NCBI GenBank assembly: GCA_003165335.1
Contig: PLTD01000082.1
Span: 1 to 36,829 of the forward strand
Length of the DNA: 36,829 nucleotides
DNA from: Rhodospirillales bacterium
GTDB lineage: Bacteria; Pseudomonadota; Alphaproteobacteria; BOG-932; Roseiterribacteraceae
Direction: 5' to 3'
Shown here one piece after another: positions 1-36,829 of the stretch (position 1 is the first letter of the stretch; each line of letters opens with the position of its first letter). The position numbers were made by a program, and so were the translations under genes. The notes under the pieces were generated by a model, which saw nothing but the letters and a program-made list of their open reading frames with translations, was not told the origin of the DNA and did not search any database.

Positions 1-856
1 GCTTAGCGAATCGAATCCGATGCTGGGTCATCGGGGTTGTCGCCTGGGGATCTCCTATCCTGAGATCTATGAGATGCAGGTCCGTGCGATTTTCGAGGCG
101 ACGGTCCAGGTCAAAGCCGACACGGGCGAGACCGTAACCCCGGAAATCATGATTCCGCTGGTCGGCACCAAGCGGGAACTCGACATACTGAAGATTGTGA
201 TCGACCGCGTGGCGGACGAGGTCGGGAAGCGCGAGGGACGCACGATCGCCTATCAGGTCGGAACGATGATCGAATTGCCACGCGCCGCCTTGCGCGCCGG
301 TCAGATCGCCGAGAGTGCCGAGTTCTTCAGTTTCGGCACGAATGACCTGACCCAAACCACCTTCGGTCTATCGCGTGACGATGCCGGAAGCTTTCTGCCG
401 GCCTATCAGCGCAACGGCATCTTGGAGCACGACCCGTTCGTGACGCTCGACACGGTCGGTGTCGGGGAACTGATTCAAATCGCCGCCGAACGCGGCCGCA
501 AAACCCGCCCCGGTCTCAAGCTCGGCATCTGCGGCGAACATGGCGGAGACCCAGCCTCGATCCGGTTCTGCGAAACAGTTGGGCTGGACTACGTCTCCTG
601 CTCACCCTATCGCGTCCCAATCGCGCGCCTCGCAGCCGCACAGGCGGCACTCTTGATGAACGACGAAATTGAGTCCGACACCGGCTCATCGAAGACGGCC
701 AAGTCCAACAAGGCCATTGAACCGAAAGCGCGCGATAGCGGCACGAACGCCCGCGCCACACGTTCGCCTTCTACCATGGCCAAGGTGGCAAGCAACCGCT
801 ACCGCGCAGAAAAGTCAGAGTCCACGGCAGGCATTCCCCAGAGCCCGTTCGGGTGA
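1..856 (+). CDS. ppdK: Pyruvate, phosphate dikinase, C-terminal part (5' end outside window)
   Basis: This is the PEP/pyruvate-binding TIM-barrel end of PPDK, which interconverts pyruvate + ATP + Pi and PEP + AMP + PPi in the cytoplasm. The reading frame is open from base 2 ([17 protein letters not shown]), so the gene begins before the window and the first ATG at base 20 is internal. Hallmarks are [12 protein letters not shown], the barrel motif [14 protein letters not shown] and the catalytic-cysteine motif [10 protein letters not shown], with the Cys codon near base 530. The barrel should end around [18 protein letters not shown] (about base 655). After that come about 66 extra residues rich in Ser, Lys, Ala and Arg, with no domain I recognise. 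The gene converges on the Rieske gene at 992. Family assignment is very secure; the tail is unexplained. Confidence 0.95.
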
Positions 857-918
857 CTTGACGACTGCAAGAAGCGCTCGCCATGCACCAGAAAAGGGCG
901 CATCGCTCATGCGTTTTC

Positions 919-943
919 TAAGCCCCCGGCCGTGCTGGGCTTA
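919..943. terminator. Candidate bidirectional terminator hairpin between converging genes
   Basis: TAAGCCC (919-925) pairs perfectly with GGGCTTA (937-943) across an 11-base GC-rich loop. It lies in the 135-bp gap between ppdK and the converging Rieske gene. A second hairpin follows at about 950-973 (GCAA and CGCC arms around AGAAAA). Neither has a long U tract, so termination is an inference from position and symmetry. Confidence 0.4.
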
Positions 944-991
944 TAATCTGCAATCGCCAGAAAAGGCGCGTTGCGGCTTCCTGTTTCGGCG

Positions 992-2122
992 TCAGACTTT
1001 CGGTTTGGTCCGTATCGTTCGCGTCTTGCCCTGCGCGGCGTCAAACGCCTCATCGGCCATGAATAAATCAAACCGACTGCGCGCTGCAGGAACCGGGCCG
1101 TCGCCGTCGCACATCAAAGGCTGATCTTCGTATCGCATCCGATCCCAAACGACCTTGTCCTGGTCTAGTTGTTTGCAAATGTCGCGGACGAGAGCGCGCG
1201 CCAAGCCACCGGTCGGGCCTTCAGCTTCCGACATCGGTTGTGTGAAGGCAAAACGGACATGCAGCTCGTCCGGCCCTATCGGCGTAATCGCGCTGACCAA
1301 CAATGTTTCCGAAATGCCCTGAAACCGCACACAACCCAGACCCGGCCCTAAATTCCGGCTGATGATCGCGCCATCGACCAGTCCTCGAGGAGTGCCTAAT
1401 TTGGCCCGGGCCGTCGCGTTCCAGATTGGGCCCTCGAAGGTGACTTCTGAATCGGGATACTGGGCCGTGCGATGAATATAAAGGAAATGTGCCCCATCGA
1501 CGCCATTATCATGCATGTTCCGCAGAGAATTGAAAACGCGCCACTCGGACTTCTTGTAGCTCGTCCAGTTCGCGGAACCGACTTCAGGGTAACTCTCAAT
1601 TTCCCATTTCGGCGGTGCGTTATTGGGATGATACCAGATCGAGACAAATCCGTTCCGCTCCACGACCTGCCATGAGCGGATACAGTCCGCGCGCTTTGCT
1701 TGAGGCGGGATCGTGCGCGCATAGGGAATGGCTGTTACCGCTCCTGTCTCATCATACTGCCAAGCGTGAAACGGGCATTCGATATCATTGCCGTTAACAC
1801 GACCGCCATAACCCAGATGTGCTCCGAGATGCCTGCAATAGGCGTCAAGAACCCTTGCCTGACCGTCTTGCCCGCGCCACACGACCATCTCACGGCCAAA
1901 ATACCGAAGCGGCTTGACCTCGCCCACCGCCAATTCGTCGCTGTAGCACAGGGCATACCAACCGAACGGATAGGCTTCGGTCAGTTTCCGCTCTTCAGCC
2001 GAAGGCCGGTTGGGGACATCGGCAATCCTCCAGGCGATAAGTTCATCGCCTTTCAGATGTTCCAGCACGCTCCAGACTGCTGGAGGAGACGTACGAGCGT
2101 CGGTCAAAGCGGTATCGGGCAT
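992..2122 (-). CDS. Rieske non-heme iron oxygenase, alpha subunit (KshA / cholesterol-7-desaturase-like)
   Basis: A 376-residue oxygenase subunit that would hydroxylate or desaturate a hydrophobic, probably polycyclic substrate, using electrons from a separate reductase. The Rieske [2Fe-2S] ligands are C96-x-H98 and C116-x-x-H119. The mononuclear iron motif is D209-x-x-H212-x4-H217 inside DNGVDGAHFLYIH, as in KshA and Neverland/DAF-36-type enzymes. The ATG start is preceded by GGAGGGA. A good promoter lies just upstream (TTGACC at 2172-2177, 16-bp spacer, CATAAT at 2150-2155 on the minus strand), and a perfect 12-bp palindrome covers the -10. The gene is therefore probably transcribed on its own under the TetR encoded at 4882. 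No ferredoxin or reductase gene is adjacent. The substrate is not determinable from sequence. Confidence 0.9.
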   Translation of the reverse strand: MPDTALTDARTSPPAVWSVLEHLKGDELIAWRIADVPNRPSAEERKLTEAYPFGWYALCYSDELAVGEVKPLRYFGREMVVWRGQDGQARVLDAYCRHLGAHLGYGGRVNGNDIECPFHAWQYDETGAVTAIPYARTIPPQAKRADCIRSWQVVERNGFVSIWYHPNNAPPKWEIESYPEVGSANWTSYKKSEWRVFNSLRNMHDNGVDGAHFLYIHRTAQYPDSEVTFEGPIWNATARAKLGTPRGLVDGAIISRNLGPGLGCVRFQGISETLLVSAITPIGPDELHVRFAFTQPMSEAEGPTGGLARALVRDICKQLDQDKVVWDRMRYEDQPLMCDGDGPVPAARSRFDLFMADEAFDAAQGKTRTIRTKPKV

Positions 2123-2142
2123 GGAAAATCCCTCCGGAAGCT

Positions 2143-2177
2143 ATAATGCATTATGAAACACTTGCACCCAGGGTCAA
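2143..2177 (-). promoter_or_regulatory. Promoter with TetR-type operator in front of the Rieske gene (site 1)
   Basis: The perfect palindrome ATAATGCATTAT occupies 2143-2154. On the minus strand it overlaps the -10 CATAAT (2150-2155), which stands 16 bp from a -35 TTGACC (2172-2177). Sixteen bases around the core (TATAATGCATTATGAA) recur in reverse orientation at site 2 (4839). Repression by occlusion of the -10 is the natural reading; binding by the local TetR is inferred. Confidence 0.75.
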
Positions 2178-2182
2178 GCCGG

Positions 2183-3052
2183 TCATAATTTCAGCAGCTT
2201 TTTTGCATTCTCGTATAAGAACTTCGGCCATACATTGTCTTTAAATGGCACGTCGCGCATGTCCGAAAAGATTCGATCGAGCGACAAACCCATAGGGAAA
2301 TATCCGGCATAGAGAATTTTGTCGGCCCCTCTCGTGTTGGCATAGTTAATAATTGCCTTGGGATAATGCTTCGGAGCAAATGCGCTCGTCGAATAGTAAA
2401 GATTGGGGTATTTCAGCATCAGCTTAACAGCCAGTGCTTCCCAAGGCTCTGCGCCGTGCCGCATAACGAATTTAAGCTCAGGAAAGAACCAGCACACCTC
2501 ATCGATCAACTCGACCGCTTGAGGAAACATCGGAACACGAGGGCCAGGCACACCTGCGTTAACGAAGATCGGAATATCCAGGTCAATGCATGCAGCGTAG
2601 GTGACAAACATTCGTTTGTCGTTGATGGGAACCTGAGGGTTGCAGCCGCACGGAAAGACGGAGGCCGCACGTACATCATATTCTTTCGCCAATTGCCGCA
2701 GGCGCCGCACCTCCTCCATGCCACCATTCGGGTCTAGTCCTACGTCAAAGACGAAACGGTCTGAAAATCGGTCGCGCGCTATCTTATGCATGTCGGAGAA
2801 AGCGTTCACACCGATAAGAGCTTTTTCGATATTGAATCGGTCCATCTGGGCAACAGCCCAGCCAACCGGATCATCTCCGATGGTCTCAATATTGGGTATA
2901 TCTTTAAACATATATTGCGCAGGAAAGGCGAAATCGCGGCTTTCGCGATCCCGGTACAGCGGTTTGAAGGATTCATAGGCTTCGTGCAGCCCCTTGATGT
3001 CGGGCAGTCCGAACATCAAATCGATGACCTTATGGCCTTCAGGGTAAGACAT
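2183..3052 (-). CDS. Amidohydrolase-2 family protein with degenerate metal site
   Basis: A 289-residue TIM-barrel protein of the amidohydrolase-2 (ACMSD-like) family. Typical landmarks are the region FPELKFVMRHGAEPW (H199) and the C-terminal ENAKKLL. The usual metal ligands are mostly missing: the HxH after strand 1 is D11-L-M13, the mid-barrel His is N165, and the late Asp of the usual GSDYP motif is Tyr (AGYFPMG, residue 251). From memory, an actinobacterial subfamily has the same substitutions, so this looks like a conserved variant, not random decay. It may act without a metal, for example as a hydratase, lyase or decarboxylase-like enzyme on a CoA-linked ring product. It starts 25 bp after the acyl-CoA ligase stop with an AAGGA ribosome site, so the two genes are co-transcribed from the site-2 promoter. 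Confidence 0.8.
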   Translation of the reverse strand: MSYPEGHKVIDLMFGLPDIKGLHEAYESFKPLYRDRESRDFAFPAQYMFKDIPNIETIGDDPVGWAVAQMDRFNIEKALIGVNAFSDMHKIARDRFSDRFVFDVGLDPNGGMEEVRRLRQLAKEYDVRAASVFPCGCNPQVPINDKRMFVTYAACIDLDIPIFVNAGVPGPRVPMFPQAVELIDEVCWFFPELKFVMRHGAEPWEALAVKLMLKYPNLYYSTSAFAPKHYPKAIINYANTRGADKILYAGYFPMGLSLDRIFSDMRDVPFKDNVWPKFLYENAKKLLKL

Positions 3053-3077
3053 TATTTAGGTTCCTTTAGAGTGCAGC

Positions 3078-4769
3078 TTAAGATTTTGATGCGCTGTAGG
3101 CGCGGCGAAGGGCGGCCTTGTCGATTTTCCCGACGGCGTTTCTTACAAACGGCGCTTTCTGAACGGTAATCTCTGAAGGCAGTTTGTAGCTGGCCAGTCG
3201 ATCGCGACCGAAGGCGAGTATGGCAGCCTTATCAAGGTCAGCGTGCGTGTGCGGCACGATTGCGAGCACTACTCGTTCTCCCCAATGATCATCGGCAGTT
3301 CCGAAGGCGGCAACCTCCATGACACCGGGAAACTCCTGGAAGACGCGCTCCAGTTCGGCACAGTAAATATTTTCTCCACCGCGGATAATCACGTCCTTCT
3401 TACGGTCCACTATTGTGATAAAGCGGTTGGAATCGAGATATCCAATGTCGCCCGTTCTCAGCCAACCATCACGAAAGACAGCGGCATTCGCTTCGGGTTG
3501 GTTCCAATAGCCCGCCATTACCAGCGCGCCGCGCACCCATATCTCGCCTACCGCGCCCAACGGCAAGTCATGACCTTCGTCGTCTGTAATGCGGACTTCT
3601 ACACCCGGCAGGAGACGACCGCCGGCTTTTGGGTTTGACAAATATTCCTCACCCGTACCCGACGCGATCGCACCATTCGTTTCAGTCATGCCGAAGCCGC
3701 CACCTGGAGCCGCCTTAGGAAAGGCCTTGCTGATGGCTGCCAGCAAATTGGGGGGAGTTGCCTGCCCTCCGATGCCGATATTGGTAATCGAGCTAAGATC
3801 GGCACTCTCAAAGGCTAGAGATCCCAGAACGTCCCAAAAAATCGATGGGGGCCCTTGCAGTGATGTAATGCGTTCTCGTGCGATCAGAGACAAAGCCACT
3901 TCAGGATCCCATCGATCCATGATGACGATTTTGCCACCATTGATTATCGCTCCGAGCAACATCGCCGAAGCTCCACTGACGTGAAACAAGGGGAAGATCG
4001 CCAGTGTCGCCATTTGTGGAAATGCCGCCGCCAGCGCTGCAGGCTCCAGAGACATTCGACGGGCGGCATGGGTGAGATATGTCGCACCGTTGTGACGCAT
4101 CCCGAATAGGAATGTCGAAACACCGCGATGCGTCAGTACCGCCCCTTTCGGCCGCCCGGTAGTGCCCGATGTAAACATGATGATGGCCGGGTCTTCCGGA
4201 GTCGCATCTGAAACACGAACGGGGGCAGGAGCGATTTCAATAATTTCGTCTAACGGATCGCGGAAATTACCCGCATCGTCGGCAATTATGATTGGTCCTC
4301 GGAACCCGTCTGCTATTGCTTCCGCTCGCCGGCGGTCTGCAATGACAAGCATGCATTCGGTATCATGCAAGCCATGGATAATCTCGTCTGGAGCCCCTCT
4401 GCTGTTGACCAGTACAGCGGTACCGCCTGCAAGCAGAATGGCGATAAAAGCGAGAATCCATTCGGGTGAATTGCGCATCGCGATCGCGATCTGTGTACCT
4501 GCGCCAACGCCATAGTCGGACTTGAGGCGTTCAGACAAACCGCTGGCACGCGACAGTGCTTCCGAATATTTCAAGCGACGCTCACCGGAAACGATAAAAG
4601 TCCGCTCGGCGTGACCCCCTGCTTCCAGAATCAAATAAGTCAGGTTGCGCGGCAAATTCCTATAGGTCTTGAGCGGTGCGCCATTGATTGTCTGATCAAT
4701 CAACTCGAATTGCTGTCCCGGTGCGGACAAGCCGTCCCGAATTCGGTCGAGTTCAGCCAAAACCGACAT
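3078..4769 (-). CDS. Acyl-CoA synthetase (ANL superfamily AMP-forming ligase)
   Basis: A 563-residue adenylate-forming enzyme that activates a carboxylate to its acyl-CoA via acyl-AMP. Visible motifs are the P-loop MFTSGTTGRPKG, GGFGMTETNG, GYWNQPEANAAVFRDGWLRTGD, DRKKDVIIRGGENIYCAELE, and the C-terminal catalytic Lys in AVGKIDKAALRR. An upstream TTG at 4796 would add nine residues. I chose the ATG at 4769 because AAGGGGAAAG stands at the right distance. It is the first gene of a ligase-amidohydrolase operon; the palindromic operator over a perfect TATAAT lies about 70 bp upstream. Substrate is unknown; steroid side-chain, fatty or aromatic acids are all possible. Its co-regulation with two acyl-CoA dehydrogenases points to beta-oxidation of the product. 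Confidence 0.92.
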   Translation of the reverse strand: MSVLAELDRIRDGLSAPGQQFELIDQTINGAPLKTYRNLPRNLTYLILEAGGHAERTFIVSGERRLKYSEALSRASGLSERLKSDYGVGAGTQIAIAMRNSPEWILAFIAILLAGGTAVLVNSRGAPDEIIHGLHDTECMLVIADRRRAEAIADGFRGPIIIADDAGNFRDPLDEIIEIAPAPVRVSDATPEDPAIIMFTSGTTGRPKGAVLTHRGVSTFLFGMRHNGATYLTHAARRMSLEPAALAAAFPQMATLAIFPLFHVSGASAMLLGAIINGGKIVIMDRWDPEVALSLIARERITSLQGPPSIFWDVLGSLAFESADLSSITNIGIGGQATPPNLLAAISKAFPKAAPGGGFGMTETNGAIASGTGEEYLSNPKAGGRLLPGVEVRITDDEGHDLPLGAVGEIWVRGALVMAGYWNQPEANAAVFRDGWLRTGDIGYLDSNRFITIVDRKKDVIIRGGENIYCAELERVFQEFPGVMEVAAFGTADDHWGERVVLAIVPHTHADLDKAAILAFGRDRLASYKLPSEITVQKAPFVRNAVGKIDKAALRRAYSASKS

Positions 4770-4838
4770 TGCTCTTTCCCCTTGAATCTTCGTCAACCGG
4801 GCCTCGCATTGGAGTTAGCATCCCGATTTTTAGTTTTC

Positions 4839-4851
4839 ATAATGCATTATA
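4839..4851 (-). promoter_or_regulatory. TetR-type operator over the -10 of the ligase-amidohydrolase operon (site 2)
   Basis: The perfect palindrome ATAATGCATTAT (4839-4850) overlaps a perfect minus-strand -10, TATAAT (4846-4851). I see no good -35 at 16-18 bp. The extended 16-mer is the exact reverse complement of site 1, about 2.7 kb away, so chance is unlikely. The site lies between the divergent ligase promoter and the 3' end of the tetR gene. Confidence 0.75.
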
Positions 4852-4881
4852 CTTGTCAGCTCAACGCATCACTCACGTAGA

Positions 4882-5538
4882 TTAAGCAACGCCTGAGCTA
4901 AGCACTTCGAGTCGCCGCAGTACTCCGCTTTGTTCGTTGGGGGTGCAAATGCCTGACAGCATTAGCAAAACTCCCGTTTCGATTTCGATTGCCAACTTTT
5001 GTTCGGTACCACGCTCCATCAGACGATCCTGAAGCGACCCGGCAACACTATGGGCCAAATGTCGAGCTAGTGTTGCGGTCGGGATAACCGGTCTGAATTT
5101 TCCTAAGAGTTGTGGCTTCTCAAGGGCGGCCTCGAACATCCTATAGGTAAGCATTAAGCTGTCGCGCTGACCCTCGGCACTTTCCTGAGCTACCAAGGTG
5201 ACAATCATACGACGGTAGAAATGTCGTTTGCTGTAGTAGACCCGCGATAGGATTCTTGAGAGTTCGGATATCCACCCGACCAAATCCTCACATGGCAAGT
5301 CCGCGATATCTTGAGCCCGATCGTAAATGTCTTCGCGGACAATTTCTAACAGAATACTGGATTTCGACCCGAAGAGATTATAGGGCGTGACTAGGCTGAC
5401 ACCTGCTTTCTCTGCCAAATCTGGCATCGAAAAATCCTTGTTCTTAGCCTCAAGAATCAGAGACCGCGCCGCGTCCAGGATTGAGCGTCGCCGGGTAATT
5501 TTCTTCAACTCTCTTGTACTCGATGCCAATTGGCCCAT
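4882..5538 (-). CDS. TetR/AcrR family transcriptional regulator
   Basis: A 218-residue regulator. The N-terminal DNA-binding domain has the TetR helix-turn-helix at about residues 38-60 (SMPDLAEKAGVSLVTPYNLF, then GSKSSIL). The C-terminal half is the variable ligand-binding and dimerisation domain. The frame is open back to 5730, but those extra 64 residues overlap the divergent dehydrogenase gene and look non-coding. The ATG at 5538 gives a normal family length and a normal N-terminus (MGQLASSTRELKK). The gene is divergent from the acyl-CoA dehydrogenase pair, with an operator-like palindrome at 5602 in the gap and two more at neighbouring operons. It is therefore probably a local repressor released by a pathway intermediate, perhaps an acyl-CoA. 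The ligand is unknown. Confidence 0.9.
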   Translation of the reverse strand: MGQLASSTRELKKITRRRSILDAARSLILEAKNKDFSMPDLAEKAGVSLVTPYNLFGSKSSILLEIVREDIYDRAQDIADLPCEDLVGWISELSRILSRVYYSKRHFYRRMIVTLVAQESAEGQRDSLMLTYRMFEAALEKPQLLGKFRPVIPTATLARHLAHSVAGSLQDRLMERGTEQKLAIEIETGVLLMLSGICTPNEQSGVLRRLEVLSSGVA

Positions 5539-5577
5539 TTTCACGCTCCGTGCGTATCGCCCAATATCGCAATTGCG

Positions 5578-5613
5578 TTCAGCCGTTTCCCCCAATAAAC
5601 TATAATGCCTTAT
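5578..5613 (+). promoter_or_regulatory. Promoter and one-mismatch operator before the acyl-CoA dehydrogenase pair (site 3)
   Basis: ATAATGCCTTAT (5602-5613) differs at one base from the perfect palindromes at 2143 and 4839. It overlaps a perfect -10 TATAAT (5601-5606), 17 bp from a weak -35 TTCAGC (5578-5583). It sits in the 96-bp gap between the divergent tetR and dehydrogenase genes, so it could serve both autoregulation and operon control. The mismatch may weaken binding compared with sites 1 and 2. Confidence 0.7.
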
Positions 5614-5634
5614 GGTTTTTGGAAAGGCCTCTCC

Positions 5635-6798
5635 ATGAGCGACGGTGACAGTTTCAGGACGGAGGTCAGGTCCTGGCTCGAATATAATTGCCCCATCGAG
5701 AAGCGGGGTCCGATGAATGAGACCGACCACTGCTTCGGCGGAAGACGCTGGCGCTTCAAAGACGACGCGCAGCGCCTATGGCTGGAACGAATGAGTTCAC
5801 GTGGCTGGACTGCGCCCGAATGGCCCAGGCAATACGGCGGCGGTGGGCTTTCCCCAGTAGAGGCCCAAGTTTTGCGCGAGGAGATGTCGCGAATTCAAGC
5901 GCATTCGCCGCTCACAAGCCTAGGCATATGGATGTTGGGGCCTGCATTACTAAGGTTTGGCACGGAAGAGCAAAAGCAAAAATATCTGCCGCCGATCGTA
6001 CGCGGTGAAGTTCGCTGGTGTCAGGGGTATTCCGAGCCAAACGCCGGGTCGGACCTAGTCAGCCTGCAGACCCGCGCAGAGCTCATCGGCGAAGAATTTG
6101 TCATCAATGGAGCCAAAATCTGGACCTCATATGGGCATTTGTCGGATGCAATCTTCTGTCTGGTTCGCACCGATCCATCAAAGCCACGCCACGAAGGCAT
6201 TAGTTTTTTACTGATTGACGATATGACTGTTCCGGGGGTCGTAGCCTCCCCATTGAAATTGCTGTCGGGCGCCGAACATTTCTCTCAAGTCTTCTTCGAC
6301 GACGTTCATGTATCGCACGACAATCTAGTCGGTGTGCTGAATCGCGGTTGGGACGTCGCAAAATACCTACTGTTGTTCGAGCGCGCGATGATCGGCGGTC
6401 GAACTGCAGACACAACACGACTGCCTGCTATCGCTGTTAAACATATGGGTAGGGATGCGCTGCGCGCCGAACCGATGTTGCGGGCGAAAATTATAGAGCT
6501 CGATATGGAACTGGCAGCGTTCGAAGCAATGGTTGAACGATATGACGACGAGGCTGCGGCCGGGATCATGCCCGGCGCAAAATCGTCGATGCTGAAATAT
6601 TGGGCGACCGAGTTGGCAGTACGTCGCCATGAGTTAACAGTTTCGGTTATGGGAATCGACGGAATCAACCTTGATGGCGATAGCGGCAAGGTCGCTTTGA
6701 ACTGGCTGGCGGCACTTCCCAACCGAATTGGCGGCGGTACTTCTGAAATTCAGTTAAACGTTATTGCAAAACGCGTCTTGGAACTTCCCGGTGCGTAA
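5635..6798 (+). CDS. Acyl-CoA dehydrogenase, putative catalytic subunit of a pair
   Basis: A 387-residue FAD-dependent acyl-CoA dehydrogenase for alpha,beta-desaturation of an acyl-CoA. Family motifs are WCQGYSEPNAGSDL (about 128-141), IWTSYGH, and the C-terminal NRIGGGTSEIQLNVIAKRVL. E249 in LLLFERAMIGG falls where isovaleryl-CoA-type dehydrogenases carry their catalytic base. I chose the ATG at 5635, preceded by GGAAAGG. An in-frame ATG at 5605 lies inside the operator and -10 and would add ten implausible residues. The second dehydrogenase follows 31 bp later. Such adjacent pairs form alpha2beta2 enzymes in steroid side-chain and ring degradation (ChsE-type). That makes a bulky CoA ester a likely substrate, by inference. 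Confidence 0.92.
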   Translation: MSDGDSFRTEVRSWLEYNCPIEKRGPMNETDHCFGGRRWRFKDDAQRLWLERMSSRGWTAPEWPRQYGGGGLSPVEAQVLREEMSRIQAHSPLTSLGIWMLGPALLRFGTEEQKQKYLPPIVRGEVRWCQGYSEPNAGSDLVSLQTRAELIGEEFVINGAKIWTSYGHLSDAIFCLVRTDPSKPRHEGISFLLIDDMTVPGVVASPLKLLSGAEHFSQVFFDDVHVSHDNLVGVLNRGWDVAKYLLLFERAMIGGRTADTTRLPAIAVKHMGRDALRAEPMLRAKIIELDMELAAFEAMVERYDDEAAAGIMPGAKSSMLKYWATELAVRRHELTVSVMGIDGINLDGDSGKVALNWLAALPNRIGGGTSEIQLNVIAKRVLELPGA

Positions 6799-6829
6799 AA
6801 CTTCGCGAATTTCATAGGAGTATTGCTTC

Positions 6830-7954
6830 TTGTCCTTACTGATAGACGACGACACGAGGATGCTGCGCGATTCCGCTCAGCGATTTTTCGCCGGGTCCGA
6901 TTCCGTGCGTTCTCTTCGTCGTCTGCGTGATTCTCGCGACCTGACAGGCATCGCACACGGCACTTGGAACGGGATCGTCGAACTGGGACTTTCCGGGGTC
7001 CTGATACCCGAACAATTCGGTGGTTCAGGATTGGACACAATGGCGTCGATCCAAATCTCAGAAATGATGGGCGCTTCCCTGGCGACGGGTCCCTTCCTGT
7101 CAAGCGCAGTAATGTCCTCAACCATCCTTCTCGCGTGCAACAACGATCGGATCAAAAACGACATCCTCCCGGCAATTGCCTCTGGGAGCATAGTCACTTT
7201 GGCTTCCGAGGAGACTTCCCGACACAATCCCCTCTCCATTAGCGCGACCGTGGGGAATCAGAATGGGAGATATGTTCTCTCCGGCAATAAGATCGCGGTG
7301 ATAGACGGAAATATCGCGGAAAAGCTAATCGTTCCGGCCAAATCTACGGACAATGGCCAGGTGCTTCTACTGCTCGTCAATTCGGACGCCAACGGAATTG
7401 TGACAAAGGTCGGAATGGGCATTGATAGCCATCCGGTCGTCGAAATTGCCTTTAGCAATGTCGCACTTGGTCCGGAAAATGTGATTTCCGACGATGAGAG
7501 GTCGATCGATTATCTGGACAAGGCCTTCGATATCGGCCGCATTCATCTGGCTGCGGAGATGCTGGGCGCTGCCCAGGAGGCGTTCGACAGGACCGTGGAT
7601 TATCTAAAAACCCGTGTTCAGTTCGGACGAAAGATCGGCGAGTTTCAGGCACTCCAGCACCGTGCAGCCCTGCTATTTGGCGAGCTCGAGATCGCGCGGT
7701 CGCTCGTGTTGAAGTCAGCTTCAATATATGACACGGACCAAGCGCGTAGCGCTGAATTCGCAAGCCTGGCCAAGGCGCGCGTTGGTGAGATCGCAAAGCA
7801 TGTCACGACTGAAGCCGTCCAACTCCATGGCGGGATCGGCGTTACGGATGATTTCGATATCGGCCTGTTCTTGAAGCGGGTCAAAGTGGCTTCCGAACGG
7901 CTGGGAGACACTTCATTCCATGCTGAGCGCTATGCTGGTCTGCAAGGCCTGTAA
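6830..7954 (+). CDS. Acyl-CoA dehydrogenase, putative non-catalytic partner subunit
   Basis: A 374-residue acyl-CoA dehydrogenase homologue. It has the late motifs KTRVQFGRKIGEFQALQHRAA and AVQLHGGIGVTDD, typical of FAD and dimer contacts. At the position aligned with the partner's E249 it reads DIGRIHLAAEMLG (Gly236), so the catalytic Glu appears absent. This fits the known pattern in heterotetrameric steroid acyl-CoA dehydrogenases, where only one subunit supplies the base. The start is TTG at 6830, placed 9 nt after AGGAG (6816-6820); no better ATG exists nearby. It is co-transcribed with the upstream dehydrogenase and converges on the MaoC gene with a 30-bp gap. Confidence 0.9.
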   Translation: MSLLIDDDTRMLRDSAQRFFAGSDSVRSLRRLRDSRDLTGIAHGTWNGIVELGLSGVLIPEQFGGSGLDTMASIQISEMMGASLATGPFLSSAVMSSTILLACNNDRIKNDILPAIASGSIVTLASEETSRHNPLSISATVGNQNGRYVLSGNKIAVIDGNIAEKLIVPAKSTDNGQVLLLLVNSDANGIVTKVGMGIDSHPVVEIAFSNVALGPENVISDDERSIDYLDKAFDIGRIHLAAEMLGAAQEAFDRTVDYLKTRVQFGRKIGEFQALQHRAALLFGELEIARSLVLKSASIYDTDQARSAEFASLAKARVGEIAKHVTTEAVQLHGGIGVTDDFDIGLFLKRVKVASERLGDTSFHAERYAGLQGL

Positions 7955-7984
7955 GCTCCGGTTTCGAGCGCTTGGACAGCGCAA

Positions 7985-8470
7985 CTACGACATGTAGAGG
8001 ACCAACAAATCGTTAATAACACTAGGCTTTTCGCTACCAATAACGTTCATATGCATTTCCAAGGTCACGAGCGTTCCGGCATCAACGGCCCTGACCTGCT
8101 TGATGCGACATCTGCCATGGATACGGCTGCCGACGAGAACCGGACTCGGGTAGCGCACGCGATCTGATCCGTAGTTCACCATGTTGCGAAAGCCGGTGAT
8201 CTCAACCGGCATGTTCACCTTCACTCGCCCCATCAAAGACTGGACGAGCATTCCGTGAGCAATGGTCGTCCCATAGGAACTTTCGGCCTGCGCTCGCACC
8301 GGGTCGGAATGAATCCAATAATCGTCGCCGGACAGGCGGGAGAATTCGTCGATCATTTCCTGGGTAACTTCGATTTCGTTGCTCCAGGCTGTGAACTCAA
8401 CGGTGATTGCACGACTGAGACCTTCAATGTCGCGAAAGTCGAGCGTCTTGAAATCCGTGCCATGAGGCAT
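7985..8470 (-). CDS. MaoC-like (R)-hydratase / dehydratase
   Basis: A single hot-dog domain of about 161 residues. The hydratase-2 signature is DDYWIHSDPVRAQ followed by YGTTIAHGMLVQSLM, containing the catalytic Asp and His. Such enzymes add water to trans-enoyl-CoA, the step after acyl-CoA dehydrogenase, so it fits the neighbouring dehydrogenase pair although it is on the other strand. I chose the ATG at 8470, which leaves a normal domain N-terminus. The frame continues open upstream via a TTG at 8512 (14 more residues), which I cannot exclude because the ribosome site at either position is weak. The phosphatase-like gene lies 97 bp upstream. Confidence 0.85.
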   Translation of the reverse strand: MPHGTDFKTLDFRDIEGLSRAITVEFTAWSNEIEVTQEMIDEFSRLSGDDYWIHSDPVRAQAESSYGTTIAHGMLVQSLMGRVKVNMPVEITGFRNMVNYGSDRVRYPSPVLVGSRIHGRCRIKQVRAVDAGTLVTLEMHMNVIGSEKPSVINDLLVLYMS

Positions 8471-8567
8471 GGTCAAATCATCCAAGGAAAAATCTTGGCG
8501 GACGGATCGCAAAATTGCGTCTCTTCGGCAGTGCGCAGCGCAATCGCCTTTTCGGTTTGACGGCTGA

Positions 8568-8996
8568 TCATCCTTGCGCCGAAAAGCGCTGCAATGCCGT
8601 TATATCGAATCCTTTATCAGCGGCCTGCCGTATCAATGAATCGGCGCTTGCAGCGCCCTTGCGCAGTTGTATGGCGGCCCACAACAGGTAACAGCGCGTT
8701 CCCGAACGACAGTGCGCCAGAATCGGGCCCTCGGCCTGCGCGATCAGCTTCTCGAAAGCGTCGATCTCTTTCACAGTCAGGGTCGAGGCGGTGATTGGGA
8801 GATAGTGATATTCGAGTCCGACGGCTCCGGCTCGGCGTCGGGCATCGCCGGACTCCAACTGGTCCGGCTCTTCATTGTCGGGTCGATTGTTGATCAGGGA
8901 ACGATAGCCCGCAGCAGCTATTTCTGAAATATCATCTGCGGTGATTTGCGAAGCGACTGCGAAACTGTCGGTGAGTGCAACGATCTTCGCACGCAT
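8568..8996 (-). CDS. Small phosphatase / sulfurtransferase-like protein (TIGR01244, Blh N-domain type)
   Basis: A 142-residue protein with the cysteine-phosphatase loop HCRSGTR (H95, C96, R101) at the end of a DSP-like fold. The N-terminal part, including SQITADDISEIAAAGYRSLINNRPDNEEPDQ, is typical of the TIGR01244 family. That family forms the N-domain of beta-lactamase-hydrolase-like proteins linked to sulfide handling, and it also occurs alone. The biochemical role of stand-alone members is unsettled: phosphatase or persulfide-related. The start is the ATG at 8996. It may be co-transcribed with the MaoC gene downstream, though the 97-bp gap leaves room for a separate promoter. Confidence 0.82.
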   Translation of the reverse strand: MRAKIVALTDSFAVASQITADDISEIAAAGYRSLINNRPDNEEPDQLESGDARRRAGAVGLEYHYLPITASTLTVKEIDAFEKLIAQAEGPILAHCRSGTRCYLLWAAIQLRKGAASADSLIRQAADKGFDITALQRFSAQG

Positions 8997-9397
8997 TTTA
9001 ATTCTGACCTCAAAATGTTGGCCGGTTTATCAATAGATCTTGCACATTGAATAATGTCGGCTTGCCTGCCTATCGCATTTTTTGCGGAACCACCCAACCA
9101 TTCTTTCGTTTAAATTCACTCTGCTCAGCGTGAGCCTTCGCGCGGCAGGTGGGGCGATGACTTTAAAACCGATTATCGAGGGTGTGCGGAGCTTCAAGAC
9201 CCAGGGCCTGGGCGAAAAGGCAGAAGGTAACCGCCGCAATGCGTTCTCGCGATTTTGTCGCTGGCCGACATGGCCTACTCTTCCAATGAAAGCTAGCTAC
9301 CAACCGTATCGCGTCAAGATTCGGCATAGATCTGCGCCAAAAGCATAAATCTTGCTCGCGACCGTGATGCCGCGCTAGCGTGACGTATTTTTAAGGC
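8997..9397. other. Intergenic stretch, 401 bp, no supported gene
   Basis: This is the divergent spacer between the phosphatase-like gene and the EthD-like gene. The only structure I see is a short inverted repeat ACATT-GAAT-AATGT near 9044-9057, about 50 bp upstream of the phosphatase start. An 88-residue plus-strand frame (9082-9348) has no recognisable motif and an odd composition; I do not call it a gene. Confidence 0.6.
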
Positions 9398-10120
9398 TTG
9401 GTGAATCCTATTCGATCTCGGTCCTGCGGTGCATTGTTCGTTGTTCAAGGTGATCCTCCGCACGCGCGCGAGGCGGAATATCATCAATGGTACGATACCG
9501 TTCACGGTCCCGACGCTCTCAATAACGGCTCGTTTCAGGAGGTCTGCCGATACCGGGCAGTGGGGCTCGGCCAGGCCAAAGCACGGTTCCTGGCGTTATG
9601 GAGGGGTGACTATGCGAACGAGGCGGCAGCATGGGGATATATCCGGCCGCACGCCGAGAAGATTCGCAATGCAGGGGGACTGAACGATATCGCGAGTGTC
9701 ACGTTCGCGCTGATGATGTTTTCGGCCGACGGCGAAGGTGGCTGTCCTGCGACGAAAGGGATGCCGATACTGACGACCGTGCAGAATGACTGGCGGCACG
9801 CGCAAAGGGCCATGTCGGCTGAAGCATGGTGGGACGCTTCTGGTTTGAACCGCTTTGCCGAAGAGCTTGGGTCCAGATTTTACACAAGCGACCCTGCAGG
9901 GAAGGGCGCAGGTTATCACTTGGCCTTGTTCGAGCAACCAGACCCGATAGGCGACGTTATCGCCAGGTGGAAGGACGTCGGCACGCCGGGATCGTCTCCA
10001 ACGCCGCCCTATCAGCTGATGTTCAATCAATCGGAAAATGACGCCAAAGATGGCAGCAATGAGCCCGCCGTTGCAAACGCCTGGACGATGCATTGGCAAC
10101 TCATCTCGTCCCTGCCCTAG
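9398..10120 (+). CDS. EthD / dimeric alpha-beta barrel-like protein
   Basis: A 240-residue cytoplasmic protein without a signal peptide. The segment EYHQWYDTVHGPDALNNGSF near the N-terminus matches the (E/D)-x2-WY-x2-H pattern of EthD and related dimeric alpha-beta barrel proteins. The second half could be a second, diverged barrel unit. Related proteins are found in ether, polyketide and aromatic catabolic clusters, where they act as small oxygenases, isomerases or helpers; no specific activity can be assigned. The start is either TTG 9398 or GTG 9401; AAGG at 9393-9396 favours GTG slightly. The gene converges on the decaheme gene with only a 10-bp gap. Confidence 0.7.
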   Translation: MVNPIRSRSCGALFVVQGDPPHAREAEYHQWYDTVHGPDALNNGSFQEVCRYRAVGLGQAKARFLALWRGDYANEAAAWGYIRPHAEKIRNAGGLNDIASVTFALMMFSADGEGGCPATKGMPILTTVQNDWRHAQRAMSAEAWWDASGLNRFAEELGSRFYTSDPAGKGAGYHLALFEQPDPIGDVIARWKDVGTPGSSPTPPYQLMFNQSENDAKDGSNEPAVANAWTMHWQLISSLP

Positions 10121-10130
10121 CCTGACCGCC

Positions 10131-13100
10131 TTATTGGGTGCCCGGTTTCTGGAACAGCGGCCCGGCGTTACGAGGGTTTTTGGACAAGGGGAGAAGGAAA
10201 TCTCCAGGCTTTCCACGGTTATCGACAGTCCAGAGGAAGCCCTTACGATCGAGATACAGCTTTTGCATTTCGGGTAGATTGAAAGGCCTGGACCCTAGTC
10301 GCCCGAATATTGCGATCTGGTTTCCGGTCTCATCGACAGCTCGGTCTCGATCCAAACCTTTTGACAGCGCCAAAGCTGGGCTGGCTGTCTTACGCCAAGC
10401 TATCAATTCCGGCTTCGGATCGGGGCTAAAGCCGTAGAAATTTGGCTGAGAGGCCGGCGAGGTGAGTTGAATAACCTTCAAACCGGCCTCACCGTCCGCG
10501 ACATAGGCGTAAAGTGACGCGTTGGTCGTGGCGACGATTACGTCCTCAGCGTCATGAATGCGGCCGTCTGCGGTAAACATCTGATATAGCTTGGGTTGGC
10601 GAGGCTGTTCGACATCAACGATCGCTAGACCATCGGCTCCGTCAGCGACATAGGCGAAGGTTCTCGCGACATAAACACGATGGGCGTCTTTGAGCGGAAT
10701 TGTGGCGTTCTGAACGATTTCGGGATGGTCTGGGTGGGTGATGTCGACGATCCGCAATCCGGTTGCGTCGGTCACAAAGAGAAAACGGAACTGAACAGCT
10801 GTCGCTCGGGCCGTCGGAAGATCGATCACCGACAGAACCTTGGGTTTCATCGGGTCATTCATGTCGAGAACGACAATCCCCTTATCAGCGGCGATATAGA
10901 ATACCGAGCCGGCAATCGTAATATGCCGGGCGCCGTTCAATATGCCGCCCTCGTTCCAGGTGATGGCGCGTTTTAGGAAATTATTGCGCGGCTCGCCGTC
11001 GGTAAGAGTGTCGACGTCCACTGCTATCAGACCCTCTTTGGAGTCTGTGATGAATGCATAGTGGTAAATTGGATGGAACGGCTGTTCCTGGTTATCGATC
11101 CGCATCAGGTCGCCTACATTGCGGCCCGGCGCGATCGACTGGTTGGTGGGCAGGGCGACGCATGTCGCATCCGTCGTATCGACATGCGTATCATGCCCAA
11201 AGGGCGATGACGGGCCCGTGACAATCCTCTCCGAATAGCCTTTGTTTCCAATAGAAGCGATGTCATAGACTCGGAAACCGTCACTGCCCGCGGCTGTGAA
11301 AAGATACTCGCCGCGCATTTGGATACAGCGGGTAACGTCGCCCGAATGGTGATGCGCCTCCTGGAGCTCCTGTCCGTTGTCCTGATGTCTTTTCCACCAA
11401 TCGGGGTATGCGTAGCGATGCAAGTAGCTTCCGATCACGGCTTGCGGTTCGTCCCACTCCGTTACTTGTACCGCCTCTACGCCGCTTTTTTCACCCAGCC
11501 AGGCATTATAGCCGACAAAGTTCGGGAAATTGGTTCCCAGGAGCAACAGTTGCGCCATGATCGCATTATTGTCGTCCTTGGTGGAGACATGGCAATCCTC
11601 GCAGGTCTTCGTCTCCACTGTCCGTTCCGTATGCGGATAATGGGGCGCAAATGCCTGTGATGAGAAGCCGCTGGCCGCGATAGGCGGCTGCTGAATGTAG
11701 ATATGTTCTCGATTGATGTTGGTTGACGACAGTATCAAGGCTGACGATGAGCGCACCGGGGCAATGATGTTGCCCTTAACCGTCGAGTTCTTTCCAAGGA
11801 AGAACATGTCGTCGCGCGATACCTGAGGATTGTAAGTCGCATAATTCCGGCTTGTCCCACCCTCGAAGTGATGGCGTTCGGTTTTCCAATTCGCCTCGAT
11901 CGGCAGGTGGCAGCCGGAACAACTGGTTGTCCATGACGTATGGCAACTAATGCACATCATGTTCTTGTCTTGGTGCGCGCGATTTTCTGCAGCGATCCCT
12001 AGACCCCATTTGAGCGAGGGGTCGGCGGACATCAATTTCGCGCGGGCGGCCTTGGCGTTATATCCGGGGAAGGTCGGATCGACCGAGTTTTTGACCAGGC
12101 TGACTTTCCATTCGAGACCTGGGGTTACGGCCGATCTCTGGATCAGCGTGTTCCCGCGCCACTCGAAGCGCAGCGAACCGTCCTGATTGCGGATCGCAGC
12201 CAAGTCGTTGCCACCAGGGGGCGCAGCGGGACCGGAGGTTTTCAAAGTAGGATATTTGTCGACCGTGCCGTGACAGTCGATACATTGTATTTCGATCGCT
12301 GCCGACGCCTCGCCGTAGATGAAACCGTTGCTGTGCGCATCCTGGGCAAAATGGCAGTCCATGCATTGCATCCCTTTTTCCATATGGATGGAGGCGAGAT
12401 GCACTGCCTTGTGAAACTTATCGGGATCGTCCTGGCTGACCTTGTTGCCGGCAGCATCGAGCAGATTGCCCTTCCGGTCAGACTTGAAGATCGCGCGGAA
12501 ATTCCAGCCATGACCGTGATAGTCGGCGAACTGCGTATTCTTCAATGTGGGGTTTAGATCGGCAACCTTGGACAAAAATTCTTCGTCCGCCCATTTGCCG
12601 CGTGGCGCTGCGCCCTCGGGATTGCGATCGTTAACCGCCCGAATCTCTTCAGCTGTGGGATATTTCTGTTCTTTCGGCCACATGCTGGGCGCGTCGGATT
12701 CGTAGTCCCACATCGTGTAGCCCATAAAGGAATTCACGAAAATATTAGGCTGGTGCATATGGCAAATCATGCACTGGCTGGTGGGTATCGCCCGCGTAAA
12801 GACGTGACGCAGAGGATGGCCCGATTCACCGTGCGGAATTGTCGGATCGACTGACTGGCTGGTACCGTCATGCCCAAACACGGCATATGGCCCGGAATGG
12901 AGCGGATCTCTGTCGTTCGAATATATGACATGGCAGCCGGCGCAGCCGGAACTGCGGTAATCGCCCGGATTGTCGTTGGTCCCGAGGAACCACATGAACG
13001 GATCGTTCAGTCGAGTCTTCGTTATATTGATAACGGGCACCGCGATGCGGTTTCCGGTCCCTGCGTCACGGTTGGAGGCATGCAGTTCCGGTCGACCGGG

Positions 13101-13952
13101 CTCTTCGAGTTTTTGGATTTCGCCGCTGGAATTCGGATCGCCGATATCGGGAAACTGTGTTCCAGTGACACGGCCGCCACGTTCAAAAACCCTGAAGATA
13201 TCGCTCGGTTTGATAACTTCCCAAGGCGGCAGCGGCAGCAGGAACGGAAGAACACCGTGTTTCTTCATCTCATCGGTTGGTTCGACCGGATTGAAGACCT
13301 GCGAAGCCTTTCCGTTCTCATCATAGGATTCGCCGGTGAGGTAATGTTTGAAAGGCAAAATACCGTTGTTATAGGCAGCTCCCCCCCAAAGCATCGCTCC
13401 GGTCGACATGAGTGAGCGTTGGGTAACCTTGACTTCCTGTTCATGGCAGGCGCCACAAGCGTATTTCACAATCCGATAGTCGGATGGATTGAGAAAGCGG
13501 ATAAATTCCGGGCTTTCGTTATTCAGTAACGTGTAGCTTCGCTCTGGCTTGGCACTGACCGGCCAGTTCCAAGCTTCCGGATTGCGCGGCGCGACATGGG
13601 CAGCGTCCATTGCCGTCTTATAGGCGGGATCGGCGCTTCGCGTTACCGCTGGGGCGTGTCCCGCCAGACCCGCAGGCGAGGATGACTGACTGGGACCAAA
13701 GCTGATTGCCGCGTTCGCCGGCCGCACAATATTCGGATTGCCGCCGTGACAATCGGCACAACCGAGCATGATCGCCTTGTTTTCATGCATTGTCGGAGCG
13801 TCGGAGCTGGAATGGCAGCTAACGCAGCCGGTGCTCTTGGTCTGCATCTGCTCCGCGGACTGAAAACGGGGCGCAGACGTCTGCGGCCCGGCCCGTGACG
13901 GGGCCACCAAAGCGAGGCACAGAAGGCCGATGAAAAAGCCGAATCGTAGCAT
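10131..13952 (-). CDS. Exported decaheme c-type cytochrome fused to an LVIVD beta-propeller
   Basis: A 1273-residue protein with a signal peptide (MLRFGFFIGLLCLALVAPSRA) and ten CxxCH heme sites, the first Cys at residues 43, 65, 166, 337, 394, 530, 557, 667, 678 and 784. The region from about 870 to 1210 contains repeated units such as LFVTDATGLRIVDITHPDHPEIV and AYVADGADGLAIVDVEQPRQPKL. These are LVIVD repeats, which form a beta-propeller often found on surface proteins. The first ten-heme half is an electron wire; the propeller may dock it to a partner or substrate. It lies 5 bp after the outer-membrane barrel gene and is last in a seven-gene operon. That suggests a periplasmic or surface-exposed terminal carrier. 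It is not a clear MtrA, MtrC or OmcA relative from what I can see. Localisation outside the outer membrane is an inference. Confidence 0.9.
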   Translation of the reverse strand: MLRFGFFIGLLCLALVAPSRAGPQTSAPRFQSAEQMQTKSTGCVSCHSSSDAPTMHENKAIMLGCADCHGGNPNIVRPANAAISFGPSQSSSPAGLAGHAPAVTRSADPAYKTAMDAAHVAPRNPEAWNWPVSAKPERSYTLLNNESPEFIRFLNPSDYRIVKYACGACHEQEVKVTQRSLMSTGAMLWGGAAYNNGILPFKHYLTGESYDENGKASQVFNPVEPTDEMKKHGVLPFLLPLPPWEVIKPSDIFRVFERGGRVTGTQFPDIGDPNSSGEIQKLEEPGRPELHASNRDAGTGNRIAVPVINITKTRLNDPFMWFLGTNDNPGDYRSSGCAGCHVIYSNDRDPLHSGPYAVFGHDGTSQSVDPTIPHGESGHPLRHVFTRAIPTSQCMICHMHQPNIFVNSFMGYTMWDYESDAPSMWPKEQKYPTAEEIRAVNDRNPEGAAPRGKWADEEFLSKVADLNPTLKNTQFADYHGHGWNFRAIFKSDRKGNLLDAAGNKVSQDDPDKFHKAVHLASIHMEKGMQCMDCHFAQDAHSNGFIYGEASAAIEIQCIDCHGTVDKYPTLKTSGPAAPPGGNDLAAIRNQDGSLRFEWRGNTLIQRSAVTPGLEWKVSLVKNSVDPTFPGYNAKAARAKLMSADPSLKWGLGIAAENRAHQDKNMMCISCHTSWTTSCSGCHLPIEANWKTERHHFEGGTSRNYATYNPQVSRDDMFFLGKNSTVKGNIIAPVRSSSALILSSTNINREHIYIQQPPIAASGFSSQAFAPHYPHTERTVETKTCEDCHVSTKDDNNAIMAQLLLLGTNFPNFVGYNAWLGEKSGVEAVQVTEWDEPQAVIGSYLHRYAYPDWWKRHQDNGQELQEAHHHSGDVTRCIQMRGEYLFTAAGSDGFRVYDIASIGNKGYSERIVTGPSSPFGHDTHVDTTDATCVALPTNQSIAPGRNVGDLMRIDNQEQPFHPIYHYAFITDSKEGLIAVDVDTLTDGEPRNNFLKRAITWNEGGILNGARHITIAGSVFYIAADKGIVVLDMNDPMKPKVLSVIDLPTARATAVQFRFLFVTDATGLRIVDITHPDHPEIVQNATIPLKDAHRVYVARTFAYVADGADGLAIVDVEQPRQPKLYQMFTADGRIHDAEDVIVATTNASLYAYVADGEAGLKVIQLTSPASQPNFYGFSPDPKPELIAWRKTASPALALSKGLDRDRAVDETGNQIAIFGRLGSRPFNLPEMQKLYLDRKGFLWTVDNRGKPGDFLLPLSKNPRNAGPLFQKPGTQ

Positions 13953-13957
13953 CAGGC

Positions 13958-15691
13958 TCAGTACGCTAAGATGACGTCGAATACGACGGAATAGTACAGC
14001 TTGTCCGATGATTCGGAACTAAACAAATCTTTGAATCCTTGCCCGGGAACCAAGACGGCACCGGACATACGATAGATCACATTCTGCGTATCGAAAGGCC
14101 GCCAGTTCGCAGTCGTCGAAAGATCCCATCCTATGTCCTTATGGATGTTCCCCTGCTCGCGCAGCAGTTGTAAAATTTCGGTATTATTGAAGCTGAGATG
14201 GTTCGCATTATAGCTAATGCGCAACTCGGGCAACACATCGACGTCCGCACCAACGCCAAGCAACAGTACGCCGGGATTGATGAAATTCGACTGCCCTTCG
14301 TCCTTCGACGAGCGCAGCGCAGGCAGCACGCTGTTGGGCCCGGTCAGCGATACGCCACCGCCACCTATGAAGGGAATGCCCTCGCGAATCCAGTAGCTTG
14401 AATCTGCGCCCGCGAATTGTGGGTTCTCATTAATTGCATCGAACCCGCCTTCGGTTCCGCTACCGGGTTTGCCATCTCCACTGGCATAAAGGAACGAGCC
14501 GCGCAGCCGAATATAATCGAAATCGATCGAGGGCTCGAGCGCGATGAAGAAGGCTCGGATATCCGACGGCTTTCCGCTGATCTCGTTCAAGCTATCGTGG
14601 CCCAGAGCGTAGTAGAACGACTCGGTGAGGTTCACTCGGCCAAAGTGGCCATCGCCGTTAAGGCCCAGATATGTGACATTGTACTTATGCGGCTCTTCGA
14701 GCCCCAGTTCTGCCGGTCGTACAAGAAAACCGTTGGTGTCGTAGTGCTGTCCGGTGTCGTCGTTCCAATTCTCGACGACACTAAATTCAGTCGTAAAGCC
14801 GGTTACGGGCAAATCCTGCACGAACAGGTTTGCAAGAGCGATGTTATCGCGGCGCAACGGCTTGCTCAGATCGTTGAAGCCACTGTTGGTGTCTTTCTCG
14901 ATCCGGCGGAAATAGGCCAAGTTGTACTGAAAGCGATTATTGGCACGATCACCGAAGAAGCGAACGCCGAGCTGTTCGTCCTGAAAAAGGAAGCCTCTAA
15001 AATCAGCATTCATTGGCTGGATGCCGACCCGAACTGAGTCGAAATCGTACCGGTCAGAGACATCGCGCAGGTGATAATCGATGAAGGCTTCCTGGAAGCC
15101 GACAAAACCGGAGTTGCGCTCCCTGCCCTTGGCGGGATCGATATCGACGACACCGAGTTCTTCGACGCCGAGATGCGTGAAGCTGACCGCCGGTGTGACC
15201 GTGAACTCGAAATCCGGCGGACGAAATGTTGTATCGCCCTTGATGATCGAAAAGGTCGGCACCAGCGTCTGTGAAAAAAAACTCTGTCGAGGTTTGCCGA
15301 ACTGGTCGTTGCCGGTCTTGTCGTTGGCGACAACGGTATCGTTAGGCACCGGAACCGCGCGCGCCTCATAGAGAGTGTCCGTGACTGCGCTCAATTCGAC
15401 ATACCAATCGTCGAAGACGGGACGATCACCCTTGAGCGTACTTTGACGATAGGGATTGAGCGGATCGTCCGGTACGCCCAAGGCATCGACGATACGCGTG
15501 CGATCCGGAATCGGCACAGTTCGATAATCCAAGTCGCTCGACGGCGCAGGCAGGGCATCGGGATTCGTGGCCGGCGCCGGTGACTCGGTCGTTACGCCTG
15601 GTTGTTTGAATTCCTCTTGCCCAAAAGCATCGGGACCGGCGATGGCGATCGTGATCGTCGACAAGCCCGCCAGTAATATAGTGCGCCTCAT
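13958..15691 (-). CDS. Outer-membrane beta-barrel (porin-like) protein of the multiheme cytochrome operon
   Basis: A 577-residue exported protein with a signal peptide (MRRTILLAGLSTITIAIAGPDAFG), an acidic Pro-rich linker, then alternating strands typical of a barrel. It ends in an aromatic residue (YYSVVFDVILAY), as outer-membrane barrels do. No CxxCH motif is present in the mature protein. The ATG at 15691 overlaps the upstream TGA as ATGA, implying translational coupling to the GlcG-domain protein. Earlier in-frame starts would break the signal peptide. Placement between an exported GlcG protein and a decaheme cytochrome suggests a barrel that holds or passes a cytochrome through the outer membrane, as MtrB or Geobacter porin-cytochrome barrels do. 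I see no MtrB-type CxxC motif near the N-terminus, so direct homology is not claimed. Confidence 0.8.
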   Translation of the reverse strand: MRRTILLAGLSTITIAIAGPDAFGQEEFKQPGVTTESPAPATNPDALPAPSSDLDYRTVPIPDRTRIVDALGVPDDPLNPYRQSTLKGDRPVFDDWYVELSAVTDTLYEARAVPVPNDTVVANDKTGNDQFGKPRQSFFSQTLVPTFSIIKGDTTFRPPDFEFTVTPAVSFTHLGVEELGVVDIDPAKGRERNSGFVGFQEAFIDYHLRDVSDRYDFDSVRVGIQPMNADFRGFLFQDEQLGVRFFGDRANNRFQYNLAYFRRIEKDTNSGFNDLSKPLRRDNIALANLFVQDLPVTGFTTEFSVVENWNDDTGQHYDTNGFLVRPAELGLEEPHKYNVTYLGLNGDGHFGRVNLTESFYYALGHDSLNEISGKPSDIRAFFIALEPSIDFDYIRLRGSFLYASGDGKPGSGTEGGFDAINENPQFAGADSSYWIREGIPFIGGGGVSLTGPNSVLPALRSSKDEGQSNFINPGVLLLGVGADVDVLPELRISYNANHLSFNNTEILQLLREQGNIHKDIGWDLSTTANWRPFDTQNVIYRMSGAVLVPGQGFKDLFSSESSDKLYYSVVFDVILAY

Positions 15692-18489
15692 TTGCCGGCA
15701 CATAGATTTTGTGAACTGCTCGTGACATAGGGCGCATAGGGACAATTGACGTAGTGCGGCCCCGCGCCATTGGCGAACAGATTATCCGCGCGAATCGACG
15801 GCGGCGCTTCACCGATCCCCGTATTCAGTTCCTGACCGGCATTATAGATTCCCAGAAATGCCGTCATATCGTCCTGATCGACGCCGTCACCCGATATCCC
15901 GACTCCGCCGACGAGTACGCCATTGCGATAGACCGGGAATCCGCCAGGAAAAATCTGCAGTCCGTTCGCAATTACCGGCTTACCAGTCGCGCTGCCCGGC
16001 GGCGGCGGAAGATCCGTGCAATACCGATTCGTATCGGTGGATGATACTCCAGCGACGTAAAGCAGGTGTGCGGCGATATTGTGCAGCACAAGGTCGAGCT
16101 GCAGTCCATCCGAGAACGGCGTGTCGGTATTGGCTGGGAAGGAAAGCGGGCCGTTCACAGTCCCGTCGATGCCGTCGGGATATGTGGGACGTGCAATATT
16201 GCCAATGGCCCGGACACTCCACGCATAGGCGCTCGAGAAGATCGGACGACCGAAAAACGTTGTGGCCGCTAACGAAAATTTCGCAACATTGATGGTCCCC
16301 AGCCCAAGGTTGACCGAGTTCGCCGATTGCGATTGCAAAGCCTGGTCGCCGTTGGCGCTGGACATGAACACCGCCGTCCGGGCCTTCTGCAACGAAACGT
16401 CGATGCCGAACACTGGCGCATCGGGGATTGTCGCGATCGCAATCGGCGTGCCATTCGCGTCGACTACGGCGATTGTCACAGCGAGCACAGACCCTGGCGG
16501 GTTGCGGATCTGCGCCCGTGTCTGGATGCCGCTCGCATAGGCTGCCTTCACCAGTCCGAGCGCTTCTTGCTGAGACAAAGTGCCGTTGGCGCCTGCAATT
16601 GCCGGATATCGGACTTGGTTGTTGCCGTCGACCAGGAGATAGGGCGCCACCTGCGTGCTGATCGTGCCCGAGAAATCCTGGACAATGCCGGACGCACTGG
16701 AACCGTAAGCACTCCCTGCGCGTAAGCCGCTGGCGGCGGCGTAATAGCCAGTTACGTCGACAAGGCCTCCTGTCCCCGTCGGCATCGAGGCGTAAGCCGG
16801 TGCCGACGCCGGACTGGTCACGAAGTCCGTGTTGGTAGCGTCGGAGTAGCGCAACGTCAGCCCGCCCGCGGTGATTGTCGTGGCGACAATCGATGCCGGT
16901 GCGTCAAGGCCAACCGTGCCGGCAAGCGCAAGTATCTCATCTGAGGAGTTATCGTTGTTGTAAATATCCTCGTCGACGCGATAGGGACCGGCTGCCTTGA
17001 CGCCAATGCCGCCGACGAGCTCGCCGTTTTTGTAGAGCGGGAAGCCGCCGGGGTCGCCCGCAAGCCCCAAGGGCGAGCGATGGGGTCCTCGCGTCACCGT
17101 GCTCGCGTCGGAGATCGGGTTGTAGGCCACCATAAGGTCTGAACAGGGCAGGGAACTGAATTGGGTACCATATAGCGGGCCGGAAGGTGCTCCCAGCGTG
17201 CCTGGATTGAAGTGCTCCTGTATGATTTGGCTTGCGGTTCGGGTCGAAAATGCATTGCCGTGTGACGATGAGAGGTATGCGCCGGTCACCGCCTTAGCAA
17301 TTGCCTCGAGCGTGGTCGGGACAAGTTTCTGATTGAGTGTGCTCGGGATACGGCTGTCACTCCCGACGCCGCTCAGCCCATCGACAAGCGGGGTCGCGTT
17401 CGCTCCGTTGGGGTTGGTTTCAACCGGCAAAGCAGTCGGTGCGCCAACCATTTGGTACACGGCCAGAACTGCTCCCACGCGGTCCACCACTGCGATCGTT
17501 GCCGGAGTATTACGCGCGTTGGCTTCCTGCACGACCCGACTGATAACCTGCCCTACATCAGTCGGCGTCAGTGCCGTGTTGACCAAGCTGGGACCGGGGA
17601 CCAGAACAGGTCCAAGTGCAACGGGAGTAGGACTGTCGGTTTGCACGGCAACACTGGTCGATCCCCGGACGGCACCGCTGGTATCTGTGAAACGGACAAA
17701 GACCCTGCTGGTCGCTGGGGCGAATGGTATCGCACCCGAACCGGCCGCGAAGACTGCGAAAGTCGGCGTCGCGCCGCTGTTGATCGTCGACTGAACCGTC
17801 GCGCTGGGCGAAGCGAAGCACTGTCCGGTACTCGGGTCGGTCTGGCAAATTGTCAGCGCCACCGGGATGCCCGCCGAACCAGTGTCGGCCGATACGGTCA
17901 ATGCACCGGTTGCGCCTAAATTCACCGATGCGATCGCCAATGCCCCGGTTCCGTTATTACCGGGTATGTGGATGACCCCGTCATTGGTCTCAGTTGCGAC
18001 CAATGCCACCACATCAGGGATGGGCGTCGTCGAAGCGGAAAACAAAAGGTCGTTTACGCCGGTCGTAACTGCTGCTGCGACTGCATTGGTGCAGGCAAAG
18101 GAAAATGCAATCGATGTCGGCGCGATCGGACTGTTCGGCGTAACCGAGATCACAAAACTTTGCGCAGCACCTGCAGCTATATCGACCGGCGTGTTTACCG
18201 ATCCCGCTACGGCGTTCGTGCTGGGGTTCGTGGTCTGGTAGGTGAAGGTGGCCGGCACTGTCGTTGCCGGAGCAATGTAACATCCTGTGCCCGCAATCGA
18301 GCCCGAATTTATAATTGTAGCGAAAGCTGTTGCGGCTTCTCCGACCTGAACGGAACGGCTGCTGGGCAATACCGCAGCGACGAGTGAAGCGGTGGATACT
18401 TGCGCCTGTGCTGTCGTGGCGACCCCAATTCCGAGCAGCCCGATCAGTATTGCTCTGACCAACCGATACGAACTTCCCCCCATGATCAT
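15688..18489 (-). CDS. Large exported protein with two GlcG/HbpS-like domains
   Basis: A 933-residue protein with a signal peptide (SYRLVRAILIGLLGIGVATTAQA). Residues 30-300 form a Ser/Thr/Ala-rich, beta-sandwich-like region. Two GlcG/HbpS-type domains follow, at about 308-508 and 638-883. Each has the family's TIAVVD...G strand and a PGGFP(L/V)Y(K/R)NGxLVGG(I/V)G motif. HbpS and relatives bind heme or sense redox state, and GlcG is otherwise poorly understood. Next to three multiheme cytochromes, a heme-binding or scaffold role is reasonable but unproven. The frame is open to 18615, but that would overlap the upstream gene; ATG 18489 or 18483 gives a clean signal peptide, and neither has a strong ribosome site. 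Its TGA overlaps the barrel start. Confidence 0.8.
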   Translation of the reverse strand: MIMGGSSYRLVRAILIGLLGIGVATTAQAQVSTASLVAAVLPSSRSVQVGEAATAFATIINSGSIAGTGCYIAPATTVPATFTYQTTNPSTNAVAGSVNTPVDIAAGAAQSFVISVTPNSPIAPTSIAFSFACTNAVAAAVTTGVNDLLFSASTTPIPDVVALVATETNDGVIHIPGNNGTGALAIASVNLGATGALTVSADTGSAGIPVALTICQTDPSTGQCFASPSATVQSTINSGATPTFAVFAAGSGAIPFAPATSRVFVRFTDTSGAVRGSTSVAVQTDSPTPVALGPVLVPGPSLVNTALTPTDVGQVISRVVQEANARNTPATIAVVDRVGAVLAVYQMVGAPTALPVETNPNGANATPLVDGLSGVGSDSRIPSTLNQKLVPTTLEAIAKAVTGAYLSSSHGNAFSTRTASQIIQEHFNPGTLGAPSGPLYGTQFSSLPCSDLMVAYNPISDASTVTRGPHRSPLGLAGDPGGFPLYKNGELVGGIGVKAAGPYRVDEDIYNNDNSSDEILALAGTVGLDAPASIVATTITAGGLTLRYSDATNTDFVTSPASAPAYASMPTGTGGLVDVTGYYAAASGLRAGSAYGSSASGIVQDFSGTISTQVAPYLLVDGNNQVRYPAIAGANGTLSQQEALGLVKAAYASGIQTRAQIRNPPGSVLAVTIAVVDANGTPIAIATIPDAPVFGIDVSLQKARTAVFMSSANGDQALQSQSANSVNLGLGTINVAKFSLAATTFFGRPIFSSAYAWSVRAIGNIARPTYPDGIDGTVNGPLSFPANTDTPFSDGLQLDLVLHNIAAHLLYVAGVSSTDTNRYCTDLPPPPGSATGKPVIANGLQIFPGGFPVYRNGVLVGGVGISGDGVDQDDMTAFLGIYNAGQELNTGIGEAPPSIRADNLFANGAGPHYVNCPYAPYVTSSSQNLCAGK

Positions 18490-18539
18490 TCGTGACCACA
18501 AGGTACGCGAACGCAAACTCTTGATTGTCTTTGGGGGGA

Positions 18540-20264
18540 CTATTTTGTGGCCTCCGTCGCTTCGGTGGCCCGAGTTTCGACAATCGGATGCTCGGGATTG
18601 TGGAACACGTGGCAAGATACGCAGCGCGATGCGATGCGCTGTGGTGCACCAGATTCTCCTGCGTGGCAGCCCCTGCAGGTTTCTATACCGGGAATGAGTG
18701 CTGTAACGCCGCCGTCACTCGTTTCGGCCGCGTGGCACCCTTGGCAAGTCATTGTCGCGTGCTTGTCATGCCTAAACTGAGCTTTGGGCAAAAAGCGATC
18801 GGGAACGTAAACTGGCAATATCTTCCAGGCGGAAGCGGGTTCACCCGCGGCGGGCGCCTGCGTGACGTGACATTCGCCGCAAGCACTTCGCGCTATGGCT
18901 GACATCATCGCATTTGCAGTCTGGGCAGAAACCATTTCCGCACCTGTCGGAGGCGGCGGCAATGGCGCCCCTGGTTTTGCGAATATATCGCTGTTCGGCG
19001 CAGGAAAGGTCTCATTGGCCAAAGCTGCTTCGGAATAATAGCCCCTAAGCCGATTGGCTACGTCTTCGGGGTGCCCGTGGGGCAATCTCCACTCCGGGTG
19101 CTTCGGTTCGAATTGAAGCTGATGGCATTCCGCGCAAGCCTTGTCGTAAGTGACCGGCTTGAACACCATTCCCCCTGGCGTCTCTTCGTGACAGGTCGCA
19201 CAGGTAGATCCCACTTTAGCACCCGCTGCCTTCACCTTCTCGAGCTTCAGATGTGTCATATGCGTGAACTTAAGATGGCTATTGTCCACGGCATTCTTAT
19301 CGTCGAGCGGGAAGCGCGCCACCGTGTGCAGCGCGGCATCTTGAACTAGCGATACAGAAAATTCCGGGTGATCGGAGCCGAAATCCCGCACATCATGCAA
19401 CTTTGTATTGGGTGCGTAGCTTTTAGTGTCCTGATGGCACGAGACGCAGTCAGCCTGATCGTTCCTGGTCGCTAGAGTCATGCCCTTATGTTCATGGTGA
19501 CAGGATTCGCAACGCTGCTTATTTAGATCTGCATCGGGCGACATATGCGGGTCTGCATGCTGCCCGATAGTCTGATGGCAGGACAGGCAAGAACTGGACC
19601 GAACGGGGACAAAAGCGCTTTCGTGGCAGCTTGCGCAATTAGTACCAAACGCCTTATGCGCTCCCGAGATTTCGCCGACATTCCAAAGCGCAGCAGAATG
19701 AAAAATACTCTCATGCACGCTAAGTGCCGCTTGGGTTCGACCGGCCTTTGTGGTCCAACTGGCAGCCGTGTGGATCGGGCCGAACACTATCGGCACTATA
19801 AAGAAAAGCGCAAATACGACCACAGAAAGCGCGAAGGCGAACAGACGGATGTTCGGCAAAGTAACGTCGAAGCGGCTCATATATGACTTGGCCTGAGCCG
19901 CCTCGTCGAACGCCCCTTCCTCAGCTGCCGTAACGGTTACAACATGGTCCGCTGGAGTCGATTCGTCAGGCGCTACCTGTGTAAATATAAATGGACCGAT
20001 TCTTATTGAATCGCCGACTGCCAGGAGTGAGCTCGGAACCTCCGAGGTACCCTTTTTCAGGGTAGCGCCCGGGAGAGCTTCGACCCAGATATTTGCTCCG
20101 TCCTCACGTAAGACAGCGTGATGGTAGCGCAATCCGTCGCGCTTCATCCGCAGCCCGCAATCCGGTGCGCGGCCGACGATGATCGACGGCTCTTCGATTA
20201 CACGATCTTGTCGTGGGTCAATCGAAGCGCCGACGCGCGGTATGAAGCGAAAGAGCGTCGACAT
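18540..20264 (-). CDS. FHA domain-membrane anchor-decaheme cytochrome c
   Basis: A 574-residue fusion. Residues 26-93 form an FHA fold with the GR motif (R32) and H49, but the usual Ser before the His is Arg (R46), so classic phosphothreonine binding is doubtful. One transmembrane helix (about 139-162) follows. The remaining 400 residues contain ten CxxCH sites, beginning at C210, with spacing typical of the cytochrome c3/c7 superfamily. Topology would put the FHA domain in the cytoplasm and the hemes in the periplasm. The gene starts 3 bp after the b-type cytochrome stop. It likely takes electrons from that membrane cytochrome and passes them across the periplasm to the outer-membrane part of the system. 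The FHA domain could tie activity to cytoplasmic signalling or to partner assembly. Confidence 0.88.
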   Translation of the reverse strand: MSTLFRFIPRVGASIDPRQDRVIEEPSIIVGRAPDCGLRMKRDGLRYHHAVLREDGANIWVEALPGATLKKGTSEVPSSLLAVGDSIRIGPFIFTQVAPDESTPADHVVTVTAAEEGAFDEAAQAKSYMSRFDVTLPNIRLFAFALSVVVFALFFIVPIVFGPIHTAASWTTKAGRTQAALSVHESIFHSAALWNVGEISGAHKAFGTNCASCHESAFVPVRSSSCLSCHQTIGQHADPHMSPDADLNKQRCESCHHEHKGMTLATRNDQADCVSCHQDTKSYAPNTKLHDVRDFGSDHPEFSVSLVQDAALHTVARFPLDDKNAVDNSHLKFTHMTHLKLEKVKAAGAKVGSTCATCHEETPGGMVFKPVTYDKACAECHQLQFEPKHPEWRLPHGHPEDVANRLRGYYSEAALANETFPAPNSDIFAKPGAPLPPPPTGAEMVSAQTANAMMSAIARSACGECHVTQAPAAGEPASAWKILPVYVPDRFLPKAQFRHDKHATMTCQGCHAAETSDGGVTALIPGIETCRGCHAGESGAPQRIASRCVSCHVFHNPEHPIVETRATEATEATK

Positions 20265-20267
20265 ATA

Positions 20268-21134
20268 TTACCGGTAGTAGAAAACCGCGAAGACGTGGAT
20301 CCCAAGAGCGATCACCAAAGCAATCGTTAGCGGGACGTGGACTGCGCGCCACAGCAGTAGTTGGGCACGATAGCGCCAATCCCGGCGCATCTTCACCACT
20401 ACCGTCGCGCGCTTCGTCAAGTTTTGCACTAAGGGCAGAACCTCAGCGGGCTGAGCATTACCGACGCCACCAACCTGATCTCTCAGTTTGGCAATCGCCG
20501 CGCCGGTCGCACCGGCCAATAGATTTGGTCCTCGCCCGAGCAGTCCCTCCCGAAAAGTGAACTTCCCGCCGTAATCTTCAGTGGCCTGAACAACTAGGGC
20601 TGCGACTTCGTCATCGAAGGTTAGGGCCAAATCCCGGCATTGCTGATCAAGAGATGCCAGTTCGGCCGCCATCGTCTTCAACGTCGACCCTGCACGGTTG
20701 GTCGTCATCATCGCGGGATAGCGGACGAATGCATAAGCGCCGAATACGCCGCTCAAAATCACGATCGCCATCAGGACGAAGGCAAGTGTGTGGACGTTCC
20801 AATGAAATCGGAAACCAGTATGGAGGGTCGCGATAACGATCAGCGCCAGCCCTAAATAAACATGGGCCGACATCCATCCCTCGAGTGGACCCTGCCCGCC
20901 GTAGCGGCGACGGCGAATGCCGAACCAGGCCAGCCAGCCGATCAGACCCAGCCCTATCGTGCCGTACGCATATCCCAACCACGATCCACCATTAGGAGGA
21001 CCGCTTGGATGGTCAATCCAATATCCAACAATCGCCAAAGCCGAAAGCGCAAGCGCAACCTTCCCATAATAGCCGCCGCGCCAAACCAAGAAGGAGCGAT
21101 GGATCGAGACCGGTTCGTTGGCAGATGACGCCAC
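20268..21134 (-). CDS. Diheme b-type membrane cytochrome
   Basis: A 288-residue integral membrane protein with about five hydrophobic helices (24-40, 55-73, 89-107, 115-137, 262-285) and a soluble loop of about 120 residues before the last one. Two His pairs with identical 14-residue spacing, H91/H105 and H266/H280, sit in helices. This is the hallmark of stacked bis-His b hemes spanning a membrane. It lies 2 bp downstream of the FAD/4Fe-4S gene and 3 bp upstream of the FHA-decaheme gene. The obvious job is therefore to carry electrons from the cytoplasmic Fe-S protein through the inner membrane to the periplasmic decaheme, perhaps with a quinol site. It is not recognisably NrfD or NapC. Confidence 0.82.
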   Translation of the reverse strand: MASSANEPVSIHRSFLVWRGGYYGKVALALSALAIVGYWIDHPSGPPNGGSWLGYAYGTIGLGLIGWLAWFGIRRRRYGGQGPLEGWMSAHVYLGLALIVIATLHTGFRFHWNVHTLAFVLMAIVILSGVFGAYAFVRYPAMMTTNRAGSTLKTMAAELASLDQQCRDLALTFDDEVAALVVQATEDYGGKFTFREGLLGRGPNLLAGATGAAIAKLRDQVGGVGNAQPAEVLPLVQNLTKRATVVVKMRRDWRYRAQLLLWRAVHVPLTIALVIALGIHVFAVFYYR

Positions 21135-21136
21135 GG

Positions 21137-23566
21137 TTATTGTCCCCGCCCGTCACGAAGCCAGGACATGTATGTCTCCGGCGCCACCCGAATTGCCGCT
21201 CCGGTCGGACAGGCGGCGACGCAGGAAGGTGACCCACCGGTATCCTTGCATAGGTCGCACTTCACCGCCTTCATCGCGTGCGGCGCATTATGGTCGTGCG
21301 GTTTGGGTGCCGGTGTGGGCAACCCGACGCTATCGAGCAACCACGTCAGCCAGTTTTGCGGCTCTTTCTGACCCGACGTTGGATCGACCATATTAATGAC
21401 GCCGTAGGGGCAATTATTCGCGCAATTGCTGCATCCGATGCAGGTCTGCTGGTTAATAAAGACTTCGCCCGTCGGCGCGCGCGTGATTGCGTCGACAGGA
21501 CAATCGCTCATGCAGTGCGGATTTTCACAATGGCGGCATGCTACGGGGAGCAGAACCGACATTGCGCGCTGGCCGGCATCGCGATTGACCCTGCTGATGC
21601 CGTCATGAGTCGAAGCACAAGCCGATTCGCAGTTGCCGCAACGCGTGCAGAGGCCCTCGTCTATAATGAAAGCGTTCGTCGCCTCGCCTACGCCCTGCTT
21701 CATCAGGAAGGACGTCAGAGCCGTCTCATCAACCTTATTCTGAGTCTGGCCGGCGCGAGCAAGCGCGCTGCGCACCGTTTGATCGAGCTGGGACTGTACT
21801 GCGTTTTCGAATATGGCCCGCAATTCTGGCATGCGGTCCATGCTCGCACGCACGACAGTTGCATCGACACGAACCGCTTCGCAAGCCACGGTCGCGCGGA
21901 TTGTTGCGGCCCGAGTAGCGCCGTCTTCCAGCAGTCCCCGCTCGCCAAACAAGCTGCCCGCCGCGATGTAATTTAGTGCAACTTCGCGTCCGTTTTCGAC
22001 TCGCGTTACAGTCGCAGATCCGGTGCGCAGAAAATATAGCGCGTCGACTGGATCGCCCTCGGCACAGATCGTCTCAAACGCCTTGTAGCGCTTCAATTCC
22101 GCCCCGGCGATCACATCTTCGATGTCGCTGATCGGCCGATCGCGAGCCAATCCCGTATGGACGATCCTTCGCATCGCAACGCGATCCAATTCAGCCTTGA
22201 TGGCCTTAACGGATGCCTGAAGGCGCCGCATCGTCCGCCGCGGAATCTCGACCATAACCGCCGGCTCACCCGCAATCACCGTCGCGCTGCGACGGCGCCC
22301 CGAGATCAGCCCCAACTCACCAAAAAACTCTGCTGTCCCGATCCGCACCGCCATATCCGGGCGCGCCTCGTTGATCAGCACATGAGCAGACCCTTCGGCA
22401 ATATTCCAAAGCGAACTGGTGTAGTCACCGCGCTTAAAAACCGTATCCCCTTTAGCAAAGCGAAATATTGAGCTTTCCAGCATGGCTTCACGCAACTGAA
22501 GCATGGTTAGGCCTGCCAAAACCGGAACATGTTCGCGCAGGTAAGTCAGCACGTCATTCACTGCGGCACCCGGGAAGGCCGGATCAAACCGCTGGCGCAG
22601 CAGATCCTCGTCCGCAGGAGGAATTGGATCGCCGGCCATTCTGCGGATGATTTCGTGGCCTTGGTTCACCGCTTGCTTAATCAGGGTGAAGCCCGCAAGT
22701 GCGCCGATGATGTAGAGCCCCGGAACGTTACACTCGTAAGTCTCATTGAGTTCAGGGACTGCAGCGGGATCGTCGCTCGGAAACTTTATTCCCGCTTCTT
22801 CGAGAAATTTACGAGGCGGTATGGCACCGAGGCGAGCGATAATCCGGTCCACCGGAACGATCGACTGACCCTCGGCTGTATCCAGAATCAGCGCTTCGTC
22901 ATCAATGCGCGCCGGCGCAGAATTCGGATAGGCTCGAATTTGTCCCGAACGAATGGCCTTTTCGATCGCGGCAACATTGCCCGGCTTGGCGCGCGAGAAA
23001 TCCGGCTGGCGGTTAACGATGCTGACTTCGTTATGCGACGCCAAGGCAATTGCGTTTTCAATACCAGCATCGCCGGCACCGATAATGGCAATGCGCTCGT
23101 TCTGATAGGCGTCCGGGTCGTCGAGTTGGTATTGAACCCACTCCCGATCGGCGCCGGGTACCGGAACCTTACGCAGATTGCCCTGTAACCCGATCGCGAG
23201 GATTACTTCGTCGGCCGTGATGATCTCGTCACCCGGCAGGGTCAACTGGAAACTGCCGCGCTGGCCTGACATCTTTCTAACTTCGGCATTCAGCCGGATG
23301 TGCGCACCGGACTTTTCCGCAGCAATATTCCAATTTTCGAGGATGCCCTCGCGAAACCCCTCTTCGAACGGCATGCTGCCCTGAAGCGGCAGGCGCATCG
23401 GATGCGCCATAACCTTTTTGCCCTTCTGGTACTTATAAATCGTGTCGGACAGATGATTCGTCCGCTCCAACAGGACATGCGAAAGCCCCTGCTCGGCCGC
23501 AGTAACTGCCGCCGACAGGCCGCCAGGACCCGACCCAATAATCGCGACCTGATAATGCTCGGTCAT
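21137..23566 (-). CDS. FAD/NAD(P) oxidoreductase fused to two cNMP-binding domains and a four-cluster ferredoxin
   Basis: An 809-residue cytoplasmic protein. Residues 1-320 are a two-dinucleotide-fold flavoprotein (GSGPGG at 11-16 for FAD, GAGDAG at 163-168 for NAD(P)H), resembling YpdA/TrxR but without the CxxC disulfide. Two Crp-like cyclic-nucleotide domains follow at about 360-460 and 480-575. Both have complete phosphate-binding cassettes (FFGELGLISGRRRSATV and LFGERGLLEDGATRAATI). The C-terminus has sixteen Cys in four sets (640/643/646/650, 677/680/685/689, 709/712/715/719, 770/773/782/786), as in HybA/DmsB-type 4x[4Fe-4S] proteins. The likely role is NAD(P)H oxidation feeding the adjacent b cytochrome, with allosteric control by a nucleotide. 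ATG 23566 has GAGAGG upstream. The domain content is certain; the donor and ligand are inferred. Confidence 0.92.
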   Translation of the reverse strand: MTEHYQVAIIGSGPGGLSAAVTAAEQGLSHVLLERTNHLSDTIYKYQKGKKVMAHPMRLPLQGSMPFEEGFREGILENWNIAAEKSGAHIRLNAEVRKMSGQRGSFQLTLPGDEIITADEVILAIGLQGNLRKVPVPGADREWVQYQLDDPDAYQNERIAIIGAGDAGIENAIALASHNEVSIVNRQPDFSRAKPGNVAAIEKAIRSGQIRAYPNSAPARIDDEALILDTAEGQSIVPVDRIIARLGAIPPRKFLEEAGIKFPSDDPAAVPELNETYECNVPGLYIIGALAGFTLIKQAVNQGHEIIRRMAGDPIPPADEDLLRQRFDPAFPGAAVNDVLTYLREHVPVLAGLTMLQLREAMLESSIFRFAKGDTVFKRGDYTSSLWNIAEGSAHVLINEARPDMAVRIGTAEFFGELGLISGRRRSATVIAGEPAVMVEIPRRTMRRLQASVKAIKAELDRVAMRRIVHTGLARDRPISDIEDVIAGAELKRYKAFETICAEGDPVDALYFLRTGSATVTRVENGREVALNYIAAGSLFGERGLLEDGATRAATIRATVACEAVRVDATVVRASMDRMPELRAIFENAVQSQLDQTVRSALARAGQTQNKVDETALTSFLMKQGVGEATNAFIIDEGLCTRCGNCESACASTHDGISRVNRDAGQRAMSVLLPVACRHCENPHCMSDCPVDAITRAPTGEVFINQQTCIGCSNCANNCPYGVINMVDPTSGQKEPQNWLTWLLDSVGLPTPAPKPHDHNAPHAMKAVKCDLCKDTGGSPSCVAACPTGAAIRVAPETYMSWLRDGRGQ

Positions 23567-23593
23567 TGTGCGACCTCTCGCATCAAGCCGCCC

Positions 23594-24937
23594 TTACCAT
23601 GAAGGCATCGCCTGGGTGACCGACTTGGCCGCCGCAGCGAATTTCACCGGGTCGTAATTGTCTTCCTTCTCGGTCGCCCCGTAACACTGATTGAGCCCGG
23701 CCTTAAGCGCCGCGTATGCCGAAGCATCGAGCGCGCCATCAGTGTTGAGCGTGTATATGATCGAAGCGAACGCCATTGTTGCCTGTTCGGCAGCGGCGTA
23801 ATCGCTCGTATCGCCATTCGTGCTGGACTTGGCGACAGCCAGCAGCATGTCGCGCATATCTGCCTTGGTGAAATCATGGGCCGCCAGCACATCGCCCAAC
23901 TTCTGAGCATTTGCCGCCAATCTGCGCGCAATTTCGCCCGGGTTACCTTCACCGGCGCTCAAGGCAAGATGCAATTCATGAACGTCGGCATCGAGTGACT
24001 TGCCCAGATCAGGCGCCACTTTCGCCGCAATCGCCCGCAGCATAATCGCATTTGCATCGTTGAAGTGTGGGATACCCGGGCCCAAACCCGTAGATGCGCG
24101 CTTTTGCCAGCGCAGATTACTCATCGGGTGATGACAGGCCTGGCAGTCGAAGAAGACCAGTTCAGGAAAAACTCCATTTCCCTGGTGCTTATCGTTCGCA
24201 ATGCCCGTGGCCAATCGCTCCAAAGCCAAAGCCTGGCCGACCGCCCAGAATTGGACACCCTTCGCGACGGCCTTATGCTGACGGTAAACATCGTCTATCA
24301 CATAGTGTGCAGGCTCGATCTGAGTAAATGTCTGAAGTTCGAATGGCATACGCGGGTGCCCGGCACCCATGATTTTATGGGTAATTACATGCGTGTCATC
24401 GCCTACATGGCAACTGACACACAACTTGGCGCGCTCAACCGGCCTGTCGGTCGGGTACAGTCCGTCATTATTGACCAATTCCGCATGCGTAATATGGCCA
24501 TCGACATGGGGCCCAAGATAACGCTGACCCCCGCCGTGGCAAGCTTCGCAACCGACCCCGTCTGAAATCTTGAATTGGACGCCACGCGCCTCAGCGGGGA
24601 CATTATCGGCGTGACAGTCCAGACAAACTTTCGCCTCAGTCGCGGGGCCAATACCAAGATTGGCGGCGATTCGTTTGCCCAAGTCGCCCTCGAGCACAGT
24701 GTAGGCCTTGGCGTGCTTGTCATGCACCTGCCAAGTCAGATACTCGTTTTGAAGAACTCCGTTTTTCTTGGTCGTCGACGCCGCGCCGTGGCACGGGCCG
24801 CCAGCGCAAGTCGCCACACCGAGATGTATATCCGTAACCGGCGGAGCAGGCATGGTCTGCGCTTGCCCGACCCCTGCGAGACCCAACAATAAGGTCACGA
24901 GTATCATTAGTGAATGCCGGCCACGCGGACGACTCAT
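23594..24937 (-). CDS. c554-like multiheme cytochrome c, exported
   Basis: A 447-residue periplasmic protein with a signal peptide (HSLMILVTLLLGLAGVGQAQ). It has four CxxCH sites (C105, C130, C173, C265) plus an N-terminal Cx4CH site (CAGGPCH, C44-H50), giving five probable hemes. The order and the CHGA/ACHGGG contexts resemble the cytochrome c554 family. The last 170 residues are helical and Ala-rich without heme sites. The ORF extends to 25012, but ATG 24937, preceded by GGGAAGA, gives a proper signal peptide. It is the first gene of the seven-gene redox operon, with 27 bp to the flavoprotein gene. It may be a soluble shuttle or a small-molecule oxidoreductase; five hemes alone do not decide this. 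Confidence 0.88.
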   Translation of the reverse strand: MSRPRGRHSLMILVTLLLGLAGVGQAQTMPAPPVTDIHLGVATCAGGPCHGAASTTKKNGVLQNEYLTWQVHDKHAKAYTVLEGDLGKRIAANLGIGPATEAKVCLDCHADNVPAEARGVQFKISDGVGCEACHGGGQRYLGPHVDGHITHAELVNNDGLYPTDRPVERAKLCVSCHVGDDTHVITHKIMGAGHPRMPFELQTFTQIEPAHYVIDDVYRQHKAVAKGVQFWAVGQALALERLATGIANDKHQGNGVFPELVFFDCQACHHPMSNLRWQKRASTGLGPGIPHFNDANAIMLRAIAAKVAPDLGKSLDADVHELHLALSAGEGNPGEIARRLAANAQKLGDVLAAHDFTKADMRDMLLAVAKSSTNGDTSDYAAAEQATMAFASIIYTLNTDGALDASAYAALKAGLNQCYGATEKEDNYDPVKFAAAAKSVTQAMPSW

Positions 24938-25280
24938 TCTCTTCCCCGCGCGTTGAAGATTGAGTTCGGACTTGCCTCTACACCTGCATCTCAATCGTAA
25001 GCCGAAGTGCAAGTTTCGCTGACGACGCGACCATAAAGTACATTATGGATGTGTGTCTAGAAATATTGCGGGCGAAATGCATAAAAATGTGCGGCCTCAA
25101 TGCGTTCCGCGATCCCTGGGTCGTATTAACTAACATCGCAGGCTGGCTGCCAGCGCGATTCTGTCTTAGAATATTTCTAATTAATATATACTTATGTTTG
25201 TTCGACTCCGGCGTTATCGATACAGGGAAATTTGATCGGCGAACTTGGCAAGCAATGAGCCGACTTAAGGAGAGACCTGG
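24938..25280. promoter_or_regulatory. Divergent regulatory region between the redox operon and the SnoaL-like gene
   Basis: This 343-bp spacer is AT-richer than the flanks and must hold the promoters for the 14.8-kb redox operon (leftward) and the SnoaL-like gene (rightward). It contains an 18-bp near-palindrome at 25031-25048 (CCATAAAGTACATTATGG, one mismatched pair). It also contains TAGAAATATT at 25058-25067, repeated in inverted orientation within the palindrome TAGAATATTTCTA at 25167-25179. I cannot fix either promoter. No gene is supported here. Confidence 0.55.
25031..25048. promoter_or_regulatory. Candidate operator upstream of the redox operon
   Basis: CCATAAAGTACATTATGG is an inverted repeat with one mismatched pair (CCATAA-x-GTAC-x-TTATGG). 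It lies 94 bp upstream of the c554-like start codon. Its half-site TTATG(G) resembles those of the ATAATGCATTAT operators, but the arms are two bases further apart, so it may be for a different regulator. Confidence 0.4.
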
Positions 25281-25727
25281 ATGGAAACCGCTGAGCGTCT
25301 GGGAGCAATTGACGCAATCAAGGCGCTCAAAGCGCGCTATTTCCGTCACATGGATGCTAAAGACTGGGTCGGCTTGGAGTCCGTATTCGCAACAGATTTG
25401 GTCGCCGATTTTCGCGATTCAACCGGGTCCCATGACGAGACGCTCCTTACTGTAGGAGCGGCTCTTTATGTCGCGAATCTGGCGCCTATTCTGCAAAATA
25501 TTACGACCGTTCATCACGGGCACATGTCTGAAATTGAAATAACTTCCGCGACGACTGCCGCTGGTATATGGGCAATGGAAGATTTGCTCTGGGTGCATGA
25601 GGGATCTCCGATCCCATATAAGACGCTGTATGGCTGCGGTCACTATCATGAGACCTACGAGAAACGTGATGGCGCATGGGTGATTAAAACGATCAGGCTC
25701 AACCGCCTGCGCGTGGACGTGACGTGA
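25281..25727 (+). CDS. SnoaL / BaiE-like NTF2-fold dehydratase
   Basis: A 148-residue cone-shaped NTF2-fold protein. The N-terminus AIKALKARYFRHMDAKDW has the Tyr20-x4-Asp25 pair found in bile-acid 7-alpha-dehydratase (BaiE) and scytalone dehydratase-like enzymes. The HHGH segment (residues 78-81) and C-terminal Arg residues match the remaining catalytic positions approximately. Such enzymes dehydrate or isomerise hydroxylated polycyclic substrates. ATG 25281 follows AAGGAGAGA. The gene is divergent from the redox operon and converges on the AlkD-like gene with a 3-bp gap. A steroid-type substrate fits the KshA and KstD genes further along, but this is inference; SnoaL-like proteins are functionally diverse. 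Confidence 0.82.
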   Translation: METAERLGAIDAIKALKARYFRHMDAKDWVGLESVFATDLVADFRDSTGSHDETLLTVGAALYVANLAPILQNITTVHHGHMSEIEITSATTAAGIWAMEDLLWVHEGSPIPYKTLYGCGHYHETYEKRDGAWVIKTIRLNRLRVDVT

Positions 25728-25730
25728 CGG

Positions 25731-26447
25731 CTATACGCCATCCATGTAATCGCGGCGCCGCTGCGGCGTCATGCGTTCGATCGCATAGCTCAGCATGGTG
25801 CGCGGCAGGCGCGGCGCGCGGTCGTCGAGCCAGCGCTCCAATGCCGCCGGGTCGCGCTTGCCTGCCTCGCGTAGCATCCAGCCGCATGCCTTGTGCATCA
25901 AATCCTCGTGGTCGCCGATCAGTCGGTCGCACAAATCGAATGTCGGCTTGAGTTCGCCAGCCCGGATGAAATGCAAGGTCGCCAGCACCGCCACCCGCCG
26001 CCGCCACAGGATGGGCGAAGCCGCCAATTCGTCCAGCAGGGGCCGGTCGCGATTCTGGAGATGCGGCCCGGCGATGTAAGGCGCGCTGCCATCGACCAGC
26101 GCCCAATTATTTACCCGGTCCAGCCGGTTCAAATAGAGCCGGAAGATCGCCTCCCGCTTCGCTGCGTCACTCTTCTTATACTGTATGCCCAATATCATCA
26201 GCGCCAGGGTCCGCGCTTCGAGCACCGCGCTGTCGAGCAGCCGGTCGATCTCATCCAGCGCCATGGTTCGAAAGTCGCGTTCCAGCGCCCGGAGCACCGG
26301 CGTCGCCACGCCGATGAAATAGTCGCCCGTGCCCAGGCTGCCTTGCTTGAAGAACCGCAGCGACGATTCGGCCGCCGCCGGTCGGGCCACGCGATACAGC
26401 GCGGCGAGAGCCGCTTGCGCCGTCGGCGTGTCACCTTCAGGTTTCAT
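25731..26447 (-). CDS. AlkD-like DNA alkylation repair protein
   Basis: A 238-residue all-helical HEAT-like-repeat protein matching the AlkD family in length and motifs (ESSLRFFKQGSLGTGDYFIGVATP near the N-terminus, VNNWALVDGSA, LWRRRVAVLATLHFIR, LMHKACGWMLREAGKRD, LPRTMLSYAIERM). AlkD excises N3- and N7-alkylated bases. I chose ATG 26447, preceded by GGGGAA; the frame runs further upstream but would intrude on the divergent lldD promoter. Base composition is visibly more GC-rich than in the redox operon. With lldD it looks like a housekeeping patch unrelated to the surrounding catabolic genes. Confidence 0.9.
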   Translation of the reverse strand: MKPEGDTPTAQAALAALYRVARPAAAESSLRFFKQGSLGTGDYFIGVATPVLRALERDFRTMALDEIDRLLDSAVLEARTLALMILGIQYKKSDAAKREAIFRLYLNRLDRVNNWALVDGSAPYIAGPHLQNRDRPLLDELAASPILWRRRVAVLATLHFIRAGELKPTFDLCDRLIGDHEDLMHKACGWMLREAGKRDPAALERWLDDRAPRLPRTMLSYAIERMTPQRRRDYMDGV

Positions 26448-26530
26448 TCCGATTCCCCTAACGCTTCCGATAGTGTCCTTATAAAGGGCCATGTAACGGC
26501 GCGGCGATTCGTAAAGTGGGATAGGCAAGG

Positions 26531-27676
26531 ATGAAAGCGGCAGCGGTCCTGGATTATCGCGAACTGGCGCGCCGTCGGCTGCCGCGTTTTCTGTTCGACT
26601 ATATCGATGGCGGGTCCTATGCCGAGGTGACCCTGCGCCGGAATGTGAGCGATCTGGAGCATATCCCGCTGCGCCAGCGTGTTCTGCGCGACGTGTCCGT
26701 GATCGATCTTTCGACGACCTGGTTTGGGCAGAAGCTGAATATGCCAGTGGCGCTCGCCCCGATCGGACTGGCCGGGCTAACGGCGCGGCGCGGCGAAGTC
26801 CAGGCAGCCCGCGCGGCCGAGGCGGCCGGCATACCCTTTTGCCTCTCCACGGTTTCCGCCTGCCCGTTGCCGGAAGTGGCGAAGGGCGTGACCAAGCCGT
26901 TCTGGTTCCAGCTCTATATGATCCGCGACCGCGCCTTCATGGTCGATCTGCTGTTCCAGGCCAAGGCGACCGGGTGTTCGGCGCTGGTCTTCACGGTGGA
27001 CATGCCGGTACCGGGATCGCGCTATCGCGACATGCGATCGGGCCTAGCCGGCGCGCCGGGGCCGATGGGCGCGATCCGGCGATTCGGCCAAGCGCTGGTC
27101 CGGCCGGACTGGGCCTGGGATGTCGGCTTGCTCGGCCGCCCGCATGTGCTGGGCAATGTCGCGCCGGTGCTGCAGGGCAATACCGGGCTGGAGGATTTCT
27201 TCGCCTGGATGCGCGCCAACTTTGACCCGACCGTGACCTGGAAGGACCTGGAATGGGTCCGCGCCAATTGGACGGGCCCGCTGATCATGAAAGGCATACT
27301 CGACCCCGACGATGCCCGTTTGGTCGCCGATCTGGGCGCGGACGGGCTGATCGTCTCAAACCATGGCGGTCGCCAGCTCGACGGCGCGATATCCAGCACC
27401 CGCGCGCTGCCTCCCATCGCCGACGCGGTTGGCGACCGTCTGACCGTACTCTCCGACGGCGGCATCCGCTCCGGTCTCGACGTCGTGCGCATGCTGGCGC
27501 TGGGCGCGAAAGGCGTCCTGCTCGGCCGCGCCTGGGCCTATGCGCTGGCTGGAGGCGGCCAGGCTGGCGTCGCCCACATGCTGCGCCTTATCGAAGCGGA
27601 GATGCGGGTGGCGATGGCGCTGACCGGGGTGACTTCGGTGACCGAGATCGACAGGTCGCTGCTCGCCGCTATTTAG
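26531..27676 (+). CDS. lldD: FMN-dependent L-lactate dehydrogenase / alpha-hydroxy-acid oxidase
   Basis: A 381-residue TIM-barrel flavoenzyme oxidising L-lactate (or a similar 2-hydroxy acid) to pyruvate and passing electrons to the respiratory quinone pool. It shows LFDYIDGG with Tyr24, FQLYM, and the active-site block [10 protein letters not shown] with catalytic His278. A late FMN-phosphate segment ([28 protein letters not shown]) is also present. ATG 26531 is preceded by a short AAGG. It is divergent from the AlkD-like gene with an 83-bp gap, and a repeat-rich spacer follows. Substrate specificity among lactate, mandelate and glycolate cannot be settled from sequence; lactate is the default for this subgroup. 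Confidence 0.88.
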
Positions 27677-27699
27677 GTTGAAAAACCAACTCACCAACA

Positions 27700-27867
27700 C
27701 GCCAAGGTAAATCCAGTTTTTCAACCGATTGCGCAGATTCACGCAGATTATGATTTTTTCGCTGCGCGGCCTGCGCCGCCGGAAGCGGTAAAAACTGGAT
27801 TTGTATCTGCGTTAATCTGCGTAACCAGCTGATAAAAATTCGTAGCCTTGACGTCTTTGCGCCTTGG
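27700..27867. repeat. Mosaic of inverted and tandem short repeats after lldD
   Basis: The 208-bp gap between converging lldD and aldo/keto reductase genes holds three pairs of inverted arms. CGCCAAGG (27700-27707) pairs with CCTTGGCG near 27862. The 13-mer AAATCCAGTTTTT (27709-27721) pairs with AAAAACTGGATTT (27790-27802). The 10-bp tandem CGCAGATTCA CGCAGATTA (27732-27750) pairs with ATCTGCGTTA ATCTGCGTAA (27805-27824). It resembles dispersed intergenic repeats seen in many genomes and could also terminate transcription on both sides. Confidence 0.7.
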
Positions 27868-27884
27868 CGTTTCGGCTTTTCTCA

Positions 27885-28916
27885 CTACCCCCGATGATTA
27901 TCGAACTTGTCGTAATTCCCCCGGCCGAACGAGAAATCGCGGACGAATTGCTGCTTCAACATATTATGCGGGAAACCCATATCGATCGCCGTCGCCGCGT
28001 CGATCTGCTTCAGTTGTGCATCGTCCAAGGTCACGTTCAGACAGCCGATATTGTCTTTAATCTGGGCGACATTGCGACCGCCTATGATAGGGATGATGTC
28101 ACCCCATTTGGACATTTGACGAATCGCGGCCAGAGCGACCTGAGACGGCGAGCAGCCATAGCCCTTTGCGACATCGGCAACCAGCCGTGCGATCTCCATA
28201 TGTCTGGGTGGAATGTGAGCTGCCTGCTGCCGGGTTGCCTCTGCGGTTCCGTTGCCCAGAAATTTGCCGGTCAGGACACCCTGAGCCAATGGCGACCATG
28301 CGGTCATACCAAGATCAAGCTCCTTCGCCATCGGCAGCAACTCCCGCTCGGCGGTCCGCTCGACAAGACTGTATTCAACCTGAATACCGACGAACGGCGA
28401 CCAACCACGCAAATCGGCCAGCATATTTGCGCGGGATATCTGCCATGCCGGTGTGTCCGAAATAGCGACGTAAAGAACTTTGCCTGCGGAGACGAGGTCG
28501 TCCAAACCCCGCATGATTTCATCTATCGGCGTCGTGCCTTCCCAGAAATGGACCAGATATAGGTCGATCTGATCTGTCCCGAGCCGCACCAGGCTTTCCT
28601 CCACGCAGCGCATCATGTTCTTGCGGCTGTTTCCGGACTTGGAAATATCCGTGCCTGTCGACGGAGTGTATTTCGTCGCCACAACAAAATGGTCGCGATC
28701 CGACTGGATAAATTCGCCGACCAGCCGCTCGCTCGCACCTTCGGTATAGACATGAGCGGTGTCGATGAATGTGCCCCCCGCCTCGGCGAAAGCATCGAAC
28801 ATTGCGCGACTTTCTTCGTCATTCGCGCCCCAACCCCAGTTGTCACCGAATGTCATCGCACCGAGGCACAATTCCGAGACGCGAAGGCCCGATCTGCCAT
28901 GCAGCTTGTAACGCAT
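27885..28916 (-). CDS. Aldo/keto reductase
   Basis: A 343-residue NADPH-dependent AKR with the (beta/alpha)8 fold. The catalytic tetrad is visible: Asp and Tyr in FIDTAHVYTEGASE, Lys in FVVATKYTP, His in DLYLVHFWEG. The GSCxxS-type cofactor region is replaced by later motifs such as MTAWSPLAQGVLTGKF and IPIIGGRN, typical of the YajO/Tas-like branch. ATG 28916 has AAGGGGAA upstream. It is divergent from the KshA-like gene with a 108-bp shared promoter region, so it may reduce a ketone or aldehyde in the same pathway. Substrate is unknown. Confidence 0.9.
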   Translation of the reverse strand: MRYKLHGRSGLRVSELCLGAMTFGDNWGWGANDEESRAMFDAFAEAGGTFIDTAHVYTEGASERLVGEFIQSDRDHFVVATKYTPSTGTDISKSGNSRKNMMRCVEESLVRLGTDQIDLYLVHFWEGTTPIDEIMRGLDDLVSAGKVLYVAISDTPAWQISRANMLADLRGWSPFVGIQVEYSLVERTAERELLPMAKELDLGMTAWSPLAQGVLTGKFLGNGTAEATRQQAAHIPPRHMEIARLVADVAKGYGCSPSQVALAAIRQMSKWGDIIPIIGGRNVAQIKDNIGCLNVTLDDAQLKQIDAATAIDMGFPHNMLKQQFVRDFSFGRGNYDKFDNHRG

Positions 28917-29024
28917 GAAATTTCCCCTTGCCCTTCCAGTGGCGATGCATGGTTAACTGCGTGACTGTAACCGCCGCACGGAATTATGATCGACCACTGC
29001 GGTACAGGCAAACGGGGAAAGTAG

Positions 29025-30185
29025 ATGCCGGACACGGTAATGGCCGAACGATGTGCCGTCCGAGAAATCGAGAGCAGCCCAATTCCGCAGCGCTTTGCAC
29101 GCGGCTGGCACTGCCTGGGGCCGGCTTCGATGTTCAAGGACCGGAAGCCTCATGCAATAGAGGCGTTCGGCACTAAGCTGGTCGTCTTCCAGGGCGAGGA
29201 CGGCAAGCTCAACGTGCTGAACGCGTTCTGCCTCCATATGGGCGGAGACCTTTCCGACGGCAGGATCGTCGGCAACACCGTCGCCTGCCCGTTCCACGAC
29301 TGGCGCTGGGCCGGAGACGGGCAATGCGTTTCGGTGCCCTATTCCAAGAAGATCCCCCAAGGCGCGCGCACCCGGTCCTGGGTCGTGCGCGAGGTCAACA
29401 AGCACCTGATCATCTGGAACGATCCGGAAGGCAATCCGCCGGATATCGAGGTTCCCGTGATCACCGGCGCCTATAGCGACGACTGGAGTTCCGACTGGGC
29501 ATGGTCCGAGGCCATCGTCGAGAACCACCCGCGAGAACTGATCGACAACCTCGCCGACATGCCGCACTTCTTCTATGTCCACGGCGAGCGGAAGGGAGCG
29601 CAACCGGGCTATTTCAAATGCGTGTTCGATAAGCATGTCGCGACTCAATACATGGAGTGCGGCTCGGAAGAGGCGACAGCGACCTATGACCGCGACGGGC
29701 ATTACGAGGGCGACCCGGAGAAGATCGATGGGTTCTTGAGGTCGGAATCCACTTGGAATGGCCCCGCTTATTCGGTCGACTATCTTTGGTGGCGCCTGCC
29801 CGAAGTCGGCATGCTGTATTCGGTTCTGTTCCTGTCCATCCTGCCGATCACGCCGGGCAAGTTCCGCCTGGGTGTCGGTGTACTGACGCAGAAGAAGGCG
29901 GGCTTGAGCGAGGAACAGAACCACGTCCGGCACATGGCAAACTTCGAGGGACTGAAGGCCGCTACTTTCCAGGACATTCGGATCTGGCAGCGCAAAGCTC
30001 GGATCGACAACCCGCTGGTAACGGAAAGCGACGGCCCCGTTTATCGGCTGCGCACCTGGTACGACCAATTCTATGTCGACCGAGCAGATATCCGCCCGCA
30101 GTCAGTGGCCCATTTCGAGAAGTTCGTCGACACAGGATACGCCAACGAGGTTTGGGCCAAGGAAATCGCCGAATCTCAGACCTGA
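29025..30185 (+). CDS. kshA: KshA-like 3-ketosteroid 9-alpha-hydroxylase, oxygenase component
   Basis: A 386-residue Rieske oxygenase closely following the KshA pattern: FARGWHCLG, AFGTKLVVFQGEDGKLNVL, CLHMGGDLSDG, VACPFHDWRWAGDG, then VPYSKKIPQGARTRSW. Rieske ligands are C69-x-H71 and C88-x-x-H91; the catalytic iron site is D178-x-x-H181-x4-H186 in NLADMPHFFYVH. KshA hydroxylates 3-ketosteroids at C9, which together with delta-1-dehydrogenation opens ring B. ATG 29025 has CGGGGAAAG upstream. It heads an operon with LLM, KstD-like and nitroreductase-fold genes, so steroid-type chemistry fits well. The reductase KshB is not in the window. Sphingomonads carry many KshA paralogues, so the exact substrate is open. 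Confidence 0.85.
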   Translation: MPDTVMAERCAVREIESSPIPQRFARGWHCLGPASMFKDRKPHAIEAFGTKLVVFQGEDGKLNVLNAFCLHMGGDLSDGRIVGNTVACPFHDWRWAGDGQCVSVPYSKKIPQGARTRSWVVREVNKHLIIWNDPEGNPPDIEVPVITGAYSDDWSSDWAWSEAIVENHPRELIDNLADMPHFFYVHGERKGAQPGYFKCVFDKHVATQYMECGSEEATATYDRDGHYEGDPEKIDGFLRSESTWNGPAYSVDYLWWRLPEVGMLYSVLFLSILPITPGKFRLGVGVLTQKKAGLSEEQNHVRHMANFEGLKAATFQDIRIWQRKARIDNPLVTESDGPVYRLRTWYDQFYVDRADIRPQSVAHFEKFVDTGYANEVWAKEIAESQT

Positions 30186-30207
30186 ACTTTCCCCAAGGAC
30201 AAGAAGA

Positions 30208-31149
30208 ATGAACAGAACCGGCGCTAAGCCGAAGGTCATGCTCGCCATGAGCGAGTTGTTCACGCTGCTACCCGCTGAGGAGGAGCATCGCCATCTCGAA
30301 TTCGCCCGGATCGCTGAGGCAGAGGGTATCGAAGGCCTGTTCGTCAGCGAGCATGTGGTAATGGGGCCAAGCGCCGGCGCGCTCGGCCGGCCTGACAATC
30401 CGCGCCAGTTTGTGATGCCGGGCATGCAGGACCCGGCTACGCCGTGGCCCAGCCCTCTAATCAAACTCGCGGCCATGGCGGGCGCGACCTCCACCATCCG
30501 CGTCATCTCGGCAGCGATCATTGCCCCGCTGCGCCATCCAATTCTGCTCGCCAAGGACCTGGCGACGCTGGACCTGATCTCGAACGGTCGCTTCACCGTC
30601 ATGCCGACGGTCAGTTGGCATACCGAGGAATATCAGTCGATGCAGATCGACTTCGCCTCGCGCGGCCGGCGATTGGACGAGCATCTGGCGATCTGGAAGA
30701 CGCTGTGGGAGGACACGCCGGCCGCCTATAACGGTGAATTCTATCAGTTCGCCAACACCTTCTTCGCGCCCAAACCCGACCGGAGCAGGCTTAAAATATG
30801 GTTCGGAGGCATGGAACTGAGGCCCAGCCTGCTGAAGCGGATCACATCCTACGCCGACGGCCTGTTCATGGGCTTCCCCTTGAGCGAGGACAACAAGGCG
30901 CTGCTCGACCTCACGATGGCCGCCGCCGGACGCAGCGCCGACGAACTCGAGATCGCCGGCTGGCTGGTACCAAGCTTCCCGGATGGCGGCCCCGCCGACT
31001 TCGACGCCACACTGGACGCGCAGCTCCACACGCTGGTGTCTCAGGGCTGCGACTTGATCGCGATCAAGCCGTCCAACTTCATCGACGATCCGAACGGGAT
31101 GGCAGCCTTCTGCCGGCATGTCCTCAGGCGCATCGACGGGATGTTTTGA
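30208..31149 (+). CDS. LLM-class flavin/F420-dependent oxidoreductase
   Basis: A 313-residue luciferase-like TIM-barrel protein of the TIGR03619-like F420 branch. Landmarks are AEAEGIEGLFVSEHVVM, RVISAAIIAPLRHPILLAKDLATLDLISNGRF, and FFAPKPDRSRLKIWFGGME. Such enzymes use FMN or coenzyme F420 for hydride transfer or monooxygenation. ATG 30208 follows AAGGACAAGAAG, 22 bp after the kshA stop; an upstream in-frame start at 30073 would lie inside kshA. Its TGA shares one base with the next ATG (TGATG), so translation is coupled to the KstD-like gene. Whether it really uses F420 depends on whether the host makes that cofactor. Confidence 0.87.
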   Translation: MNRTGAKPKVMLAMSELFTLLPAEEEHRHLEFARIAEAEGIEGLFVSEHVVMGPSAGALGRPDNPRQFVMPGMQDPATPWPSPLIKLAAMAGATSTIRVISAAIIAPLRHPILLAKDLATLDLISNGRFTVMPTVSWHTEEYQSMQIDFASRGRRLDEHLAIWKTLWEDTPAAYNGEFYQFANTFFAPKPDRSRLKIWFGGMELRPSLLKRITSYADGLFMGFPLSEDNKALLDLTMAAAGRSADELEIAGWLVPSFPDGGPADFDATLDAQLHTLVSQGCDLIAIKPSNFIDDPNGMAAFCRHVLRRIDGMF

Positions 31150-32729
31150 TGGACCAGGATTTCGAATGCGACGTACTTATTGTCGGCAGCGGCGGCGGGG
31201 CGCTCACCGGGGCGTTCGTCGCGGCGTCGGAGGGACTCGACGTCTTGGTGGTCGAAAGCACCGACCGGTTCGGCGGCACCACCTGCTATTCCGGGGGCGC
31301 GGTCTGGCTGCCGGGCAACCAAGCCTCGGCGAGGGGCGGGCTAGATGACACGAACGACGTCGCGCTCGACTACTTTCAGAAAGTCGTCGGCGACCGCACG
31401 CCGGCCGATCTGCAGCGCGCCTTCGTGCGCAACGGCCCGGCCGTGGTCGAATATCTCGAACGCAGCCGGCATATCGATTTCTTCTGGTTCGCCTTCCCGG
31501 ATTACTACGGCGATATCGGTTGCCCACCGGCCCATCCGCGCGGTCGCGATATATTGACCGCGCCGCTGCCGGCATCCGAACTCGGCGAATTCGCCGGCAA
31601 GGTTCGCTCAGGCATGCCGGCTGATATCTCAGGCTTCCCCGAGCCCGATTTCCTGGGCGGTGGACGCGGGCTGGTGGGCCGGCTGCTGCTCGCCTGTTCC
31701 GACGCTGACGTACGTTTCCTGCTGAACTGCGAGATGGACACGCTGATCGTCGAGGATGGCAGGGTGGTCGGCGCCGAGGCCGATAACGATGGGCGTCGCA
31801 CCATGATACGCGCCCGCAAAGGCGTGCTGATTGCGGCCGGTGGGTTCGAGCGTAACCAGGCGATGCGCGACGAATTCGGCGTCGCCGGATCGGCCGAATG
31901 GTCGTGCGGCGCGCCGGGCGGCACCGGCAAAGCGATCCGAGCTGGGATGGAGATCGGCGCGGCGACAGACCTGATGAGCGAATGCTGGTGGATGCCCGGC
32001 TTGACCCAGCCGAACGGCCGCACCGGCTTCATCGCCGCCGTCAATGGCGGCATCATCGTCAACGCGGCGGGCGAACGCTTCGGCAACGAGACCGGCCCAT
32101 ACGACCGGTTCGGCCGCAAGATGCGCGCCGGCGATGCGACCGGCGTCGATCATGTCCCGGCTTGGTGGATCTGGGATGCGTCGCTCGGGCCGTCGGTGCC
32201 CTCGGCTGCTATTTCGATGCCTGTCTTGGACTTCGAAACATATGAGCGCGCCGGCCTTTGGAGAAAGGGGGCCACGCTTGCGGAATTGGCCGGCAAGATC
32301 GGTGTCGATGCCGACGGATTGGAGCGCACCGTCACGCGCTTCAACGACTATTGCCAGACCGGCGTCGACGCGGATTTCCACCGAGGCGAGACGCCCTACG
32401 ACATCTATATCGCCCGCGAACTTTCCGCCGTGATGGGCCGCGATCCGGTCAATCCGGTCGGCACCCCCAACCCCTGCCTGATCCCAATCAAGTCTGGGCC
32501 GTTCTATGCCGCGAAAGTCGGCCTCGGCGACTTGGGCAGCAAAGGCGGCCTGAAGACCGACGCCAATGCCCGCGTCCTCCGCCCCGACGGCTCGGTAATT
32601 CCAGGCCTCTATGCTGCCGGCGACACGATGGCTGCCGCCTCAGGCGAGGCCTATCCGGCGCCCGGCACGCCGATCGGCAGCAGCATGGTGTTTTCTTATC
32701 TAGCGGCGATGGATATTGCGCGCGAATGA
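31149..32729 (+). CDS. KstD-like FAD-dependent 3-ketosteroid dehydrogenase
   Basis: A 526-residue flavoprotein of the fumarate-reductase/KstD superfamily. It starts MDQDFECDVLIVGSGGGALTG (dinucleotide motif) and then FGGTTCYSGGAVWLPGN. The C-terminal block GDLGSKGGLKTD, VLRPDGSVIPGLYAAGDT and EAYPAPGTPIGSSM matches KstD. Y502 and G506 have the same spacing as catalytic Tyr487 and Gly491 of Rhodococcus KstD1. It would desaturate ring A (delta-1 or delta-4) of a 3-ketosteroid. The long frame from 30798 is an artefact of overlap with the LLM gene; ATG 31149 overlaps that stop by one base. It is translationally coupled in the kshA operon. Confidence 0.85.
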   Translation: MDQDFECDVLIVGSGGGALTGAFVAASEGLDVLVVESTDRFGGTTCYSGGAVWLPGNQASARGGLDDTNDVALDYFQKVVGDRTPADLQRAFVRNGPAVVEYLERSRHIDFFWFAFPDYYGDIGCPPAHPRGRDILTAPLPASELGEFAGKVRSGMPADISGFPEPDFLGGGRGLVGRLLLACSDADVRFLLNCEMDTLIVEDGRVVGAEADNDGRRTMIRARKGVLIAAGGFERNQAMRDEFGVAGSAEWSCGAPGGTGKAIRAGMEIGAATDLMSECWWMPGLTQPNGRTGFIAAVNGGIIVNAAGERFGNETGPYDRFGRKMRAGDATGVDHVPAWWIWDASLGPSVPSAAISMPVLDFETYERAGLWRKGATLAELAGKIGVDADGLERTVTRFNDYCQTGVDADFHRGETPYDIYIARELSAVMGRDPVNPVGTPNPCLIPIKSGPFYAAKVGLGDLGSKGGLKTDANARVLRPDGSVIPGLYAAGDTMAAASGEAYPAPGTPIGSSMVFSYLAAMDIARE

Positions 32730-32746
32730 ATGACAGGGGAGACCGC

Positions 32747-33274
32747 ATGACGGCAGCCAAAGAGGACATTAAAGCGCGTGAGAAATTCTCGTCGCGCGGG
32801 AAGACCTATTGGCTGATCCTGCGCGGCCGCTGGGGCCTTGCCGTCGATCGGCATCTCGTGCGCTGGACCGGCTTTTCGCTGATAACTTGGCAATATGCCA
32901 AGGCCGGCGGCGTGCCATATCGGCCGGTGATCTTGCTGACGACCACTGGCGCCCGGACAGGCAGGGAACGCCGGGCGGTGCTGCCTTTTTACCAGCGAGG
33001 TGCGAACTTCATCATCGTCGGCAGTAACGGCGGCGGCCCCAAGGATCCGAACTGGGTCATCAACCTGCGCGCAAGCCCGGATTGCGCGGTTCGCTATCAA
33101 AGCCGTTCGCAACCCATGCAGGCCCACGTCCCGGCCGGAGAAGAACGCGACCGCCTTCTCGAAGACCTCGCCGCCGAACAGCCCTTCGTCCGCAACTACG
33201 ACACCGAAACCAGGCGAAACGGCCGCGAATTGCCGCTCGTTGTCCTGACGCCCCGCGCCGACACGGTTCATTGA
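32747..33274 (+). CDS. Deazaflavin-dependent nitroreductase-family protein (Ddn/DUF385 type)
   Basis: A 175-residue split-barrel protein of the F420/FMN-binding Ddn-like family. The core reads PVILLTTTGARTGRERRAVLPFYQRGANFIIVGSNGGGPKDPNWVINLRASP, which carries the family's TxGAKTG-like and SxGG-x3-PxWxxNL motifs. Mycobacterial relatives use F420H2 to reduce quinones, nitro groups or enones. I chose ATG 32747, with AGGGGAG (32735-32741) upstream; another ATG at 32726 overlaps the KstD stop and would add seven residues. It is last in the kshA-LLM-kstD operon and converges on the SDR. A reductase for an enone or quinone intermediate is plausible. Confidence 0.88.
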   Translation: MTAAKEDIKAREKFSSRGKTYWLILRGRWGLAVDRHLVRWTGFSLITWQYAKAGGVPYRPVILLTTTGARTGRERRAVLPFYQRGANFIIVGSNGGGPKDPNWVINLRASPDCAVRYQSRSQPMQAHVPAGEERDRLLEDLAAEQPFVRNYDTETRRNGRELPLVVLTPRADTVH

Positions 33275-33286
33275 GGCCGTGCGGAC

Positions 33287-33302
33287 GGCGGATTATCCCG
33301 CC
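33287..33302. terminator. Possible hairpin between converging genes
   Basis: GGCGG (33287-33291) and CCGCC (33298-33302) flank ATTATC in the short gap between the Ddn-like and SDR genes, overlapping the SDR stop codon. The stem is only 5 bp and there is no U tract. Confidence 0.3.
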
Positions 33303-34075
33303 ATATACTCCCCGCCATTTATATCAATCGATGTGCCGCTGATAACGCGGGAGTAGTCGGACACAAAGAACAGTACCGACTTGGCGCAATCGTCGTCCGG
33401 CGGCAACTGACCGAGCGCAATAAGCTTGCGGAACGGTGCATCGATCTCGTCCTCGGTCTGACCCGAAGATTGAGCCATGTAACTGCGCGCATTGTGCCAG
33501 GGAACGCCGTCCATGCGGCCCATACGGGTGGAGTTGACTCGGATATTGTGGGCGCCGAGCTCTTTCGCCAGCTGCCGTGTCGCGCCCTCCAGCGCTGCCT
33601 TCGCCGTAGCGTAACCCGCCCCGCCGGCATAGGGCTGAACGCTACTCATCGAGCTGACATTGACGATCGAGCCTTCATGCCGCGACTTCATCGCCGGCAG
33701 CACAGCCTTGACCATGCGCAGCGCGCCGAAGCAGGTGACGCTCATCACCGACTGCCAAGCCTCGATGCTGCTCTCGTCGAAGCTTGCAAAGTCGCCGTGC
33801 ATATAGGCGCTGTTGATCAACCCATCGATGCGGCCCCATTCCTTCAGGGTCGCATCGGCCAGCGCCTGGCATTGGTCCATATTGTCGACGTCGGTGGGGA
33901 GGCCGATGGCCTCGCCGCCCGCCGCCTTGACCTCGGCAGTCACCTGCTCGACGAAATCCTTCGACCGAGCCGCCAGCGCCACCTTGGCGCCCTCCGCCGC
34001 CCCGATCAGCGCCATCTTGCGCCCCATGCCCGGGCCGACGCCCGTAATGATGACGACCTTGTCCTTGAGCAGCAT
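33293..34075 (-). CDS. Short-chain dehydrogenase/reductase (SDR)
   Basis: A 260-residue classical SDR. The cofactor motif is TGVGPGMG (11-18), the substrate-site Ser is in NVSSMSS (about 141-142), and Y155-x3-K159 is the catalytic pair. NSAYMHG replaces the usual NNAG. It oxidises or reduces a hydroxyl or keto group with NAD(P). It sits 56 bp downstream of the TauD-like gene on the same strand and is probably co-transcribed. Substrate is not recognisable; a hydroxysteroid role is only suggested by the neighbouring operon. Confidence 0.9.
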   Translation of the reverse strand: MLLKDKVVIITGVGPGMGRKMALIGAAEGAKVALAARSKDFVEQVTAEVKAAGGEAIGLPTDVDNMDQCQALADATLKEWGRIDGLINSAYMHGDFASFDESSIEAWQSVMSVTCFGALRMVKAVLPAMKSRHEGSIVNVSSMSSVQPYAGGAGYATAKAALEGATRQLAKELGAHNIRVNSTRMGRMDGVPWHNARSYMAQSSGQTEDEIDAPFRKLIALGQLPPDDDCAKSVLFFVSDYSRVISGTSIDINGGEYMAG

Positions 34076-34131
34076 TCCATTGTCCTCGAAGTTTCGATCT
34101 GTTTAGGGAGTTTCGCAGCTATAGCGCTAAG

Positions 34132-34995
34132 TCAGAGAAAATTATTGGCGCGGCCGATTGCCAGATAGAGGTCGTTGATATCCTCGTCCAGCACCTCGAA
34201 GCGGCGAAGTGTCCGCACGACGTCATTGGGCTTAGGTCGACAATGCTGGACCGTCCGATTATTCCAGATCACCAGATCGTCAAGCCGCCAATGATGCGCA
34301 TAGACGTTGAGCGGGTCATAGAGATGACCGAACAGCGTGTGGAGCAGCGCGTCGCTCTCCGCGATCGGCAGGCCCAGGACCTTTACCGTATGCTGGACGC
34401 AGGCGAATAGCGTCGGCACGCCGTGCTTGTTTTTCCAGACCAGCGGATGTGTAGTCTTCCAGTCCTGTGCGTCCCATCCTGCTGCTCCACGCGGGATCGC
34501 GTCGACTTCCATCACAGACCGTTCCTCTGCTGGCGCCGTACGGTCGAGGAAACAAGCGTGCAACGCTTCCAACCCATCCAGCCTGTTCCGCAGTTCGGTC
34601 GGAATCGTGTCGAGCACGCGATTGGAGCTGGCAAATAGCGTCGGCGTTGCGCCGTCATCCACCTCATATCCGTACATCGAGATGATCTCTGTCGGATTGC
34701 GGTCATAGGCATAGTCATAGTGGAAGATCAGTTCTCCGTCCGGCGCGTCGCTGCGGCGGCGATTGGAGACGTATAGTTCCTTGGGTTTTTTATCCGCCCC
34801 CAGCGCTATGCGCCCGAAACAGGAGGTTAGGTGGCGCTGTCGATCGGCGGTCAGGTGACCGCCACGAAACACAAGCAGCCCATGGATGTTGACCAAGTCC
34901 CGCAACTCTGAGGCCCGGAGGGTGTCGAGCGCTCCGCCCGAATCCATTTCGATTTGGACCCCAAACGACGCCGGCAATCTAGTCGTTTTCACCAC
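34132..34995 (-). CDS. TauD/TfdA-family 2-oxoglutarate-dependent dioxygenase
   Basis: A 287-residue Fe(II)/2-oxoglutarate dioxygenase. The iron ligands are H92-x-D94 in FHYDYAY and H251 in IWNNRTVQHCR; R261 would bind 2-oxoglutarate. The family hydroxylates taurine, aryloxyacetates and many other acids, so the substrate is open. The start is GTG 34995, preceded by GGGGAAGG. The left end of an IS1595-type element begins about 20 bp upstream of the start codon, so the native promoter has probably been separated from the gene. Confidence 0.88.
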   Translation of the reverse strand: MVKTTRLPASFGVQIEMDSGGALDTLRASELRDLVNIHGLLVFRGGHLTADRQRHLTSCFGRIALGADKKPKELYVSNRRRSDAPDGELIFHYDYAYDRNPTEIISMYGYEVDDGATPTLFASSNRVLDTIPTELRNRLDGLEALHACFLDRTAPAEERSVMEVDAIPRGAAGWDAQDWKTTHPLVWKNKHGVPTLFACVQHTVKVLGLPIAESDALLHTLFGHLYDPLNVYAHHWRLDDLVIWNNRTVQHCRPKPNDVVRTLRRFEVLDEDINDLYLAIGRANNFL

Positions 34996-35029
34996 TGCGC
35001 CTTCCCCAAAATTGTTGGCGATTATCCCC

Positions 35030-35058
35030 TTGACCTATGTACGAAAATTCCTTATATT
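35030..35058 (+). promoter_or_regulatory. Transposase promoter
   Basis: TTGACC (35030-35035), a 17-bp spacer and TATATT (35053-35058) form a near-consensus sigma-70 promoter. A GGAGG ribosome site (35068-35072) follows, 8 nt before the transposase ATG at 35081. Confidence 0.75.
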
Positions 35059-35080
35059 CAATGGATTGGAGGACGTGCAA

Positions 35081-35941
35081 ATGGCCAAGGGTTACACGGT
35101 TCAAGATTTCTACAAGCAGTTTCCCGATGACGACGCCTGCCTCAATCATTTGATGCGCGTTTGCTACGGCGAAACGCTGGATTGCCCGAAATGCGGGCGT
35201 AATGGCGGCGTCCATCGGCTGCGCAATGAACCGGCTTTCGCCTGCCAATGGTGCGGCAATCATATTCACCCGATGGTCGGTACGCCGTTCGAGAAATCTC
35301 ATACGCCGCTCCAAAAGTGGTTCTATGCCATGTACCTGTTCACCACATCGCGACATGGCGTGCCGGCGAAGGAATTGCAGCGCCAGCTTGGTATCACATA
35401 CAAAACCGCGTGGCGCATGGCGCATGAGCTTCGGAAATATATGGCCGGAGTTGATGGCGATGACGATCTGTCGGGCCACGTCGAGGTTGACGAAACTTAT
35501 ATCGGCGGGAAGCGTTCGGGCGGCAAGCGCGGGCGTGGCGCACCCGGCAAGACGATTGTGTTCGGAATGCTGGAGCGCGAAGGCGATGTGATGACGCGCG
35601 TGGTTCCCAATGTTCGGCGTGCGACGTTGGAAGCGGCTATTGCCGAGCATGTGATCGCGGGAACCTCGATCAGTTCTGATGAGCTTCATTCCTATGGGCA
35701 TCTTGATCGGCTTGGCTATATGCATCGCGCCGTTCGCCACGCGACCGAACAATGGGTTGACGGCGAGACGCACACGAACGGGATTGAAGGCTTTTGGAGC
35801 CAGATTAAGCGCTCGATCCGTGGAACTCATATCCACGTATCCGGCAAGCATCTGTCCAAATACCTCGGCGAATTCGAGTTTCGGTACAACATGAGGAAAC
35901 AGCCGGAACTCATGTTCTCTCGCCTTTTGGCTTCGTTTTAG
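35081..35941 (+). CDS. IS1595-family transposase (ISXO2-like, DDE fold)
   Basis: A 286-residue transposase. An N-terminal zinc ribbon (C35/C38 and C55/C58) precedes a helical region with GVPAKELQRQLGITYKTAWRMAHELR. The ISXO2 catalytic domain has D137 in VEVDETYIGG, D200 in ISSDELHSY and HTNGIEGFWSQIKR (N233 or E236, K243), the family's DDN/E-K arrangement. ATG 35081 is set by GGAGG; the longer frame from 34886 runs into the TauD-like gene. It appears intact. Its 3' end overlaps the convergent 53-residue gene by 32 bp. Confidence 0.93.
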   Translation: MAKGYTVQDFYKQFPDDDACLNHLMRVCYGETLDCPKCGRNGGVHRLRNEPAFACQWCGNHIHPMVGTPFEKSHTPLQKWFYAMYLFTTSRHGVPAKELQRQLGITYKTAWRMAHELRKYMAGVDGDDDLSGHVEVDETYIGGKRSGGKRGRGAPGKTIVFGMLEREGDVMTRVVPNVRRATLEAAIAEHVIAGTSISSDELHSYGHLDRLGYMHRAVRHATEQWVDGETHTNGIEGFWSQIKRSIRGTHIHVSGKHLSKYLGEFEFRYNMRKQPELMFSRLLASF

Positions 35942-36071
35942 GCTTGGCCATAGCGCCAAGCATATTGTCAAAACGCTCTTTGTCGCCTTCTGACGGATGC
36001 TCTTTGCAGAACTGGTCTAGTTGACCGGCTTTGCGCGCCTCTTCCAAGCTGAGATATTTACCGCGCGACAT
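35910..36071 (-). CDS. Small 53-residue protein overlapping the transposase 3' end
   Basis: A short, highly charged frame beginning MSRGKYLSLEEARKAGQLDQ, then FCKEHPSEGDKERFDNML, with a Lys-rich tail ending KGERT. ATG 36071 has GGGGCGGA upstream. The composition and the LEEARKAGQLDQF pattern look like a real folded helical peptide. From memory, very similar small proteins sit beside IS1595 transposases in other alphaproteobacteria. It converges on the transposase with a 32-bp antisense overlap and starts 8 bp after the zinc-ribbon gene stop. It may be an IS accessory protein or a regulator of transposition; the function is unknown. Confidence 0.7.
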   Translation of the reverse strand: MSRGKYLSLEEARKAGQLDQFCKEHPSEGDKERFDNMLGAMAKPKTKPKGERT

Positions 36072-36079
36072 TTCCGCCC

Positions 36080-36397
36080 CTAATTCTGAGGACCGAAAAT
36101 CGCAACCTTTGCGACATCAAATCCAGAGTCATGTATTAGCTTCATGCATTGATCGACTGTGAAGCCTCTTGCCATTGTGGCCGCGCTTTCGCACATCGCG
36201 ATATGTTGCTGACCTTGATCGGCCAGGAAGATGAAAATCACCACGGCCAATAGGACGGCAAAAATCAATATGAACGTCCAGCGTCGTCGTCTCGATCTTC
36301 CGCGCTTTTCTTCTGTAACGGCCGGTTGATCGCGTCCGCAAAAGCGACAAACCTGCGCGCCGTCGATTATCTGTTCCATGCAAAACGGACACTGCAT
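36080..36397 (-). CDS. Zinc-ribbon single-pass membrane protein
   Basis: A 105-residue protein with an N-terminal zinc ribbon (C3-x2-C6, C17-x2-C20) and a basic stretch (KRGRSRRRRW). One transmembrane helix (about 40-59) follows, then a small C-terminal domain with two Cys (C69, C84). ATG 36397 has GGGGAT upstream; the longer frame to 36490 overlaps the next gene. It lies in a minus-strand run with the 53-residue gene and the truncated gene at 36400. I know no function; similar zinc-ribbon membrane proteins are common hypotheticals. It may be a passenger of the IS or resident DNA. Confidence 0.65.
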   Translation of the reverse strand: MQCPFCMEQIIDGAQVCRFCGRDQPAVTEEKRGRSRRRRWTFILIFAVLLAVVIFIFLADQGQQHIAMCESAATMARGFTVDQCMKLIHDSGFDVAKVAIFGPQN

Positions 36398-36399
36398 TT

Positions 36400-36829
36400 C
36401 TATCCCCGTTGCCCCGCGCGCCGGTAAGCAATACGCGGCTCGCGCATCAACTTGGCGTAAGCGAGATTCAATCGTGGCTTTGGTTGCCACAGCGCGCGAA
36501 TTTGTTGCGTGTTGACCCGAAGGTCCGTGTATTTGGGCGTATCTTTCGGTGTTAGAGGTATTCTAGCCGTTTGCGAGTATCGATCTGTGAAATGGAAGCA
36601 ATTCGAAAAATCGAGTTGCATGGTATCCCAATAGTCCTTCGTTATCTCACGCAACGAGTGTTCAAACTGATTCGAGAGATCTCCGATCTGCCGCCTTCCC
36701 CAGATATGGAGAGCGCCGGTTTTAAGTGCATTCTCAACATGCAGCCGCGCGTCGCCATGCTCCACTCCCATCTCAATCATCCGTTGGCCTTGTGCTGGGC
36801 CAAAATCCGCAATGTAGGGAGGTGTTGGC
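36400..36829 (-). CDS. Hypothetical protein, 5' end outside window
   Basis: The frame is open from the window edge to 36400. An ATG at 36780 would give 126 residues, but upstream codons continue without a stop and look coding (YIADFGPAQGQRM). The segment ALKTGALHIWGRRQ, then EITKDYWDTMQLDF and YTDLRVNTQQIRALW, matches a pattern I recall from many small alphaproteobacterial hypotheticals: G-x-GRR, IP-x-(D/E)YW, and a YxDLRV-x3-QV-x-LW end. Its function is unknown. It stops 2 bp before the zinc-ribbon gene start and is probably co-transcribed with it. Confidence 0.6.
   Translation of the reverse strand, partial: PTPPYIADFGPAQGQRMIEMGVEHGDARLHVENALKTGALHIWGRRQIGDLSNQFEHSLREITKDYWDTMQLDFSNCFHFTDRYSQTARIPLTPKDTPKYTDLRVNTQQIRALWQPKPRLNLAYAKLMREPRIAYRRAGQRG

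Follow-up and report, generated by a model that had tools for sequence, protein, structure and literature searches.

A conserved seven-gene set for a putative trans-envelope electron pathway with an exchangeable outer module

Seven neighbouring genes in the genome of a Rhodospirillales bacterium raise the question of whether their products carry electrons from the cytoplasm to the outer membrane or beyond, and whether such a conduit belongs to an undescribed class, as the first-pass annotation had proposed. The genes lie at 10131-24937 on the minus strand of the window (the whole stretch of DNA analysed, 36,829 nucleotides; contig C156 of a 5.19 Mb draft genome). All seven are intact and co-directional; each reads without interruption from a start codon to one stop at its end. 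The intergenic gaps along the set are 27, 2, 3, 50, -4 and 5 bp, which bears out the proposed uninterrupted minus-strand operon (gaps of at most 50 bp and one 4-base overlap). In the order of transcription, the genes are as follows.

23594..24937, minus strand: c554-like pentaheme cytochrome with a signal peptide (PF13435; four CXXCH and one CX4CH)
21137..23566, minus strand: cytoplasmic FAD/NAD(P)H oxidoreductase with two cNMP-binding domains and four [4Fe-4S] sites (Pyr_redox, cNMP_binding twice, Fer4_11); inner module
20268..21134, minus strand: inner-membrane diheme cytochrome b (two WX3HX13H motifs and SGXXG); inner module
18540..20264, minus strand: FHA-like cytoplasmic domain, one TM segment and a periplasmic decaheme part (ten CXXCH); inner module
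15688..18489, minus strand: exported protein with two GlcG/HbpS-like domains and conserved Cys (PF03928, E 2.8e-22; N-terminal hydrophobic signal); outer module
13958..15691, minus strand: outer-membrane beta-barrel with 18 predicted strands and an AlgE-like fold (AlphaFold model); outer module
10131..13952, minus strand: decaheme cytochrome with a C-terminal LVIVD beta-propeller and a signal peptide (PF08309; ten CXXCH); outer module

The set consists of two modules, the inner one of reductase, cytochrome b and FHA-like decaheme and the outer one of GlcG-like protein, barrel and decaheme-propeller, together with a mobile pentaheme. The heme-c sites total 25, the number first claimed: ten CXXCH each in the LVIVD and FHA proteins, four in the pentaheme, and the single CX4CH of the latter. 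A further CXXCH in the longer ORF at 13958-15745 lies upstream of the real start of the barrel gene (15691, a 4-base overlap with the preceding gene); it is outside the protein.

Our reading, to which we assign a probability of roughly 0.58, is that the products form an electron chain through the envelope, made up of an inner module and an outer one that can be exchanged, and that this chain passes electrons of NAD(P)H to an acceptor on the outer membrane or outside it. NAD(P)H would reduce the FAD of the cytoplasmic reductase, and the electrons would then pass its four Fe-S clusters. The two b hemes would carry them across the inner membrane, where the membrane-anchored FHA-decaheme would take them from cytochrome b, and the periplasmic pentaheme would relay electrons to the decaheme-propeller. 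The partner barrel would hold the decaheme-propeller at the outer membrane for delivery to the acceptor. We infer the order of transfer, the barrel-decaheme contact, a control of the reductase by cyclic nucleotides and the outward direction, the last from the reductase, the membrane polarity and thermodynamic reasoning, with outward flow from NAD(P)H as the likeliest direction.

A scan of one genome per species returned 155 relatives of the decaheme-propeller, 80 of which (57-88% identical) were kept. The same genes occur in nearly the same order in these 80 other loci, from alpha-, beta- and gammaproteobacteria. Barrel and decaheme are adjacent in 76 loci, GlcG-like protein and barrel in 65, FHA-decaheme and GlcG-like protein in 56, cytochrome b and FHA-decaheme in 54, and reductase and cytochrome b in 46. 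All seven genes are present in 34 of the 80 loci, and many of the others are cut by contig ends. The homologues are thus not scattered, and the proposed seven-gene unit holds; the proposed coupling of a cytoplasmic NAD(P)H-type reductase to a transmembrane diheme cytochrome b and multihemes is supported too. Across genomes that are not independent of one another, the decaheme-propeller was found in 28 of 385 in a first class sample, all 28 of which also have the FHA-decaheme (Fisher 1e-35), and 12 of 13 genomes with the decaheme-propeller in a second class have it as well (Fisher 1e-18). A chance neighbourhood of unrelated redox genes is refuted by the order kept in 80 loci and by the co-occurrence across two classes, and its probability is negligible. 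A putative conserved trans-envelope electron pathway is well supported. The carriers of the set are proteobacteria, mostly aerobic and, judged by name, mostly heterotrophic. Among those that the records name are Dokdonella immobilis, Tahibacter, Solimonas fluminis, Pseudoteredinibacter isoporae, Hyphomonas and Sphingobium (on plasmids); some names of metagenome-assembled genomes (Bordetella, Klebsiella, Asaia) look mislabelled. One genome (G848) has two copies of the system (L140 and L141), and a record titled Acidobacteria (L031) holds a system 73% identical to that of the window, through either horizontal transfer or mis-binning.

The reductase gene, which adjoins that of cytochrome b, matches PF13247 (E 3.8e-13), and 16 invariant Cys of its product, assigned to four [4Fe-4S] clusters, agree with the four Fe-S sites first counted. 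Despite the similarity to YpdA and thioredoxin reductase, an identity as a disulfide reductase was rejected, since the 16 Cys would serve the four clusters and no conserved CXXC disulfide was found; no TM segment was found in this protein either. In cytochrome b, H91/H105 and H266/H280 are invariant. WX3HX13H occurs twice in 76 of the 79 relatives and SGXXG in 76 of 79 (SGVFG in the window), and the two WX3HX13H motifs were matched by none of 20,000 shuffles, upholding the assignment of two b hemes. In the FHA-decaheme, exactly ten His are invariant besides those of the ten CXXCH motifs (29 sequences, 24-50% identity), and a PDB sequence search with this protein gave no match. Its claimed FHA domain stands only as FHA-like: the Pfam FHA model gives no score on it, and conservation does not extend to the Ser of the phospho-Thr pocket, which leaves phospho-Thr control through this domain a weak candidate. 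In the pentaheme, whose gene is mobile in position among relatives, the fifth heme site is a CX4CH (CAGGPCH) invariant in 29 relatives. The heme His, five in number, are invariant as well, together with five others (29 sequences), and all its hemes can be bis-His by this count. The full sets of invariant His suggest that the FHA-decaheme and the pentaheme act as electron carriers rather than as catalytic sites.

The two modules can be separated. In Sphingobium and Hyphomonas-type genomes, the reductase, cytochrome b and FHA-decaheme genes are on one strand and the GlcG-like, barrel and decaheme genes on the opposite strand. In five loci (L131, L132, L133, L135 and L137), a pentaheme of 590-640 aa and a barrel of 530-540 aa stand beside the same inner module in place of the outer module, and profile comparison showed the alternative barrel to be unrelated to that of the window (hhalign probability 0.5%). 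Two other loci with the FHA-decaheme only (L129 and L138) are merely cut by a contig end. In a quick tree of the inner module, which has some long branches, the five alternative loci fall among the others, and by this tree the outer module must have changed at least three times. By these comparisons, exchange affects the outer module as a whole, and each version pairs a multiheme with a barrel. The claimed pairing of a barrel with a multiheme is borne out.

The decaheme-propeller keeps its ten heme His, and thirteen others are conserved at 98-100% (56 sequences). Its gene is 3.8 kb long, within the 3.7-4.3 kb range of its relatives. An AlphaFold model has a propeller of high confidence, with generic propellers as the only fold matches, and a heme part of low confidence; a PDB sequence search with this protein gave no match. 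Distant decaheme relatives with 10-12 hemes and no LVIVD propeller are found in other contexts (L122 9044-11425 and L123 8539-10827). The barrel has no Pfam match, and searches of PHROGs and of PDB sequences with it were empty. Its AlphaFold model (pLDDT 74, 48 sequences) has 18 strands, and a fold search placed it closest to the AlgE and Occ channels (AlgE Z 27.6, rmsd 3.0 over 359 residues), with no MtrB-like chain among the fold matches listed for this pLDDT-74 model. By standard geometry, the lumen would measure ~22-25 Å for 18 strands, compared with ~36-40 Å for 26 strands. The 18-strand barrel is thus probably too narrow for a decaheme plug of the MtrA type, as in MtrAB, whereas docking of the decaheme at either mouth of the modelled barrel is possible.

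These features of the barrel bear on a different reading, in which the system is a periplasmic reductase: the barrel would let a substrate, either small or polymeric, pass inwards or outwards, the GlcG-like protein would bind the substrate or a cofactor, and the cytochromes would reduce the substrate in the periplasm, the electrons remaining inside the outer membrane. The closest folds of the 18-stranded barrel are indeed substrate channels, no cytochrome shows a surface anchor (neither a lipobox nor another evident anchor was seen on any component), and the Geobacter ext cluster, whose ExtM represents the named cytochrome family nearest to the decaheme, includes a porin that has been interpreted as possibly a channel for selenite. 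However, the barrel is invariably accompanied by a multiheme, even where unrelated proteins replace both, and neither the pentaheme nor the FHA-decaheme shows a ligand-free heme. We consider the periplasmic reductase unlikely, and a putative crossing of the outer membrane by electrons likely, although the latter is weakened by an 18-stranded, AlgE-like barrel and the lack of an evident surface anchor.

Known systems were compared with the set by their features. The defining parts of PCC4 are a porin, a group of cytochromes bearing 4, 5 and 10 heme sites, and an inner-membrane protein in which WX3HX13H occurs twice together with SGXXG, the signature of the PCC3/PCC4 inner-membrane protein; subgroup II of PCC4 includes a pfam13247 Fe-S gene (He et al. 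2017, PMC5566968). The window likewise has a protein with two WX3HX13H and SGXXG, an adjoining PF13247 Fe-S gene and cytochromes with 4 and 10 CXXCH, and the five loci with the alternative outer half carry the 4/5/10-heme and porin set. In the window, however, the 5-heme cytochrome and its porin are absent; their place is taken by the GlcG-like protein, the decaheme-propeller and a barrel unrelated to that porin. Thus, the inner half matches PCC4 by sequence features and the whole window is not filed as PCC4; the main text of He et al. mentions neither LVIVD nor FHA (PMC5566968). He et al. derived PCC4 from Fe(II) oxidisers and proposed inward flow for it, with a model in which it donates to the quinone pool (PMC5566968). 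The likeness to PCC4 favours such inward flow here, in which Fe(II), Mn(II) or another donor outside the cell would be oxidised at the outer membrane and its electrons would enter the inner membrane. In the window, however, the reductase ends in FAD/NAD(P) and Fe-S, and reduction of NAD(P)+ by Fe(II) needs an energy input that no part provides. With hosts that are by name mostly heterotrophs, and a June 2026 metagenome survey of the Sterkfontein ghost-rock cave favouring export for most cluster-bearing genomes in the part of its account used here (PMC13264449), inward flow appears distinctly improbable.

The same part of the survey describes 11 group 1 clusters in which a large decaheme adjoins a porin of ~20 strands; a ferredoxin-NADP reductase is nearby in 7 of the 11, and the clusters are regarded as probably electron-exporting (PMC13264449). 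In the window, a Pyr_redox FAD/NAD(P) reductase is likewise in the operon. The decaheme of the window, with 10 hemes, adjoins a barrel of 18 strands (pLDDT-74 model), and its gene is 3.8 kb long, compared with 4-5 kb in group 1; that part of the account gives no propeller, FHA, GlcG or swap. Compared by these descriptions, group 1 is probably of the same kind as the window. The proposal of an undescribed conduit class is therefore not sustained: the inner half matches PCC4 features, and the 2026 paper, as far as considered here, lists clusters of such a description (PMC13264449). Judged by its sequence features, the gene set is a variant of already described systems and not a new class.

MtrCAB, MtoAB and PioAB share with the window a decaheme, an outer-membrane barrel and an inner-membrane cytochrome, but the barrel here has 18 predicted strands, and the inner part begins with an NAD(P)H-type reductase rather than with quinol via CymA. 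The MtrB/PioB barrel family (PF11854) has no match in the window barrel or anywhere in the genome, and the MtrA/DmsE-family decaheme model (TIGR03508) gave 29 and 16 bits against a cut-off of 192. The Geobacter extHIJKLMNOPQS cluster also combines a porin, multihemes and a cytochrome b, and the similarity of the decaheme to ExtM (NF040943) is weak (66 bits against a cut-off of 800); ext has a rhodanese, a Rieske protein and a selenoprotein, but no cNMP reductase or propeller. In the open-access literature, we found neither a link of LVIVD or FHA to multiheme cytochromes nor a functional experiment on any member.

The surroundings of the set differ from genome to genome. In the window, the flanks resemble steroid or bile-acid catabolism, with all matches below equivalog cut-offs:

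992-4796 and 29025-32729: steroid-24-oyl-CoA synthetase-like ligase, 3-ketosteroid delta-1-dehydrogenase-like protein and Rieske oxygenases

A tie to nearby catabolic genes had been suggested, and a link to steroid or aromatic catabolism was rejected on the variation of the flanks between genomes. Control of the reductase by cyclic nucleotides is plausible given its two cNMP domains, and the CHASE2-cyclase and CpdA-like phosphoesterase that flank the set in Sphingobium accord with it. A similar phosphoesterase is found in a further relative (L116), and PP2C phosphatase and FHA protein genes follow the operon in several gammaproteobacterial loci. In 46 upstream regions, motifs for FNR, CRP, Fur, NarL, RpoN and others showed no clear excess; the small excess of Fur and OxyR-like motifs there may be caused by near-identical strains. 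On the conjugative megaplasmid pMSHV of Sphingobium herbicidovorans (L111, 1-12617), a two-partner secretion pair (2092 aa exoprotein) and CHAT and CHASE2-cyclase genes adjoin the electron-pathway genes, and another Sphingobium plasmid (L113) has a similar layout.

The host of the window is likely aerobic, since its genome has heme-copper oxidases (three COX1 matches). By its proposed path, the inner half resembles NADPH oxidase and ferric reductase (FRD) in leading from NADPH through FAD to two b hemes across the membrane, with HX13H pairs, but it uses separate proteins, an Fe-S relay and c hemes and has no Pfam FRD match. The system might even be a cAMP-gated, NADPH-driven trans-envelope electron exporter working under oxic conditions, a bacterial counterpart of these enzymes in which plug-in outer modules would determine whether the electrons go to oxygen, to Fe(III) or to an organic oxidant outside the cell; we hold this extension as speculative and rather doubtful. 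If the outward electron chain that we prefer is correct, many heterotrophic proteobacteria not known for metal respiration, among them Dokdonella, Tahibacter, Solimonas, Sphingobium, Pseudoteredinibacter and marine Rhodospirillaceae, would possess machinery dedicated to moving reducing power out of the cytoplasm towards the cell surface, its inner half constant and its outer half interchangeable. The idea could be tested directly in Sphingobium herbicidovorans and Dokdonella immobilis, two of the hosts that can be cultivated, and such machinery would bear on the makers of extracellular superoxide, on the reducers of surface iron in oxic waters and on the evolution of conduits by module exchange.
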